A DNA stretch of 63,203 nt from positions 1-63,203 of the forward strand of contig MEOG01000058.1 in NCBI GenBank assembly GCA_001769125.1, given 5' to 3'. Below are positions 1 through 63,203 of this stretch, piece by piece. The notes beneath the pieces were generated by a model. That model saw nothing but the letters and a program-made list of their open reading frames with translations, ran no database searches and was not told where the DNA came from. The stretch's first letter is position 1; every line of letters begins with the position of its first letter. This DNA is from Bacteroidetes bacterium GWF2_35_48 (GTDB taxonomy: Bacteria > Bacteroidota > Bacteroidia > Bacteroidales > GWF2-35-48). The position numbers and the translations under genes are program-made.

Positions 1-97
1 AACTTTTTATTAACAATATCTGTTTGCTACATTTTTGAATTATTTCTACTGTATGTATTGATAATACTAAGATTTTTGATTTAAAATCCGTTATAAT

Positions 98-230
98 GTT
101 TGTCCAGAATGTCCGATTTCTGCGTTACGCTCATAATAAAAATAAGTCATTTACATCAGTAAACTCCTAATTTTTATTTTTTCGCAAGCCTTGAACTCAA
201 ACATTCTGAATCAAACATTGAATTTTTGGT
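98..230 (-). mobile_element. Degraded, inverted copy of the 142-bp palindromic element P1
   Basis: Read on the minus strand, this stretch follows the P1 element found intact at 19238, 39692 and 54781: GTTTGTCCAGAATGTCCG at one end, then blocks matching the GTAACGCAG, TTTACTGATGTAAATGAC and GAATGTTTG parts. The other end has decayed and no clear target duplication remains. The rest of 1-457 holds only the promoter at 333-397; I see no gene. Confidence 0.6.
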
Positions 231-332
231 AGCTGCAGCGACAGTCTCTATTTCAAATTTCACGAGTAAAATGGGTTCACTTTATGATCTCGTTTTATTC
301 GTTGAATATTCAATTAAATCTTCTTCCATTTG

Positions 333-397
333 TGTGAATGCTGTAACTCAAACTTGAAATAATGTAACACATCCTGAAACCGTTTAAAATACCTTTG
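333..397 (+). promoter_or_regulatory. Regulon promoter module (site 1) for the barrel-protein gene
   Basis: TGTGAATG is followed by heptamers CTGTAAC (module position 9) and ATGTAAC (position 30), 21 bp apart. A perfect Bacteroidota -7 element TACCTTTG ends at 397. No TTTG lies at the usual -33 spacing, because the second heptamer occupies that place, which suggests an activator-dependent promoter. The leader to the start at 458 is about 55 nt. Confidence 0.75.
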
Positions 398-457
398 TTC
401 TATAAATTATACTAACAATTGTCCCTTTAATTTAGGGATATTTAACACATTATTATC

Positions 458-1036
458 ATGAAAAAAAAAATTATCATCTCTTTACTTTTTCTTGCTTCAT
501 TCAATTTTATTGTATCTGCTCAAGATCAAAATGTCGGTGAAAAGTATGGCAAAACATTAAACCTCGGATTAGGTATTGGTGGTTACTACGGTTACTACGG
601 ATATGTAGGTCATTCGTTACCTGTTTTAAATATAAACTATGAAATTGAAGCAGCTAAAAATTTTACTCTGGCGCCTTTTGCAAGTTTTTATACACATACA
701 AGAAGTTATTACTGGGGTGATAACAACCATTCAGATTACAAATATTATACATACAGAGAGACAGTTGTTCCTATTGGTGTAAAAGCAACATATTATTTCG
801 ACCAGTTATTAAAAGCAAATCCAAAATGGGATTTTTACCTTGCAGGCTCATTAGGGTTTGCTATTGTAAGCACTTCATGGGATAACGATTATTATGGAGA
901 TAAAGATTATTATCGCAATGCCAGTCATTTATTTCTCGATATCCATATTGGAACGGAGTATCATATAAATAATAGAATAGGAATGTTCCTTGACTTCTCA
1001 AGCGGTGTTTCCACAATTGGAATAGCAATACATTAA
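458..1036 (+). CDS. Small outer-membrane beta-barrel protein
   Basis: This is a 192-residue secreted protein. Residues 1-21 form a signal peptide (basic start, hydrophobic core, cleavage near VSA-QD). The mature part is rich in Tyr, Gly and Trp, with alternating polar and aromatic residues and Gly-Tyr-Tyr runs around residues 42-52, as in eight-strand-type outer-membrane barrels of Bacteroidota. It ends in an IAIH sequence rather than the usual terminal Phe, so barrel membership is inferred from composition, not from a named family. It starts about 60 nt after promoter site 1 and is followed after 44 nt by a coiled-coil protein, possibly in the same transcript. No specific function can be given. 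Confidence 0.7.
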   Translation: MKKKIIISLLFLASFNFIVSAQDQNVGEKYGKTLNLGLGIGGYYGYYGYVGHSLPVLNINYEIEAAKNFTLAPFASFYTHTRSYYWGDNNHSDYKYYTYRETVVPIGVKATYYFDQLLKANPKWDFYLAGSLGFAIVSTSWDNDYYGDKDYYRNASHLFLDIHIGTEYHINNRIGMFLDFSSGVSTIGIAIH

Positions 1037-1080
1037 CTTTATAAATACAACTTTTAAATACTTACTTAAAAAATGAAGAA

Positions 1081-1677
1081 ATGAAAACACAAATCAGTAA
1101 AACAATCAAAAAAGTATCTGATAAAAATCAGATTAATAAAAAAATTAATTCAAATATTGAAATTCAAAATCGCGAAATTGATGATTGTAATTTTGTTTCC
1201 AAAAGCAAAAAAATTGCCCTGCCTCCCCTATTTGATAAAATGATAAAAAAAGTGTTTTTACTAGTGATATTATCTTTTATTACCGGAACTTATTTAAGTT
1301 CTTATGGACAAGAACCAGATAAAAAATCAGAAAAAGCACGAAAGAATTTAGTGGAAGCTCAAAAAGATGTGGATAAGGCAAGAAATGATTCGATAGAAGA
1401 TTATAATAAATTCAAAAAAGAATCTGAAGATAAAATCACGGCTCATAGGAAAAGCATTGCTGATTTTAAAGCAAGAATAGTGAAAGAAAAAATTGAAAAC
1501 AGAGAGAATTATGAAAAAAAATTAACGGAATTGGACAACAAAAATACAGATTTGAAGAAGAAGCTTGATGAGTATAAAGAGACAGGAAAAGATAAATGGT
1601 CTGCTTTTAAAAATAAATTTAAACATGATATGGATGAAATTGGAAAAGAACTTAAAAATTTCAAAATCTCCAATTAA
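1081..1677 (+). CDS. Coiled-coil stress-type protein (sll1863-like), membrane-anchored or secreted
   Basis: The reading frame encodes 198 residues. A basic, low-complexity N-terminus (1-53) precedes a hydrophobic segment at about 57-75 (VFLLVILSFITGTYLSS). From residue 80 on it is a highly charged Lys/Glu helix. If translation starts at the internal Met54 (nt 1240), that segment becomes a normal signal peptide ending near SYGQ; I cannot decide between a membrane protein with a cytoplasmic tail and this secreted form. The C-terminus KWSAFKNKFKHDMDEIGKEL resembles the end of the small protein at 13694, and the layout matches what is annotated in Bacteroidota as sll1863-family stress response protein. 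That name is from memory and its role is unknown. Confidence 0.65.
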   Translation: MKTQISKTIKKVSDKNQINKKINSNIEIQNREIDDCNFVSKSKKIALPPLFDKMIKKVFLLVILSFITGTYLSSYGQEPDKKSEKARKNLVEAQKDVDKARNDSIEDYNKFKKESEDKITAHRKSIADFKARIVKEKIENRENYEKKLTELDNKNTDLKKKLDEYKETGKDKWSAFKNKFKHDMDEIGKELKNFKISN

Positions 1678-1770
1678 CGTCTGTCGCCACAGCGACATAA
1701 ATAGTTGTTACTCATAAAAATAAAATTAGTTAATAGTGATTGAATTTAGTTTGATTTAACTCTATAATTA

Positions 1771-1947
1771 GTGCCTGTCCTTAAAGTCAGTGTTTAGTTC
1801 AGAATGTTCGAGAGCAAGCCTGCCTTGCCGGTAGGCAGGGCTTTCGAAGAATTGTAAACCAAGGAGCCTGTCTACCGACAGGTAGATTTACTTTTGTAAA
1901 TGACTGTTTTCAATTCGAGAGGAACGCAGCTATCGGACATTCTGGAC
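1771..1947 (+). mobile_element. P1 palindromic element, expanded copy
   Basis: This is the same element as at 39692 and 54781, flanked by TAATTA at 1765-1770 and 1948-1953. It is 177 bp rather than 142 because two CCTGCC/GGCAGG-type palindromes sit inside it, and it lacks the last AAACAC. The gene-free stretch 1678-2282 otherwise holds the hairpins at 2013-2101, an element remnant at 2122 and a promoter at 2187. Confidence 0.8.
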
Positions 1948-2012
1948 TAATTAAATATTAAAATATCCTGATAGTTATATTAATTTTTAATACTTCTAAA
2001 ACCTGACTGTCT

Positions 2013-2038
2013 CTGATTTCAGACAAGTCTAAAATCAG
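2013..2038. other. Stem-loop in intergenic region
   Basis: CTGATTTCAGAC and TCTAAAATCAG pair around a 3-nt AAG loop. The following AATATTTT is only weakly U-rich. It may help end transcription ahead of the stronger hairpin at 2063. Confidence 0.5.
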
Positions 2039-2062
2039 GCAATATTTTAATCACTATTTTTT

Positions 2063-2101
2063 ACAGGCAAATGCGAATCCGTGTTTGCCTGTATTTTTTT
2101 A
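2063..2101 (+). terminator. Rho-independent terminator
   Basis: ACAGGCAAA (2063-2071) pairs with TTTGCCTGT (2084-2092) and is followed by A and eight T residues. It separates the 458-1677 genes from the promoter at 2187. Confidence 0.7.
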
Positions 2102-2121
2102 TAATGATACTCTGCGACTAT

Positions 2122-2173
2122 GCGTCAGCTATAAAACTAATGTTTTTTGCTCACAATGTTTTCTTGCAGGCAC
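2122..2173 (+). mobile_element. Short copy of the P4 palindromic element
   Basis: The sequence GTCAGC...AAAACT...GCTCACAATG matches the left half of the element at 48855-48978, and it ends TTTTCTTGCAGGCAC like that element's right end. It looks like an internally deleted derivative. No clear target duplication is visible. Confidence 0.55.
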
Positions 2174-2186
2174 AATGTATAAAATG

Positions 2187-2250
2187 TAGGAAATATGTAA
2201 TTCATTTCATAAGTTGTGTAATATATACCATTTACAAATGTTCAACTTTG
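2187..2250 (+). promoter_or_regulatory. Regulon promoter module (site 2) for the first DUF3494 gene
   Basis: Heptamers ATGTAAT (2195) and GTGTAAT (2216) are 21 bp apart. The -7 TTTG lies at 2247-2250, one base closer than in most other copies. The leading TGTGAA is poorly conserved here. The start codon at 2283 follows about 32 nt later. Confidence 0.65.
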
Positions 2251-2282
2251 TATTCTGATAAATCAATAAAACTACATAAACT

Positions 2283-3044
2283 GTGAAATCTTTAAATCTT
2301 ATAACAGATATTGCAATAGGATCCATGGTATCCGTAGAACGATACAAGAAAAAAATCACTTCATTATTTAAAAAAGTTGTACCTATTTTGATACCTGTAC
2401 AGACAACATTGCAGAATCCTGTTTCCCTTGGAACGGCTTCAGGTTTTGCTGTTATCGCGGGATACTCAATTACAAACAAAGGAGCGACAACAATTAATGG
2501 CGATATAGGATTATGTCCTGGAAAAGTGATGGAAGGTTTTCCTCCCGGGTTATTAATCGGCAATCAAAATATTAATGACCCGATTTCAATTCATGCGAAA
2601 CTTGATTTAATGACTGCTTTTGATGATATTTCTAAACGTACATGTTCTGATATAGTAACATTGCCGGAAAAAATCGGAGAATTAACATTAACTCCCGGTC
2701 TTTACAAGACTGACGATTCTTTGTCCATATCATCTGGTAATTTTGTTTTTGATGCAAAAGGAAACGGAAATGCGATATTTATTATCCAGATACCTGGATC
2801 ACTAAATATTTCAATGGGGTGCAATATAATTTTAATCGGTGGAGCATTTGCTTGTAATATTTTTTGGCAGATTGGTAAAACCGTCTCGTTAGGTACTGTT
2901 TCAGTATTCAGAGGAACCGTTTTGGCAATGCAGTCTATTAAATTTAAAACAGGAGCAACGCTTAACGGCAGAGCATTAGCAATAAATGGAGGTGTTAAAT
3001 TGATAAGCAATTCAATATATAAACATGAGCCTTGCCCGAAATAA
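2283..3044 (+). CDS. DUF3494 (ice-binding-like) protein, single domain
   Basis: The 253-residue frame opens with GTG. Residues about 45-250 form one DUF3494 domain: LGTASGFAVIAGYSITNKG, a NGDIGLCPG turn, TLTPGLYK, an FVFDAKGNGNAIFIIQI strand pair, ACNIFWQIG and LNGRALAINGG. The family folds as a discontinuous beta-solenoid. Proven members bind ice crystals, but many have untested roles at the cell surface. Unlike the four other DUF3494 genes here, it has no convincing signal peptide and no T9SS sorting domain; the first 40 residues are basic and weakly hydrophobic. The start could instead be Met15 at 2325. It sits behind promoter site 2, so it likely belongs to the same regulon. Confidence 0.8.
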   Translation: MKSLNLITDIAIGSMVSVERYKKKITSLFKKVVPILIPVQTTLQNPVSLGTASGFAVIAGYSITNKGATTINGDIGLCPGKVMEGFPPGLLIGNQNINDPISIHAKLDLMTAFDDISKRTCSDIVTLPEKIGELTLTPGLYKTDDSLSISSGNFVFDAKGNGNAIFIIQIPGSLNISMGCNIILIGGAFACNIFWQIGKTVSLGTVSVFRGTVLAMQSIKFKTGATLNGRALAINGGVKLISNSIYKHEPCPK

Positions 3045-3147
3045 ATCGGTTCATTGCTTCTAAGCAGATATCTCTAATCGCCCTTATCGCTGTAGAAATA
3101 AGCATATTATTTTAAGTCAGAAAACAAAAAAAAATTTAAATATATTC

Positions 3148-3262
3148 CCTATGTGCTCTATGTGCCTATGTGGTTCAAAAATATAAAAATAAAACTATGT
3201 GCACTATGTGCCTATGTGGTTAAAAAATAGATAAACTATGTATCCTATGTGGTTCAATAAAA
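3148..3262 (+). repeat. CTATGTG short tandem repeats upstream of a kinase gene
   Basis: Several irregular units of CTATGTGCCTATGTGGTT-type sequence are separated by A/T-rich spacers, ending shortly before the ATG at 3273. The same repeat sits just upstream of the genes at 12356 and 14072. Confidence 0.7.
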
Positions 3263-3272
3263 ATATAAACAA

Positions 3273-5849
3273 ATGAAAAATACAAAACATTCACTTCATG
3301 GACAAACATATCCGGAAGAAACGAATCGTCAGAAAATAATAAAAATTATTTTAAAACTTGTCATAGGCTTTGGTATCATTTCAGTATTATTTTTTATAGC
3401 TATTACAATTACTCACAAAAAGCTTTCTCAACTATCCGAAACAGTTACTGAAATTTTGGAACCTGACATGAAAATCATAAAATTGAAAGAAATTACCAGT
3501 TCTTTATATGGCGCAGATGCTAACGTGAAAGCTTATGCTATTAACCAAGACACATCGTTTCTGCGTAAATATAAAAGTTACATTAATAAACTGAATACAA
3601 GTTTAGATACATTGCTTTGGTTGTATTTTGAAAATAAAATTATAGACGAAAATCAGGAAAAATCAAATCAGGTTTTTTCTTTACAGATTGATACTTTAAG
3701 AGAACTTATTAATTGGAGGATTCGTTTGTTTACAGAATATATAAAATTAAAAACAGGAAACGATTCGCAGGATGTTCTGGTAAAATTGCTTAAAAAAATT
3801 CAAATCAAAAAAACGATAGTAAAAAAAGATATTGAAAAAGAAATTGAAGTTCCTGAAAAATCATTTTTATCGCGTTTATTTTCTTCTAAAAAAAGTAAAA
3901 AAAATAAATCTGATATTGTTATTAATAAAGCGATAGAAGATTCTACTCATGTTAACATTCAAAAAATGATTACACAAGTTCAGCAGGATGAAAAAATTAA
4001 AGAAAATAAAATATTATTGAAAGAAATAAGCATTACACGACAAGAGTATTTTGTTACAAATCTGATTTTTTCGCTTGTTAATCAAATGGAAGAAAAAGAA
4101 CTTGCGCTTAGAATTGTTAATATTCATAAGGCTACAAATGAAACTTCTTCTAAAATTAATTTTATAAGTAATTCTATAACAATATTTGGCTTATTGCTGG
4201 CATTCTTGTTTTGGTACTTTATATATCTTGATATTTTAAGAGCAAAAAGATTTAAAGAACAATTATTAATTACAAAAACAAATGTAGAGAAAAATGCAGC
4301 CCATTATTCTTTGAGCCTTATTGAAGCAAGCCTCAATCCTTTAATTACAATAAACTCCGATGGAAAAATTATGGATGTGAACGAAGCAACAGTGCTAATA
4401 ACAGGTTTGTCAAGAGATAAATTAAAAGGAACTGATTTCTTCGATTATTTCACAGAGCCATTAAAAGCAAGATTGGTTTATAAGGATGTTTTTGCATTAG
4501 GGTCTGTAATTGACTCCCCATTGGTGTTAAGACATGTTGACGGGAAACTTACGGATGTATTATTTAATGGCTCCGTTTATAAAAATGGAGATGGAGTGGT
4601 TCAAGGTGTTGTTGTTGTTGCCAGAGACATTACAAAACAAAAATTATTTGAGAATGAATTGATAGATGCTAAAAGTAATGCAGAGCAGGCTACCAAAAAA
4701 GCAGAAGCGTCAACAAAATTAAAGGATGCTTTCCTTGCAAATATGAGTCATGAAATTCGTACTCCCATGAACGCTATAATGGGCTTTTCAGATATTTTAT
4801 ATGAAAGAGAAATGGGTGTGGAAAACAAAGAATATCTGAGAATAATTAAATCTGCAGGAGAAAATTTGTTGACAATTATTAACGACATACTGGACATATC
4901 AAAGATTGAAGCAGGTATGATGACTTTTGAAGCTACCAATTTCAGTATTAAGGAAACTTTTAAATCGCTTTTTGTTCTGATGATGGAAAAAACAAAAGAG
5001 AAACATATTGAATTATCATTAAACTGCGATGAAGATGTTCCGGATGTATTGCTTGGAGACCATACGCGTCTGACACAAATTATTATCAACCTTACAAGCA
5101 ATGCAATTAAGTTTACGAAAAATGGTGAAAACAGAAAAGGGAGTGTGTCTGTTCGTGCAAAAGTTTTGAAAAAAGAAAATGAAAATACATTTATAGAATT
5201 TACTGTAACTGACAATGGTATCGGAATTCCTGCTGATAAATTGGAAAGCATATTTGAACGATTCCAGCAAGCAGAGTCGCATACGACACGATTGTACGGA
5301 GGAACGGGACTCGGGTTAAGTATCGCGAAGCAATTAGTTGACCTTCAAGGTGGCTGTATGACTGTGAAAAGCGAATTAAAAGTGGGTTCTGAATTTACTT
5401 TTAGCATTCCTTATCAAAAATCTGTAATGACTCAAATTGAATCCGATGAGGTAGAAAAAAAATACGACATGAATGAGCTGTCTAAATTAAATATACTCAT
5501 GGCTGAAGACAATCAGTTAAATGTAAAACTGATTTTATGTTTGTTTTCTGAAAATAACTTAAAAGTAAAAGTTGCGGAAAATGGAATTGTGGCGATTGAA
5601 ATGCTAAAAGAAAATGATTTCGATATTGTTTTGATGGACATGGAAATGCCTGTAATGAATGGTTATGAAACAGCAACCTTTATCAGGAAAGAACTCAAAT
5701 GTGAAATACCAATTATCGCCATGACAGCCCATGCTATGGCTGGAGAAAGAGACAAATGTTTGAGTTTAGGAATGAATGATTACATCTCAAAACCTATCAA
5801 TTCAATCCTGCTTTTTGAAAAAATATATGATTTAACCCATAGATCTTAA
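3273..5849 (+). CDS. Membrane hybrid histidine kinase: sensor helix bundle, PAS, HisKA, HATPase, REC
   Basis: This 858-residue kinase has transmembrane helices at about 27-46 and 298-318 around an extracytoplasmic or membrane-proximal helical region. That region carries an unusual Lys-rich stretch near 170-215. A PAS domain follows (about 345-460; motifs LIEASLNPLITI and VARDITKQK). Next come HisKA with phosphoacceptor His493 in NMSHEIRTP, and HATPase_c with N box NLTSNAIKF and G boxes DNGIGIP and GGTGLGLS. The C-terminal REC domain has phosphoacceptor Asp789 in LMDMEMP. Phosphate should pass His493 to Asp789 and then to the HPt protein encoded 4 bp downstream. The PAS domain closely resembles the two in the kinase at 27889, so they are paralogues. 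The signal sensed is unknown. Confidence 0.9.
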   Translation: MKNTKHSLHGQTYPEETNRQKIIKIILKLVIGFGIISVLFFIAITITHKKLSQLSETVTEILEPDMKIIKLKEITSSLYGADANVKAYAINQDTSFLRKYKSYINKLNTSLDTLLWLYFENKIIDENQEKSNQVFSLQIDTLRELINWRIRLFTEYIKLKTGNDSQDVLVKLLKKIQIKKTIVKKDIEKEIEVPEKSFLSRLFSSKKSKKNKSDIVINKAIEDSTHVNIQKMITQVQQDEKIKENKILLKEISITRQEYFVTNLIFSLVNQMEEKELALRIVNIHKATNETSSKINFISNSITIFGLLLAFLFWYFIYLDILRAKRFKEQLLITKTNVEKNAAHYSLSLIEASLNPLITINSDGKIMDVNEATVLITGLSRDKLKGTDFFDYFTEPLKARLVYKDVFALGSVIDSPLVLRHVDGKLTDVLFNGSVYKNGDGVVQGVVVVARDITKQKLFENELIDAKSNAEQATKKAEASTKLKDAFLANMSHEIRTPMNAIMGFSDILYEREMGVENKEYLRIIKSAGENLLTIINDILDISKIEAGMMTFEATNFSIKETFKSLFVLMMEKTKEKHIELSLNCDEDVPDVLLGDHTRLTQIIINLTSNAIKFTKNGENRKGSVSVRAKVLKKENENTFIEFTVTDNGIGIPADKLESIFERFQQAESHTTRLYGGTGLGLSIAKQLVDLQGGCMTVKSELKVGSEFTFSIPYQKSVMTQIESDEVEKKYDMNELSKLNILMAEDNQLNVKLILCLFSENNLKVKVAENGIVAIEMLKENDFDIVLMDMEMPVMNGYETATFIRKELKCEIPIIAMTAHAMAGERDKCLSLGMNDYISKPINSILLFEKIYDLTHRS

Positions 5850-5853
5850 CGCG

Positions 5854-6213
5854 ATGATAAAAAATGAAAAAGTAACCGATCTTACGTATCTTATTGAGAT
5901 GACAGGAGGGAAAAAACATTTGATTCTTGAAATTATTTATACATTTTTGGAACAAATTGCTGATGAAATAAAATCAATGAATGATGCAATATCAACAGCA
6001 AATTATGCTACAATAAAGAGCTATGCCCATACCATGAAATCTACTGTTTCTGTAATGGGTATTTCTATCATTATTCCTGTTTTGAAGGAGATGGAAAACC
6101 TGGGAGCAAAAGCAGAAAATATTGAAAAAATAAAAGAACTCAAGATGGAAATTGATCTGATTTGTAAACAGGCAATATTAGAAATTGAAACAATCAAACT
6201 CAATTATGTTTGA
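5854..6213 (+). CDS. Stand-alone HPt phosphotransfer protein
   Basis: This is a 119-residue all-helical protein with the HPt signature YAHTMKSTVSVMG; His59 is the predicted phosphorylated residue. It begins 4 bp after the stop of the hybrid kinase at 3273, so the two are surely co-transcribed. HPt proteins carry phosphate from the kinase REC domain to a separate response regulator. The REC proteins at 6381 and 7200 are the obvious candidate receivers by position. Confidence 0.85.
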   Translation: MIKNEKVTDLTYLIEMTGGKKHLILEIIYTFLEQIADEIKSMNDAISTANYATIKSYAHTMKSTVSVMGISIIIPVLKEMENLGAKAENIEKIKELKMEIDLICKQAILEIETIKLNYV

Positions 6214-6239
6214 TTACAAGACCATGCCCCACATTATCG

Positions 6240-6362
6240 CCTCCAATGCGACGGAGCGATTGCGATATGGAAAAACCCTTGAGGTCTCCATTGGATAAAC
6301 GCAATGTGACCTCAAGAGTTTAAGCGTTTGAGAAAAAATAGCTATTAAGAGGATATAACAAA
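6240..6362. repeat. Dispersed hairpin repeat, intact copy
   Basis: AAACCCTTGAGGT and ACCTCAAGAGTTT form inverted arms around a short loop, followed by TTAAGCGTTTGAG. The same sequence recurs at 19856-20160, where another element has inserted into it; CCTCAAGAG at 6310-6318 is the matching empty site. Confidence 0.7.
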
Positions 6363-6380
6363 TTAATAAAAAATAAAATT

Positions 6381-6857
6381 ATGAAAATTGATAATCATAT
6401 AAAAATATTTATTGTTGATGACAATAATGTTTTTGCGCTAACTCTTAAATCGGATATAGAAAATACTTTTTCAATATTTCCTATTGAAGTCAAATTATTT
6501 GAATCTGGCGAAATTTGTATGTCAGAATTAAAAAAAGAAAATCCTCAAATTGTTATTCTTGATTATCAACTTAACAGTAGGAAGCCTGATGCTGTAGACG
6601 GGATAAAGGTTTTAGACTGGATTAAAGAAATAAATGATGAAATCTTTGTGATTATGTTAACTGGAAATGATCATATTGATATCGCGATCAAATCATTTCA
6701 ACACGGCGCTTCAGACTATATCGTTAAAACAGATACTCAATTTAAAAAAATTATTTTTTCATTAAGTAACTGTTTTAAAATAATAAAAGCAAAAAATGAT
6801 TCTATAAAATATTTGCGAGAATTAGACGATTATAAAAAACATCACAGTTTTGAGTGA
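6381..6857 (+). CDS. Single-domain response regulator (REC only)
   Basis: The 158 residues consist of one REC domain: acidic pocket DD at 13-14, phosphoacceptor Asp61 in VILDYQLN, Thr94 in MLTGND and Lys116 in YIVKTD. About 35 extra helical residues follow. There is no DNA-binding or enzymatic output, so it probably works by protein contact or as a phosphate shuttle. It lies 167 bp behind the HPt gene. It is about half identical by eye to the REC protein at 7200, which carries a membrane anchor. Confidence 0.85.
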   Translation: MKIDNHIKIFIVDDNNVFALTLKSDIENTFSIFPIEVKLFESGEICMSELKKENPQIVILDYQLNSRKPDAVDGIKVLDWIKEINDEIFVIMLTGNDHIDIAIKSFQHGASDYIVKTDTQFKKIIFSLSNCFKIIKAKNDSIKYLRELDDYKKHHSFE

Positions 6858-6934
6858 AATCAAATAATCAATTTTAATGATAAATAAATATTTTTTTCAT
6901 GATTATTTTATAAAGCAGATTTGGTAATAAAATA

Positions 6935-7036
6935 GCCACAGATTCACAAATTCAAAATTAATTATAGGGTTAGACCAATCACTAATTATAACAAAAGAAA
7001 CAAGCAAAGCTTGTTTCTAATCTGTGAATCTGTGGC
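6935..7036. repeat. Palindromic repeat with CACAGATTCAC arms
   Basis: GCCACAGATTCACAAATT at 6935 is mirrored by AATCTGTGAATCTGTGGC at 7019-7036, and an inner hairpin AGAAACAAGC/GCTTGTTTCT sits between them. This type of repeat is common between Bacteroidota genes. The rest of 6858-7199 is A/T-rich with nothing else recognisable. Confidence 0.7.
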
Positions 7037-7199
7037 AATTATTAAGGAAATGTAGAAAAGTAGGAGTCTATAGTTTTATTTAAATTATACACACCAACCG
7101 TTTTTGTCGAATAACCATATTTTTTAAATCATTACAATAAAAGTAAGATTTTATACACAATATATTTTAAAATAATAATAATAATAAAACAAATAAATT

Positions 7200-7724
7200 A
7201 TGGACACAGGTAAACAAATGAAAATATTTATTGTTGAAGACAACAATGTTTTCGCATTGGCTTTAAAAGCTGACATAAAAGCAGCTTTTATTCAAAAAAA
7301 TGTTAAGATTCATACATTCCAAACAGGAGAAACCTGCATGGATAAATTTAAAGAATTAAAGCCAGATGTAGTTATTCTGGACTATCATCTGAATAGTAAA
7401 TTTACAGATGCTGCTGACGGAATTAAAGTTCTTGACTGGATTAAAAATGAAAACAAAGAAGCGTATGTTATAATGCTAACAGGTGATGACAATATTGATA
7501 TTGCATTAAAATCATTTAAACATGGTGCTGCAGATTATATAGTAAAATCAGATACAAAATTGAGGAAAATAATTTTTTCACTATTTAACCTGATGAAAAT
7601 TATGGAAGCCAAACGTGATGCAAAAAGGTATAAAAATGTTCTTATCGCGACAAGTCTGGGTATAGCAGTTATTATAGGAGTGATAATAGCTTTCGGGTTT
7701 TTCTCACCATCGTTGCTTCTCTAA
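7200..7724 (+). CDS. Response regulator REC domain with C-terminal transmembrane anchor
   Basis: The 174-residue protein is a REC domain (acidic pair at 13-14, Asp61 in VILDYHLN, Thr94, Lys116 in YIVKSD). It is followed by a basic helix (RKIIFSLFNLMKIMEAKRDAK) and then a clear transmembrane segment at about 146-168 (VLIATSLGIAVIIGVIIAFG), ending six residues later. The REC domain would therefore sit in the cytoplasm, held to the inner membrane by a tail anchor. REC domains fused to a C-terminal anchor with no other output are unusual. It is a paralogue of the soluble protein at 6381 and likely shares the same HPt donor. Confidence 0.85.
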   Translation: MDTGKQMKIFIVEDNNVFALALKADIKAAFIQKNVKIHTFQTGETCMDKFKELKPDVVILDYHLNSKFTDAADGIKVLDWIKNENKEAYVIMLTGDDNIDIALKSFKHGAADYIVKSDTKLRKIIFSLFNLMKIMEAKRDAKRYKNVLIATSLGIAVIIGVIIAFGFFSPSLLL

Positions 7725-7950
7725 AAAATGAATTATCCAAAAATATTTATCTTATACGACAAACGTATGATATTTTAACGTTTTTACTTTTTTTCAACCT
7801 GCAACTTGTAACTTGCAACGAGTAACCCCACCGTTTGCGCTCGTCTCCAGACATAGCTTCACTGTTTGCGCTCGTCTCCGGGCATAGCTTTGAGGGGAGG
7901 GGACGAGTACACGTATGATATTTTAACTTTTTATCTTTTATTGCAACATG

Positions 7951-8241
7951 CAACAACTTGTCAACCTTAGTGAATCTTAGTGTCCTTAGTGGCTTAGTGG
8001 TAAATGCAACATTCAATATGCAACCTGCAACAACTTGTCAACCTTAGTGAATCTTAGTGCCCTTAGTGGCTTAGTGGTAAATGCAACATTCAATATGCAA
8101 CCTGCAACAACTTGTCAACCTTAGTGAATCTTAGTGTCCTTAGTGGCTTAGTGGTAAAATATAACATGCAACCTGCAACATGCAACAACTTGTCAACCTT
8201 AGTGAATCTTAGTGTCCTTAGTGGCTTAGTGGTAAAATATA
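7951..8241 (+). repeat. Tandem repeat of about 77 bp, four units
   Basis: Units begin at 7951, 8028, 8105 and 8183, each with CAACAACTTGTCAACC and then CTTAGTG/CTTAGTGG steps. The units are nearly identical and sit directly upstream of the promoter at 8311. The preceding 7725-7950 has CAACTTG- and CGTCTCC-type short repeats and no gene. Confidence 0.85.
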
Positions 8242-8310
8242 ACCTGCAACCTACAACCTACAACCTGCAACCTGTACCCACTGTATACTGATAACCCAAG
8301 ATTATTCAAC

Positions 8311-8381
8311 TGTGAATCATGTAAATCAATCATGAAATTTTGCAACACTATTTCTATATCATTTTACGAACTTGCACTTTT
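8311..8381 (+). promoter_or_regulatory. Regulon promoter module (site 3) for the DUF3494 gene at 8398
   Basis: TGTGAATC is followed by ATGTAAA (8319) and TTGCAAC (8340), 21 bp apart, with a -7 like CACTTTTAT near 8375-8381. The in-frame upstream ATG at 8332 lies inside this module, so the gene must start at 8398. Confidence 0.65.
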
Positions 8382-8397
8382 ATTAATTTACCATAAA

Positions 8398-9630
8398 ATG
8401 AAAACGAAATTAATATTTGTATTAACTTACATTTTTCTGATTTTTTACCCAAAAGGAAATTTTGCTCAGACACCTGATCTCGGATTAACTTCTTCATTTG
8501 CTTTATTTACTGCAACAGGAGCTTTTAGTAATGATGGAGATGCAACATACGTAATTGGTGATGTAGGTACTAACGTTGGTACATTTACTGCATTCCCTAC
8601 AGGTACAGTGGATGGTCAGATTCATGTAGTAGATCCTACTTCATCACAAGCTGCTACAGATGTAAATATTGCATACAGCTATTTAAACGGAATTACTTGT
8701 GGTGTTAATATAAGTTCAGAATTAGGAAACCAAACGCTAACGCAAAATGTTTACTGCCTTGAAGGAGCACCGACAACTCTAAACGGAGATTTAATTTTAG
8801 ATGGACAAGGAGACCCGGATGCTTTATTTATTTTCCAGATTAATGGTGCTTTGTCAGTTAGTAGCTTTTCAAATATTATTTTAATAAATTCATCCAATGT
8901 TAACAATATTTATTGGCAAATAAATGGCGCTTTTGAACTTGGTAGTGGTGCTATTTTTAAAGGAACTATTCTTGCTAACGGAGCTATAAGTTTACTCGAA
9001 AATTCATCACTTGACGGTCAAGGACTTTCATGCGCAGGCGCTATCTCGCTACATAATAATTCTGTTATTACAGAAAGAAATGAAAACTTACCCATTAAAC
9101 TTATAAGCTTTACAGCGCAGAATATGGGTAATTATGTAAAGTTTGAATGGGTAACTGCATGCGAAATCAATAATAATTTCTTTACAATTCAACAATCAAG
9201 TGATGGTATTTCTTTTGAAAAAGTTTTAATCGTTGATGGTGCTGGGAATAGCAACCTTGTTCTGCATTATTCGGCTTCTGATTATAATTCAAATAACGAA
9301 GTATCCTATTACAGACTTAAACAAACCGATTTTGACGGAAAGTTTTCTTATTCAAAATTGGTATCAGTAGATTTCAAAAATAAAACTTATTTTAAAATAT
9401 ATCCGAATCCAATATGCGCTTCTGTTACTATTTTAATGAATGATACTTCTTTATTTAATAATTCGGAATTGATTATTTGTAATGCTATTGGAGCTATTGT
9501 TTCAGTAGTTCCAATAACTGGATCTAAAACAACATCGGATACAGGTTTTTTTCTTTCAGGAATATATTTTTATACCTTGGTAAGTAAAAAAAATATTATT
9601 AAAACAGGGAAAATGATTTCTTTGCAATAA
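8398..9630 (+). CDS. Secreted DUF3494 protein with T9SS type A sorting domain
   Basis: This 410-residue protein is read from 8398, because an in-frame ATG at 8332 falls inside the promoter and would bury the signal peptide (1-24, ending NFAQ). Residues about 27-225 are one DUF3494 domain (VIGDVGTNVG, LILDGQGDPDALFIFQI, NNIYWQING). Next comes a fibronectin-like segment common in Bacteroidota secreted proteins (KFEWVTACEINNNFFTIQQS, then SYYRLKQTDFDG). The last 80 residues are a T9SS type A sorting domain (KIYPNP start, SGIYFYTLVSKK, KTGKMISLQ end). It should cross the outer membrane through T9SS and be anchored there. Ice or surface binding is a family-based guess. Confidence 0.88.
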   Translation: MKTKLIFVLTYIFLIFYPKGNFAQTPDLGLTSSFALFTATGAFSNDGDATYVIGDVGTNVGTFTAFPTGTVDGQIHVVDPTSSQAATDVNIAYSYLNGITCGVNISSELGNQTLTQNVYCLEGAPTTLNGDLILDGQGDPDALFIFQINGALSVSSFSNIILINSSNVNNIYWQINGAFELGSGAIFKGTILANGAISLLENSSLDGQGLSCAGAISLHNNSVITERNENLPIKLISFTAQNMGNYVKFEWVTACEINNNFFTIQQSSDGISFEKVLIVDGAGNSNLVLHYSASDYNSNNEVSYYRLKQTDFDGKFSYSKLVSVDFKNKTYFKIYPNPICASVTILMNDTSLFNNSELIICNAIGAIVSVVPITGSKTTSDTGFFLSGIYFYTLVSKKNIIKTGKMISLQ

Positions 9631-9688
9631 AAAAACAATCAGACTCTTGTTCCTTTTATAAATTTGGTTATTCGCAAAAAAGGCCATA

Positions 9689-9752
9689 TCCTTAATCCTA
9701 CTCCTTAATCCTTAATCCTTAATCCTTAATCCTTAATCCTTAATCCTTAATC
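9689..9752 (+). repeat. Heptamer tandem repeat TTAATCC
   Basis: About eight copies of TTAATCC, with one variant unit near the start, end 11 bp before the promoter module at 9763. Repeats of this length can change copy number by slippage. Confidence 0.85.
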
Positions 9753-9762
9753 AAACATCATG

Positions 9763-9827
9763 TGTGAAATATGTAACTAATTCCTATATCAATGTAACTT
9801 TTCCATTCCAACAATCCTCAATTTTAC
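9763..9827 (+). promoter_or_regulatory. Regulon promoter module (site 4) for the DUF3494 gene at 9865
   Basis: TGTGAAAT is followed by two perfect ATGTAAC heptamers (9771 and 9792), 21 bp apart, and a TTTTAC sequence at the -7 position. The start codon is about 40 nt downstream. Confidence 0.65.
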
Positions 9828-9864
9828 AAAATGAAAATTTATTTACAAATTTAATTCAAATAAA

Positions 9865-11481
9865 ATGAAAAAGATACTACTATTTACATTAACAGCTGTT
9901 ACCCTTATGCTTTTTTCAAATATAAATTTTGGACAAGCGCCTGCTTTAGGAACTGCTTCAAATTTTGTTTTATTCTCTACTGTTGGAGCTGTAACCAATT
10001 CTGGAATATCGCAATTGACAGGAAATGTTGGCTCTAATAGCGGACTAAGTACAGCTTTTGGAAATGTTAACGGCGTAATGCATGACAATGATGGTGCCAG
10101 CGCACAATGTGCTACAGATTTACTTAACGCATACAATCAGCTAAACAATACAGTAAATGAATTTTTCCCTGCACCTTTGATTGGTAACGGAGACACGCTC
10201 ATCGCAGGAGTATATTCAATTTCTGAAGCCTCAACATTAAACTTAAATCTATATTTAAATGCGCAGGGTAATTCCAATGCTGTATTTATTTTTAAAATAC
10301 AAGGATCGCTTTCAACTGGAGCTGATTCAAAAGTAAAATTGATAAACGGGGCATTAGCCTGTAATGTCTTTTGGAAGGTAGAGGGTCTGGTAAGCATGGC
10401 TTCAGGAACAACTATGAGGGGAACAGTAATAGCGAATAATGCTGCAATTGAAATGAATACAGGAGACACGTTGGAAGGAAGAGTCCTTGCTATTGCCGGA
10501 GCAGTAAGCGTTGATGGCGTACTTGCTTATACTCCCATTGGTTGCGGCAGTCCAGTCCTTACTGGTCCAACTCCACCTGTACTTTCAACAACTGAGTGTT
10601 ATGCAATATTTTCAGCAAGCGGGGAAGTTACAAATTCTGGTGTATCTATTGTGTCAGGTGATGTAGGAACAAATGTTGGCTTAACCTCAGGTTTTGATCC
10701 TTTAAATGTTACAGGTACGATTCACCCTATTCCAGATGCTTCAACAGACGCATGTGCCGCGGAACTATTAACTGTTTACAGTTTTCTGAATACATTGCCT
10801 TATGATATAGAATTGTTGTATCCTGCACAATTTGGAAACAATCTTGTTCTTACTCCTCATACCTATCTTTTAAACGGAGCTGTTACTTTTACAGATACGC
10901 TTTATCTTAATGCATTAGGTGATTCCAATGCAGTTTTTGTAATTCAGGTTAATGGCGCTTTTTCTACAAGTACGTACTCAAAAATTATTTTAATAAATGG
11001 AACAAAGCCTGAAAATATTTACTGGAAAATTGACGGAGCAGTGAGCATCAATGATTATTCAGTCTTTAACGGGAATATAATTTGCAGCAGTGGAGCTATT
11101 GAGTTAAAATCAGGAGTCCATATTGATGGCAGAGTTTTTACAACTGTTGGGACTTTAACTACTTCTGAAGTAACGGTTACTATGCCTCCGGGTTGCTCTA
11201 CAATTGATCTTAAAAAAAATGTATTTGAAAAAAACAATGATTTAATTTCAATTTATCCAAATCCATTCACAAACAACACATATATTACAATTGCAGAAGC
11301 ACAAAATGAAAGCAAAATTGCAATCATCATTTACAATTATCTTGGAATGGAAATTTTTACATCAGTTATTGAAAAACAAGAATTAAAAATTGATATGAGT
11401 GAATTTGTATCTGGAATTTATTTTTATAAAGCAATTCTGAACGGCAATGTTGTGCAAACCGGAAGCTTAATTTTATTGTAA
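9865..11481 (+). CDS. Secreted protein with two DUF3494 domains and T9SS type A sorting domain
   Basis: This 538-residue protein has a signal peptide (1-24, ending NFGQ) and two tandem DUF3494 domains. The first spans about 27-220 (TGNVGSNSG, ACNVFWKVEG) and the second about 240-440 (SGDVGTNVGLTSGF, ENIYWKIDG, ending MPPGC). A type A sorting domain starts at about 460 (SIYPNPFTNN) and ends VVQTGSLILL. The first 440 residues resemble the start of the giant protein at 55097 domain for domain, including the PPGC end, so one is likely derived from the other by exchange of C-terminal parts. It should be exported by T9SS and attached to the cell surface. The ligand is unknown. Confidence 0.88.
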   Translation: MKKILLFTLTAVTLMLFSNINFGQAPALGTASNFVLFSTVGAVTNSGISQLTGNVGSNSGLSTAFGNVNGVMHDNDGASAQCATDLLNAYNQLNNTVNEFFPAPLIGNGDTLIAGVYSISEASTLNLNLYLNAQGNSNAVFIFKIQGSLSTGADSKVKLINGALACNVFWKVEGLVSMASGTTMRGTVIANNAAIEMNTGDTLEGRVLAIAGAVSVDGVLAYTPIGCGSPVLTGPTPPVLSTTECYAIFSASGEVTNSGVSIVSGDVGTNVGLTSGFDPLNVTGTIHPIPDASTDACAAELLTVYSFLNTLPYDIELLYPAQFGNNLVLTPHTYLLNGAVTFTDTLYLNALGDSNAVFVIQVNGAFSTSTYSKIILINGTKPENIYWKIDGAVSINDYSVFNGNIICSSGAIELKSGVHIDGRVFTTVGTLTTSEVTVTMPPGCSTIDLKKNVFEKNNDLISIYPNPFTNNTYITIAEAQNESKIAIIIYNYLGMEIFTSVIEKQELKIDMSEFVSGIYFYKAILNGNVVQTGSLILL

Positions 11482-11564
11482 ATTCAGAACTCCTTACCAA
11501 ATGATTAAAAAAAAATAAAAAGATAACAAAGATTTGTTCGCATCTGCTGCGGCAGATAAAATAC

Positions 11565-11720
11565 AGAGGAAAAACGACTCTGGAGGAGTCGAATATTTAT
11601 AACCCCGAGCTTCGCTCGGGTTAAAATAAACTGATAAACAAACGATTTTGGCGGAAAATTTGCCCAATATTATCTTTTGTGAAAAATAATTAAATCGCAA
11701 ATTTTATGACAAAATCTCGC
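11565..11720. repeat. Dispersed repeat with GACTC/GAGTC and CCCGAGC/GCTCGGG hairpins, copy 1
   Basis: CGACTCTGGAGGAGTCG and CCCGAGCTTCGCTCGGG hairpins are followed by a conserved block containing GATTTTGGCGGAAAATTTGC and ATTTTATGACAAAATCTCGC. It matches 18050-18255. The rest of 11482-11786 shows no gene. Confidence 0.75.
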
Positions 11721-11786
11721 ATTCTATCTGTAGTAGCAGATGTAAAAAATCAGGAGTTTTAAAATTAATATATACTAAATAACGCG

Positions 11787-12023
11787 ATGAAATATATTTT
11801 TCCATTATCTGCTATTATATTATTTGTATTATGGATATTATTATTCAATATATATGAAAATTCAGGGTCTGTTCATCTGCTTCTTTTTTCTGCAATAGTT
11901 ATTGTTTTAATCTGGTTTATATTTTTCAAAAAAATTAAAAATATAATTAATAGCAGAAACAAAAAAAATATTGAGAATCATTCAAAAGCTTATATTTATG
12001 GAAATAAATTAAAATCGGAATAG
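11787..12023 (+). CDS. Small two-helix membrane protein, lmo0937/DUF5670-like
   Basis: The 78-residue protein has two transmembrane helices: about 3-21 (YIFPLSAIILFVLWILLF) and 29-48 (VHLLLFSAIVIVLIWFIFF). A basic, polar tail of 30 residues follows. The first 48 residues look like the small lmo0937-family (DUF5670) membrane proteins, which are of unknown function and often stress-associated. The family call is by pattern only. One base separates its stop from the CsbD-like gene at 12025. Confidence 0.65.
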   Translation: MKYIFPLSAIILFVLWILLFNIYENSGSVHLLLFSAIVIVLIWFIFFKKIKNIINSRNKKNIENHSKAYIYGNKLKSE

Positions 12024-12024
12024 C

Positions 12025-12183
12025 ATGAAAAAGATAATTAATAAATTGAGAATAAAATATCCTCAATTAACAGAAAAGGATTTGCTTTTGGAAGATAAAA
12101 ATGAAGAAGAATTTCTAAGAATGATAGAATATAAACTTCAAAAAACAAAAAAAGAAATGGCAATAATTATTTCAAATCTATAA
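12025..12183 (+). CDS. Very short CsbD-like stress protein
   Basis: A 52-residue protein starts one base after the stop of the membrane protein gene. Its sequence KYPQLTEKDLLLEDKNEEEF followed by a charged helix (KLQKTKKEMAIII) follows the pattern of the CsbD family (LTxxDL, then a helix ending GKxxEE). CsbD proteins are small, abundant, general-stress-induced and of unknown mechanism. This one lacks the N-terminal Trp-Lys part of typical members. The position, between a DUF5670-like gene and a universal stress gene, supports a stress role. Confidence 0.55.
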   Translation: MKKIINKLRIKYPQLTEKDLLLEDKNEEEFLRMIEYKLQKTKKEMAIIISNL

Positions 12184-12263
12184 AAATAAAATATTAATAC
12201 ATAAAATTTCCATGAGTTAAAAAAATGCTACCACGTGGAATGATAAAAAAATAAAAAAAAATC

Positions 12264-12350
12264 ACTATGTGCCCTATGTGCCCTATGTGCCTATGTGGTT
12301 AATAAAACATCCACAATGCGCCCTATGTGCCTATGTGGTTAATAAACATA
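12264..12350 (+). repeat. CTATGTG short tandem repeats upstream of a universal stress gene
   Basis: Units of CCCTATGTG and CCTATGTGGTTAATAAA repeat up to 6 bp before the ATG at 12356. The open frame that runs through them is a by-product of the repeat. Confidence 0.75.
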
Positions 12351-12355
12351 TAAAA

Positions 12356-12826
12356 ATGAAAAAAATATTAATTGCATTAGACTTTGATCCAACTGCGCAA
12401 AAAGTAGCAGAAATTGGATTTTCACTATCTAAAGACAGCGGATTTGAAGCTATCTTACTACACGTGATAACAGATCCTGTAAATTATTCCTCAAAAGGAC
12501 ATACTAAAATTATGGGGTTTGTAGGTCAGGAGAATATCAAAGCCTCTCTATACGAGAGTAAAGATGGATTAAAAAAAGCATCTCAGTTATTTCTTGATAA
12601 ATCCAAAAGTTATCTGGGAGATAATACAATTCTGACGCTAGTAACTGAAGGAGATTTAGCAGAATCCATTTTAAAAGCAGCTAATGATTTGAAAGTGGAT
12701 ATTATTGTTATGGGATCACATAGCAGAAAATGGATGGAAAATATTCTCATGGGAAGCGTTGTGGAAAAAGTTTTACGTAATACAACAATTCCTGTTTTAA
12801 TAATACCAACAAAAAAACAAGATTAA
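12356..12826 (+). CDS. Universal stress protein (UspA family)
   Basis: This is a 156-residue single Usp domain. The start at 12356 gives the canonical MKKILIALDFDPTA; the in-frame extension upstream merely translates the CTATGTG repeats. The nucleotide-binding end reads IVMGSHSRKWMENILMGSVV; the second Gly of the usual G-x2-G-x9-G-S/T motif is Ser, so ATP binding is uncertain. Usp proteins help survival under starvation and energy stress. It has a paralogue at 14072 with the same GSHSR variant. A transposable element has inserted just after the stop codon, and the target duplication includes the TAA. Confidence 0.88.
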   Translation: MKKILIALDFDPTAQKVAEIGFSLSKDSGFEAILLHVITDPVNYSSKGHTKIMGFVGQENIKASLYESKDGLKKASQLFLDKSKSYLGDNTILTLVTEGDLAESILKAANDLKVDIIVMGSHSRKWMENILMGSVVEKVLRNTTIPVLIIPTKKQD

Positions 12827-12830
12827 GTAT

Positions 12831-13032
12831 CATTATTGTCCGATAAATAAACAGGGCGCTCCTACCAGCCTGCTGTCTTGCAGGTAGGGACGTACTGTTT
12901 ATAAGAAAAATAATTATAAACAAATGGAAGCTCCACTTGCCTAGCCGGCAGGCAGGTAGGAGTGCCCTGTTATCAAAACGTGTTACAGTAACATGTTTAA
13001 CCTAAATGATAAAATTTTTTCGGACAATAGTG
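12831..13032. mobile_element. P2 non-autonomous element, 202 bp, with 9-bp target duplication
   Basis: The ends CATTATTGTCCGA and CGGACAATAGTG form an inverted repeat, and inner arms ACAGGGCGCTCCTACC and GGTAGGAGTGCCCTGT form a second one. ATTAAGTAT is present on both sides (12822-12830 and 13033-13041). No coding capacity is seen. It accounts for most of the gene-free 12827-13144. Confidence 0.85.
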
Positions 13033-13144
13033 ATTAAGTATGAAAAAATTGATTAGGTTTTAATCCTTTATTTAAAAAATAATCTGTAATTAATTCGTAA
13101 TAAATTTAAATAAATCTATAAATAATTAATTAAAAAATAAAATT

Positions 13145-13618
13145 ATGAAAACAACAACAGGTATTCCAGTACACAATTTAGAGAATGTTGCAACACTTCT
13201 CAATGTATTATTAGCAGATGAGTATGTTTTGTATACAAAAACCAAAAATGCACATTGGAACGTTAAAGGTTCAAATTTTTATGAACTGCATATTTTTTTT
13301 AAAAATCAGTATGAAGCTTTAGACATAATGGTTGACGATATTGCAGAACGTATTCGTTCAATAGGGCATTTTGCATTGGGTTCTCTGAAAAATTTCATTA
13401 GTGTTACTCACATGGGGGAAGAAAATCATGATTTTGATAAATCAAAACAAATAATTCAAACTCTGGCAAATGATCATGAAACCATAATTCGAATAATACG
13501 AAACGACATCATCCCGATTTCTGAAAAATATAAAGATCTCGGTACTGCTGGTTTTGTTAACTGCTTATTGGAAAAACACGAAAAAATGGCATGGATGCTC
13601 AGAGCGTATTTATCTTAA
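13145..13618 (+). CDS. dps: Dps ferritin-like DNA-protecting protein
   Basis: This 157-residue protein has the Dps four-helix pattern. All intersubunit ferroxidase residues are visible: His37 and His49 (AHWNVKG, ELHIFF), Asp64 and Glu68 (VDDIAERI), matching H31, H43, D58 and E62 of Listeria-type numbering. Dps forms a 12-subunit shell that oxidises Fe(II) with peroxide, stores the iron and shields DNA. The N-terminal tail is short with few Lys, so direct DNA binding is uncertain. It lies in a run of stress genes. Confidence 0.92.
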   Translation: MKTTTGIPVHNLENVATLLNVLLADEYVLYTKTKNAHWNVKGSNFYELHIFFKNQYEALDIMVDDIAERIRSIGHFALGSLKNFISVTHMGEENHDFDKSKQIIQTLANDHETIIRIIRNDIIPISEKYKDLGTAGFVNCLLEKHEKMAWMLRAYLS

Positions 13619-13693
13619 ATTTATCAATTTTAATGTCTGATGAAGAGCTATTTCAAATAAATTAATAAATGAAATAAAATAAAATAAAATAAA

Positions 13694-13912
13694 ATGAAAA
13701 CAAAAGCGAAAACAAAAACCGTTTTGAAAAAAAAACTGGGTGAAGACCAAAAGGAACTTCACACAACAATTTCTACTTTAAAAAAAAGTATGACTAAATA
13801 TAAAACATTGCGAAAATCTGAATGGAAATTATTTAAAACTAAATTTAGTAATGATATGGATATTATTAAAAAAACATTAAAGAGAATTGATACTCTTCAT
13901 AAAAATAAATAA
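13694..13912 (+). CDS. Small Lys-rich helical protein, sll1863-like
   Basis: This 72-residue basic protein (about one third Lys) is probably one long helix. The segment SEWKLFKTKFSNDMDIIKKT matches the C-terminal segment of the protein at 1081 (KWSAFKNKFKHDMDEIGKEL), so the two share a motif. No signal peptide or membrane segment is present, so it should be cytoplasmic. It follows dps by 75 bp and precedes a Usp gene. The sll1863-type stress label is a guess from pattern and context. Confidence 0.65.
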   Translation: MKTKAKTKTVLKKKLGEDQKELHTTISTLKKSMTKYKTLRKSEWKLFKTKFSNDMDIIKKTLKRIDTLHKNK

Positions 13913-13921
13913 ATTAAAAAA

Positions 13922-14060
13922 TCCCACTATGTGTCCTATTGCCTGCCCTGCGTTGCATTGCGATGCGCTGAGCTGGTCGAAGCGAGCTTGCCGAAATGAG
14001 CTTGTCGAAGGGTGCCTATGTGGTTCAATAAACATTCACTATGTGCCTATGTGGCAAAAT
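13922..14060 (+). repeat. CTATGTG repeats interrupted by a GAGCTTGTCGAAG palindrome
   Basis: CTATGTGTCCTA at the left and GTGCCTATGTGGTTCAATAA at the right belong to the same repeat as at 12264. Between them (about 13940-14012) are GAGCTGGTCGAAGCGAGCTT-type units, a common Bacteroidota intergenic palindrome. The repeats end about 14 bp before the ATG at 14072. Confidence 0.65.
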
Positions 14061-14071
14061 AAAATAAAAAT

Positions 14072-14548
14072 ATGAAAACAAAAAAAGTATTAATTGCACT
14101 GGATTATGATCCAAGTACAAAAAAAATTGCAGAAACCGGTTATTCATTCGCAAAAGCAATGGGAGCTGAAATTATTCTGCTACATGTAATTGCAGATACA
14201 ACGTACTATTCTGCGCTGGAATATTCCCCAATTGTTGGGATGGTTGATTTCAGTTTTGGAGATTTAACAAACACATCCAATCCCGATGGATTGAAAAAGG
14301 AAACGATTCATTTTCTTGAAAAAATCAAGAAACATCTTGGTGATGAAACCATACAAACAATAGTCCGTGAAGGTGATTTTGCGGAGTCTATTTTAAAAGC
14401 AGCTAAAGAGGTACATGCAGATGCTATTGTTATTGGATCTCATAGTCGCAGATGGTTGGAAGAAATTCTGATGGGAAGTGTTACAGAAAAAGTATTGCAT
14501 CAAACATTAATTCCGCTGTTTATTATCCCAATTAAAAAAAGCAAATAA
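14072..14548 (+). CDS. Universal stress protein (UspA family)
   Basis: This 158-residue Usp domain is a close relative of the protein at 12356: MKTKKVLIALDYDPSTKKIA start, VREGDFAESILKAAKEVHAD middle and GSHSRRWLEEILMGSVTEKV end, again with Ser in place of the second motif Gly. Its stop codon is separated by one base from the start of the P-type ATPase, so the two are co-transcribed and probably translationally coupled. Usp genes next to cation ATPases are seen in other bacteria; a regulatory link is plausible but not shown. Confidence 0.88.
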   Translation: MKTKKVLIALDYDPSTKKIAETGYSFAKAMGAEIILLHVIADTTYYSALEYSPIVGMVDFSFGDLTNTSNPDGLKKETIHFLEKIKKHLGDETIQTIVREGDFAESILKAAKEVHADAIVIGSHSRRWLEEILMGSVTEKVLHQTLIPLFIIPIKKSK

Positions 14549-14549
14549 C

Positions 14550-17102
14550 TTGAGTTTCCTTATTAATTCTCAAAAATATAGTGGTTTATCCGCTATTCAG
14601 GTGAATGAAAAGAAGCATACAGAGGGGTTAAATAAACTTCCATCATCAAAACCTAAAAATTTTTTATCTATTGCCCTGAAGGTTGTAAAAGAACCCATGT
14701 TTATACTTTTAGTCGCTTGCGGTACATTGTATTTGGTACTCGGTAATATGCGTGAAGGATTTATGCTTCTTGGTTTTGTTTTTGTAATTATGGGAATTGA
14801 ATTCTTCCAGGAAAAGAAAACAGAGAAGGCTCTTGATGCGTTAAAAAATTTGGCAAGTCCCAGAGCTCTTGTAATAAGAGATGGTGTCGAAACAAGAATT
14901 GCAGGGTTTGAAGTAGTAACCGATGATATTATTGTTTTACAGGAAGGAGACAGGGTTCCTGCAGATGCTACCGTTTTACAATCTGTAAATTTACTCGCTG
15001 ATGAATCGTTGCTAACAGGCGAACCTGTTCCTGTTCGTAAAATAGATTGGGATAAAGTTGTAAAAAACATCCAGCCTGGTGGAGATGATTTGCCTTTTAT
15101 TTTCTCTGGAACTATGATTGTACAGGGCAATGGCATTGCTAAAGTTACAAGTATTGGAATACATACAGAGATAGGAAAAATTGGAAAAGCTCTCGATAGT
15201 GTAAAAGAAGAACCCACCCGATTAAAAACGGAAATGGGATCTTTGGTAAAAAAACTTACAATTATCGCTATTGTATTATGTGTTTTAGTAATTGTAGGTT
15301 ATACTCTTTCAAGGGGAAACCTGATAAATGGCTTTCTTGCAGGAATAACACTTGCAATGGCTCTTTTGCCAGAAGAATTTCCAGTGATTCTTACAGTATT
15401 TATGGCTGTTGGAGCATGGAGAATGTCAAAGAAAAAAGTCCTTACCCGTAACCCTTCTGCAATAGAAACGTTAGGTTCTGCAACTGTTCTATGTACTGAT
15501 AAAACAGGTACGCTGACCCAAAATAAAATGACTGTAACTAAACTTTACAATGGAGCAAATTATTTAACCGTTATTAAATCTGATGAGTTTAATTCAGAAT
15601 TTCATGAAATTATTGAATATGGCATTCTTTCGAGTCAATCCAACCCTTTTGACCCCATGGAAAAAGCTATTACCGGTATTGGTAATTATTATCTGAAAGG
15701 GACTGAGCACATTCATAATAACTGGGAAATGATAAAAGAATATCCACTTTCCAAAGAATTACTTGCAATGTCGCGGGCATTTTCTTTTAAAGGAACTCAG
15801 GAAAAAATTATTGCAACAAAAGGTGCCCCAGAAGCCATTTTTGATCTTTGTCATTTAGATAACGATAAAAAAAAACGATTCTCAATTGCTGTAGAAGAAT
15901 TAGCTTCGGAAGGGTTAAGAGTATTAGGTGTTGCAAAAGCAAAAATAAATGCATCAGCTCTGCCGGAAATTCAACATGATTTTACTTTTGATTTTATTGG
16001 TTTAATTGGTCTTTCAGATCCTATCAGGGAGAATGTAAAGCAAGCTATCAGCGAATGTTATCAGGCGGGTATTAGAGTAATAATGATCACGGGAGATTAT
16101 CCTGTAACAGCCAAGCATATTGCGTTGGAAATTGGTTTGAAAAATCCGGAAATGTGTATCACCGGTCAGGATTTACAGATTATGACCGATGAAGAGTTAT
16201 GCGAAAAAATAAAAGAAATTAATGTTTTTGCAAGAGTAATTCCGGAACAAAAACTAAAAATTGTAAATGCATTAAAGAGAAATAAAGAAATTGTAGCTAT
16301 GACCGGAGATGGGGTTAATGATGCCCCTGCACTAAAATCTGCAAATATAGGAATTTCAATGGGTGCAAAAGGCACCGATGTAGCAAGAGAAGCTTCATCG
16401 CTGGTACTTATGGACGATAATTTTTCATCCATTGTCGGAGCTATAAAAATGGGTAGAAGGATATTTGATAATCTCCAGAAGGCTTTTGGATACACATTTG
16501 CAATCCATGTTCCCATTGCTGGTTTATCTTTAATTCCTATAATAGTAGGCAATCTTCCGTTAATACTGTGGCCTGTTCATATTGTTTTTCTGGAATTAAT
16601 AATTGACCCGGCATGCTCCATTATATTTGAAGCTGAAAAAGAGGAAATAACTATTATGAACCGACCTCCAAAGAAAATAGATGAACCTTTTTTTGGAAGC
16701 AGAAAAATTTTATTCAGCTGTATGCAGGGGATTAGCATCCTTATTATAACTCTTGCTGTATATTTTGTGGGGCTTTATTTTGGTTTTGACGAAAAAGAAG
16801 TGAGGGCAATGGCTTTTATTACATTAATTATTTCCAACATAGCGATTATTATGACAAACAGATCCTGGCAGGATAATATATTTAAGATTATTGCCTCACC
16901 CAATAAGGCGGTATTATGGGTAACAGGTGGAGCATTTTTATTTTTGATATTAATTTTAAATATTCCTTTTTTCTCAGATTTATTTCAATTTCATAAGCCG
17001 TCATTTTTTAATACAGTAATTTGTGTTGCAGCAGGTTTATCAACAATTATCTGGTTTGAAATATATAAATTAATTAAATTGAAAAAACATGTATTACTTT
17101 AA
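14550..17102 (+). CDS. P2-type cation-translocating ATPase
   Basis: The 850-residue pump starts at a TTG one base after the usp stop; this start keeps the full N-terminal cation-ATPase domain (GLSAIQVNEKK). Key motifs are LTGEPVPV (actuator), PEEFP in helix M4, DKTGTLT with phosphorylated Asp317, and TGDGVNDAPALKSANIGISM (hinge). About ten membrane helices are present. M6 reads VFLELIIDPACS rather than the NLVTDGLPA type of Ca2+ pumps, so the carried ion cannot be assumed to be calcium. The pump should use ATP to export or balance a cation across the inner membrane. It forms an operon with the universal stress gene. Confidence 0.9.
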   Translation: MSFLINSQKYSGLSAIQVNEKKHTEGLNKLPSSKPKNFLSIALKVVKEPMFILLVACGTLYLVLGNMREGFMLLGFVFVIMGIEFFQEKKTEKALDALKNLASPRALVIRDGVETRIAGFEVVTDDIIVLQEGDRVPADATVLQSVNLLADESLLTGEPVPVRKIDWDKVVKNIQPGGDDLPFIFSGTMIVQGNGIAKVTSIGIHTEIGKIGKALDSVKEEPTRLKTEMGSLVKKLTIIAIVLCVLVIVGYTLSRGNLINGFLAGITLAMALLPEEFPVILTVFMAVGAWRMSKKKVLTRNPSAIETLGSATVLCTDKTGTLTQNKMTVTKLYNGANYLTVIKSDEFNSEFHEIIEYGILSSQSNPFDPMEKAITGIGNYYLKGTEHIHNNWEMIKEYPLSKELLAMSRAFSFKGTQEKIIATKGAPEAIFDLCHLDNDKKKRFSIAVEELASEGLRVLGVAKAKINASALPEIQHDFTFDFIGLIGLSDPIRENVKQAISECYQAGIRVIMITGDYPVTAKHIALEIGLKNPEMCITGQDLQIMTDEELCEKIKEINVFARVIPEQKLKIVNALKRNKEIVAMTGDGVNDAPALKSANIGISMGAKGTDVAREASSLVLMDDNFSSIVGAIKMGRRIFDNLQKAFGYTFAIHVPIAGLSLIPIIVGNLPLILWPVHIVFLELIIDPACSIIFEAEKEEITIMNRPPKKIDEPFFGSRKILFSCMQGISILIITLAVYFVGLYFGFDEKEVRAMAFITLIISNIAIIMTNRSWQDNIFKIIASPNKAVLWVTGGAFLFLILILNIPFFSDLFQFHKPSFFNTVICVAAGLSTIIWFEIYKLIKLKKHVLL

Positions 17103-17118
17103 AGCATTTGGAAATACA

Positions 17119-17182
17119 TTTTAATCATGTAAACCATTTTAATAATTATGTAACTTTTTGCTATACGAAAAAATTACTTTTA
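17119..17182 (+). promoter_or_regulatory. Regulon promoter module (site 5) for the small gene at 17227
   Basis: ATGTAAA (17127) and ATGTAAC (17148) are 21 bp apart, followed by a -7 like TTACTTTTAT near 17175-17182. The leading TGTGAA is reduced to TTTAAT. The start codon is about 45 nt downstream. Confidence 0.6.
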
Positions 17183-17226
17183 TGATATAAAAATTCAATC
17201 TCAATATTAGATAAAAAAAAAACAAC

Positions 17227-17481
17227 ATGGAAAACAATAAAATTATTGCAATGCATTTAAAAGATGCTGCGAAAAAATATCATCAAGCTGCAAAGCATCA
17301 AAAAGCGGGCAGGCAAGACATGGTCTCCCTTAGTACAATGGAAGCTCAGAATTCTCATTCTCTAGCTGCTGAAGCTCAAAAAGAAAATTTTAAAAAAAAT
17401 CAGGATTTGGCTGAACTAAACAATCCTATATGTAATTGTTGTCCGAATAAATTACGTTTTCTTTTGTTAAATAAATTTTAA
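17227..17481 (+). CDS. Small hypothetical protein with Cys motif
   Basis: This 84-residue protein is not securely recognised. The first 55 residues are a helix rich in Ala, His, Lys and Gln (HLKDAAKKYHQAAKHQKAG, then AAEAQKENFKK), similar in texture to small His/Ala-rich proteins found in bacterial stress clusters. A tail with NPICNCCPNK then suggests a possible metal-binding or disulfide site. It is cytoplasmic by absence of a signal. It has its own regulon promoter at 17119, placing it with the stress and adhesin genes. Confidence 0.6.
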   Translation: MENNKIIAMHLKDAAKKYHQAAKHQKAGRQDMVSLSTMEAQNSHSLAAEAQKENFKKNQDLAELNNPICNCCPNKLRFLLLNKF

Positions 17482-17565
17482 AACGGAATCTCAAATTTTT
17501 AAAACGAAATTTTTTTGAAAAGAAACAATCTAAATCAATAAAACATTACTTAATAATTTATAAAA

Positions 17566-17799
17566 ATGGAAAATTACAATAACGAACAAAGCATTCAGCT
17601 ATTTGATGACAAGTCAAATAATCCAACAGCAGGTAATGAACGTGAAGATCCTCAAAAAATGCCGGGAATCCCGCTTCCAAACGATCCCAACATGCCTGCA
17701 AAACCGGATGAAAATCATGACCCGACCAAAATAACACCCGGTGGTAATGACCCTGAAAAAAATGATCCGACTAGAATAGCAGAGCCGTCAAATAAATGA
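17566..17799 (+). CDS. Small disordered Pro/Asn/Asp-rich protein
   Basis: The 77-residue protein has no hydrophobic core and is rich in Pro, Asn, Asp, Glu and Lys, with repeated short patterns such as NDPN, DPTKI, NDPEKNDPT. It is likely intrinsically disordered and cytoplasmic. It follows the small Cys-motif gene after 84 bp on the same strand, which suggests co-expression. No family was recognised. Small hydrophilic disordered proteins are often desiccation or stress protectants, but nothing here proves that. Confidence 0.5.
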   Translation: MENYNNEQSIQLFDDKSNNPTAGNEREDPQKMPGIPLPNDPNMPAKPDENHDPTKITPGGNDPEKNDPTRIAEPSNK

Positions 17800-18049
17800 T
17801 TTCGTGAGATTAAGTGGCTGTAAGAATTTTATTCAAAAATTTGTTATGCCTGACTATTCGGGCAGCTAATGTATGGACACAAATATGTGAAGTATTTTTA
17901 TTGAGGTATTTGTTATTTTTAAAATGTAAAGCCTACTCTGAAAACTAATTAAACCTATATATAACACTAACCTGCCTTGTTTGGCAGATTTACCTGGTGT
18001 AAATTTACCTGTAGTAAACAGGCAGGCAGGTTTCACAAATTTCATACCT

Positions 18050-18255
18050 CCTAAGTGGAAAAAACGACTCCAGAGGAGTCGAATGTTTATAACTCCGAGC
18101 TATGGTTATTGAGCGAAGCGCTGCACAGAGCTTGCCGAAGTGTCGAAATAAGCTCGGGGTATAAACAAATAATAATTTAATGATTTTGGCGAAAAATTTG
18201 CACAAGATTGTCTTTTGTTAAAATAGTTAAACCGCAAATTTTATGACAAAATCTC
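18050..18255. repeat. Dispersed repeat with GACTC/GAGTC hairpin, copy 2
   Basis: This matches 11565-11720: CGACTCCAGAGGAGTCG, TTTATAACTCCGAGC, GATTTTGGCGAAAAATTTGC, TTTTATGACAAAATCTCGC. A GAGCGAAGCG...CTTGCCGAAG segment is inserted in the second hairpin loop. The stretch 17800-18049 before it has a GGCAGATTTACC...GGCAGGCAGG palindrome and no gene. Confidence 0.75.
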
Positions 18256-18357
18256 GCTTAAAAAAAAGATGTACCCACACGGTAGTTGTTTGTAGGCAGA
18301 TATTTTTTAAATATGTACTTTGAGAGAGTGAACTCAAACAATACAATTCAAAAACAA

Positions 18358-19251
18358 ATGAATTTCATAGACTATTATAAAATCCTTGGACTTGATAAAA
18401 CAGCAACACCTAAGGATATTAAAAATGCTTACAGACGACTGGCCCGAAAATTTCATCCGGATTTGAATCCGAATAACAAAGAAGCAAATGCAAATTTTCA
18501 GAAAATAAATGAAGCGAATGAAGTATTAAGTGATCCTGTAAAACGTAAGAAATACGATCAGTACGGAAAAGACTGGCAACATGCTGAAGAATTTGATAAA
18601 TCAAAACAGTATCAGCAACAATCATCAAATTTCGGTGGGTCATCTTATTCTGGCGCACAATCAGGAGGAGATTTTTCTGATTTTTTTGAATCCATGTTTG
18701 GCGGTGCATCTGGTAGTAGCAGGAGCAGACAAGCAAAATACAGAGGTAAAGATTTTAATGCGGAATTACATCTTGAGCTAATAGATGCATACTCAACCCA
18801 CAAGCAAACATTAACAGTCAATGGAAATAATATACGAATTACAATTCCTGCAGGAATAGAGAATGGTCAGACAATAAAAATATTGAATCATGGCGGCCCG
18901 GGTGTAAATAATGGACCAAACGGTGATTTGTATATTACATTTTCCATTGCAAATCATTCAAGATTCAAACGCTTAGAAAATAATTTATATACTTCGGTAG
19001 ATTTAGATTTATACACCGCGTTGCTGGGAGGTGAAATTACTGTAGATACAATGAATGGAAAAGTAAAATTAAATGTACCGCCTGAAACACAAAACGGAAG
19101 TAAGATTAAATTAAAAGGGAAGGGATTTCCGGTTTATAAAAATGAAAAACAATTTGGTGATTTATTTATTACTTACATCATTAAAATTCCAACAAATTTA
19201 ACCGAAAAACAAAAAGCATTATTTAGGGAATTATCTAGTGTCCGTCCATAA
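18358..19251 (+). CDS. cbpA: CbpA-type DnaJ co-chaperone with altered C-terminus
   Basis: This protein of 297 residues is read from 18358 ([12 protein letters not shown]); upstream in-frame codons add no J-domain sequence. Residues 5-68 are the J domain with HPD at 33-35, the contact for DnaK. A Ser/Gly/Gln-rich linker (about 100-130) and two beta client-binding domains ([35 protein letters not shown]) follow. There is no zinc-finger domain, which is the CbpA rather than DnaJ form. The last four codons and stop (SVRP) come from an inserted P1 element. Joining the flanks restores an end of RELSNLKH. The partner gene cbpM lies just beyond the element. Confidence 0.9.
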
Positions 19252-19379
19252 AGTCAGTGTTTGGTTCAGAATGTTCGAGAGCAAGGCTTTCGCAGTGTTG
19301 AAAACCAAGGAGTTTACTTTTGTAAATGACTGTTTTCAACACAAGAGTAACGCAGCTATCGGACATTATGGACAAACAC
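19238..19379 (+). mobile_element. P1 palindromic element (142 bp) between cbpA and cbpM
   Basis: GTGTCCGTCCATAA at the left and TTATGGACAAACAC at the right form imperfect inverted ends. TATCTA is duplicated at 19232-19237 and 19380-19385. Inner arms GTTGAAAAC/GTTTTCAAC and TTTACTTTTGTAAA can fold into a cruciform or RNA hairpin. The element overlaps the last 14 bases of the cbpA frame. Confidence 0.9.
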
Positions 19380-19409
19380 TATCTAACCTTAAACATTAAA
19401 TTGGAACCA

Positions 19410-19709
19410 ATGCAAACAGAAAAATTAATTGCCATCAATGAATTCTGCACAAGTCACAATATTGATGTCTCCTTCATCAGTTCTTTGCAACACACGGGTC
19501 TGATAAAAATCACAACAATCGAAGAATCAGTTTTTATAAGTTTAAGTCAGCTACAGCATTTGGAGAAATTTATTCGCTTATACTATGATTTGGATATTAA
19601 CATTGAAGGGATTGAGTCCATCGCCCATTTATTACAACGAGTTAACTCAATGCAAGAGGAGATTATTGCGCTTAAAAACAGGCTTCGCCTTTATGAAATA
19701 ACTGAGTAA
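19410..19709 (+). CDS. cbpM: CbpM-like chaperone modulator
   Basis: This 99-residue protein begins at the ATG at 19410 (MQTEKLIAINEFCTSHNID). A longer in-frame start at 19326 lies inside the P1 element and is not native. It has the CbpM/MerR-like shape: an N-terminal helical part with GLIKI and then a long C-terminal helix (HLLQRVNSMQEEIIALKNRL). CbpM binds the J domain of CbpA and blocks its activity on DnaK. It directly followed cbpA before the element inserted, with about 10 bp between the original cbpA stop and this ATG. Confidence 0.85.
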   Translation: MQTEKLIAINEFCTSHNIDVSFISSLQHTGLIKITTIEESVFISLSQLQHLEKFIRLYYDLDINIEGIESIAHLLQRVNSMQEEIIALKNRLRLYEITE

Positions 19710-19855
19710 TCTTAATCACTCAACTTTCGCAAGAATAATCTGAAATAGTAGTATTATAAATAAAAAAAATTTCAGAATAAAAAGACTAACGTAAAGTTAT
19801 TTTCATCAAAGAAAAAGTTGAAAATATAATTATGATAAAGTTGAGTTAAACCAAG

Positions 19856-20160
19856 CCCGATCATCAATTGCGCTTTGGGAAAATCCTTGAAATCTCCATT
19901 GGATGAACATGATGAGTCCTCAAGGGTGGGGTGACGTAAATCAATGCAAAATAAATTATTTGCCCCCGTAGGGTGGCAAATAGTGATAAAAAATAAAACA
20001 CTCAAAAGCAAGCACCCTGTAGGGGTGCAATAGAAATTTTTTATGCAATTGTTAAATTGAATGGTACGAGAAAAAATTCAAAATTATGGGATTTAGGTCA
20101 CCCCACCTCAAGGGTTTAAGCGGTTGAGAAAACAAAGCCATTAAGAATATAACAAATATC
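19856..20160. repeat. Dispersed hairpin repeat, copy interrupted by an element
   Basis: The flanks at 19856-19917 and 20115-20160 match the repeat at 6240-6362 (ATCTCCATTGGAT; GTTTAAGCGGTTGAG; ATATAACAAAT). The P3 element has split it. The gene-free stretch 19710-20403 consists of this repeat, P3 and promoter site 6. Confidence 0.75.
19927..20105. mobile_element. P3 non-autonomous element, 179 bp, nested, with 9-bp target duplication
   Basis: The ends TGGGGTGACGTAAATC and GATTTAGGTCACCCCA are a 16-bp inverted repeat with one mismatch. CCTCAAGGG is present at both flanks (19918-19926, 20106-20114). Two inner hairpins, TTTGCCCCCGTAGGGTGGCAAA and a GCACCCTGTAGGGGTGC one, are visible. It has no coding capacity. 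Confidence 0.92.
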
Positions 20161-20198
20161 ATAAAATATAAAACAATAAAAACCTCGTCAATTTAATG

Positions 20199-20263
20199 TG
20201 TGAAAGATGTAACTTAATACACCTTTAATGTAATACATTATCCTTTAAAATTGAATAATTTTG
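20199..20263 (+). promoter_or_regulatory. Regulon promoter module (site 6) for the PP2C genes
   Basis: TGTGAAAG is followed by ATGTAAC (20207) and ATGTAAT (20228), 21 bp apart, with TTTTG ending at 20263, exactly module position 65. The leader to 20404 is long, about 140 nt. Confidence 0.7.
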
Positions 20264-20403
20264 AATTGGGAAATTAAAATAATTCATTAATTCTCAAATT
20301 ACAGAATTTTAAGTAATGAGATTCAGTTTTATTAGTATACTGGAGAAAAGTCTATGCTGATAATTGTTTTTCATTTTTATATGAAAAATAAAAATTGACG
20401 GCT

Positions 20404-21603
20404 ATGAAGTCAAAAATTAAACCTTTAATCCTGATTGTTGACGATACACCACAAAACATACAGGTGCTGGCAAATATTCTTTATGAAAAAGGCTACAACA
20501 TTTCTATTGCTACATCCGGTAATCAAGCTCTGCTATCAGTAAATTCTGATACTCCTGATTTAATTTTACTGGATATTCAAATGCCAGAAATTGATGGATA
20601 CGAAGTATGTGAAAAAATAAAATCAAACCCTTTAACAAAAGATATCCCTATAATATTTTTAACTGCAAAAATTGAAAATGAGGATTTATTGCAGGGCTTT
20701 AAAGCGGGCGCAGTTGATTACATCACTAAACCTTTTAATGTTGCAGAACTCACTGCTCGTGTTGCTACTCATCTTGAGCTGAAGAGATCGAGAGCAAGAA
20801 TTGAAACATTAAATAGAAAGCTTAACGTTGCTTATAACAAAATAAAAAACAGTATAGATTATGCGAGGCTTATTCAGGAAGAAATGCTGCCTGATTTAAA
20901 TATTTTGCAGGCAAAAGGAATACAACATCTGTTAATTTATAAACCAAAGGATATAGTCAGTGGTGACTTTTATTGGATGGCAATTAATAATGAAAAACTT
21001 TTTATTGCTGTAGCAGACTGTACGGGACACGGTGTTCCGGGTGCTATGCTATCTATATCCGGACATAATCTTTTAAATGAGATCATCAATATTGAGAAAA
21101 TTTATGATCCGGCTGCAATTTTATATAAACTGAATGAAAGAGTTCGCAATATTTTCAAGCAGGGATTATCTGAAGTTCATGTAGGTATGGATATCGCGAT
21201 ATGCGTGATTGACAATTGTGAAAAAACATTAGAATTTGCCGGAGCGAATATACCGATTTTGTATTTTAGTAATAGTAATGTTCAAAAATTAATTCCAGAC
21301 AAATTAGGTATTGGAGAGGATTACTCTAGAAAGCATAAATCCTGTTTTAGCACACAGATAATTAAATTTAATAAAGGAGACAGATTTTTTATATTCACAG
21401 ACGGTATACTCGATCAGTTTGATAATATGGATCAAAATAAAATAACAAGAAAAGGATTTGAACAGTTTTTTTCTATGCAGGTAGAAAAACCATTCAGTTC
21501 TATTAAAGAAAATCTGATGAAATTTATGCAAGACTGGCAGGGAGACAATCTTCAAACAGACGATATTCTTATAGTAGGTTTTGAAATTTCTAAACCTCAA
21601 TGA
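20404..21603 (+). CDS. Response regulator with PP2C (SpoIIE/RsbU-type) phosphatase output
   Basis: This protein of 399 residues is read from the ATG at 20404 (a TTG nine bases upstream is also possible). The N-terminal REC domain has acidic pair DD at 13-14 and phosphoacceptor Asp57 in LLDIQMPEIDG. A coiled-coil linker leads to a PP2C domain at about 165-395: DIVSGDFYW, VADCTGHGVPGAMLS, FIFTDGILDQFDN, QTDDILIVG, which supply the metal-binding Asp residues. Such proteins remove phosphate from Ser/Thr on partner proteins, often STAS-type anti-anti-sigma factors; no such partner is seen in the window. It has promoter site 6 and a tandem duplicate 27 bp downstream. Confidence 0.9.
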   Translation: MKSKIKPLILIVDDTPQNIQVLANILYEKGYNISIATSGNQALLSVNSDTPDLILLDIQMPEIDGYEVCEKIKSNPLTKDIPIIFLTAKIENEDLLQGFKAGAVDYITKPFNVAELTARVATHLELKRSRARIETLNRKLNVAYNKIKNSIDYARLIQEEMLPDLNILQAKGIQHLLIYKPKDIVSGDFYWMAINNEKLFIAVADCTGHGVPGAMLSISGHNLLNEIINIEKIYDPAAILYKLNERVRNIFKQGLSEVHVGMDIAICVIDNCEKTLEFAGANIPILYFSNSNVQKLIPDKLGIGEDYSRKHKSCFSTQIIKFNKGDRFFIFTDGILDQFDNMDQNKITRKGFEQFFSMQVEKPFSSIKENLMKFMQDWQGDNLQTDDILIVGFEISKPQ

Positions 21604-21630
21604 TTTTTATTTTATAAAATAATTTTACAT

Positions 21631-22842
21631 GTGGAACCAAATATAAAACCTTTAATACTGATTGTTGACGATACACCTCAAAACATACAGGTGCTGGCAA
21701 ATATTCTTTATGAAAAAGGCTACAACATTTCTATTGCTACATCCGGTAATCAAGCTCTGCTATCAGTAAATTCGGATGCGCCTGACTTGATTTTATTAGA
21801 TATTCAAATGCCAGGAATTGATGGATACGAAGTATGTAAAAAAATAAAGTCAAACCCTTTAACAAGAGATATCCCTATAATTTTTTTATCTGCAAAAATA
21901 GAAAATGAGGATTTATTGCAGGGCTTTGAAGCGGGTGCAGTTGATTATATTACGAAACCGTTTAATGTGGCTGAACTTACTGCCCGTGTTGCAACTCATA
22001 TAGCTTTAAAAAAATCAAAAGAAAGAATTGAAGCAGAAAAAGAAAAATTTGAGGCATTACATAAAAAACTTAATGTTGCCTATAGTGATATTAAAAACAG
22101 TATCACGTACGCTAAATTAATTCAGGATGGAATGCTGCCTGATCTGAATATTTTGAGGGAAATAGGTATTCAGTACCTGATAATATACAAACCAAAAGAT
22201 ACTGTCAGTGGAGATTTTTATTGGGCAGAATATTGCAATGAAAAGTTATTTCTTGCTGTTGCAGATTGTACCGGTCATGGCGTTCCCGGCGCATTGCTTT
22301 CTATGTCTGGTCATAACCTTTTACATGAAATAATAAATATTGAAAAAATTTATGATCCGGCTGAAATTTTGAATAATCTGAATGACAGAATACGTAGAAT
22401 TTTAAGACAAGGATTAACCATTATTCATGACGGGATGGATATCGCGTTATGTGTTATAGATATAAAAACAAAAACATTAGAATATGCCGGAGCGAATAGT
22501 CCGGTCTGGTATTTTCATGATAATGATTTTCAAAAGCTTTTTCCTGATAAATTAGCAATAGGAGAAGATCATTCTAAGAAAAAAAAATCCTGTTTTAACA
22601 AACAGATTGTTCAATTTAATCAGGGCGACAGATTTTTTATGTTTACAGATGGAGTGCTTGACCAATTTGATAATGCTAATCATAAAAAAGTAACAAGAAA
22701 AAGATTTGAAAAGCAGCTTTCGAAATATATGAAACAGCCATTCAATACCATTAAAGTAGATATGCTTAAATTCCTTAGAGAATGGCAGGGAGACAATCAG
22801 CAAACAGATGATATTTTATTGATTGGTTTTGAAATTTCTTAA
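21631..22842 (+). CDS. Response regulator with PP2C phosphatase output, tandem duplicate
   Basis: This 403-residue paralogue of the preceding gene starts with GTG. The layout is the same: REC (phosphoacceptor Asp in LLDIQMPGIDG), a longer coiled linker (KSKERIEAEKEKFEALHKKL) and PP2C (TVSGDFYWAEY, VADCTGHGVPGALLS, MFTDGVLDQFDN, QTDDILLIG). All metal-binding motifs are kept, so both copies should be active. About 90 bp within the REC coding region are identical to the neighbour, whereas the PP2C parts have diverged; this suggests gene conversion or selection on the REC part. Co-transcription with the upstream copy is likely. Confidence 0.9.
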   Translation: MEPNIKPLILIVDDTPQNIQVLANILYEKGYNISIATSGNQALLSVNSDAPDLILLDIQMPGIDGYEVCKKIKSNPLTRDIPIIFLSAKIENEDLLQGFEAGAVDYITKPFNVAELTARVATHIALKKSKERIEAEKEKFEALHKKLNVAYSDIKNSITYAKLIQDGMLPDLNILREIGIQYLIIYKPKDTVSGDFYWAEYCNEKLFLAVADCTGHGVPGALLSMSGHNLLHEIINIEKIYDPAEILNNLNDRIRRILRQGLTIIHDGMDIALCVIDIKTKTLEYAGANSPVWYFHDNDFQKLFPDKLAIGEDHSKKKKSCFNKQIVQFNQGDRFFMFTDGVLDQFDNANHKKVTRKRFEKQLSKYMKQPFNTIKVDMLKFLREWQGDNQQTDDILLIGFEIS

Positions 22843-22894
22843 AACACATTTGCTTGCATGATATTCTATATTTCGGGCATTGATTGTTATCAAG

Positions 22895-22959
22895 TGTGAA
22901 TAATATAATTTTTATCAATAGTCCTGTAATGTATACTGCAATTAAAGTAAGCAACTTTG
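22895..22959 (+). promoter_or_regulatory. Regulon promoter module (site 7) for the cheR operon
   Basis: TGTGAATA is followed by ATATAAT (22903) and CTGTAAT (22924), 21 bp apart, with -7 TTTG at 22956-22959. The leader to 23032 is about 70 nt. Confidence 0.65.
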
Positions 22960-23031
22960 TATAAATATATTTAATATGACCTTGATAACAAATTAAGGAT
23001 TTACAATATCTAAAATAAAAATTTATTCCAA

Positions 23032-23856
23032 ATGAATATTAAAGACACATCTGAACTAGAAATTTCATCGCTATTGGAAGATGTTTATCGAAAATACGGT
23101 TATGATTTCAGGCAATATTCCGAAGCACACATCATGCGCAGGATCAAAAACAGGATGACCTTATCTGGAATAGAAGATATTTCTCAAATGCAATCGAAAG
23201 TATTGAATGATGAATCATTTGCTTCACAACTTTTACAGGACTTATCCATCACTGTAACTGAAATGTTTCGTGACCCTGAATTTTATAAATCATTACGTGA
23301 AAATGTTATACCAATCTTAAAAACTTATCCATTTATAAAAATATGGCATGCCGGCTGTTCCACGGGAGCAGAAGCATATTCAATGGCAATTATTATGCAG
23401 GAAGAAGGCCTGTATGACAGAACAACAATTTATGCAACAGATTTTAATCAACATGTGTTGAGCCACGCAAAAGAAGGAATTTTTTCAAACAAATTAATGA
23501 AAGAATATACTGCAAATTATCAATTGTCAGGAGGAAATGAATCTTTTTCTGGTTATTATACTTCTGATTCTGATAATGTAATCATGAATCAATCTTTGAA
23601 AAAAAATATTGTTTGGGCAAATCATAATTTAGTAACCGACAGTGTTTTTGCAGAAGTACACTTGATTCTGTGCAGAAATGTGCTTATTTATTTTGACATA
23701 AATCTACAAAATAAAGTGCAAAAACTTTTCTATGACAGCCTGATTAATGGTGGCATTTTATGTCTCGGTTCAAAAGAAGGTTTACGATTTACAGATTTGG
23801 ATAAAGAGTATTCTGAATTAGATAAGAAGCAGAAAATTTTTAAAAAGAAATATTAA
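23032..23856 (+). CDS. cheR: CheR-type protein-glutamate methyltransferase
   Basis: This 274-residue protein has the CheR layout: an N-terminal helical domain with YSEAHIMRRIKNRM, the TVTEMFRDP motif at 75-82, the SAM-binding loop WHAGCSTGAEAYSMAI at 105-120 and the LILCRNVLIYFD motif near 213-224. It should methylate Glu side chains of a sensor using S-adenosylmethionine. The gene is followed by a CheB-like esterase and two giant kinases, and no chemoreceptor, CheA or CheW is present. Its substrate is therefore probably a kinase sensor domain rather than a chemotaxis receptor. Confidence 0.9.
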   Translation: MNIKDTSELEISSLLEDVYRKYGYDFRQYSEAHIMRRIKNRMTLSGIEDISQMQSKVLNDESFASQLLQDLSITVTEMFRDPEFYKSLRENVIPILKTYPFIKIWHAGCSTGAEAYSMAIIMQEEGLYDRTTIYATDFNQHVLSHAKEGIFSNKLMKEYTANYQLSGGNESFSGYYTSDSDNVIMNQSLKKNIVWANHNLVTDSVFAEVHLILCRNVLIYFDINLQNKVQKLFYDSLINGGILCLGSKEGLRFTDLDKEYSELDKKQKIFKKKY

Positions 23857-23862
23857 AACACA

Positions 23863-24429
23863 ATGAATTACGAGGCAATTGTAATAGGGGTTTCTTCCGG
23901 AGGATTGAATGCGATGAAAATCATATTTTCTTTATTGCCTAAGGATTTTATTACTCCAATTATTATTGTTCAGCATATAAGTCCGCATTCCGATAACCAA
24001 TGGATAAAACATATAAATGATGATAGTAATCTCAAATTTAAAGAAGCCGATGAAAAAGAAAAAATTGAACATGGAAAGGTTTATATTGCTCCACCTAATT
24101 ATCATTTGATAATAGAAAAAAATAAAATATTTTCTCTTTCAATAGATGAACGTGTAAATTTTGCAAGACCATCAATTGATGTATTGTTTGAATCTGCTGC
24201 CGAAGCCTATAAAAACAAATTAATTGGGGTAATACTTACTGGTTCTAATAATGATGGGACGAAAGGCATGAAACTGATAAATGAATACGGAGGACTGACG
24301 ATCGTGCAAGATCCGACAACTGCTGAATCTAAATACATGCCCGCTTCAGTAATAGCAGCGGTGCAGGTAAATTATATTTTATCTTTAAATGGAATAGTTG
24401 ATTTATTAATAAAAATAACACAACCCTAA
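23863..24429 (+). CDS. cheB: CheB-type methylesterase lacking the REC domain
   Basis: The 188 residues cover only the catalytic domain: Ser11 in IGVSSGG, His38 in IIVQHIS and Asp131 in GSNNDGTKG form the expected triad. The N-terminal REC domain of chemotaxis CheB is absent, so activity is not controlled by direct phosphorylation. It lies 6 bp after cheR and 11 bp before the kinase at 24441, clearly one operon. With CheR it would set the methylation level of a sensor, most simply the neighbouring kinase. Confidence 0.9.
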   Translation: MNYEAIVIGVSSGGLNAMKIIFSLLPKDFITPIIIVQHISPHSDNQWIKHINDDSNLKFKEADEKEKIEHGKVYIAPPNYHLIIEKNKIFSLSIDERVNFARPSIDVLFESAAEAYKNKLIGVILTGSNNDGTKGMKLINEYGGLTIVQDPTTAESKYMPASVIAAVQVNYILSLNGIVDLLIKITQP

Positions 24430-24440
24430 TTATAAATAAA

Positions 24441-27400
24441 ATGAAAATGACACTTGGTAGAAAAATATTAATAGGATTTATAGCTTGCGCCCTGATACTT
24501 TTTGGGGTCACAATTTTTTCTTTTAAAAATAGTGAAAAATTTATCGCTTCAAATGTTTTGGTCGTTAAAACAAATCAGATAATGTATGAGTTTCAACAAA
24601 TTCTGATTTCTTCCATTGATGCTGAAACAGGCTCACGGGGTTTTGTTATTACAGGCAATAATAATTTTCTGGAACCTTTTTCAGATGCTTCTACAAACGC
24701 AATTGAACATCTTGATAAAGTAAAGGAATTAACAAAAAATAATCCCAATCAGCAAAAGAACATTGTAGAACTTAGGGGAATACTCAAAATACGTTTTAAT
24801 AATTTAAATAGTATCATAGATCTTCGTAAAAAGGATTTTGAAAAAGCCAGAGAATTTGTTGCTTCAGAAGAAGGAAAACAAATACAAGATGAAATACGAA
24901 AAATAATTGATAGAGCACAGGAAATAGAATATATATTACTCGCTGAAAGGAAACAAATCAGTGCTAATGATGCAGAAAATTTTAATATTATTTTTGCTAT
25001 TTTATTGCTGATTATTATTCTCATTCTAATTGTTGTTTATGGAATAATTACTTCAAATTTAAGAGCACTTAAAAGGGCCGAAGCAGAAACTGCCAGAAAA
25101 AACTGGCTGCTTACTGGTAACACAGAACTCAACGAAAAATTAAAAGGAGACCAAAATATAGAAGAGTTGGCAAGCAATACAATTAGTTTTTTATGCGCTT
25201 ACCTGAAAGCAACCATTGGAGCTGTTTACCAGATGAATGATAAAGACAAAACACTTACGCTTAGCGGGCAATATGCCTTTTTATCTCCTAAAGATATAAA
25301 AGAAACATTTACACTAAATGAAGGCCTGATTGGACAGGTAGCACAAGAGCAAAAACAAATTTCTTTAACAGATATCACAGATGAACAAATACGCATTACG
25401 TCGTCTGTTCTGAATGCCAAACCAAAACATTTACTTATAACTCCTTTTTTGTTTGAAGGAAAAACTGTTGGTGTAATAGAAATTGGAAGGCTTACTAATT
25501 TCAACGAGACAGAAAGAAATTTTATCAATATTTCTATGGACAGTATAGCTATTCGTATTAATTCAGCTATTGCAAGAAAACGGATACAGGAATTATTTGA
25601 AGAATCACAAGTTCAGGGAGAAGAACTATTGTCGCAGCAGGAAGAACTGAAACAAACAAATGAAGAGCTGGAAGAACAGGCGCGAAATCTGAAAGAACAA
25701 CAGGAAGAACTACAAATGTCTAACGAAGAACTGGAAGAACAAACACAGTCTTTAGAAGAAAAAAACAAAGAAGTTGAAGCTGCAAAACACGACATTGAGC
25801 AGAAAACAAAACAACTGGAAATAAGCAGCAAATATAAATCGGAATTCCTGGCAAACATGTCTCATGAGTTAAGGACACCACTTAATAGTTTGCTTATATT
25901 GTCGAAAGATTTATCTGAAAACAGAAAAAAAAATCTGGATAGTATTCAGATAGAAAGCGCAGAAATTATTTATAAAAGTGGACATGATCTGCTTGTAATA
26001 ATAAATGAAGTTCTTGACCTCTCAAAAATTGAAGCAGGAAAAATGATAATCAATATTGAAAAAGTATCATTAATAAATTTTACAGATGAACTTATTCGCG
26101 AATTTAAACATCATGCGGAACAAAAAGGATTGACACTGAGCTGCAAATTAAATAAAGATTTACCCGAATCAATACACACTGACTCGCAACGTTTGAATCA
26201 AATAATAAAAAATCTTTTATCCAATGCCCTAAAATTTACTGATCAGGGAAGTGTAAATTTAAGTATTGACAAATTTAAAGAAAACAAGATAATTATTTCT
26301 ATTTCTGATTCGGGAATAGGCATACAGGATGACAAGCAAATGGCCATATTTGAAGCTTTTCAACAAGCAGAAGGCGGCACGTCCAGAAAGTATGGTGGAA
26401 CTGGTTTAGGACTTTCTATTTCACGTGAACTTGCAAAATTATTAGGAGCAGAAATTACGTTGGTTAGTAAAATAAATCAAGGATCTACTTTTTCGCTTAT
26501 TATTCCAATTGAAATATATGATGAAAATAAACTTATCAAAACAACAACAGAAAAAGAACCTGTACTCTACAAACCTCGTTCTGAAGACGATTCAAAATAT
26601 CTGAATTATCCTTCCATAGAAGATGATAGAAATTCTATAACAAAAGAAAATAATGTAGTACTCATTATTGAAGACGATCTGAAATTTGCATCTATACTTT
26701 TAAAACAAATCAATCAAAAAGGATTCAAATGTTTGTCTGCTGCAATCGGTGAAGATGGTTTATTGCTTGCTGCAAAATACAAACCACAGGCAATTATTCT
26801 TGATATTGGTTTGCCAGGAATAAACGGGCATGCAGTATTGCTTGAATTAAAAGCAAATCCTTCTGTAAGGCATATTCCGGTGCATATTATTTCAGCAAAT
26901 AATCGTTCATTGGAATTGATTAAAGAAGGTGCAATTGAGTGCCTGATGAAACCAATAGATAAAAATAATCTGGATAAAGCATTTAACAGAATTGAAAATT
27001 TCATAAGCAGAAAAATAAAAAACCTGCTTATTATTGAAGACAGTGAAAATTCCAGAAAAGCAATACGAATACTTATTGGAAATAGTGATGTAAAATGTTT
27101 TGAAGCCGGGACAGGTAAAGATGCTTTGCTTTTGTATCAAGATAATCATATTGATTGTATCATACTTGATATTGGCTTGCCGGACATAAACGGCTTTGAT
27201 CTTATCAAAAAATTAAAAGGAATAAAAGACCAGACTGCTCCTCCTATTATTATTTACACAGGAAAAGAACTTACAAAAGAAGAAAACAATGAGCTACAGA
27301 AATATGCTGAAACTATTATTATAAAGGGAATAAAATCGGAAGAACGATTGCTTGATGAAACGGCTCTTTTCCTTCACCGGACAATCAGTAATTTGCCAGA

Positions 27401-27821
27401 ATCAAAACAAATAATTATAAATAATTTGTACGATAAAGAAGCTGTATTTCAGACGAAAAAAATATTATTGGCAGATGATGATATGCGAAATATTTTTGCA
27501 TTATCTAAAGTATTACAAGAACGTGGAATGGAAATAATAAAAGCAGAAACCGGAAAAATTGCTTTGGAAATGCTAAATACACATCCTGATATTGATCTCG
27601 TATTAATGGATATTATGATGCCGGAAATGGATGGTTACGAAGCAATGAGAAAAATACGATCTCAAATAAAATTCAAAGGCTTACCTGTAATTGCGCTTAC
27701 GGCAAAAGCTATGAAAGACGATAAACAAAAATGTATTGATGCCGGTGCCAACGACTACATCACGAAACCTATTGAAGTAGAACGATTGTTATCTTTGATG
27801 AAAGTGTGGTTAAGTAAATAA
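24441..27821 (+). CDS. Giant hybrid histidine kinase: CHASE3, GAF, HisKA, HATPase, three REC domains
   Basis: This 1126-residue protein has TM1 at about 8-27 and TM2 at 183-205, enclosing a CHASE3 sensor with the DAETGSRGFVITG signature at 60-72. A cytoplasmic GAF domain follows (about 230-375), then a Glu/Gln-rich coiled coil with repeated QEELxxxNEELEEQ units (385-465). HisKA has His475 in NMSHELRTP, and HATPase_c has SDSGIGI and GGTGLGLS. Three REC domains (Asp in ILDIGLPG, ILDIGLPD and LMDIMMPE) fill 735-1126. CheR/CheB upstream may methylate Glu residues in its coiled coil; that is inference. The many receivers suggest a branched or buffered phosphorelay. Output targets are unknown. Confidence 0.9.
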   Translation: MKMTLGRKILIGFIACALILFGVTIFSFKNSEKFIASNVLVVKTNQIMYEFQQILISSIDAETGSRGFVITGNNNFLEPFSDASTNAIEHLDKVKELTKNNPNQQKNIVELRGILKIRFNNLNSIIDLRKKDFEKAREFVASEEGKQIQDEIRKIIDRAQEIEYILLAERKQISANDAENFNIIFAILLLIIILILIVVYGIITSNLRALKRAEAETARKNWLLTGNTELNEKLKGDQNIEELASNTISFLCAYLKATIGAVYQMNDKDKTLTLSGQYAFLSPKDIKETFTLNEGLIGQVAQEQKQISLTDITDEQIRITSSVLNAKPKHLLITPFLFEGKTVGVIEIGRLTNFNETERNFINISMDSIAIRINSAIARKRIQELFEESQVQGEELLSQQEELKQTNEELEEQARNLKEQQEELQMSNEELEEQTQSLEEKNKEVEAAKHDIEQKTKQLEISSKYKSEFLANMSHELRTPLNSLLILSKDLSENRKKNLDSIQIESAEIIYKSGHDLLVIINEVLDLSKIEAGKMIINIEKVSLINFTDELIREFKHHAEQKGLTLSCKLNKDLPESIHTDSQRLNQIIKNLLSNALKFTDQGSVNLSIDKFKENKIIISISDSGIGIQDDKQMAIFEAFQQAEGGTSRKYGGTGLGLSISRELAKLLGAEITLVSKINQGSTFSLIIPIEIYDENKLIKTTTEKEPVLYKPRSEDDSKYLNYPSIEDDRNSITKENNVVLIIEDDLKFASILLKQINQKGFKCLSAAIGEDGLLLAAKYKPQAIILDIGLPGINGHAVLLELKANPSVRHIPVHIISANNRSLELIKEGAIECLMKPIDKNNLDKAFNRIENFISRKIKNLLIIEDSENSRKAIRILIGNSDVKCFEAGTGKDALLLYQDNHIDCIILDIGLPDINGFDLIKKLKGIKDQTAPPIIIYTGKELTKEENNELQKYAETIIIKGIKSEERLLDETALFLHRTISNLPESKQIIINNLYDKEAVFQTKKILLADDDMRNIFALSKVLQERGMEIIKAETGKIALEMLNTHPDIDLVLMDIMMPEMDGYEAMRKIRSQIKFKGLPVIALTAKAMKDDKQKCIDAGANDYITKPIEVERLLSLMKVWLSK

Positions 27822-27888
27822 AAGATAAAAGGTAATTGGCAATTAAAAATACCAAATACAATTTAAACAAAAATAATTCATAACAAAT

Positions 27889-30800
27889 ATGAAAAATTAT
27901 AACAAAGTTAAAATATTATTAGTAGACGATCGAAAAGAAAATTTATTTGCCTTAGAAGTAATGCTCTCCGACGAAAATTATTTATGCGTGAAAGCAAATT
28001 CTGGAGAAGAAGCATTAAAAATTCTTCTCAACGAACAAGATTTTGCTATCATATTAATGGATGTGCAAATGCCAATGATGGATGGGTTTGAAACATTAGA
28101 GTTAATTCGCCAAAAAGAAACAATCAAACATATCCCTATTATTTTTTTAACTGCCAGTATGGACACATCTGTACAAGTTTTTAAAGGATATCAAGCGGGC
28201 GCTGTTGATTATATGATTAAACCACTTTCTCCAGAAATATTAAAAGCAAAAGTGGCTGTTTTTGTAGATCTGTATAAGAAAACAAATGAATTATTAGTTC
28301 AGGACAAAGAGAGAGAAAAACGTGCAGCAGAATTAATAATTGCTAATAAAGAGCTTGCTTTTCAAAACGAAGAGAAAGAAGAACGTGCTGCTGAGAAAGA
28401 AAAACGTGCAGAAGAATTAATTATCGCAAACAAAGAACTTGCTTTTCAAAACGAAGAAAAAGAAAAACGTGCAGCAGAGTTAATAATTGCAAATAATGAA
28501 CTTGCTTTTCAAAACGATGAAAAAGAAAAACGTGCAGCTGAATTAATTATCGCAAACAAAGAGCTTGCTTTTCAAAATGATGAGAAAGAAAAACGTGCGG
28601 CAGAATTAATCATTGCCAACAAAGAACTTGTTTTTCAAAATGATGAGAAAGAAAAACGTGCGGCAGAATTAATTATAGCAAACAAAGAACTTGTTTTTCA
28701 AAACGATGAAAAAGAAAAACGTGCGGCTGAGTTAATCCTTGCCAACAAGGAACTGGTATTTCAAAACGATGAAAAGGAAAAACGTGCAGCTGAATTAATC
28801 CTTGCCAACAAGGAACTGGTATTTCAAAACGATGAAAAAGAAAAACGTGCAGCAGAATTAATCATTGCAGACAAAGAATTGGTCTATCAAACTGAAGAGA
28901 AAGAAAAACGTGCAGCCGAGCTAATCATTGCCGATAAAGAACTGGTCTATCAAACCGAAGAGAAAGAAAAACGTGCCGCAGAACTAATCATTGCAGACAA
29001 AGAGATTATATTTCAAAACGAAGAAAAAGAAAAACGGGAAACAGCAAATAAAGAACTTGAAGCATTCAGTTATACTTTGAAATTAGCTTCTCAATATTCT
29101 CTCAGTCTTATTGAAGCAAGTCTTGATCCATTGGTTACGATAAGTCCGGAAGGAAAGATTATGGATATGAATGAAGCTCTGGTAAATATTACTGGCATAG
29201 AACGTGAAAAATTAATTGGCTCTGATTTCTTTGATTATTTTACGGAACAACAAAATGCCCAGGAAGTCTATCAGGCAGTTTTTGCAAAAGGGTCTGTTGC
29301 CGATTCTCCACTCACACTCCGCCATAAGGATGGCAAGCTTACCGATGTATTATTTAATGGGTCGGTTTATAAAGATGATAAAGGAAATGTATTGGGAGTG
29401 GTAATTGTCGCCAGAGATGTTACTGCCCAAAAATTGCTTTCTAAATATTCGCTGAGTCTTATTGAGGCTAGCCTTGATCCATTATTTACCATTAGCCCTG
29501 AAGGTAAAATCACGGATATGAATCAGGCGACAGTAAAAGTAACAGGAGTTTCACGTGAGAAATTAATCAATACTGATTTTTTTGATTACTTTACCAAACC
29601 AGAGAAAGCACGAGAATGTTATCAACAGGTTTTTGCAAAAGGATTTGTTGCAGATTTTCCGTTAACTATTATGGATGGAAAACTTACCGAAGTATTATTT
29701 AATGGATCGGTTTATAAAGATGACAGAGGAAATGTGCTGGGTGCTGTACTGGTTGCGAGAGATATTACAGATCAAAAAATATTTGAAAATGAATTGATGC
29801 AGGCGAAAGAATCTGCTGAAGATGCTAACCGGATGAAAAGCGAATTTTTAGCGAACATGAGCCACGAAATACGCACTCCTTTGAATGCGATTGTCGGGTT
29901 CTCAAGCATCCTTAAAGAAAAAGCTGCCGGACAAAAAATATTCACAGAATATCTCGACAATATCATTCAAAGCAGTAAAGTACTTCTTTCTCTTATCAAT
30001 GATATTCTCGATCTTTCTAAAGTGGAAGCAGGTCGAATGGTTATTGATTATCAACCTGTGAATTTGAATAACATTATTCAGGAACTTCAGTCTGTCTTCT
30101 TGATGAAAGCCAAAGAAAAAGGACTGTCAATTACTATTCAGATTTCTGAAAGTATACCCGAAAACATTATCACCGATGAAAAATATTTAAGACAGATTTT
30201 ATTTAATCTCATTGGCAATGCTATTAAATTTACCGGGAAAGGCGGTGTTGATATTATTGTAAATTCTGTTTTCAAAGAAATTGGAAGCAGCAAGATTGAT
30301 TTGATTATTACTGTTAAAGATTCAGGTATAGGTATTCCAGATGATAAATTAACCGTCATATTTGAACCATTTATTCAGGTGGAACAAAAAAACAGGAGTA
30401 AATACGGAGGCACCGGTCTTGGATTGAGTATCACGAAGCGGTTGATAGAATTGCTTGGAGGCACCATTAAAGTGGAAAGTGAAATAGGCAAAGGCTCTGT
30501 TTTCTATATCATTGTTTATGATATAGAAATAGCTTCTTTTCATAGTGATGAAAGTAGCGAAAATATTATCCAGCATTTGCCGGAAATCAGATTTCACAAT
30601 CCCGTAATTCTTATGGCTGAAGACGTTCTTTCGAACCGTCAGGTAGTGAGAGGATATCTCGAAACCATGAATATTACAATTGTTGAAACGGAGAACGGGG
30701 AAGACTGTCTTATTGCTGCACGAAAAAACAAACCCGATTTAATTTTAATGGATATGCAAATGCCTGTAATGGATGGTTTCACTGCTATCAATATACTTAA

Positions 30801-31275
30801 ATCCGATGAGGAATTAAAAGATATCCCAGTGATAGCCCTCACAGCTTCAGGAATGAAACAGCAAAAAGATAAATTTGAAAAAATGGCCGACGACTTCCTT
30901 ATCAAGCCTATTTACAAAAATGAATTACTGAGTAAACTGATAAAATATTTACCTTACGATGAACTTTCATCAAAAGAAGATATACCGGAAAATACTTCAA
31001 CAGATCAAACACATGTAATAGCTGAAAATAATTTACCTGCTGAAATTAAAAAAGAAATCATTAAAACCTTCATGCCATCAATAATAAAATTGAATGAAAC
31101 TCTTAATATTGATGAGATAAAAGATTTTTTGGATAAGTTAGAAATATTTAACACGAAACATAAAATTGCAATAATTACTGAATATTGTACCCAACTTTCA
31201 GGACATATTGAAACATTCAACATTAATCAGATTTTTTCCACATTAAAAAAATTATCGGAGTTTATCAATAAGTAA
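27889..31275 (+). CDS. Giant cytoplasmic hybrid kinase: REC, 21-residue coiled-coil repeats, two PAS, HisKA, HATPase, REC
   Basis: This 1128-residue protein has no membrane segment. REC at 1-125 (Asp in LMDVQMPMMDG) leads into about eleven 21-residue repeats (consensus EKEKRAAELIIANKELVFQND) at about 143-384. Each repeat is exactly three heptads and so keeps coiled-coil register. Two PAS domains follow (about 402-515 and 520-630), then HisKA with His659 in NMSHEIRTP, HATPase_c (GGTGLGLS) and a second REC (LMDMQMPVMDG). A helical tail of 90 residues resembles an HPt domain in length but lacks its His motif. The PAS domains are close to that at 4310-4640. The last codons lie inside the direct repeat that flanks an element at 31278. 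Confidence 0.9.
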   Translation: MKNYNKVKILLVDDRKENLFALEVMLSDENYLCVKANSGEEALKILLNEQDFAIILMDVQMPMMDGFETLELIRQKETIKHIPIIFLTASMDTSVQVFKGYQAGAVDYMIKPLSPEILKAKVAVFVDLYKKTNELLVQDKEREKRAAELIIANKELAFQNEEKEERAAEKEKRAEELIIANKELAFQNEEKEKRAAELIIANNELAFQNDEKEKRAAELIIANKELAFQNDEKEKRAAELIIANKELVFQNDEKEKRAAELIIANKELVFQNDEKEKRAAELILANKELVFQNDEKEKRAAELILANKELVFQNDEKEKRAAELIIADKELVYQTEEKEKRAAELIIADKELVYQTEEKEKRAAELIIADKEIIFQNEEKEKRETANKELEAFSYTLKLASQYSLSLIEASLDPLVTISPEGKIMDMNEALVNITGIEREKLIGSDFFDYFTEQQNAQEVYQAVFAKGSVADSPLTLRHKDGKLTDVLFNGSVYKDDKGNVLGVVIVARDVTAQKLLSKYSLSLIEASLDPLFTISPEGKITDMNQATVKVTGVSREKLINTDFFDYFTKPEKARECYQQVFAKGFVADFPLTIMDGKLTEVLFNGSVYKDDRGNVLGAVLVARDITDQKIFENELMQAKESAEDANRMKSEFLANMSHEIRTPLNAIVGFSSILKEKAAGQKIFTEYLDNIIQSSKVLLSLINDILDLSKVEAGRMVIDYQPVNLNNIIQELQSVFLMKAKEKGLSITIQISESIPENIITDEKYLRQILFNLIGNAIKFTGKGGVDIIVNSVFKEIGSSKIDLIITVKDSGIGIPDDKLTVIFEPFIQVEQKNRSKYGGTGLGLSITKRLIELLGGTIKVESEIGKGSVFYIIVYDIEIASFHSDESSENIIQHLPEIRFHNPVILMAEDVLSNRQVVRGYLETMNITIVETENGEDCLIAARKNKPDLILMDMQMPVMDGFTAINILKSDEELKDIPVIALTASGMKQQKDKFEKMADDFLIKPIYKNELLSKLIKYLPYDELSSKEDIPENTSTDQTHVIAENNLPAEIKKEIIKTFMPSIIKLNETLNIDEIKDFLDKLEIFNTKHKIAIITEYCTQLSGHIETFNINQIFSTLKKLSEFINK
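28318..29040 (+). repeat. 63-bp in-frame tandem repeats encoding the kinase coiled coil
   Basis: About eleven 63-bp units encode EKEKRAAELIIANKE-type 21-mers. Some neighbours differ by only one or a few bases, while the last three have shifted to IIADKELVYQTE. Unit number could change without a frameshift. Confidence 0.85.
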
Positions 31276-31277
31276 TT

Positions 31278-31675
31278 TTCGCTAAATTTATTTCGCTAAA
31301 AAATGAGAATAGCAGATATTTTTAAATAATAATATTCCGGTGCGCTGCACCTTTGTAAACATCGCAGCTATCGCTGCTACAAATGTTATCGCAGCTCTGC
31401 TGCTATATTTGAAATGCAGCAGCAGAGCTGCGAAATATTTGTAAAACAAAAATGAATAGAGGAGTCAAGGTGCAGAGCACCGTAATATATACTGAAACTT
31501 GGCAGGTTTGCAAACAAGGCTGCTTAGTTTCAGTTATACTGAACGAATACAAATTTAATTATATTTTTGTAGCCCTTTTTAGCTATGCTGTCGAAGTATC
31601 TCATGCATGGATTGCTGTTAATAATAGTTTCAAATTACAAAAATAAATAGTTCTTTTTCATGCGAATGTTCAATT
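31278..31675. mobile_element. F-family palindromic element (about 400 bp), copy 1
   Basis: The core at 31330-31489 runs from AATATTCCGGTGCGCTGCACC to GGTGCAGAGCACCGTAATAT, enclosing CGCAGCTCTGCTGCTA arms. A second palindrome (ACTGAAACTTGG / TTAGTTTCAGT) follows. Ends with TTCGC and GCGAA form a weak terminal inverted repeat. AATAAGTAATT occurs at both 31267-31277 and 31676-31686, a candidate 11-bp target duplication that includes the stop codon of the kinase. No gene is seen in 31276-31742. Confidence 0.65.
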
Positions 31676-31742
31676 AATAAGTAATTGAAAAACTAAATCA
31701 GATATTATCATTTTCCTTTCAACATTTAGAAAATATAAACTA

Positions 31743-32840
31743 ATGGACCAACTAAAAAAACCTCTTATATTAATTGTGGATGATACGCCACAGAACATTC
31801 AGGTATTGGGGAATATTCTTTACGAAAAAGGATATAATATCAGCATATCGTCATCGGGTGTTCATGCGCTGCAATCAATAAACAAACAGGCTCCCGATTT
31901 AATTTTACTTGACATACAAATGCCGGAAATGGATGGTTATGAAGTATGCAAAACTCTAAAATCAAATTATAAAACAAAAGATATTCCTATTATATTTTTA
32001 ACATCAGTAACTGATTCAGAAAATATATTGCTTGGCTTTGAACTCGGCGCAGTTGATTACATCACTAAACCATTTAATATAGCAGAACTTACAGCTCGCG
32101 TAGCCACACATATTGAACTTAAAATATCAAAAGATAAATTAGTAGAATTAAATGCTACTAAAGATAAATTTTTTTCAATTATCGCTCATGACCTTAAAAA
32201 TCCATTCAATCAATTAATGGGTTTTTCTAAATTGCTGATGGGAAATTGCAAAAAATATGATATTGAAACAATTGAAGAATATGTTTCTTATATCCATATT
32301 TCTTCAAAAAAAAATTATGAACTTCTTGAAAACCTTCTAAACTGGGCAAGGTTGCAAATGGGTAAATTTGAAATACGGAAAGAGAAATTTAATATCTGTT
32401 CATTAATAAATATTGCTACTGATGGATTGCAGTGTATTGCCATAGATAAAGGAGTTGAAATTATAGTTTCACCTAATAAAAAAGCAGAGGCTTTTTTTGA
32501 TATTGAAATGTTTAAATTAATAATCAGAAATTTTACAACAAATGCAATTAAGTTCAGCAATAAAGAAGGAAAAGTCATTTTGAAGATTTCGGAATTCAAT
32601 GAAAAATATTATAAAATTTCAGTTGAAGATACAGGCATAGGTATAAGCGAAAATGATTTGTCAAAATTATTCAGAATAAATATTTCTCAAACAACACTGG
32701 GTACAAGTAGTGAAAAAGGGACTGGATTGGGTCTGATTTTATGTAAAGATTTTATTGAAAAAAACGACTGCCAGATATTTGTTGAGAGTGAAATTAACAA
32801 AGGCAGTGTTTTTAGTTTTACTGTTGAAAAAATAAATTAA
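31743..32840 (+). CDS. REC-histidine kinase, soluble
   Basis: The 365-residue protein has an N-terminal REC (acidic pair at 13-14, Asp57 in LLDIQMPEMDG). Next comes a short linker (SKDKLVELNATKDKFFSII), HisKA with His149 in AHDLKNPF, and HATPase_c (NFTTNAIKFS, EDTGIGI, GTGLGLIL). It has no membrane segment or sensor domain, so it probably receives its signal by phosphorylation of the REC domain. Its REC is near-identical to those of the PP2C proteins at 20404 and 21631 and of the next gene, marking one local family. Its TAA stop overlaps the next ATG. Confidence 0.9.
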   Translation: MDQLKKPLILIVDDTPQNIQVLGNILYEKGYNISISSSGVHALQSINKQAPDLILLDIQMPEMDGYEVCKTLKSNYKTKDIPIIFLTSVTDSENILLGFELGAVDYITKPFNIAELTARVATHIELKISKDKLVELNATKDKFFSIIAHDLKNPFNQLMGFSKLLMGNCKKYDIETIEEYVSYIHISSKKNYELLENLLNWARLQMGKFEIRKEKFNICSLINIATDGLQCIAIDKGVEIIVSPNKKAEAFFDIEMFKLIIRNFTTNAIKFSNKEGKVILKISEFNEKYYKISVEDTGIGISENDLSKLFRINISQTTLGTSSEKGTGLGLILCKDFIEKNDCQIFVESEINKGSVFSFTVEKIN

Positions 32841-34012
32841 TGTTAGCAATGAAAGCAATAAAAAAATCCCTGATTTTAATAGTTGATGATACGCCACAGA
32901 ACATTCAGGTATTAGGAAACATTCTTTATGAAAAAGGATATAATATTAGCATTTCTTCATCTGGCGCACAGGCTTTACAATCGATAAATAAACAAGCTCC
33001 TGATTTAATATTATTAGACATACAAATGCCTGAAATGGACGGTTATCAGGTATGTGAAGTGTTAAAATCAAATCCTCTGACTAAAGATATTCCTGTGATT
33101 TTTCTTACTGCAGCTACAGAATCGGAAAACATCGTTCAGGGATTTGAACTCGGAGCTGTTGACTATATTGCAAAACCGTTTAATGTAGCCGAATTGTTAA
33201 TGCGTGTTGCAACACATATTGAACTAAAATTGAAAAGGGAGCAGTTACAACAAATTAATATCTGGCTTGAAGATAAAATTAAGGAACGAACTTTTGAACT
33301 TGAAAAAGCAAATGCAGAGTTATTAAAGTTAGATAAAGTTAAAACTGATTTTTTGAGCATGATTAGTCATGAAATCCGAATTCCCCTTAACAGAATCAAA
33401 GAGCCAATCGAACTGCTGAAATACAAAGTTGAAAATAAAAGTTTAGCTGAACTTGTCGAAATAATAGATGAATCTGTAGTTCGATTAGAAAAATTTTCAT
33501 CGCAGGCAATGGAAATAACTCAATTAAGAACAAACCGCTATGTGAAGAATAATACAGAGGTATCTATTGCAGGTATCATTGAATATGCATTACTTTCAAT
33601 TCAGAAGCAGCTTACAGAAAAAATGGTCAATATAGTTTTGAATATTCAGAAAGACCAAAAAATTACAGGAGATAGCGATCTTCTTGTAAAATGTTTTGCA
33701 AATATTTTAAGAAATGCGTGTAAATACTCTCAAAATGAAGGAAAAATTGTAATAGGTGCTACGGAGCTAGCAGAAGAATTAATTGTTGAAATCAAAGATT
33801 TTGGATTAGGGATGGATAATGAAACTGTAAACAATTTATCAGAAATGCTAACCCCTGGAGAAATTCAATTTGAACAAAATATTGGCTTGGGATTATTTCA
33901 CTCAAAATTATTAGCCGAAGCTCATGATGGATCTATTCAAATTAAAAGTGCTTTAGGTAAAGGCACAACGGTTACAGTTACCTTTCCAAATAATAAAAGT
34001 AAGTTGGATTAA
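32840..34012 (+). CDS. REC-histidine kinase, soluble, paralogue
   Basis: This 390-residue protein is read from an ATG that overlaps the previous stop by one base; the ATG at 32849 is an alternative. REC (Asp60 in LLDIQMPEMDG) is joined by a coiled coil (LEDKIKERTFELEKANAELL) to HisKA with His177 in ISHEIRIPLN and to HATPase_c (ILRNACKYS, KDFGLGM, IGLGLFHS). The Thr usually found in SHEIRTP is Ile here, so phosphatase or kinase balance may differ. Tight coupling to the previous gene suggests the two work together, perhaps as a heterodimer; that is inference. Confidence 0.88.
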   Translation: MLAMKAIKKSLILIVDDTPQNIQVLGNILYEKGYNISISSSGAQALQSINKQAPDLILLDIQMPEMDGYQVCEVLKSNPLTKDIPVIFLTAATESENIVQGFELGAVDYIAKPFNVAELLMRVATHIELKLKREQLQQINIWLEDKIKERTFELEKANAELLKLDKVKTDFLSMISHEIRIPLNRIKEPIELLKYKVENKSLAELVEIIDESVVRLEKFSSQAMEITQLRTNRYVKNNTEVSIAGIIEYALLSIQKQLTEKMVNIVLNIQKDQKITGDSDLLVKCFANILRNACKYSQNEGKIVIGATELAEELIVEIKDFGLGMDNETVNNLSEMLTPGEIQFEQNIGLGLFHSKLLAEAHDGSIQIKSALGKGTTVTVTFPNNKSKLD

Positions 34013-34065
34013 ATTACCGGCTACTTTTCTTTCTGGGTTATTTTAATTTATTCAACTTTCGCATA

Positions 34066-34395
34066 AATTAATTCGCTGAAAAAGATATCAGCAGCCATTT
34101 TCAAGAGAATATGTAATATTTTTTATCCTTTTTCTGTTTTCTTGAAATAAAAGGGATGCAATCAAAATAATATTCCGGTGCGCTGCACCTACAAATGTCA
34201 CGCGACTTTGCCACTACAAATATTTTGCAGCTCTGCTGCTATGTTTGGAATTCAGCGGCAGAGCCGCAAAATATTTGTAAAACATAATAGACATATGAGA
34301 ACCCAAGGTGCAGAGCACCGTAATATCTTAAACATGGATTAATGTTAACAATATACTCAAGTGACAAAAACAAATAGTTCTTTTTTTCATGCGAA
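34066..34395. mobile_element. F-family palindromic element, copy 2
   Basis: TTCAACTTTCGCATAAATTA is at the left and TTTTTTTCATGCGAAACAAC at the right. The core at 34168-34326 has the GGTGCGCTGCACC and GGTGCAGAGCACC arms. Together with TAATTCCTAATT-type short repeats (about 34470-34505) and promoter site 8 it fills 34013-34623; no gene is visible. Confidence 0.65.
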
Positions 34396-34513
34396 ACAAC
34401 AAAGCCCTCACCAAAGGTAAAGCTCAGTTAGTTTAAACTCAACCGATTGCCGTTACCTGCATTCTGAATTTTTAATTCCTAATTACTAATTCCTAATTCT
34501 TAATTCCCACGAG

Positions 34514-34578
34514 TGTGAACTATGTAACTTCTTTCATTAGTTATGTAAAACTTACGGCAATTATTATTGTCACCTTTA
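34514..34578 (+). promoter_or_regulatory. Regulon promoter module (site 8) for the ABC transporter operon
   Basis: TGTGAACT is followed by ATGTAAC (34522) and ATGTAAA (34543), 21 bp apart, with CACCTTTA at the -7 position (TTTA at 34575-34578). The start codon at 34624 is about 45 nt further. Confidence 0.7.
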
Positions 34579-34623
34579 TCTGTTTAAAAGGTTTAAAGGA
34601 TTACGATTACGATCATTTAAAAA

Positions 34624-37600
34624 ATGACAGAAAATACTTTACATATTTTAATTAAATTATTCGCATACATTTCACATGTTTGCGGTGATACTATTACACT
34701 TGCAAAGTCGTTCGTTGAGGTATTTCTTACCCAGCAATTTTCTGCGCATGCCGTGCGTAAACAACTTGAATTATTCGAAACAGAATTTGATATCTGCAAA
34801 CTTCCTGTTTATCCATCTGCCGAATATCAGGAGACTGTTGAAAAAATAATTTTTACGTATTGCAATGAATTAAACAAGAGCCTTACTCTTAATCAAAAAT
34901 TTCTGGTATTGCTTAATTTGCTTGAATTTGTAAAACTCAGAAATGAGAAAAGCAATTCTTTGTTCATGAGTAATATTGTTACTAAAGCTGCCGAACTGTT
35001 CAAAATAGATTACAAAGAGTTTCTTAATTGTAAGTTTTTTATTGAAGACAGGATTTTTGATGCTGAAGGAAAAAATAATATTTTGGTTATTACAGGAAGT
35101 AAAATAACCGGTACTTCTGGTATCCGGTATCTTTTAAAAGAAGGGTTAAAAGGATATATAAGAATTCTGAAAATTGACAGCATCCATTCTTATTTATTTA
35201 TTGTATCAGGAGATGATCATCTTGAAATTAATGACCAGCATATTTTTAAGCGTCATGTCTATTTCTTCAATAAAGGTTCATCCATACGAAGCTCCAAAAT
35301 CCGTCCCTTATATTTCAGTGATGTAGAGCAATCATTTGTTAATGTTGAACCGAAAAAAAAAATCGTACTTACAGTTGAAAATCTAGTATATGAATTTTTT
35401 GATCATACGATAGGCATTCATCAATTAAGCCTTTCTGCATTTTCAGGACAGATGGTCGCGATTATGGGGGGAAGCGGTTCAGGAAAATCAACTTTTTTGA
35501 ATCTTCTGAACGGTAATTTAAAACCAACTAAGGGCCGCATTCTTATCAATGATGTGGATATTAATAAACATAAAAAGCAAATTCATGGATTGATGGGATA
35601 TGTACCCCAGGACGACACCCTTTTTGAGGAATTATCAGTTTATCAGAACCTATATTTTAGCACAAAATTATGTTTAGGCGCGAGTGACAAAAAAATACTT
35701 AATGAAAAAATTATTAATACACTTAAACGTCTTGATCTTTATGCTATCAGGCATCTGAAAGTAGGTACTCCCCTTAATAAATTTATAAGCGGAGGTCAGC
35801 GAAAGCGTCTTAATATTGCATTGGAGTTGATACGCGAACCTTCTGTGATTTTTGTTGACGAACCAACTTCGGGACTGTCTTCATCCGATTCTATAAAAAT
35901 GATTGACTTATTAAAAGAACAGGCGAACAATGGAAAATTATTATTTGTTAATATACATCAACCCTCTTCTGAAATAATTAAATTATTCGATAAACTATTG
36001 ATTTTTGATAAGGGAGGATATCCTGTATATTGGGGGAATCCGCTCGAATCACTACGCTATTTGAAAAATAATCTTAATCTCCTTGATGCGGAGCAAAGTG
36101 AATGTTTATCCTGTGGGAATGTGAACCCTGAAGATATTCTGTTATTAATTGAACGTAAAAAAATTAATGAGACAGGAAGAGACACTGAAGAACGTATTAA
36201 TTCACCTGAGCAGTGGTATCGGATATTTATTGAAACAAAAAGTAAAAGCAATGACTCTCTAAACATTTCAAGTGGAAATATTCCTGAAATAAATTTTAAA
36301 TTATCGGCTATATATATTCAGTTTAAAATTTTCGTAATCCGTAATTTGCTTTCAAAATTTTCAGACAGACAGTATATAGTAATTAGCCTGCTCGAAGCAC
36401 CATTACTTGCTTTGATACTATCTTTTTTTATGCGGCAAACTGATGTTATAACACATGTATATGTCTTTAGTAAGAATGAAAATATTCCTTCGTATCTTTT
36501 TATGGGTGTGATTGTAGCTCTTTTTTTGGGATTAATAGTGAGTTCAGAAGAAATAATTAAAGATAGAAAAATCCTACGCCGCGAGGAATTTATAGGACTG
36601 AACCGAACTGCATATATTAACTCAAAAGTAATGTATTTGTTTGTACTTTCATTTATTCAGATATTTTTATTTGTAATAATTGGAAATTATATTCTTGAAA
36701 TAAAAGGAATGACTTTGAATTATTGCCTTGTATTATGGTCAATTGCCTGCTTTGCCAATATGCTTGGTTTGAATGTTTCAAATAGTTTACAATCAGTAAT
36801 TGCAATTTATATTTCCATTCCCTTTCTCCTGATCCCGCAGATACTGCTTGCTGGAGTTGTTGTTAATTTTGATAATCTTCATCATACGCTTGCATCACAA
36901 AAATATGTTCCTGTATTTGGTGATTTCATGGTTTCGCGCTGGGGATATGAAGCTTTGGCTGTTACTCAATTTAAAGATAATAAATATGAGAAATATTTAT
37001 ATGATTTTGACAAAAAAATCAGTGATGCAGTTTATCAGATAAATTTTAAGCTTCCTGAATTAATACAAATTGCAGAAACAAATATTTCTCTAATTCAGCC
37101 GGACAATACTATTAACAACTCGGATACATGCAAAATGCAAAATAATTTAATACTTCTGCAATATCAATTGAATACATATTTACTGCCTCCAGTGAATTCA
37201 AAATTATTTTTTTTTGATAGTCTCAAGATTTCACTTGTTAATAATCAAATATTAAAACGAACCATAAATCAACTTGAAAATTTTAAGAAAATGAATAAAG
37301 ATCAATATGCGAAAATTGATATTCAAAAAGAAAAAATGATTGAAAGATTCATTGAAAAAAATGGAATGGAAAATATGATAAAATTCAAACAGAATTATTT
37401 CAATGAAAAGTTGAATAACCTTGTTTTAGATAATAATGAATTTGTTAAATATACAATTTCCGGAGATGATATTATTAGAAAATACAGACCTGTTTACCAT
37501 TATCCTGAAAATAATTTTGGTCGCGCTCATTTTTATGCACCCGTAAAAAAAATAGGTAATTTTTATATTGACACGATGTTGTTTAATGTAGCTGTTATCT

Positions 37601-37743
37601 GGCTTATGACATGTTTTTTATACTTTATTCTGATTTATAATCTTGTATTAAAAGCGAAGCAAATTTTTGATAAGATAATATGGGTTTACAGAAAACTGTT
37701 TACTAAAATAAAAAATAAAGAACTTAATAATAATCGAATATGA
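34624..37743 (+). CDS. Fused ABC transporter: TerB-like, FHA-like, ABCG-type ATPase and permease
   Basis: This 1039-residue protein has an N-terminal helical TerB-like domain (about 1-140). A beta-rich region with SIRSSKIRPLYFSD (about 150-245) looks FHA-like. The ATPase of ABCG/White type is at about 255-480: Walker A GGSGSGKST with Lys288, signature SGGQRKR, Walker B IFVDEPTSGL, and a downstream IHQPSSEI. The permease half has about five helices from 589 on and a last one near 985-1008, with an extracytoplasmic loop of roughly 230 residues between them. Similar fused proteins occur in Bacteroidota, but their cargo is unknown. The frame overlaps the lipoprotein gene by four bases. Confidence 0.85.
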   Translation: MTENTLHILIKLFAYISHVCGDTITLAKSFVEVFLTQQFSAHAVRKQLELFETEFDICKLPVYPSAEYQETVEKIIFTYCNELNKSLTLNQKFLVLLNLLEFVKLRNEKSNSLFMSNIVTKAAELFKIDYKEFLNCKFFIEDRIFDAEGKNNILVITGSKITGTSGIRYLLKEGLKGYIRILKIDSIHSYLFIVSGDDHLEINDQHIFKRHVYFFNKGSSIRSSKIRPLYFSDVEQSFVNVEPKKKIVLTVENLVYEFFDHTIGIHQLSLSAFSGQMVAIMGGSGSGKSTFLNLLNGNLKPTKGRILINDVDINKHKKQIHGLMGYVPQDDTLFEELSVYQNLYFSTKLCLGASDKKILNEKIINTLKRLDLYAIRHLKVGTPLNKFISGGQRKRLNIALELIREPSVIFVDEPTSGLSSSDSIKMIDLLKEQANNGKLLFVNIHQPSSEIIKLFDKLLIFDKGGYPVYWGNPLESLRYLKNNLNLLDAEQSECLSCGNVNPEDILLLIERKKINETGRDTEERINSPEQWYRIFIETKSKSNDSLNISSGNIPEINFKLSAIYIQFKIFVIRNLLSKFSDRQYIVISLLEAPLLALILSFFMRQTDVITHVYVFSKNENIPSYLFMGVIVALFLGLIVSSEEIIKDRKILRREEFIGLNRTAYINSKVMYLFVLSFIQIFLFVIIGNYILEIKGMTLNYCLVLWSIACFANMLGLNVSNSLQSVIAIYISIPFLLIPQILLAGVVVNFDNLHHTLASQKYVPVFGDFMVSRWGYEALAVTQFKDNKYEKYLYDFDKKISDAVYQINFKLPELIQIAETNISLIQPDNTINNSDTCKMQNNLILLQYQLNTYLLPPVNSKLFFFDSLKISLVNNQILKRTINQLENFKKMNKDQYAKIDIQKEKMIERFIEKNGMENMIKFKQNYFNEKLNNLVLDNNEFVKYTISGDDIIRKYRPVYHYPENNFGRAHFYAPVKKIGNFYIDTMLFNVAVIWLMTCFLYFILIYNLVLKAKQIFDKIIWVYRKLFTKIKNKELNNNRI

Positions 37744-38633
37744 AAAAATCAAAATGCCCCATCTGCAGAATTGCAGTAATTCTTTTACTTATGCTGAATT
37801 CATGTGAATTTAATAAAGTTGGTAATGATCTAGTTGATAATACAGACCTTCTGGCCAGCAATGATACAGTAAATAATACAGAAGAGGATTATTATTCAAT
37901 GCCTGCTCCATCTGAAGTTATCAGTTATTTTAAGGAAAATGAATATAAATTCAGGCAAGAGTTGATGAACCCCTTGTCTAATTATGAAAAATATAATACG
38001 CATGTTTCAAAAATCCTCAATGTTGGAATATATACTGCTGATGCTACATACCAGATTTTGTGCAAGAAGACAAGTAAAGCGGCGAGCACTTTTAAAGTAA
38101 TTGAAAGCTTGTGTAATGAAGCAAATATTTCTTCTGCTTTTGACGAAAATATTAAAAACAGAATAATTTATAATTCTGTAAATGCGGATTCAATAACTGA
38201 TATTTCTATTGAAATTTATTTAAAAATTGTAAATAACATACGTGAGACAGGATCACCTGACATGTATTTAATACTTGCATCAGGCTCTTTTGTCGAAATT
38301 ATGTATTTAATGACAAATTCGATTGGGAATTTTTCGGAATCAGAAAAATCAATTAATAAAGTTGTTGAACAGAAATTATTATTTGATGAATTGTTTTCAG
38401 CACTTATTAAAATAAAAAAAAATGAAGATATTTCCGGAATTGTCTCAGATATGTCCGACTTAAAGTCAGCTTTTGATTTGCTTGATGTGAAATCTGAAAA
38501 TATCCAGATGAATAAATCCAGTAACGGAAACCATGTTCTATCAGGGAAAAATATAATAAGCTATTCGGAGAAATTATATATTAATTTAAAAACATCAATA
38601 AATAAACTGAGATCAAAATGGACTGTAAATTAA
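37740..38633 (+). CDS. Lipoprotein encoded with the ABC transporter
   Basis: This 297-residue protein starts with a lipoprotein signal (ICRIAVILLLMLNSC), with the lipidated Cys near residue 22. The mature protein is mostly helical, with conserved-looking stretches SNYEKYNTHVSKILNVGIYT and SPDMYLILASGSFVEIMYLM. It resembles uncharacterised lipoproteins found beside TerB-ABC fusions in other Bacteroidota (from memory). The ATGA overlap with the transporter shows translational coupling, so it is probably the periplasmic or outer-membrane partner of that transporter. Function unknown. Confidence 0.75.
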   Translation: MKKSKCPICRIAVILLLMLNSCEFNKVGNDLVDNTDLLASNDTVNNTEEDYYSMPAPSEVISYFKENEYKFRQELMNPLSNYEKYNTHVSKILNVGIYTADATYQILCKKTSKAASTFKVIESLCNEANISSAFDENIKNRIIYNSVNADSITDISIEIYLKIVNNIRETGSPDMYLILASGSFVEIMYLMTNSIGNFSESEKSINKVVEQKLLFDELFSALIKIKKNEDISGIVSDMSDLKSAFDLLDVKSENIQMNKSSNGNHVLSGKNIISYSEKLYINLKTSINKLRSKWTVN

Positions 38634-39205
38634 TTTATTTTAAACTTCAATTTAAAAACAGGCAATTGCATTTGTTGGCAACGGCATTTGCTTGCTTGTC
38701 TTTTCATTGGCTTCAGTTTACTTCTCCTTCCGATATGAGAGATACAGCTCGCTCAGGGATTACAAAATTTATGATAATTTTCATTTTCATGATTATGCTT
38801 ACAAATTTAAATTCTATTGAAGCACAAAACTGTAATAATTATGAGAAAAAATGTGATCTGGCAGATAACTCTTTTACTGCAAGTTCAATGTCAAGAGGTA
38901 TAAAAATGGCTAAAGGACAAGTTTTTTCTGTTATATGTTTGTTTTACGCAGGGAAAGAAAATTATATATCGTTTTGTGGTGAAAATGATCTAGGAAAATT
39001 TCAGATTAAAATTCTTGATTATATAACAAAAAACGTGATATATAATAATACGGATGATAATCTTAAACAAAATTTAATTATAAATGTTGATGTTACAGCT
39101 ATAATTATTATTCAATTGTCAGCTCCTTCAGCAATTTTTCATGGTACAGAAAATAAATGCGCCGGGTTACTTATTGCTTATAAAGATTTAAAAAATGGAC
39201 AATAA
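38618..39205 (+). CDS. Secreted protein of unknown function, paralogue 1
   Basis: The frame of 195 residues overlaps the lipoprotein stop by 16 bases. A second possible start, Met52 at 38771, opens a better signal peptide (MIIFIFMIMLTNLNSIEAQ), so the true product may have about 144 residues. The mature part has paired Cys (QNCNNYEKKCD, SFCGEND, NKCAG) and a beta-rich pattern. It is clearly related to the next protein (shared QNCNN, SRxIKM/I, YISxCG, LGxxQxxIL, IxIQLSAPS/EVSAPT). The fold resembles a compact bacterial pre-peptidase-like jelly roll, but this is only a guess. Exported, location unknown. Confidence 0.65.
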   Translation: MDCKLIYFKLQFKNRQLHLLATAFACLSFHWLQFTSPSDMRDTARSGITKFMIIFIFMIMLTNLNSIEAQNCNNYEKKCDLADNSFTASSMSRGIKMAKGQVFSVICLFYAGKENYISFCGENDLGKFQIKILDYITKNVIYNNTDDNLKQNLIINVDVTAIIIIQLSAPSAIFHGTENKCAGLLIAYKDLKNGQ

Positions 39206-39692
39206 AATTATACTAAAATCTGTACCAATTTCCTTGATAACGTTAGCCTCTGTATTAAGCTTTTGGCGATACTCCATACTGCTGTTGTTTGCTGTTGTTT
39301 GTTTCAATAGCGTATCTGCTCAGAATTGTAATAATACTGAAAATAGTTGTTCTACTCCCCATGAAAAGAAATTTACCAAAAGTGCAATATCTCGTTCTAT
39401 AAAGATACGACATAAGCAAAGAAAAACTTTCAATGTAAATATGTTCGAAGGGAAGGAATATTATATTTCTGTTTGTGGAAAATCCAAATTAGGAAATATT
39501 CAGTTAAGAATACTGTCAGCAGAAAATAAATTAATTTATGATAATGCAGCCGCAGGATTAATAGATTTTATCATCATCAAATCAGAGTTAACACAGAAAT
39601 TAATTATTGAAGTATCCGCGCCTACAGGAAATTTTTCAGGCAAAGATGCTGAATGTATTGGTGTTTTAGTTGAATCACGGAAGACTAATTAG
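39195..39692 (+). CDS. Secreted protein of unknown function, paralogue 2
   Basis: This 165-residue paralogue of the preceding product has a signal peptide ending NSVSAQ at about residue 43. Mature landmarks are QNCNNTENSC, SAISRSIKIRHKQRKTFNV, YYISVCGKSKLGNIQLRIL and KLIIEVSAPTGNFSG, with the Cys pattern conserved. The frame overlaps the previous one by 11 bases, so the four genes 34624-39692 form one tight operon. The final TAG stop is formed across the junction with an inserted P1 element; without it the frame would end at the same codon as TAA, so the protein is unchanged. Confidence 0.75.
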   Translation: MDNKIILKSVPISLITLASVLSFWRYSILLLFAVVCFNSVSAQNCNNTENSCSTPHEKKFTKSAISRSIKIRHKQRKTFNVNMFEGKEYYISVCGKSKLGNIQLRILSAENKLIYDNAAAGLIDFIIIKSELTQKLIIEVSAPTGNFSGKDAECIGVLVESRKTN

Positions 39693-39833
39693 TGTCTGTC
39701 TATACAGTCAGTGTTTAGTTCAGAATGTTCGAGAGCAAGGCTTTCGCAGTGTTGAAAACCAAGGAGTTTACTTTTGTAAATGACTGTTTTCAACACAAGA
39801 GTAACGCAGCTATCGGACATTATGGACAAACAC
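39692..39833 (+). mobile_element. P1 palindromic element (142 bp)
   Basis: It runs from GTGTCTGTC to TATGGACAAACAC and is the same length as the copies at 19238 and 54781. TAATTA is duplicated at 39686-39691 and 39834-39839. It sits directly at the 3' end of the ABC operon and could form a hairpin in its transcript. Confidence 0.9.
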
Positions 39834-39866
39834 TAATTAACTGAACTTTGCCTGCGGTGAGGGCTT

Positions 39867-40315
39867 CAACGTTCGCATAAATTAATTCGTTAAAAAAAGA
39901 GAGCAGCAGTCATTTTCAAGAGAATTATAAAATATTTTTTTCTTTTACTGATTTTATGAAAAATTATGACTGAAATCAAAAAAAAATAATATTTCGGTGC
40001 GCTGCACCTTTTTTAACAACGCAGCTCTGCTGCTACAAATGTTATCGCAGCTTTGCTGCTACAAATGTTATCGCAGCTCTGCTGCTACAAATGTTATCGC
40101 AGCTCTGCTGCTACAAATGTTATCGCAGCTCTGCTGCTACAAATGTTATCGCAGCTCTGCTGCTACTTAACAATGATAGCGGCAGAGCCGCATCATATTT
40201 GTAAAAATAAAAAGGGATAGAGACGCCAAGGTGCAGAGCACCGTAATATCTTTTGCTTGGATTGCTGTTAACAATTGTTTTTAATTACAAATAAAATAGT
40301 TATTTTTTATGCAAA
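39867..40315. mobile_element. F-family palindromic element, copy 3 with internal expansion
   Basis: The ends TTCAACGTTCGCATAAATTA and TTTTTTATGCAAAAGTTCAA are imperfect inverted repeats. The core at 39987-40249 has the GGTGCGCTGCACC / GGTGCAGAGCACC arms, lengthened by a 26-bp tandem repeat. With the P1 element it fills 39693-40337; no gene or regulon promoter is seen there. Confidence 0.7.
40020..40166. repeat. 26-bp tandem repeat inside the F element
   Basis: Five full units and one partial unit of CGCAGCTCTGCTGCTACAAA plus TGTTAT begin at 40020, 40046, 40072, 40098, 40124 and 40150. One unit has a single change (CTTTG). Other F copies have one or two units. Confidence 0.9.
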
Positions 40316-40337
40316 AGTTCAATAATTAATATTTTTT

Positions 40338-43300
40338 ATGCTAACTTTTTATCATATACGAGATTTTAAAAATACACTAAAAGTTATTCTTTTGATTATT
40401 TTTATTTTCAATACATTCCTCTCAATTGCTCAACCAGTAGCTGATTTTGATGCCCATATAAAAACAGGATGCAGCCCTTTACAGATTACCTTTATTAATC
40501 TTTCTTCTCCATCTCAGGGGTTAACTTATACTTGGATTTTAGGTAATGGAAATACATCAACACAGAACGAGCCTTTTGCGATATACAGTACCCCCGGCTC
40601 GTATAATGTAACGCTCGTTGTTAGTAACGGAATCACAGCAGATACAATGACTAAAAATAATTTTATTACTGTGTTTCAAAATCCGTTGGCCGATTTTCAG
40701 ATGAGCGGCTCTTTTTCTGGATGTGTACCTTTTCCTGTAATCTTTGAAAACACATCTCAACCCGGAGATGCTCCTATTGATATATATAACTGGGATTTTG
40801 GCGATGGTAATATTTCTTCTGAATTTGCGCCTGCTCATATATATCAGTTTGCCGGAATTTTTAATGTTTCATTGATGGTTTCAGACACCAACGGTTGCAT
40901 TAAAAGTACTGAATTTGAAAATTACATAATAACCTATAAACCGGTTTGCTATTTCACAAGTAATTTAACATCTTCTTGCAACGGCAAACTAATATCTTCT
41001 TTTACAAATCTATCAACAGGATCAGGCTTGCTTACTTATTTCTGGGACTTTGGTGATGGTCTTTTTTCTATTGAAGAAGAACCTGTTCATACATATCAGT
41101 CTCCGGGGATTTTTACAGTTAAATTAATTACAACTGATAGCCATGGATGTCTTGACACTCTTATTCGTTATGATTATATTAAAATAACCAAAACTCAGGC
41201 TGTATTTTCTGCAAACATTGATACAATTTGCAAAAATGATAGTATTCAATTTGTAAATAATTCTCTTAATTCAAATCAGTATGAATGGAATTTTGGAGAT
41301 GGTTTTTTTTCTGATGAAATCAGTCCCCTGCATGTATTTACAACATCAGGAGAATATAATGTTATTCTTATGGTATCAAAAAATGGACAATGTTATGATT
41401 CTGCTTCAATAAATATAAATATCGAAAATATAATAGCAGATTTCAATGTGGCAGAAAATTTTGGATGCGAATTGCCTTTCAATGCACAATATTTAGATAA
41501 CTCAACAAACGCTGTTTCATGGGAATGGCATTTTGGTTTTCGAAATCATTCTTTTGTACAAAACCCGGCATATACAATTTATTATGATACAACAGGTAAT
41601 TATCAAATGATATTTTCTGATACGTTAATAGTTACAAGCCTTCATGGATGTATTGATACTGCAATAGTGGATTCTAGTATTGTAATTATTTTGCCGAAAT
41701 TAGATTTTTTACCTTCAATGGATGGTCCTTATGGTTGTATTCCTGTAACACTTAATTACACAAACCAAAGTACATATAATACCAATCTGGATCATTTTGA
41801 ATCCTGGATCTGGGATTATGGAAACGGAAATACTTCTCAAAACTGGGATGGCTTATACACCTATAACAATTCCGGTTCATTTTTAGTAACATTTACTGCT
41901 GTAACTCAAAAAGGCTGTTCTGTCAGTAAATTTACGAATGCCAGCGCTGGAACACCGCAGATTCCGGATTTTACTGTAAATGCCCCGGATTCTCTTTGTG
42001 CGTCAGATACAGTCTCTTTTTTGAATTTATCTTCGGATCAGAACCTGATAAATTATTACTTTTGGTCTTTTAGCGATGGATATTTTTCATGGGATAAAAA
42101 TCCATCATGCACATTTCACGATACGGGTTATGTGAGCGTTTCTTTGCTTACTTCCTATAACGGATGCAACACTCAAATAAATAAAGCAAATTTGTTTTAT
42201 GTAAAAGGACCCGTTGCCTCTCAGGGGTTACAGTATGAATGTGAACATCCTCTCGATTATACATTTATTGCAAATGTAAAAGAAACGGAATCTTACTATT
42301 GGAATTTTGGGGATGGCTCTCCGATAGTTATGAATACAACTCCTTGTCTGCATTCCTTTAATTCTTCAGGAAATTATCAGATATTATTATCCGCTGATAA
42401 TTCTGTTACAGGTTGCTCTTACGAATCAATGCAGCCCATTCAGGTTCGTGAAATTATTGCTGATTTTACGATGACTGATTCTGTCGGTTGTCCTGGAGAT
42501 GAAATTCTCTTCGATGGATCCGTTTCGCAGGATGAAGCGTATGACAATTTCCAGAATCTATATAATTGGTATTTTGATGACACCGGTGAAAATATTTTTA
42601 CTTCATTACCTGATGGCCTTTTGAATCATCAGTTCAATACGAAAGGAACTCATTCTGTTAAATTACAGGTTCAGGATATTAATGGCTGTATAGGTGTTAA
42701 AAATAAAAAAATAAAAATTTACCAGCCTCAAACAGAGTTTTCAGCCAGTTATCAAACCGGTTGTCTTCCGATTGAATTTATTTTTTTTGATAATACTATT
42801 TCAGACACTACTATAACCGATTATTTGTGGAACTTTGGAGACAGTGCCCTGTCAACGGATATAAATCCTGTACACGAGTATCAGAATTTTGGTGCTTATG
42901 ATGTCAGCCTATCGGTTATAAATGTTCTAGGATGTACCAATAATCTGGTTAAACAGGATTTTATTAAAGCACTCAGTCCAGATCCTCATTTTTATGCTTT
43001 TGATTCCACTCTTTGCATGGGAGATTCACTCATTCTTAATAATGAATCAGAGTCAGAAATCGTGAACTACTTTTGGAGTTTTGGTGATGGAAATACCTCT
43101 GCGAATGAAGCTCCATGGCATGTATTTGCTGATACGGGAATTTATACTGTAAGTCTTACTATTATTGATGATCATGGATGCGATTCAACTAAGATTATTT
43201 CAAATTATATAAGTATTCAAGAAGCTCCGCAAGCAGATTTTATATCAGACATTTTTAGCGCCGAATGTTACCCTGCCCTTATTCATTTTACAGACCTGTC

Positions 43301-44708
43301 AGAATCAAATCATACCGGAAGCTGGATATGGCTTTTCGGAGATAATCAAACAGCTTCTGAATTACAGAATCCTTCGCATACTTATTTTAAACCGGGAGTG
43401 TATGATGTTACATTGATAGCTTCAAGTACCAATGGATGCACTGACACTATAATTAAAAATAATTATGTAACGATAAAAGGACCCTGGGCTATGCTGAACG
43501 CTCCTGATACCATTTGCAGGGGAGATACCGCAATATTGTTTGCATCCGATAAAATTAATGTTTACTTCCAGAAATGGGATTTGGGAAATGGAATAACCAG
43601 TAATGATGATACAACTAAAACAAGCTATTTTAACTATGGGCCGGCTTATCCGTCTTTACTGCTTTTTTCAGATAGCAGCCATACATGTAACAAATTGATT
43701 ACCGATACAATTTTGGTTTTTGATGTGATTTCAAATTTTAGTATCAATGACGGAAATTATGATGGTTGTGTACCTCTGGATTTTAATTTATCTGATATTT
43801 CTGCAAATGCAAACGCAGTATCATGGTATATAAATAACTTTTTAGTTTCACAAACATCTGACTATTCCGGAATCTTGACCAATCCCGGAAATCATGATGT
43901 TTCACAGGTTATTTTTAATGATTTTGGTTGTAGTGATACTTCCCAGAAAACACTTATTGTTTTTCCTTTGCCAACAGTTAACATCGTTGCCGATACTCTA
44001 ATCTGTAGGGATAATACTGTTCGTCTTTTTGCTTCAGGCGGAATATATTTTCATTGGTGGCCCGATCAGTTTATCAGTAATACTGAAATTTTTAATCCGG
44101 TTGTAAATCCTGACTCTTCAATGCTATATTTTGTTTCTGTTACTGATACTAATTCCTGCCGAAAAGACACTTTTGTTTCAGTGGAAGTCTTTCAGGTTCC
44201 TCAAATCACAATGAGTGATACTTCAGTTATTATTGGTGAAACAGTAAACCTAAATGTATATAATTCTGAAATCTTATACTACAATTGGGTTGCAGAGAAT
44301 TCTCTTTCGTGTCTTGATTGTTATAATCCCGTTGCTATTCCTCTTGAACCTACTATGTATTCAGTCTTCGTAACAGATTTGTATCATTGCTTCACACAAA
44401 ATTATTTTGTATTTATTGATGTCATGAAAAAATATTCTGTAGATGTTCCGGAACTATTTACTCCTAACGGGGATGGTAAAAACGATCATGTATTTGTCAG
44501 AGGTTGGGGTATAAAAGAGCTGATGGAATTTCGAATTTTTAACCGGTTTGGCGAAATGGTTTTTGAATCAAAAGAACTTACTGCGGGCTGGGATGGGAGT
44601 TATAAAAGAGAGCCTCAGAACATAGAAACATTCACGTATGTTGTCAGGGTATTAACACATAACAATGATATTCTTACAAAAAAAGGATTCATAAAACTTA
44701 TCAGATAA
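40338..44708 (+). CDS. Giant PKD-repeat surface protein with T9SS type B sorting domain
   Basis: This 1456-residue protein has a signal peptide ending near FLSIAQ (residue 34). About 13 PKD-type beta domains follow, recognised by motifs such as YNWDFGDGN, YFWDFGDGL, YEWNFGDGF, YFWSFGDGN and WIWLFGDNQ; some are degenerate. From about 1369 comes a type B sorting domain (gliding-motility-associated C-terminus: ELFTPNGDGKNDHVFVRG, FNRFGEMVFE, ending KKGFIKLIR). Type B substrates are exported by T9SS, usually need a cognate PorP/SprF protein, and form surface filaments or adhesins. That protein is encoded 10 bp downstream. No regulon promoter lies upstream, unlike the second triad. Confidence 0.92.
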   Translation: MLTFYHIRDFKNTLKVILLIIFIFNTFLSIAQPVADFDAHIKTGCSPLQITFINLSSPSQGLTYTWILGNGNTSTQNEPFAIYSTPGSYNVTLVVSNGITADTMTKNNFITVFQNPLADFQMSGSFSGCVPFPVIFENTSQPGDAPIDIYNWDFGDGNISSEFAPAHIYQFAGIFNVSLMVSDTNGCIKSTEFENYIITYKPVCYFTSNLTSSCNGKLISSFTNLSTGSGLLTYFWDFGDGLFSIEEEPVHTYQSPGIFTVKLITTDSHGCLDTLIRYDYIKITKTQAVFSANIDTICKNDSIQFVNNSLNSNQYEWNFGDGFFSDEISPLHVFTTSGEYNVILMVSKNGQCYDSASININIENIIADFNVAENFGCELPFNAQYLDNSTNAVSWEWHFGFRNHSFVQNPAYTIYYDTTGNYQMIFSDTLIVTSLHGCIDTAIVDSSIVIILPKLDFLPSMDGPYGCIPVTLNYTNQSTYNTNLDHFESWIWDYGNGNTSQNWDGLYTYNNSGSFLVTFTAVTQKGCSVSKFTNASAGTPQIPDFTVNAPDSLCASDTVSFLNLSSDQNLINYYFWSFSDGYFSWDKNPSCTFHDTGYVSVSLLTSYNGCNTQINKANLFYVKGPVASQGLQYECEHPLDYTFIANVKETESYYWNFGDGSPIVMNTTPCLHSFNSSGNYQILLSADNSVTGCSYESMQPIQVREIIADFTMTDSVGCPGDEILFDGSVSQDEAYDNFQNLYNWYFDDTGENIFTSLPDGLLNHQFNTKGTHSVKLQVQDINGCIGVKNKKIKIYQPQTEFSASYQTGCLPIEFIFFDNTISDTTITDYLWNFGDSALSTDINPVHEYQNFGAYDVSLSVINVLGCTNNLVKQDFIKALSPDPHFYAFDSTLCMGDSLILNNESESEIVNYFWSFGDGNTSANEAPWHVFADTGIYTVSLTIIDDHGCDSTKIISNYISIQEAPQADFISDIFSAECYPALIHFTDLSESNHTGSWIWLFGDNQTASELQNPSHTYFKPGVYDVTLIASSTNGCTDTIIKNNYVTIKGPWAMLNAPDTICRGDTAILFASDKINVYFQKWDLGNGITSNDDTTKTSYFNYGPAYPSLLLFSDSSHTCNKLITDTILVFDVISNFSINDGNYDGCVPLDFNLSDISANANAVSWYINNFLVSQTSDYSGILTNPGNHDVSQVIFNDFGCSDTSQKTLIVFPLPTVNIVADTLICRDNTVRLFASGGIYFHWWPDQFISNTEIFNPVVNPDSSMLYFVSVTDTNSCRKDTFVSVEVFQVPQITMSDTSVIIGETVNLNVYNSEILYYNWVAENSLSCLDCYNPVAIPLEPTMYSVFVTDLYHCFTQNYFVFIDVMKKYSVDVPELFTPNGDGKNDHVFVRGWGIKELMEFRIFNRFGEMVFESKELTAGWDGSYKREPQNIETFTYVVRVLTHNNDILTKKGFIKLIR

Positions 44709-44718
44709 ATTTTTAATT

Positions 44719-45729
44719 ATGATACGACTTATACATACTATTCTTCTGATGCTTGCATGCAATTTTCTGCAATCACAAACGATACATTTCTCTCAGATTT
44801 TTTCTGCTTCAATGATAACAAATCCTGCAAATTGCGGAAATTTTGAAGGGGACTGGAGGTTTACAGACCTTATACGCTCTCAGGGAAACAATTTCACTGA
44901 CCCCTATAAAACTAATCTTATAAGTTTTGATAAACACTTTCGAATAAATAACCAGCAAATTAATTCAAGCATATATTTCGCAAATGATTTATCAGCACAA
45001 AATACATTAATGATTAATCAGTTTTTTTTTACAGGTGGATACCAAACATCCATTACAACAAAATCATTTTTACTTTTTGGACTTCAGGCTGGTTATGTTC
45101 TGAAAAATTCATCGCTTTCTGGATTGACACTCCCGGAGCAATTTGATATGTCGTCAGGGCAGTTTAATTCCGGCTTGCCTTATAGTGAAAATTTCACCTT
45201 TTCTAATTCTGGCTATCTTGATTTTGCCAGCGGTGTTATCTGGAAATATAAACATGAAAAGTTTGAGACTGAAATTGGCGCGGCTGTTTTTCAACTAAAC
45301 AAACCCAGAGAAAACTTTATGAATAATTCAAATGAATTGCAACCCAAATATGTTATTCATGGCTCATTTGGGAAAAAGATTAAAGGTGTAATTTATTTAA
45401 AACCCCAATTTTGTTATACATGGATTAACCATTCGTCGGAATTAATTGCAGGTAGCAATATTGGTTATAGATTGACGCAAAAATCTATGAAAACAGCACT
45501 GATTTATTTAGGCGTTTATGTGCGTACAGGAATTGCCAGAAATAATGATTCTGCTATTTTGTTGACAGGTCTTGAATTGAATAACTGGAATATTTGTTTC
45601 AGTTACGATTACGATATTTCAGGACTTCATTCTATTACATCACGCAGCAACGCCGTAGAATTATCTGTGGTGTATATTCGTCCCAATACTTTTTTAAATA
45701 ATAAAACGATTCCCTGTGACTTATATTAA
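44719..45729 (+). CDS. PorP/SprF-family outer-membrane protein
   Basis: The 336-residue protein has a signal peptide ending near LQSQ (residue 20) and the PorP/SprF opening IHFSQIFSASMITNPANCGN followed by FEGDWRF and RSQG, then a beta-barrel pattern. SprF-type proteins are needed to export and attach their partner type B substrate; SprF for SprB in Flavobacterium johnsoniae is the known case. The gene lies 10 bp after the giant PKD protein and overlaps the PorE-like gene by 14 bp, so it is most likely the dedicated partner of both. Confidence 0.88.
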   Translation: MIRLIHTILLMLACNFLQSQTIHFSQIFSASMITNPANCGNFEGDWRFTDLIRSQGNNFTDPYKTNLISFDKHFRINNQQINSSIYFANDLSAQNTLMINQFFFTGGYQTSITTKSFLLFGLQAGYVLKNSSLSGLTLPEQFDMSSGQFNSGLPYSENFTFSNSGYLDFASGVIWKYKHEKFETEIGAAVFQLNKPRENFMNNSNELQPKYVIHGSFGKKIKGVIYLKPQFCYTWINHSSELIAGSNIGYRLTQKSMKTALIYLGVYVRTGIARNNDSAILLTGLELNNWNICFSYDYDISGLHSITSRSNAVELSVVYIRPNTFLNNKTIPCDLY

Positions 45730-47947
45730 CTCAATAGTATTTGCCCAAGCCTGTAACATCAACAAGTCCATTTTGGACACAGATAACACAGGTTTAAATA
45801 GTAAAAAAAACATTTCTGTTTTTAGTTTCTGTAGTATAATAAAAAAATGGTGGGACTCCTTTTCTGCATTATTTTTATTGAAAAAAAGTGTTGCGTTTTT
45901 TTTCATTTTAGCTTTCACTGTATGTTTAAATAGCAGCAAAATTAAAGCCCAATCCCATGAATTAAAAAATATGAAAAACTGGCAATTGAAAGGATTTGGA
46001 AAGGATGCTATAAGGATTGGAGATAAATACTCAGCAATAAAATTTTACAATGAATTTTTAAAAAGAAAACCAGATAATTTCCGCTATACATATTTGCTGG
46101 CTCAGCTATATAAAAATGACAGAGATTATGTAAATGCGAAAAATAGTTTTTATAATGCTTACACGTTGAGTAAGAAAAAAAATATTTCAGCCCTGTTTAA
46201 CTATGCATTAATGCTCAAAACAATAGGAGAATACGATGAAGCATTTTTGCAATTAAAAAACTGCGAGAAAGAATTAAGAAAAAAAGGATTTCGTCCAATA
46301 AATAAAGAACGACTTGTGAATGAAATGAAAGGGATTCAACTGTCTCTTGCAAAAAATGATTCTATAGAAAATTATAAAATTATTCATCTCGATTCAAGCA
46401 TAAATAAATCTTCGATAGAATTTTCTCCAATAATAATTGACGACAGTACCTTGGTTTATGGATCTTCAGATGTAACACCTTCAGAATATATTAACCTGCA
46501 GAACGGCGATAAACAGAAGTATCGTAAATTTTTTCAGGCAAAAAGAAATAACACTGTTTCCTGGAGTAAAAACTACTCGTTGCCTGAACCTTTTAAAAAT
46601 TCAGAAAACGAAAATACCGGATCCGCTTGCTTTTCTCCTGAAAAAAGTCGTTACTATTTTACACGTTGTAAAGAAAATCAGGTTTATAAAATTATTTGCA
46701 ACTTATTTGTGAGAGAATTTTCTAATGGAATTTGGGGGCAGGCATTACAGCTTGACAATAGGATCAATCATCCCGATTACACATCATCACAACCTACAGC
46801 CGGTAAATGTTATGATGATAACCTCGATATTATTTATTTTGTATCAGACCGACCGGGAGGAATCGGGGGTTACGATATATGGTACACAGTTTATAATAAA
46901 AAAACTAAGTCTTATACAAAAGCACTTAATGCAGGCGTATTTATTAATACACCGGAAAATGAAAAAACACCTTTTTACGATTTGAAAAATCATGCGATGT
47001 ATTATAGCTCTGACGGAAATTTTGGATATGGAGGTTTTGATATTTTCAGAAGCTTCGGAGATATGTTAAATTGGTCTTTGCCCGAAAACATGGGTCGTCC
47101 TTTAAATTCAAGCTTTGATGATTTTTGTTTTACTGTAAGTGAAAATAATCTGTCTGGATTTTTCACGTCAAATCGTACTGGCAGTATTTATACAACTCAT
47201 GCAAATTGTTGTGATGATATTTATTTTTTCAACAAACAAAAAAGCGAAAATATTCTTTTCTCAACAAAAATTAATCTGAATGACATTACTGAAGAATTTA
47301 TTAAAAATTCTGATCTCATCCCTGACACTGCAATTCAAACGCTCTGGCTGGAGGGAACAGTTGCTTCTTTGTATCTTACAGAACCAAATAATAATCCTGT
47401 TTTTTTAGCGAAAGACACTCTTGAAAAAGAGGGCGGAGTAACTTTCAATTTAATGAGAAACAAGAACTATAAAATTGTAATTGATGACAAACGTTTAATA
47501 GAAAATGAATTTTCAATTAGTACCATAGGTAATAACTCTGTAACCATGAAGATTGACAGAATTCAAATCAAATCCATTCCCGAAAAAGCGATCATCCTTA
47601 CAAATATTTTGTATGACTTCGATGTTGCAACATTATGTGATAGCGCAAAACAATATATAGACACAACATTAATACCCATGCTTCAGAAGTATATTGATAT
47701 AAACATTGAAATATATTCTCATACTGACAGCAAGGGAGGAGAATCTTATAATGAAATTTTATCACAAAAAAGAGCTGAAAATGTTATCCTTTATCTAACA
47801 GAAAGAGGCATTGAGGAAAGTCGAATGAAAGGAATTGGAATCGGTCAGAAATTACCTGTTGCACTAAATACAAATGTTGACGGATCTGATAATCCTGACG
47901 GCAGAAGATTAAATCGAAGGACAGAGTTAAAGATAGATAAAAAGTAG
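45716..47947 (+). CDS. PorE-like protein: TPR, PD40 propeller, OmpA peptidoglycan-binding domain
   Basis: The 743-residue frame has an unusual 77-residue N-terminus. A TTG start at 45878 would give a clean signal peptide (KKSVAFFFILAFTVC...KIKAQ) and is perhaps the real start. TPR-like helices (about 95-190) precede a PD40/WD40-like propeller (about 220-480; DRPGGIGGYDIWYT, YYSSDGNFGYGGFDIF, GFFTSNRTG). The OmpA-like domain near 620-740 keeps the expected Asp and Arg (SHTDSKGGESYNEILSQKRA). PorE of Porphyromonas has this order and ties the T9SS PorP complex to peptidoglycan. Here it would anchor the PKD-protein export site. Confidence 0.88.
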   Translation: MTYINSIVFAQACNINKSILDTDNTGLNSKKNISVFSFCSIIKKWWDSFSALFLLKKSVAFFFILAFTVCLNSSKIKAQSHELKNMKNWQLKGFGKDAIRIGDKYSAIKFYNEFLKRKPDNFRYTYLLAQLYKNDRDYVNAKNSFYNAYTLSKKKNISALFNYALMLKTIGEYDEAFLQLKNCEKELRKKGFRPINKERLVNEMKGIQLSLAKNDSIENYKIIHLDSSINKSSIEFSPIIIDDSTLVYGSSDVTPSEYINLQNGDKQKYRKFFQAKRNNTVSWSKNYSLPEPFKNSENENTGSACFSPEKSRYYFTRCKENQVYKIICNLFVREFSNGIWGQALQLDNRINHPDYTSSQPTAGKCYDDNLDIIYFVSDRPGGIGGYDIWYTVYNKKTKSYTKALNAGVFINTPENEKTPFYDLKNHAMYYSSDGNFGYGGFDIFRSFGDMLNWSLPENMGRPLNSSFDDFCFTVSENNLSGFFTSNRTGSIYTTHANCCDDIYFFNKQKSENILFSTKINLNDITEEFIKNSDLIPDTAIQTLWLEGTVASLYLTEPNNNPVFLAKDTLEKEGGVTFNLMRNKNYKIVIDDKRLIENEFSISTIGNNSVTMKIDRIQIKSIPEKAIILTNILYDFDVATLCDSAKQYIDTTLIPMLQKYIDINIEIYSHTDSKGGESYNEILSQKRAENVILYLTERGIEESRMKGIGIGQKLPVALNTNVDGSDNPDGRRLNRRTELKIDKK

Positions 47948-47965
47948 AATTTTTCAAAAGCGCAA

Positions 47966-48601
47966 TTAATTACCGGGCACGGTATATATAGGGTTATAGA
48001 ACTGCTTTTCAAAACTAACGGGTAAAAACAAATTATTAGAATTAATTTTTTGTTTAGTGAATATCATTTTTATATCCTGATAGGAATTTAAAACAAAAAT
48101 TTTACCTTTTTTTACTGTAGCCAAATAATCAGGTTTTATGCTACTCTGGTTGCTTTTAGAAGTTGCTATCACATATTTTATTTTTTGCAGTTCCTCTAGT
48201 ATATGGTCTTCTATATCAATTACTGTTATCCGATAATAACTTTGCATTTGAAAAGGAGTTGAGTCAACATAACAATACATGATTGTCTTATCAAAGGGTG
48301 ATGGGTAACCACTTTTTGCGGCCTTTATTTCAAAATGTTCGCTATCAACAGATCTTTCAATAAAGAATGTACAATTTTTTTGTTGCCCTTTAACCAGCCA
48401 CATTAAATATATTTTTCCTGAATATGCTATTACACTTAAATTGTTTATTGTTTTGTTTTGTGTGTTGTTAATACTTTGAACAAGCATTTTCGATTTTTCT
48501 TGCTGACAAAATACCGATTGTGTTGCAATAAATAAAAAAAAACATGAAAATATTATGACGACTACTGTTTTCATACAACTAATATTTTTTGCTGTGTCCA
48601 T
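47966..48601 (-). CDS. Secreted protein with fibronectin-like segment, no sorting domain
   Basis: This 211-residue minus-strand gene may start at 48601 or, with a tidier signal peptide, at Met10 (48574; MKTVVVIIFSCFFLF...VFCQ). The mature part has IYLMWLVKGQQKNCTFFIER, then SEHFEIKAAKSG and SYYRITVIDIEDH, which is the beta-sandwich module found between the catalytic part and the sorting domain in many T9SS substrates, as in the gene at 8398. The C-terminal 70 residues do not form a recognisable T9SS domain. It may be a remnant or a small periplasmic protein. It lies 31 bp after the CsbD-like gene, in the same operon. Confidence 0.65.
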   Translation of the reverse strand: MDTAKNISCMKTVVVIIFSCFFLFIATQSVFCQQEKSKMLVQSINNTQNKTINNLSVIAYSGKIYLMWLVKGQQKNCTFFIERSVDSEHFEIKAAKSGYPSPFDKTIMYCYVDSTPFQMQSYYRITVIDIEDHILEELQKIKYVIATSKSNQSSIKPDYLATVKKGKIFVLNSYQDIKMIFTKQKINSNNLFLPVSFEKQFYNPIYTVPGN

Positions 48602-48632
48602 TTTTTAAATTTGTATTTTGAAAATAAAATTG

Positions 48633-48839
48633 TTATTTCGCTGTAATAATTTTCAGCAATTCTTCTTCTGTCTTTCCCAATTTAATTTGAAGTTGTTTCA
48701 ATATTTCGTTTCTTTTGTTTGCGTCAAACATCGGATCATTATTCAATAAATAAGCAAATTTTATTTTGAGCTTTTCTTTATGTTCTTCCCAGCTTTCTCC
48801 TGATTCTATAGGATTTTCCACAATTATTTTAGGTATCAT
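48633..48839 (-). CDS. CsbD-like small stress protein
   Basis: The 68-residue protein reads SWEEHKEKLKIKFAYLLNND in the middle and LQIKLGKTEEELLKII at the end, the general CsbD-family form (Trp and Lys-rich helix, then a second helix with GKTxEEL). CsbD proteins are abundant in stationary or stressed cells and their mechanism is unknown. It is driven by the minus-strand regulon module at 48990-49053. A P4 element lies between promoter and gene and lengthens the leader. It is a distant relative of the 52-residue protein at 12025. Confidence 0.65.
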   Translation of the reverse strand: MIPKIIVENPIESGESWEEHKEKLKIKFAYLLNNDPMFDANKRNEILKQLQIKLGKTEEELLKIITAK

Positions 48840-48854
48840 ATTTATTATTATTTA

Positions 48855-48978
48855 GTGTCAGCAAGAAAACTCATTTTTTTTGCTCACAATGTGTGTGCCT
48901 GATAAGAAAACGTCAAGTTCAAGCCTGCCTGTCCGGTAGGCAGGGCTTGCGATGAAATTGGCGTTTTCTTGCAAGCAC
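48855..48978. mobile_element. P4 palindromic element (124 bp) in the leader of the CsbD-like gene
   Basis: GTGTCAGCAAGAAAAC at the left is mirrored by GTTTTCTTGCAAGCAC at the right. An inner palindrome AGCCTGCCTGTCCGGTAGGC lies in the centre. TATTTA is duplicated at 48849-48854 and 48979-48984. Ends GTG...CAC and a TANNTA duplication are shared with P1. Confidence 0.85.
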
Positions 48979-48989
48979 TATTTATGGCA

Positions 48990-49053
48990 CAAAGATTCAT
49001 TCTTTATTTCAGTTAACATTACACAATTTTAAAAATGAGTTACATCATTCCTG
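48990..49053 (-). promoter_or_regulatory. Regulon promoter module (site 9, minus strand) for the CsbD-like operon
   Basis: On the minus strand, ATGTAAC (from 49045) and GTGTAAT (from 49024) are 21 bp apart, and TTTG falls at 48993-48990. The orientation fits the minus-strand genes at 48839 and 48601. The leading TGTGAA is only partly kept (CAGGAA). Confidence 0.65.
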
Positions 49054-49088
49054 TTTTATTAAAAAATTGTAACTGAAATAAAAAAAAA

Positions 49089-49425
49089 ATATTTCGGTGC
49101 GCTGCACCTTTGAACACAACGCAGCTATCGCTGCTACAAATATTATCGCAGCTCTGCTGCTATATTTGGGATGCAGCGGCAGAGCCGCGTAATATTTGTA
49201 AAACTAAAAAGGTATAGAAGAGCCAAGGTGCAGCGCACCGTAATATATACTGAAACTTGGCAGGTTTGCAAACAAGGCTGCTTAGTTTCAGTTATACTGA
49301 GCGAATACAAATTTAAGTAGCCCTTTTTAGCTATGCTGTCGAAGTATCTCTTACATCAATTGCTGTTAACAATTGTTTCTAATTACAAAAATTATTAGTT
49401 CTTTTTCATGCGAATGTTCAATATT
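49089..49425. mobile_element. F-family palindromic element, copy 4
   Basis: The core at 49089-49248 has ATATTTCGGTGCGCTGCACC and GGTGCAGCGCACCGTAATAT. It is followed by the ACTGAAACTTGGCAGG palindrome and TAGCTATGCTGTCGAAG block that also follow copy 1, and ends TTTTTCATGCGAATGTTCAA. No gene is seen in 48840-49665. Confidence 0.7.
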
Positions 49426-49483
49426 TGAAATACGCAGAAAGTATTGTTATCACACAACCCTCAATTGTAAAATTTTTTATTTA

Positions 49484-49519
49484 GGATCAGCAAGAAAACT
49501 CATGTTTTTTGTTTGACAC
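49484..49519 (+). mobile_element. 36-bp internally deleted P4 element
   Basis: GGATCAGCAAGAAAACTCAT matches the left end of the element at 48855, and the right end is GACAC. TATTTA is present on both sides (49478-49483 and 49520-49525), as at 48855. Confidence 0.7.
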
Positions 49520-49563
49520 TATTTATAAGAAGGAATTAAGGTTAAGACGATTCAACTGATATA

Positions 49564-49628
49564 TGTGAATCATGCAACTTTTACACAACTTAATGTAATA
49601 CTTGTTCCTGATTATGTTCTCATTTTTG
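49564..49628 (+). promoter_or_regulatory. Regulon promoter module (site 10) for the giant DUF3494 gene
   Basis: TGTGAATC is followed by ATGCAAC (49572) and ATGTAAT (49593), 21 bp apart, with TTTG at 49625-49628. An in-frame GTG at 49633 would lie at the transcription start, so the ATG at 49666 is the likely start codon. Confidence 0.7.
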
Positions 49629-49665
49629 TCTTGTGAAAATTCATTCACCCCTAAATCAAATTAAA

Positions 49666-52600
49666 ATGAAAATTAAATTACTATTAATTGTAACAACAAT
49701 TATTTTGTTGTTTTATCCGAGAGTAAATTTTGGTCAAACGCCTTACTTGGGCGTATGTTCCAATTTTGCATTATTTACTGCAGGTGGAGCCCTTAGTACT
49801 GATGGTGCGACGGTCATAACAGGCGATATTGCCAGTTATACTTCTACCCCAACTGGTTTTTCTGGTCCGGGTTTAGTGTATGGAACTATTTATCCTGTAG
49901 GGGCAGCATCAGATCCTGCATTTACAGATGTGAGCCTTGCTTACACTGATTTATTTGATAGGGTGAATGATGATATCATCGGAACCCCATTAGAAACAGG
50001 TACTCTTACGCCGGGAACTATTCATCCGGGTGTACATCGTACAGTTGGCGCTGCAGCATTAAATGGAGATTTAATTTTTGACGGCGAAGGTGATCCGAAT
50101 GCTTTATTCATCATCCAGATAAGAGGAGCGTTTGAGATAGCATCATCAATAAATATTACACTGATTAATGAAGCCCGGTTTTCTAACATATATTGGCAGG
50201 TAAACACTTGGGTCAATCTGGGTGCTGCTACGGTTTTCAGAGGGACTATAGTTGCTGGTGGAGCGATCACTTTATTGGAAGGATCCTCTCTTCACGGCAG
50301 AGCTCTTACAACTGCGGGAGCTATCGAATTACATAATAATATGGTCATTTTTGTACCGGGACCAGCAGGAGCAATAACAGGTACTGCAACAGTCTGTCAG
50401 GGACAATCAGGAGTTGTTTATTCCGTTTCTGAAATTACCGATGCAACAGACTATATCTGGACATTACCTGCCGGAGCAACAATATCAGCAGGGGCTAATA
50501 CCAATAGTATTACTGTAGATTTTAGTGCAAGTGCAACAAGCGGAGTTATTACAGTGCAGGGGAGCAACACTTATGGCACTGGAACAGTATCTCCTGATTA
50601 TGCCGTAACGGTAAATCCTGCAACAGGTGCAACAACTTTTACAGCAGGAGCTATAACCGTTTGTCAAAATGCAATTGATGAAACATATACCGCAACAGCT
50701 GCAAACAGTACATCTATAGATTACTCTGTATTACCAATAACAGCAGGTGTTATAAATATAACTACTGGTGTTATGAATTGGGATGCAACATTTATAGGAA
50801 CAGCAACAATCACCGCTACTTCAACAGGTTTGTGTGGAACAACAACAGCAGACAGAGAAGTAATAGTTGACCCTGCAACAGGCGCAACAACTTTCACAGC
50901 AGGAGCCATAACCGTTTGTCAGAATGCAATTGATGAAACATATACCGCAACAGCTGCAAACAGTACATCTATAGATTACTCTGTATTACCAATAACAGCA
51001 GGTGTTATAAATATAACGACTGGTGTTATGAACTGGGATGCTGCATTCACAGGAACAGCAACGATAACCGCTACTTCAACAGGTTTGTGTGGAACAACAA
51101 CAGCAGATAGAGAAGTAACAGTTGATCTTGCAACAGGTGCAACAATTTTTACAGCAGGAGCTATAACCGTTTGTCAGAATGCAATTGATGAAACATATAC
51201 CGCAACAGCAGCAAACAGTACATCTATTGATTATTCGGTATTGCCTTTAACAGCAGGTGTTATTAATGTAACAACCGGTGTTATGAACTGGGATGCAGCT
51301 TTCAATGGAACAGCAACAATCACCGCTACTTCAACTGGTTTGTGTGGAACAACCACAGCAGACAGAGAAGTAGTAGTTGATCCTGCAACAGGTGCAACTA
51401 CTTTTACAGCAGGAGCAATAACCGTTTGTCAGAATGCGATTGATGAAACATACACCGCAACAGCAGCAAACAGTACATCTATTGATTACTCAGTATTACC
51501 AATAACAGCTGGTGTTATTAATGTAACTACCGGTGTGATGAACTGGGATGCTGCATTCACAGGAACAGCAACGATAACCGCTACTTCAACAGGTTTGTGT
51601 GGAACAACCACTGTAGACAGAGAAGTAATAGTTGATCCTGCAACAGGTGCAACAACTTTTACTGCAGGAGCAACAACTATTTGTCAGAATGCAATTGATG
51701 AAACATATACTGCAACAGCAACAAACAGTACATCCATAGTATATTCAGTATTACCTGTCGCGGCAGGTGTTATAAATGTAACTACTGGTGTGATGAACTG
51801 GGATGAAGCATTCAGTGGAACAGCAACAATCACGGCTACTTCAACAGGTTTGTGTGGAACAACCACTGCAGACAGAGAAGTAATAGTAAATACTATTCCA
51901 GCAGGAGGCGGAAGCATTGGAGCAGATATTGTATGTCAGGGACAAACAGGTGTTCTTTATTCAGTACCTGTTATAGCGAATGCAACAGATTATATCTGGA
52001 CACTCCCTCCCGGAGCAACAATAACAGCAGGTGCTAATACAAACAATATCACAGTGGATTTTAATTCAAGTGCTTCAAGCGGCGTTGTAACAGTTCAGGG
52101 CAGCAACATTTGCGGTATCGGACCCGTATCGGCAGATTTTGCAGTAACAGTAAATTCTTTACCAGCAGTAGCTGGAACTATAGCAGGTACTGCTGTAATT
52201 TGTCAGGGAGAAACCGGAATAATTTATACAGTTCCTGTGATAAGCGATGCAACAGATTATATATGGACACTTCCTGCAGGAGCAACAATAACAGCAGGAG
52301 CAAATACCAATTCTATCACAGTAGACTTTAGTGCAAGTGCAGTAAGTGGCAACATAACTGTGCAAGGCAACAATATCTGTGGTAGCGGAACAATATCTGC
52401 AGACTTTTCTGTAACCTTAAATTCTATACCAACAGCACCAACTGCAAGTACAACTGTTCAGCCTACATGCGCTATTTCAACAGGTACTATCGTAGTTACA
52501 GCACCTTTGGGAGCAGGTTATGAATACAGTATTGATGGTCTCAACTATCAAGCTTCTGCTACATTTTCAAGTGTTACCGCCAATGCTACGTACAATGTAA

Positions 52601-53472
52601 CAGTGAGAAATGCTTCTTCTATAAATTGTTTTTCATCAGCAACAGCAGTAACTGTTAATGCAGAACCATCAGCACCTGTTACCGCAACAGCAAGTACCGT
52701 AATTCAGCCTACCTGCTCAACTGCAACAGGAACAATTGAGGTAACATCTCCTTTAGGTGCATACGAATATAATATTGATGGAGGAATCTATCAGGCTTCT
52801 GTAACTTTTGCAGGAATAGCAGCAGGTTCACACACGATATTCGTGAGAAGTACCACTGATAATACATGTATTTCATCAGCAACTGATGTAACTGTGAATG
52901 CACAACCATCATTACCTGTAGCGCCGACAGCAAGTGTTACGAATCAACCAACTTGTGTTACCACTACTGGAACAATTGAAATAACCGCACCTTTGGGAGC
53001 AGGTTATGAATACAGTGTTGATGGGATTAACTATCAGGCATCATCAATATTTGCAAATCTTGCTGCCAATACTTCTTATAATGTAACTGTAAGAACTTCT
53101 TCTGATATTGCTTGTGTTTCTTCAGCCATTGTGGTTACAGTTAATGTTGTGCCATCAACGCCATCAGCAGCAGGGACAATAACAGGAACTGCTTTAATTT
53201 GCCAGGGACAAACAGAGGTAATTTATTCAGTAAACGTGATAGGCGATGCAACAGATTATATCTGGACACTGCCAGCCGGAGCAACAATAACAGCAGGCGC
53301 TAATACAAATACAATTACTGTAGATTTCAACAGCAGTGTCGCAAATGGAATTATTACGGTGCAGGGTAGTAGCAGTTGTGGAGAAGGAACAGTATCTGAT
53401 GATTTTGCTGTAACAGTTAATTTATTACCGGGAGCAGCAGGAACAATAACCGGAAGCGCTGGTTGCCAGTAA
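49666..53472 (+). CDS. Giant DUF3494 adhesin with tandem repeats, apparently lacking its C-terminus
   Basis: This 1268-residue protein is read from 49666, which gives a clean signal peptide ending NFGQ. One DUF3494 domain (about 27-240; LIFDGEGDPNALFIIQI, NIYWQVNTW) is followed by four PKD-like units (VCQGQSGVVYSV, ATDYIWTLPAGATI), five nearly identical 85-residue repeats, and three SprB-like repeats (QPTC...GAGYEYSIDGLNYQAS). It stops at GSAGCQ, just where the next PKD-like unit would continue with a CQGQTG sequence. No T9SS sorting domain follows, so surface attachment is doubtful. The next gene starts its mature part with the same motif and carries a sorting domain, as if one ancestral gene had been split. 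Confidence 0.85.
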   Translation: MKIKLLLIVTTIILLFYPRVNFGQTPYLGVCSNFALFTAGGALSTDGATVITGDIASYTSTPTGFSGPGLVYGTIYPVGAASDPAFTDVSLAYTDLFDRVNDDIIGTPLETGTLTPGTIHPGVHRTVGAAALNGDLIFDGEGDPNALFIIQIRGAFEIASSINITLINEARFSNIYWQVNTWVNLGAATVFRGTIVAGGAITLLEGSSLHGRALTTAGAIELHNNMVIFVPGPAGAITGTATVCQGQSGVVYSVSEITDATDYIWTLPAGATISAGANTNSITVDFSASATSGVITVQGSNTYGTGTVSPDYAVTVNPATGATTFTAGAITVCQNAIDETYTATAANSTSIDYSVLPITAGVINITTGVMNWDATFIGTATITATSTGLCGTTTADREVIVDPATGATTFTAGAITVCQNAIDETYTATAANSTSIDYSVLPITAGVINITTGVMNWDAAFTGTATITATSTGLCGTTTADREVTVDLATGATIFTAGAITVCQNAIDETYTATAANSTSIDYSVLPLTAGVINVTTGVMNWDAAFNGTATITATSTGLCGTTTADREVVVDPATGATTFTAGAITVCQNAIDETYTATAANSTSIDYSVLPITAGVINVTTGVMNWDAAFTGTATITATSTGLCGTTTVDREVIVDPATGATTFTAGATTICQNAIDETYTATATNSTSIVYSVLPVAAGVINVTTGVMNWDEAFSGTATITATSTGLCGTTTADREVIVNTIPAGGGSIGADIVCQGQTGVLYSVPVIANATDYIWTLPPGATITAGANTNNITVDFNSSASSGVVTVQGSNICGIGPVSADFAVTVNSLPAVAGTIAGTAVICQGETGIIYTVPVISDATDYIWTLPAGATITAGANTNSITVDFSASAVSGNITVQGNNICGSGTISADFSVTLNSIPTAPTASTTVQPTCAISTGTIVVTAPLGAGYEYSIDGLNYQASATFSSVTANATYNVTVRNASSINCFSSATAVTVNAEPSAPVTATASTVIQPTCSTATGTIEVTSPLGAYEYNIDGGIYQASVTFAGIAAGSHTIFVRSTTDNTCISSATDVTVNAQPSLPVAPTASVTNQPTCVTTTGTIEITAPLGAGYEYSVDGINYQASSIFANLAANTSYNVTVRTSSDIACVSSAIVVTVNVVPSTPSAAGTITGTALICQGQTEVIYSVNVIGDATDYIWTLPAGATITAGANTNTITVDFNSSVANGIITVQGSSSCGEGTVSDDFAVTVNLLPGAAGTITGSAGCQ
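50617..51891 (+). repeat. 255-bp in-frame tandem repeat, five units
   Basis: Units start at 50617, 50872, 51127, 51382 and 51637, each encoding 85 residues beginning PATGATTFTAGAITVCQNAI. The spacing is exactly 255 bp throughout and most differences are silent or single residues. Recent expansion or gene conversion is likely. Confidence 0.95.
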
Positions 53473-53527
53473 AGATATACGAACATGGGTCTTGAAGAAT
53501 TTTATTTCAGAATAGTATAACGAAATT

Positions 53528-53565
53528 CAGTCTGCCTTCTTTCGGATAGAAGGTAAGGCAGACTG
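53528..53565. other. Stem-loop after the giant adhesin gene
   Basis: CAGTCTGCC (53528-53536) pairs perfectly with GGCAGACTG (53557-53565). No T-run follows, so it is not a standard terminator; it may protect the 3' end or be part of a small palindromic repeat. Confidence 0.6.
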
Positions 53566-53624
53566 ACAAGATCCGGTATAAATCAAACTAAAAATTTAAA
53601 TAATCAAATTATAATTTAAAAAAT

Positions 53625-54770
53625 ATGAAAAAAATACTCTTTGGCAATTTGAAATTATTTTTTCTATTTGCTGCCTGTTTTTTTATACAACAAGTTTCCT
53701 TTAGCCAGACATCATTTAATGTGTGTCAAGGACAAACAGGTGTTGTTTATTGTGTTCCTGTAATAACCGATGCAACAGACTACCTTTGGACATTACCCGA
53801 TGGAGCTACAATTACAGCAGGCGCTAACACCCATACTATTATTGTTAACTTTAGCACCGATGCTATTAGTGGAATTGTATCCGTTCAGGGCATCAACAGT
53901 TGTGGAGCGGGAACAGCCTCAGCTGATTTTCCTGTAACGGTTAACGCTCTTTCCATTGCATCAGATAATCAAATAGTGTGTGCCGGAAGTTCAGCTCTTT
54001 TTTCCGTAACAGCATCAGGAACTGGTCAAACCTATCAGTGGAGAAGAGGAAATGTAAACCTAATTAACGGAGGAAATATTTCAGGTACAACTTCTGCATT
54101 ACTTACATTTAATCCTGTGAGTATTGATGATGCTGCGCCTGATTATAATGTAATTGTTACAGGAGCATGCCCTCTAAATGATACGTTAAAGAATATTTGT
54201 TTGGGAGTTAATATGCCTCCGGAAATAACCACAGAACCTTTCAGCCAAATAGTGTATGCTGAAAGTTCAGTTGATTTTTTTGTAACAGCAATAGGAAGTG
54301 GGCTTACGTATCAATGGAGAAAAGGAACATTGGATTTAATTGACGGAGGCAATATTTCAGGAGCAACAACCGACATCCTTACAATAAATCCTGCAAATAT
54401 TTCTGACACTGCTTCAAACTATAATGTAGTCATCTCCGGAACATGTTTTCCTATAAGCAACTCTGTGGAGGTATCGCTTTCAATGTATCCGACAGGCTTT
54501 AATGTGTTAAGTGCCGAAATAAATAATAATCCATTTATTATTTATCCGAATCCATTTACAACATCTATTCATTTTATAATAAATGATGTATCCCAAATCA
54601 ATGAAACAGTTTTAATGATATACAACGCACTGGGTGCAGAAGTAATAAATACAAGCATTACAAAACCATTAACTTCTCTTAAAACAGTTAATTTTGTTCC
54701 CGGAATTTATTTTTATAAAATAATAAAAGATGGTACTATTATTCAATCAGGCAAACTGATTTCTCTTTAA
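53625..54770 (+). CDS. Secreted PKD-like/Ig-like protein with T9SS type A sorting domain
   Basis: This 381-residue protein has a signal peptide ending VSFSQ (residue 28), then at once a PKD-like unit (NVCQGQTGVVYCVPVITDAT) of the kind found in the gene before. Two Ig-like units follow (GQTYQWRRGNVNLINGG, GLTYQWRKGTLDLIDGG) like those of the giant protein at 55097. A type A sorting domain from about 303 comes last (FIIYPNPFTTSIHF, VPGIYFYKI, IQSGKLISL). It should be exported by T9SS and anchored by lipopolysaccharide attachment. It combines domains of both neighbours, which suggests domain shuffling. No regulon promoter lies upstream; it starts 152 bp after the previous stop. Confidence 0.88.
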   Translation: MKKILFGNLKLFFLFAACFFIQQVSFSQTSFNVCQGQTGVVYCVPVITDATDYLWTLPDGATITAGANTHTIIVNFSTDAISGIVSVQGINSCGAGTASADFPVTVNALSIASDNQIVCAGSSALFSVTASGTGQTYQWRRGNVNLINGGNISGTTSALLTFNPVSIDDAAPDYNVIVTGACPLNDTLKNICLGVNMPPEITTEPFSQIVYAESSVDFFVTAIGSGLTYQWRKGTLDLIDGGNISGATTDILTINPANISDTASNYNVVISGTCFPISNSVEVSLSMYPTGFNVLSAEINNNPFIIYPNPFTTSIHFIINDVSQINETVLMIYNALGAEVINTSITKPLTSLKTVNFVPGIYFYKIIKDGTIIQSGKLISL

Positions 54771-54780
54771 ACACTAATTA

Positions 54781-54922
54781 GTGCCTGTCCATAAAGTCAG
54801 TGTTTAGTTCAGAATGTTCGAGAGCAAGGCTTTCGAAGAATTAAAAACCAAGGAGTTTACTTTTGTAAATGACTGTTTTCAATTCGAGAGTAACGCAGCT
54901 ATCGGACATTATGGACAAACAC
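54781..54922 (+). mobile_element. P1 palindromic element (142 bp)
   Basis: The ends are GTGCCTGTCCATAA and TTATGGACAAACAC, with TAATTA duplicated at 54775-54780 and 54923-54928. It inserted 4 bp after the stop of the upstream gene, ahead of the terminator at 54936. Confidence 0.9.
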
Positions 54923-54935
54923 TAATTAGAAAATT

Positions 54936-54967
54936 AAAAACCTCTACTTTAACGTAGAGGTTTTTTT
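54936..54967 (+). terminator. Rho-independent terminator
   Basis: CCTCTAC (54941-54947) pairs with GTAGAGG (54954-54960), extended by an A-run on the left and seven T residues on the right. It would end transcription of the gene at 53625, and the P1 element now separates it from that gene. Confidence 0.85.
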
Positions 54968-54996
54968 GATTGTATATTTCTTCTTAATATTTCAGG

Positions 54997-55061
54997 TGTG
55001 AATAATGTAAGTAATTAAAAAACTTATGTAACACTTCATGCTGCAAAGTAACGCAATTTTG
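54997..55061 (+). promoter_or_regulatory. Regulon promoter module (site 11) for the second T9SS triad
   Basis: TGTGAATA is followed by ATGTAAG (55005) and ATGTAAC (55026), 21 bp apart, with TTTTG ending at 55061. A third AAGTAAC near 55046 continues the spacing roughly. The start codon is about 35 nt downstream. Confidence 0.7.
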
Positions 55062-55096
55062 TATCCTATTCACAGAACACAAATAAATTTATAAAT

Positions 55097-58000
55097 ATGA
55101 AACACAAATTACTATGTATTATTGTAGCGGTAGTTACTTTAATGTTTTTTTCGAAAGTAAATTCCGGACAGGCTCCGGATTTAGGCACAGCTGCTAATTT
55201 TGCCCTGTTCACTTCTGTCGGGGCGGTAACAAATTCAGGTATACCTTATCTGACCAAAATTACAGGCAATGTTGGAACAAACAGTGATCCGACAATTACT
55301 GGTTTTGGAAACATTAACGGTCAAATGCATTATGTTGGCGACCCCGGAAGCACACAATGTGATGCAGATTTATTACTTGCATCTAATTTTCTTGCTGCAA
55401 GCATACCCGATTCTACTCTTGGAGTTGTTATTGGAAATGGCGACACCCTTCCCCCGGGTATTTATCTTATGCCGGGTGCTGCATCTCTTAACCTGGGATT
55501 AACTCTGGATGCAGAGGGAGATCCAAATGCTGTTTTTATTTTCAAGACTGCTTTGGCATTCAGTTCAGGTGCGAATTCAAAAATATATTTAATAAATGGA
55601 GCACAAGCCTGCAATGTTTTTTGGAAGCTTGACGGTGCTGTTACATTAGGTACTGGAACAACTATGCGCGGAACAATTATTTCAGGTGGTTTAATTTCTT
55701 TGAGTAGTGGCGACACACTTGAAGGTCGAGCCTTGACTACGAACGGAGCAATTCTTACGGATAATGTATTAGTGTATACTCCCGTTGGTTGTAGCAGTCC
55801 TGCTCTAACCGGACCGGCTGCGCCTTCTCTCGTTTCAATGGAATGTTTTACTATTTTTTCCTCGGACGGTCCTGTAACAAATGTAGGCGACACCTATGTA
55901 ACGGGTGATGTCGGAACAAATAATGGTTTAACTACCGGATACAATCCTTTGTTTGTAACAGGAATGATACATCCAATCCCTGATGGAGCGACAGCTGCCG
56001 GAGCAACTGATTTACTGAATGCTTATGCATATCTTAATGCATTGCCACATGATATTGAATTATTGCATCCAGAAATGTTCGGACATAATCTTGTTCTTAC
56101 TCCTCATACATATCTTATGAATGGTGCTGTAACTTTTACAGATTCACTTTATTTAGATGCAATGGGTGATGCAGATGCTATTTTTATAATTAAAACTTAT
56201 GGAGCTTTTTCGACTAGTACTTTTTCCAGAGTTTTGTTAATTAATGGAGCAATTGCGAAAAATATTTACTGGCTTGTTAATGGAGCTGTAAGCATTAATG
56301 ATTATTCTATTTTTAATGGAACCATTGTTTGTAATAACGGTGCGATGGATTTGAATACGGGAGTTATTATGAATGGACGAGCTCTCACAACAACAGGCGC
56401 TTTAAATACAACTGCAATAACGGCGATTATGCCTCCGGGTTGTGGAGTTCCGCCTACTAATATTATTACAGAACCTGAAAATATAATTGTTTGTGAAGGA
56501 GATCCTGCTGTTTTTACAGTAAGTGTTGATGGAATTGGAATTACTTACCAATGGAGAATCGGAACTCTTAATTTAACTGATGGTGGAAATATCTCAGGTG
56601 CAACCACTGCTACACTAACAATTGACCCTGCTACTATTGCTGATACTTCTTCATTCTATAATGTTGTTATCAGCGGAGGGCCTAATGATACTTCGATATT
56701 CGTGTCTTTAATGATTGACACAGGAGTTGTTATAATTACAGAGCCGGTTAATCAAACTGTCTGCCTCGGCGATTCAACAGGCTTTACTGTAAGTGCTTCA
56801 GGAAGCGGACTTACCTATCAGTGGAGAAATGGAACAATTGACTTAATTGATGGCGTTAACATATTTGGCGCAACGTCAGACACATTGGTAATTAATCCTG
56901 TTAGTTTAGCGGATACTTCATCTTTTTATAATGTTGTTATTACAGGAGCATGCGCACCGAGTGATACATCAATTAATGTTTCATTAATGGTTGATTCTGT
57001 TCTTGCGATAATTACAGAACCCATTGATCAAATAGTTTGTGATGGAAACTCTGTGAGTTTTTCAGTTATAGCAAGCGGAACTGGTTTAACATACCAGTGG
57101 AGAAATGGAAATACAGATTTAATAAATGGTGGAAATATTTCGGGTGCAAATTCTGCAACCCTGATTATTGACCCTGCAAATATTGCGGATACTTCATCCT
57201 TCTACAATGTAATTATCTCCGGGTCATGTGGAGCAAACGATACATCTATGTTTGTTTCTTTAGGAATAGATACTTCTCCTGAAATTATTGCAGAACCTAT
57301 AGATCAGACAGCATGTGCCGGAAACTCTGTTAGTTTTTCAATAATAGCAAACGGAACAGGGCTAACCTATCAGTGGAGAAATGGAAATACTGATTTAGTT
57401 AATGGTGGAAATATTTATGGAGCAAATTCTGCAACCCTGATTATTGATCCTGCAAATATTGCGGATACTTCATCCTTCTTCAATGTAATTATCTCCGGGT
57501 CATGTGGAGCAAATGATACATCCATATTTGTTTCTTTAGGAATAGATACTTCTCCTGAAATTATTACTGAACCTGCGAATCAAACAGCTTGTACAGGAAG
57601 CTCTGTGAGTTTTTCAGTTGTATCCACAGGTCTAAATTTCCAGTGGAGAAATGGAGTGATAGATTTAGTTAATGGAGGAAATATTTCGGGTGCAAATTCT
57701 ACAACCCTGATTATTGATCCTGCGAATATTGCAGACACTTCATCTTTCTACAATGTTGTTGTATCAGGAACCTGTAGCACAAACGATACTTCAATAAATG
57801 TATCGCTTATGCTGGATGAAGTGCCGGTTATAGTAACAGAGCCGTCAAATCAGACAGCATGTGCTGGAAACGCTGTTAGCTTTTCTGTCATTGCAACTGG
57901 AACTGGCTTAACGTATCAGTGGAGAAATGGAAATACAGATTTAATGAATGGTGGAAATATTTCGGGCGCAAATACTGCAACCCTGATTATTGATCCTGCA

Positions 58001-59458
58001 AATATTGCAGATACGTCATCTTTCTACAATGTTGTTGTTTCAGGAACATGTAGCCCAAGCGTTACTTCTATAAATGTTTCTTTACTACTTAATTCAAATC
58101 TACTTATAATTTCAGAACCTTCAAGCCAATTCGTATGTGCCGGAAACTTAGTTAATTTTTCTGTCATTGCAAGCGGAACAGGTTTAACGTATCAGTGGAG
58201 AAATGGAAATACAGATTTAATTGATGGTGGAAATATTTCAGGAACTGCAACTTCAATCCTTACAATAAATACTGCAACTATTGCAGACACTTCATCCTTC
58301 TACAATGTTGTTGTATCAGGAACATGTAGTACAAACGATACTTCAATAAATGTATCGCTTATGCTGGATGAAGCACCGATTATAGTAACAGAGCCGTCAA
58401 ATCAGACAGCATGTGCCGGAAACGCTGTTAGCTTTTCTGTCATTGCAACCGGAGCAGGTTTAATGTATCAGTGGAGAAATGGAAATACTGATTTAATTAA
58501 TGGTGGAAATATTTCAGGAGCAACATCTGCAACCCTTACTGTGAACCCGGCAGGTATCTCTGATGTTGGTACGGAATACAATGTTGTTGTATATGGAACA
58601 TGTAGTTCAAACGATACATCAATTAATGTTTCATTTAATCTGAACTCTGATCCCCTTATCATTACAGAACCAACAAACCAAACAGTATGCGAAGGAAGCG
58701 CAGTAAGCTTTTTCGTAGAAGCTACTGGTACGGGTCTGACTTATCAATGGAGAAGAGGAAATACCGATTTGCTTAATGGAGGAACTATTTCAGGTGCAAA
58801 TTCTGCAAACCTTACAATTAACCCTTCAACAGCTTCTGATGTCGCGACAGATTACAATGTTGTTATTACAGGAACCTGTGTTCCTTATGAATATTCTAAC
58901 AATGTAACACTGGTAGTAAATCCAATTCCTGTTGCTATTGCAACAAGTAACTCTCCTGTTTGTGAAGGCAGTTCAATAAATCTTTCCGCTCAGGCTGTAG
59001 AAAATGGTACGTATCTCTGGACAAATGCAAATGGATATTCTTCAACAATACAGAATTCTGTAATTCTTAATTCAGTATTTGCGGATTCTGGGACATATAC
59101 ATTAACTGTTTCAGCGAATGGATGTGCTTCAGTTCCTTCATCACTAGACGTAACTGTTTATAAATGTTTAAGTCTGGATTTTAATATTCCAGAAGGTTTT
59201 TCACCAAATGCTGACGGGATTAACGATGTTTATGTAATCAGAGGCATTGAAAATTATCCGGGAACTTCGATTATAATTTTTAATCGCTGGGGAAACAAAG
59301 TATTCGAAGCGAGTCCATATCAAAATAATTGGAACGGGCAATCAGAAACGGGATTGAAAGTTGGTGGAGATGATTTACCTATTGGTTCTTATTTCTTCTT
59401 ACTTGATCTGAATGATGATTCGAAAATAATTAAAGGAACCATTTATCTGAACAGATAA
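55097..59458 (+). CDS. Giant surface protein: two DUF3494 domains, Ig-like repeats, T9SS type B sorting domain
   Basis: This 1453-residue protein has a signal peptide ending NSGQ (residue 25). Two DUF3494 domains (about 27-225 and 245-445; LDAEGDPNAVFIFKT, ACNVFWKLDG, NIYWLVNGAVSI, MPPGC) match the gene at 9865. Nine Ig-like units of about 88 residues follow (EPxNQTxCxGxxVSF, then LTYQWRNGNTDL and DTSSFYNVV), then a tenth, divergent one. A type B sorting domain starts near 1365 (EGFSPNADGINDVYVIRG, FNRWGNKVFE, KGTIYLNR). The DUF3494 tip on an Ig stalk suggests an adhesin that binds ice or another surface; binding is untested. PorP/SprF and PorE-like genes follow. Confidence 0.92.
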   Translation: MKHKLLCIIVAVVTLMFFSKVNSGQAPDLGTAANFALFTSVGAVTNSGIPYLTKITGNVGTNSDPTITGFGNINGQMHYVGDPGSTQCDADLLLASNFLAASIPDSTLGVVIGNGDTLPPGIYLMPGAASLNLGLTLDAEGDPNAVFIFKTALAFSSGANSKIYLINGAQACNVFWKLDGAVTLGTGTTMRGTIISGGLISLSSGDTLEGRALTTNGAILTDNVLVYTPVGCSSPALTGPAAPSLVSMECFTIFSSDGPVTNVGDTYVTGDVGTNNGLTTGYNPLFVTGMIHPIPDGATAAGATDLLNAYAYLNALPHDIELLHPEMFGHNLVLTPHTYLMNGAVTFTDSLYLDAMGDADAIFIIKTYGAFSTSTFSRVLLINGAIAKNIYWLVNGAVSINDYSIFNGTIVCNNGAMDLNTGVIMNGRALTTTGALNTTAITAIMPPGCGVPPTNIITEPENIIVCEGDPAVFTVSVDGIGITYQWRIGTLNLTDGGNISGATTATLTIDPATIADTSSFYNVVISGGPNDTSIFVSLMIDTGVVIITEPVNQTVCLGDSTGFTVSASGSGLTYQWRNGTIDLIDGVNIFGATSDTLVINPVSLADTSSFYNVVITGACAPSDTSINVSLMVDSVLAIITEPIDQIVCDGNSVSFSVIASGTGLTYQWRNGNTDLINGGNISGANSATLIIDPANIADTSSFYNVIISGSCGANDTSMFVSLGIDTSPEIIAEPIDQTACAGNSVSFSIIANGTGLTYQWRNGNTDLVNGGNIYGANSATLIIDPANIADTSSFFNVIISGSCGANDTSIFVSLGIDTSPEIITEPANQTACTGSSVSFSVVSTGLNFQWRNGVIDLVNGGNISGANSTTLIIDPANIADTSSFYNVVVSGTCSTNDTSINVSLMLDEVPVIVTEPSNQTACAGNAVSFSVIATGTGLTYQWRNGNTDLMNGGNISGANTATLIIDPANIADTSSFYNVVVSGTCSPSVTSINVSLLLNSNLLIISEPSSQFVCAGNLVNFSVIASGTGLTYQWRNGNTDLIDGGNISGTATSILTINTATIADTSSFYNVVVSGTCSTNDTSINVSLMLDEAPIIVTEPSNQTACAGNAVSFSVIATGAGLMYQWRNGNTDLINGGNISGATSATLTVNPAGISDVGTEYNVVVYGTCSSNDTSINVSFNLNSDPLIITEPTNQTVCEGSAVSFFVEATGTGLTYQWRRGNTDLLNGGTISGANSANLTINPSTASDVATDYNVVITGTCVPYEYSNNVTLVVNPIPVAIATSNSPVCEGSSINLSAQAVENGTYLWTNANGYSSTIQNSVILNSVFADSGTYTLTVSANGCASVPSSLDVTVYKCLSLDFNIPEGFSPNADGINDVYVIRGIENYPGTSIIIFNRWGNKVFEASPYQNNWNGQSETGLKVGGDDLPIGSYFFLLDLNDDSKIIKGTIYLNR

Positions 59459-59508
59459 TAGACTCTCATAAAACATAAAAAATATACATAAAATAAAAAA
59501 TAATCAAA

Positions 59509-60453
59509 ATGAAAAAAATGAAAAGAATAATAGGAATATTAATAGTTCTGACCTTCGGGAGTCAGACTATTGATGCGCAGCAAGTCCCGATGTACACGCA
59601 TTACATGTACAATACTTTAGTGATTAACCCTGCGTATGCAGGAAGCAGAGATGCCTTAACAGTTACAGGTCTGCATCGCTCACAATGGGTTGATTTTTCA
59701 GGTGCTCCGATTACACAAACCTTATCAATGCATACGCCATTATTAGATGAACACATTGGGTTGGGTTTGTCTGTAATAAATGATAAGATAGGACCTATCA
59801 ATAATACTGCGGTGTTTGCAAATTTTGCTTTCATAATGAATCTGAATACTAAATCAAAATTGTCACTCGGATTAAGCGCCGGTGCAAATATTTTTCAGGC
59901 AAATCTGAGTACGCTACAATTAGATCAGCAAAACGATCCTGTTTTTGCAAGCAATATCAACAATCATGTAACGCCAAATTTTGGTTTTGGAGTCTATTAT
60001 TCAAGAGAGCGTTTTTACGCAGGTATATCAACGCCCAATTTAATTCAAAACAATTATTCGGTTATAAATCTGGAAGACGGTACTTCCTTAATTGGAAAAG
60101 AACAAAGACATTTTTTTCTTATTGCCGGTGCCATGATTCCCTTAACTCAAAATCTTGCATTTAAACCTACAACACTTTTGAAAGTAACATCTGGTGCTCC
60201 TATTCAGTCAGACATTACAGCATCATTTATAATAAACAAGAGATTTCTCGTTGGGGCAATGTTTCGTACAGGAGATGCCGTAGGATGTTTAATCGGGTTT
60301 GATATAACCAATCAATTACATGCGGGCTATTCATTCGACTGGTCTTATGGTGTAAAAACATTCAAATACAATCAGGGAAGTCACGAACTAATTTTAAGGT
60401 ATGACTTTAAATTCCTTGATAAAAAACAAATTCATTCACCCAGATATTTTTAA
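59509..60453 (+). CDS. PorP/SprF-family outer-membrane protein, second copy
   Basis: This 314-residue protein has a signal peptide ending TIDAQ (residue 24). The PorP/SprF signature is textbook: PMYTHYMYNTLVINPAYAGS, LHRSQWVDFSGAPITQT, LGLGLSVINDKIGP, then an even-stranded barrel ending in a DFKF type strand. It probably exports and holds the type B protein encoded 50 bp upstream, as SprF does for SprB. It is closer to the canonical SprF pattern than the copy at 44719. Confidence 0.92.
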   Translation: MKKMKRIIGILIVLTFGSQTIDAQQVPMYTHYMYNTLVINPAYAGSRDALTVTGLHRSQWVDFSGAPITQTLSMHTPLLDEHIGLGLSVINDKIGPINNTAVFANFAFIMNLNTKSKLSLGLSAGANIFQANLSTLQLDQQNDPVFASNINNHVTPNFGFGVYYSRERFYAGISTPNLIQNNYSVINLEDGTSLIGKEQRHFFLIAGAMIPLTQNLAFKPTTLLKVTSGAPIQSDITASFIINKRFLVGAMFRTGDAVGCLIGFDITNQLHAGYSFDWSYGVKTFKYNQGSHELILRYDFKFLDKKQIHSPRYF

Positions 60454-60474
60454 ATTTTCTTAATACATATAAAA

Positions 60475-63102
60475 ATGAAAAAATTATATATTCCCATACT
60501 TTTATTAATTGGGATCAGCATGAGTGCTAATGCCCAGGAAAAATTAAATAAAGGATTTAAAGTAGACAAGCCCAATTCGATTAATTTTTCAAATACTGCA
60601 TCTGAAAAATCGAGTGAAGAAATTAAAGGAAATAAATACACTTTTAATTACACGTACAACAAAGCAATAATTTCATACAATAATGCAGACATGCTAACTT
60701 TAGAAGGAAAAAGACGCCTTGCAGAAAGTTATCATTTTATGAAACAAAATAAAGAAGCCGAAGCAATTTATTTAGACCTGATAAATTTACCACAAGGGGT
60801 AATTTCTGAGGATTTTTATAATTATGCGATGGTATTAAAATCAAATCAAAAATACGATCTTGCAACTATTTGCATGGAGAAATTTAAAGCTTTAAAGCCA
60901 ACTGATTTGAGGGCAAAAAGTTTTGCGGCAAATAATGCAGAATTAAAAAACATTTTAAAGGATTGGGGAAAATACAGAATTGATTCTTTAAATATTAATA
61001 CTACAGCCAAGGATTTTGGCACTTGTTTTTATAAAGATAAAATAATTTTTGCTTCTACCCGTGCAGTTCCTAAGATGTTTAAACATAAAGATAACTGGAA
61101 GAAAAAACCGTATTTCGACATGTATATTGCAGAAGTTGAAAAAAACCAACTTGTAAACCCTGAAGTTTTCAATAAAGAAATGAATGGAAAACTAAATGAT
61201 GGACCTGCAAGTTTTAGTAATGATGGTAATTTCATGGCATTTTCAAGAAATAATTATAAAGATAAAAGTAAAGACTGGGTCGTTGAAATTCAAATATATT
61301 TCAGCACATTCAGCAATAATAAATGGACAGAGCCGGAACCTTTTGTTTTAAACAATCAAGAGTATTCTGTAGGTCAGCCATGTCTTACGTCTGATGGAAA
61401 TACCATGTATTTTACAAGCGATATGCCGGGTGGCTTAGGAGGCGCAGATATTTATAGAATACATAAAAGCACAAGCGGAGCCTGGGGTTTGCCAGAGAAT
61501 TTAGGCGATAAAATAAATACTGAGGGCAATGAAATGTTTCCCTTTTATGAAGAAAAAAATAAAGTTTTGTTTTTCGCATCTGATGGACTTTATGGGCTAG
61601 GAGGTCTTGATATCTTTATCTCAACTGATAAAGGGAATGGATTTGACAGTGTAAAAAATGCCGGCTACCCTTTAAATACAGAGTATGACGATTTTGCTCT
61701 GATAATAGATAACAAATTAAAAAAAGGTTATTTTTCTTCAGACAGAAAAGGTGGAAAAGGAAGTGACGATATTTATGCAATCGAATTTCGTGATGAATTG
61801 AAACCTATCAAGGCAACAGATATTACAAAAAATGATTCAGCGCTGCAACATTCAGAAATTGTAGTTGTCAATTCAAACTCAAACTCAAATTCAAATTCTG
61901 ATGTATCTTTTACAGTTGCTTCTCCAAAAAATATTCCTACTGAACTCAGAGTAAGAGAAACATTTCCGATTCGTAATTATGTATTTTTTGATGCAGGAAC
62001 AACAGACATTTCTTATCGTTATGTATTGCTCAAAAAGAATCAGGTAAAAGATTTTAAAGAAGACCAACTGGAAGTGTTTACACCTAAAGAACTGTCTGGT
62101 CGTTCAAAAAGACAGATGATTGCCTATTATAACATTTTAAATATTCTGGGTGACCGTATGGGGAAAAATCCTAATGTATCTGTAAGGTTAACCGGAGCAT
62201 CCATGGAAGGCGAAGATGACGCAATAAAAATGGCAGAATCTGTAAAAAAATATCTTGTAACTATTTTTGGAATAAAAGCCACGCGTATAAAAACAGAAGG
62301 ACGTATTAAACCAAGAGACCCATCAGAAAAGAAAGGATTCAAGCTGGAACTTGATCTTCTTCGCGAAGGCGATCGAAGGGTTACAATATGGAGTGAATCT
62401 CCTGAGCTTCTAATGGAATTCCAGAGTGGACCCGATGCCCCGTTAAAACCTGTAATCTTAAATTCTATTCAGGAAGCGCCGTTGAACAGTTATGTTGTAT
62501 TTAATGTGGTCGGGGGAATTGACTCTGTATCATCATGGTCATTGGAAATAATAGATGAAAAAGGAAAAATTCAGAATTTCGGACCTTATGATCAGGAAGT
62601 GGTAGGTATACCAGGAAAATCAATATTAGGTTCTCGCGCAAAAGGTGATTATAAAATTAAAATGAAAAGCAAAACGAAAAGTGGTAATGTAATTCAGAAA
62701 GAAACATCAGCCCACATGGTTCTTTGGACAGCACCTACAAGAGAACAGGGAATGAGATTCAGCATTATATATGAATTTAATGAATCAAAAGCAATTTCTA
62801 TTTATGAAAAGTATTTAACGGATATTGTTATTCCAAAGATTCCTAAAGATGCAATGGTTATTGTTTCAGGTTATACAGATATTATTGGTTTTGTTGCGCA
62901 TAATCAGAAATTATCTCTTGCAAGAGCAAATGATGTAAAAGGCATTCTTGAAAAAGGACTTAAGGTTGCCGGCAGAAGTGATGTTAAATTCGAAGTTTAT
63001 GGATTCGGCGAAGATGCAAATACATCACCGTTTGACAATAAATATCCTGAAGAACGCTTTTATAATCGTACCGTAATTATTGACATCATCCCAAATAAGT
63101 AA
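60475..63102 (+). CDS. PorE-like protein: TPR, PD40 propeller, OmpA-like domains, second copy
   Basis: The 875-residue protein has a signal peptide ending ANAQ (residue 21). TPR-like helices lie at about 60-165 (NYAMVLKSNQKYDLATICME). PD40 propeller blades at about 185-445 carry FTSDMPGGLGGADIYR, FFASDGLYGLGGLDIF and YFSSDRKGGKGSDDIY. A divergent OmpA-like region lies near 500-650, and the OmpA domain at about 770-870 has VSGYTDIIGFVAHNQKLSLA and ends RTVIIDIIPNK. Gly-Tyr-Thr-Asp supplies the conserved Asp; the second conserved position is Ala-Arg in LARAND. It would tie the PorP-type protein to peptidoglycan, and starts 21 bp after that gene. Confidence 0.9.
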   Translation: MKKLYIPILLLIGISMSANAQEKLNKGFKVDKPNSINFSNTASEKSSEEIKGNKYTFNYTYNKAIISYNNADMLTLEGKRRLAESYHFMKQNKEAEAIYLDLINLPQGVISEDFYNYAMVLKSNQKYDLATICMEKFKALKPTDLRAKSFAANNAELKNILKDWGKYRIDSLNINTTAKDFGTCFYKDKIIFASTRAVPKMFKHKDNWKKKPYFDMYIAEVEKNQLVNPEVFNKEMNGKLNDGPASFSNDGNFMAFSRNNYKDKSKDWVVEIQIYFSTFSNNKWTEPEPFVLNNQEYSVGQPCLTSDGNTMYFTSDMPGGLGGADIYRIHKSTSGAWGLPENLGDKINTEGNEMFPFYEEKNKVLFFASDGLYGLGGLDIFISTDKGNGFDSVKNAGYPLNTEYDDFALIIDNKLKKGYFSSDRKGGKGSDDIYAIEFRDELKPIKATDITKNDSALQHSEIVVVNSNSNSNSNSDVSFTVASPKNIPTELRVRETFPIRNYVFFDAGTTDISYRYVLLKKNQVKDFKEDQLEVFTPKELSGRSKRQMIAYYNILNILGDRMGKNPNVSVRLTGASMEGEDDAIKMAESVKKYLVTIFGIKATRIKTEGRIKPRDPSEKKGFKLELDLLREGDRRVTIWSESPELLMEFQSGPDAPLKPVILNSIQEAPLNSYVVFNVVGGIDSVSSWSLEIIDEKGKIQNFGPYDQEVVGIPGKSILGSRAKGDYKIKMKSKTKSGNVIQKETSAHMVLWTAPTREQGMRFSIIYEFNESKAISIYEKYLTDIVIPKIPKDAMVIVSGYTDIIGFVAHNQKLSLARANDVKGILEKGLKVAGRSDVKFEVYGFGEDANTSPFDNKYPEERFYNRTVIIDIIPNK

Positions 63103-63133
63103 ACACAAAAAAGTATACTAATCACGGTCATAA

Positions 63134-63164
63134 TTTGCGTAAATAAAATAAATAATTATCTTTG
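63134..63164 (+). promoter_or_regulatory. Standard Bacteroidota promoter
   Basis: TTTG at 63134-63137 and TATCTTTG at 63157-63164 are 19 bp apart, matching the main sigma-factor consensus. There are no ATGTAAC heptamers, so it serves as a contrast to the regulon modules. It would drive the gene beginning at 63180. Confidence 0.75.
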
Positions 63165-63179
63165 TACAAAAACAGAGAT

Positions 63180-63203
63180 ATGATAAAAATAAAAATTACA
63201 AAA
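63180..63203 (+). CDS. Start of a gene cut by the window edge
   Basis: An ATG 16 nt after the -7 element opens a frame reading MIKIKITK to the end of the window. The promoter just upstream makes a real gene likely; nothing can be said about its product. Confidence 0.4.

Follow-up and report, generated by a model that had tools for sequence, protein, structure and literature searches.

An ERIC-like hairpin core on ISNCY-type ends: a candidate mobile element at a cbpA-cbpM junction in Bacteroidota

In Bacteroidetes bacterium GWF2_35_48, a palindromic stretch lies at the junction of a cbpA-like and a cbpM-like gene. What is this stretch, what could have moved it there, and what has it done to the two genes? 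The sequence analyzed was contig MEOG01000058.1 (63,203 nt, forward strand), which as a whole is called the window here. Our overall reading, to which we give a probability of roughly 0.82, is that an ISNCY-moved MITE has supplied cbpA with a stop codon and carries a covarying hairpin related to ERIC. The features of the window on which the argument depends are as follows.

18358..19251, + strand: cbpA-like gene for a J-domain co-chaperone (PF00226 and PF01556)
19232..19237, + strand: target duplication TATCTA, left copy
19238..19379, + strand: MITE, 142 bp, with ISNCY-type ends GTGTCCGTCCATAAAGTC ... GACATTATGGACAAACAC around a core read as an ERIC-type hairpin
19270..19367, + strand: conserved covarying hairpin core, matching models R1 and R2
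19380..19385, + strand: target duplication TATCTA, right copy
19410..19709, + strand: cbpM-like gene (MerR_2, PF13591)
39692..39833, + strand: full copy no. 2, with a TAATTA duplication
54781..54922, + strand: full copy no. 3, with a TAATTA duplication
108..205, - strand: additional hairpin-core match (covariance model)
1824..1941, + strand: additional divergent hairpin-core match (E 9e-5)

A first-pass annotation had placed a 142-bp element at 19238-19379 with TATCTA on each side, and both were at those positions. TATCTA is not self-complementary and is therefore a direct duplication rather than a piece of the inverted repeat. The element supplies the cbpA stop codon together with the last four codons, the first of these in part. 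As had been proposed, CbpA ends in SVRP within the element: the protein tail reads ...ELSSVRP*, and the stop at 19249-19251 ends 14 nt inside. Joining the flanks with one TATCTA removed also gave the predicted ancestral reading, ...ELSNLKH*, whose stop codon (19397-19399) lies 10 nt upstream of the cbpM start codon, the ATG at 19410. The NCBIfam models for curved DNA-binding protein (PRK10266, 200.8 bits against a cut-off of 403) and for CbpM (PRK10265, 18.4 bits against a cut-off of 138) matched the two products below cut-off, so the gene names rest on domain architecture and adjacency.

We compared 100 cbpA loci in sets of 20 and 80, with the window locus included and some loci reached twice (L057 is L107, for example). 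cbpM lay downstream of cbpA in 87 of the 100 and was absent there in 13. With the window left out, the gap between the genes was at most 20 bp in 76 of 86 loci, which bears out an insertion into the junction; it was 46-97 bp in 8 more, 351 bp in L150 and 366 bp in L111. Six of these ten larger gaps were read. L111 and L150, from two other species, have different inserts (2238-2640 and 3886-4240, respectively), a long unrelated palindrome in the first and other repeats in the second, so this gap has taken other inserts. By blast, only the window locus among the 100 matched the element, and none of the other 99 was found to have it. In these relatives, as distinct from the sister strains in which the annotation suggested looking for an empty site, an unoccupied TATCTA stands at the homologous codon in 3 of 90 rows, namely L057 and L107 (one locus) and L139.

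Two claims about the consequences held in part. The change from NLKH to SVRP is real, but to call the end of CbpA rewritten was an overstatement, because CbpA C-terminal tails vary widely among the compared loci and the part after ELS varies freely. As far as the sequences can tell, the change is a small one, inside the natural variation of the tail. An in-frame ATG at 19326, opening an ORF of 19326-19709, is likewise present as had been noted, but its proposed role as a new CbpM start was rejected: a start at the native ATG (19410) agrees with the relatives, and the ATG at 19326 is part of the hairpin stem. The insertion looks mostly neutral for the cbpA-cbpM operon.

The element has the marks of a MITE. 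It is short, present in many copies and without a conserved protein: 142 bp, three full copies in the window alone (19238-19379, 39692-39833 and 54781-54922) and 46 blast matches of the element plus flank in the 5.98-Mb, 142-contig genome, a count that includes the self-match and single-copy fragments. A conserved peptide was rejected because single-base indels between copies break any shared frame (judged by eye). Identity with an Rfam RNA was also rejected: window positions 19000-19700 gave no Rfam match at E ≤ 1, and in six other loci only tRNAs matched, with no gathering score reached by the element. The window element had no match to plasmid records at E ≤ 0.01, and a pattern scan of viral contigs found nothing.

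The window also contains other repeats. Palindromes of the GCAGCTCTGCTGCTA / GCGGCAGAGCCGC type with 26-bp tandem units form a separate family at 31338-31467, 34215-34303, 39994-40227 and 49081-49224. At 28266-29132 a 63-bp direct repeat occurs in ten overlapping copies, and arrays of direct repeats, each repeat 255-276 bp long, occupy 50360-58872. Two tandem ORFs of about 400 aa at 20395-22842 look like response regulators, and their first 300 bases are 93% identical.

Terminal inverted repeats and target duplications were assessed by a paired-end search of 75 loci of this genome, which gave 35 end-pairs, among them one spurious pairing across a locus and the IS described below. The 6-bp duplication was perfect in 25 of the 35, matched at 5/6 in 4 and was worse in 6, so that 29 of 35 reached 5/6 or better. 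All 25 perfect duplications read TANNTA. Eleven of them are not self-complementary and are therefore duplications rather than extensions of the inverted repeats. The right-end pattern had 55 matches and its reversed-pattern control none; the left-end pattern, which at 3 mismatches also picks up right ends, had 106 matches and its control 1.

The same genome contains a complete IS with like ends (1642 bp, at G000:C133), with TAATTA on both sides and a 443-aa ORF. The ORF product scored 332 bits (331.7 on repeat) against the ISNCY model NF033593, whose cut-off is 325, and of two matches in the assembled genome it is the sole one above that cut-off. The left end of the MITE resembles the left end of the IS (ATAAA) and its right end resembles the right (ATAATGTC). 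In 12 of 14 stretches examined, the exceptions being the complete IS and L052, the contig stops less than about 100 bases from such an end; these stretches have a TANNTA flank and comprise two further inner sequences. They look like collapsed multi-copy IS known from their ends alone. The transposase encoded at G000:C133 is most likely what moved the MITE, given the likeness of the ends.

On this reading, the ISNCY-type DDE transposase of the resident IS would have moved the MITE into a TANNTA target. At cbpA the target was TATCTA, four codons before the stop, and its 6 bp were duplicated. With the left end came a stop in the cbpA frame, and CbpA exchanged its NLKH for SVRP. By analogy with work on ERIC, the hairpin may alter how stable the cbpA message is compared with that of cbpM, depending on orientation. 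The analogy for an effect on an upstream message comes from studies of RNase E and ERIC in Yersinia, as described in PMC2229807 and PMC10969869.

Is the hairpin itself maintained? The loci yielded 71 distinct hairpins, and 45 were chosen for alignment (7 of them from this genome, the other 38 from relatives); the 26 left out had long insertions, were near-duplicates or were among a few others (such as L224, with a diverged right arm, and L233). The consensus of the 45 has 28 pairs, 19 of them with double changes. Standard pairs fill 96.2% of cells, compared with 85.0% in shuffles and 34-48% when the arms are slid, and none of 500 shuffles reached any of the five measures. Kinship by itself may lift percentage and score above those of shuffles but seldom lifts the number of pairs or of types, and both of these numbers lay above the shuffles. 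As a guard against the choice of copies, we realigned all hairpins of at most 100 nt (62 of 71), which gave 25 pairs, 18 double changes and 96.9% standard pairs. The hairpin is held by compensatory change.

The two strands are not equivalent. The + strand had the lower energy in every one of the 71 copies, with means of -36.1 and -23.9 kcal/mol, and in the 45-copy set (-35.6 and -23.4 kcal/mol). In the + strand structure there are 136 G-T cells against 8 A-C cells, or 22 against 8 without three wobble-dominated pairs, a count that leans to the + strand because the structure was derived on that strand. Over the full length of the window element the two strands differ modestly (-48.4 and -42.6, z below -4.7 on both). 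Compensatory changes and strand bias together imply that the fold is maintained and not just the ends.

Insertion sites also showed a bias. We used 51 copies with enough flank and distinct flanks, 33 from this genome and 18 from others, leaving out a contig-end artefact (L022). An ORF of at least 80 codons ended at the right end only in 26 copies, at the left only in 4, at both in 2 and at neither in 19 (p 6e-5). Restricting the count to the 33 copies with a good duplication gave 13 right and 4 left (p 0.05), and the other genomes gave 9 right and 0 left. The right-side stop most often ends at +1 (target TA plus element G; 12) or at -3 (target TAA; 9). These positions and the end bias show that stop codons are a frequent place of insertion, mostly with the weaker strand of the element in the mRNA of the gene concerned. 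The orientation bias could come from target asymmetry or from selection. Three of the four left-end cases are the cbpA-cbpM copy and the two other full window copies; the upstream ORF stops 1 nt inside the copy at 39692-39833 and 10 nt before the copy at 54781-54922. The cbpA copy has the rarer orientation, in which the mRNA carries the more stable strand.

The core extends well beyond this genome and beyond one type of end. With 150 of 4820 candidates scored, covariance model R1 matched at least 125 places in this genome; in a phylum sample it matched 24 of 395 genomes: this one, 20 of family f136, 2 of family f142 and one with a single weak match. In the order, blast matches occurred in at least 57 of 295 genomes with two candidates scored per genome. 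Model R2, built partly from genomes of this order sample, matched at least 83 of the 295 genomes and at least 65 of 183 genera, this genome included, with 14 candidates per genome. R2 did not match the one other sampled genome of the genus, in which blast gave a match of just 26 bp. In a second set of copies, found here and in other genomes, CAAGAAAAC-type ends enclose the same core. Among 26 f136 and f142 loci that were read, GGGCACCTCTA-like ends were seen by eye in about half of the 23 from f136. A script run on the 26 found 4-bp duplications in six (L260, L265, L267, L270, L275 and L276), one of 6 bp in L251, one of 3 bp in L268 and none in 18. This third, GGGCACCTCTA-type end class is less firmly shown than the first end type.

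ERIC repeats have long been used to fingerprint gut bacteria. To our knowledge, the origin and the mover of ERIC are unknown despite decades of such use; other MITEs have been tied to IS by later work, and our literature search found no IS tied to ERIC. A connection to the present element emerged when an f136 copy was compared by blast with plasmid records: 18 matched, 16 of them from Enterobacterales. An ERIC pattern applied to four such records gave two copies in E. coli and two in K. aerogenes, and found none in the Comamonas and Aeromonas records. The four copies were first picked by this pattern. Two of the four have the exact ERIC2 primer site, a string that co-occurs with the word ERIC2 in 127 papers.

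Neither model had seen these sequences. R1 was built from Bacteroidales copies alone, with no proteobacterial or f136 sequence, and R2 from copies of the phylum Bacteroidota without proteobacterial sequence. Run with filters off over 12 kb, R1 ranked the four ERIC copies 1-4 (E 4e-5 to 1.3e-3; the next match was at 0.087) and aligned them in the same strand and register as the Bacteroidales cores. Over the four loci L277-L280, R1 found nothing with default filters; with filters off it matched the Comamonas repeat (E 0.0025) and missed the repeats of L277, L278 and L280. R2 was scanned over three whole proteobacterial records (2.35 Mb, the Aeromonas record excluded) and found seven places at E ≤ 0.1: the four ERIC copies, at E values that are modest singly (0.001, 0.0014, 0.057 and 0.082), and the three repeats through which these records had been selected. 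All four of the places that had not been preselected thus coincide with ERIC. To control for background, R2 was run over 419 kb of cbpA loci (61 of the 80); a single match came out at E ≤ 1, which indicates that weak matches are uncommon. That match, L156 5132-5231 (E 4e-15), is strong, comes from a record titled Flavobacteriales and lies outside the source set of the model.

Around position 930-1130 of L277, L278 and L280 lies an enterobacterial/Aeromonas repeat with a CCGGAGCGTAC...GTACGTGA core common to the f136 copies. For the enterobacterial repeat matched by the f136 copy (L277), RU-3 and RSA were suspected at first. The RU-3 sequence given in PMC2759123 starts differently, and we give the repeat no name.

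The main competitor to shared descent is a plain ISNCY-derived MITE whose likeness to ERIC arose by convergence, both being merely long palindromes. It would explain why the ends of ERIC differ from those of the element, why the individual ERIC matches are modest and why R1, even unfiltered, does not find three of the four other proteobacterial repeats. We nevertheless consider it improbable. Unpaired letters are conserved as well (AAGGC, AACG and GGAG/TGA), which favors descent over convergence, and an ERIC-free model picked out the ERIC copies and no family-unrelated place in 2.35 Mb, while in 419 kb of other loci it gave one match, a strong one. The window element matches the covariance model of the shared core, and models made with no ERIC sequence still match the ERIC copies. 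On sequence grounds it is thus quite probable that this core and that of ERIC share an ancestor, and we conclude that the element is, in all appearance, an ERIC-type core on ISNCY-type ends.

Two other accounts concern the role and the mode of movement of the element. It might be a domesticated regulator of cbpA-cbpM, kept for a hairpin that sets the ratio of co-chaperone to modulator; the sense orientation, the hairpin z of -5.3 at this site and the other inserts of 366 and 351 bp in the same gap of two species (L111 and L150) agree with this. Such a role is very unlikely when 0 of 99 other cbpA loci have the element, dozens of other sites do, and the orientation at cbpA is the minority one. 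That it is a REP/RAYT-type palindrome or a transcription terminator, instead of a transposase-moved MITE, has almost nothing left to recommend it beyond its palindromic form and its frequent position at gene 3' ends, for it has terminal inverted repeats, a 6-bp target duplication and an IS partner with like ends. A terminator was also rejected directly, no terminator-like site having been found in 19150-19760. We therefore retain an ISNCY-moved MITE with an ERIC-related hairpin as the best explanation.

An ERIC-type core between ends that match a resident IS of an identified transposase family makes transposition directly testable. A broader idea, on which we are evenly divided, would make ERIC the enterobacterial branch of a superfamily that crosses phyla and in which one strand-selected fold has been reused with several unrelated ends: the TCCATAA type (TANNTA duplications), the CAAGAAAAC type and the GGGCACCTCTA type (4-bp duplications). 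If this were true, the ends would tell which transposase moves each branch and so offer a route to the mover of ERIC, and the core fold would be a selected payload that makes inserts in transcripts tolerable or useful. We found nothing in the open-access literature linking ERIC to Bacteroidota or Chlorobia, which is no proof of novelty.

With the ISNCY family (NF033593) the MITE shares like ends, with left and right distinguishable, and the TANNTA duplication; it differs in having no transposase, the ends alone being in common. ISDol1 is a group with 6-7 bp duplications, a range for which our literature search gave no confirmation. Correia/NEMIS, RUP and BOX are not known to share the ends or the core of the element. 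Like it, they are MITEs that place folded RNA in transcripts, according to PMC10969869 and PMC2229807. The IS1202 family also comes from the ISNCY category and has a transposase of about 440 aa and an outer TGT, which here lies one base further in, but PMC10132070 gives its duplications as 3-5, >15 or 0 bp; the 6 bp found here fall outside that published description, which sets the element apart. ERIC proper is a 127-bp unit with primer sites, whereas the element is 142 bp long, matches ERIC1R with 6 mismatches and does not match ERIC2 within 7. Its host is a member of the Bacteroidota, and on the outside it has ISNCY-type ends and a TANNTA duplication. What it shares with ERIC (also IRU or RU-1) is the core, GGAG-stem-loop-stem-TGAC flanked by AAGGC and AACGCA, and, as PMC2229807 and PMC10969869 describe ERIC, the character of a MITE that lies between genes, in some cases at gene 3' ends, and is bounded by a TA motif.
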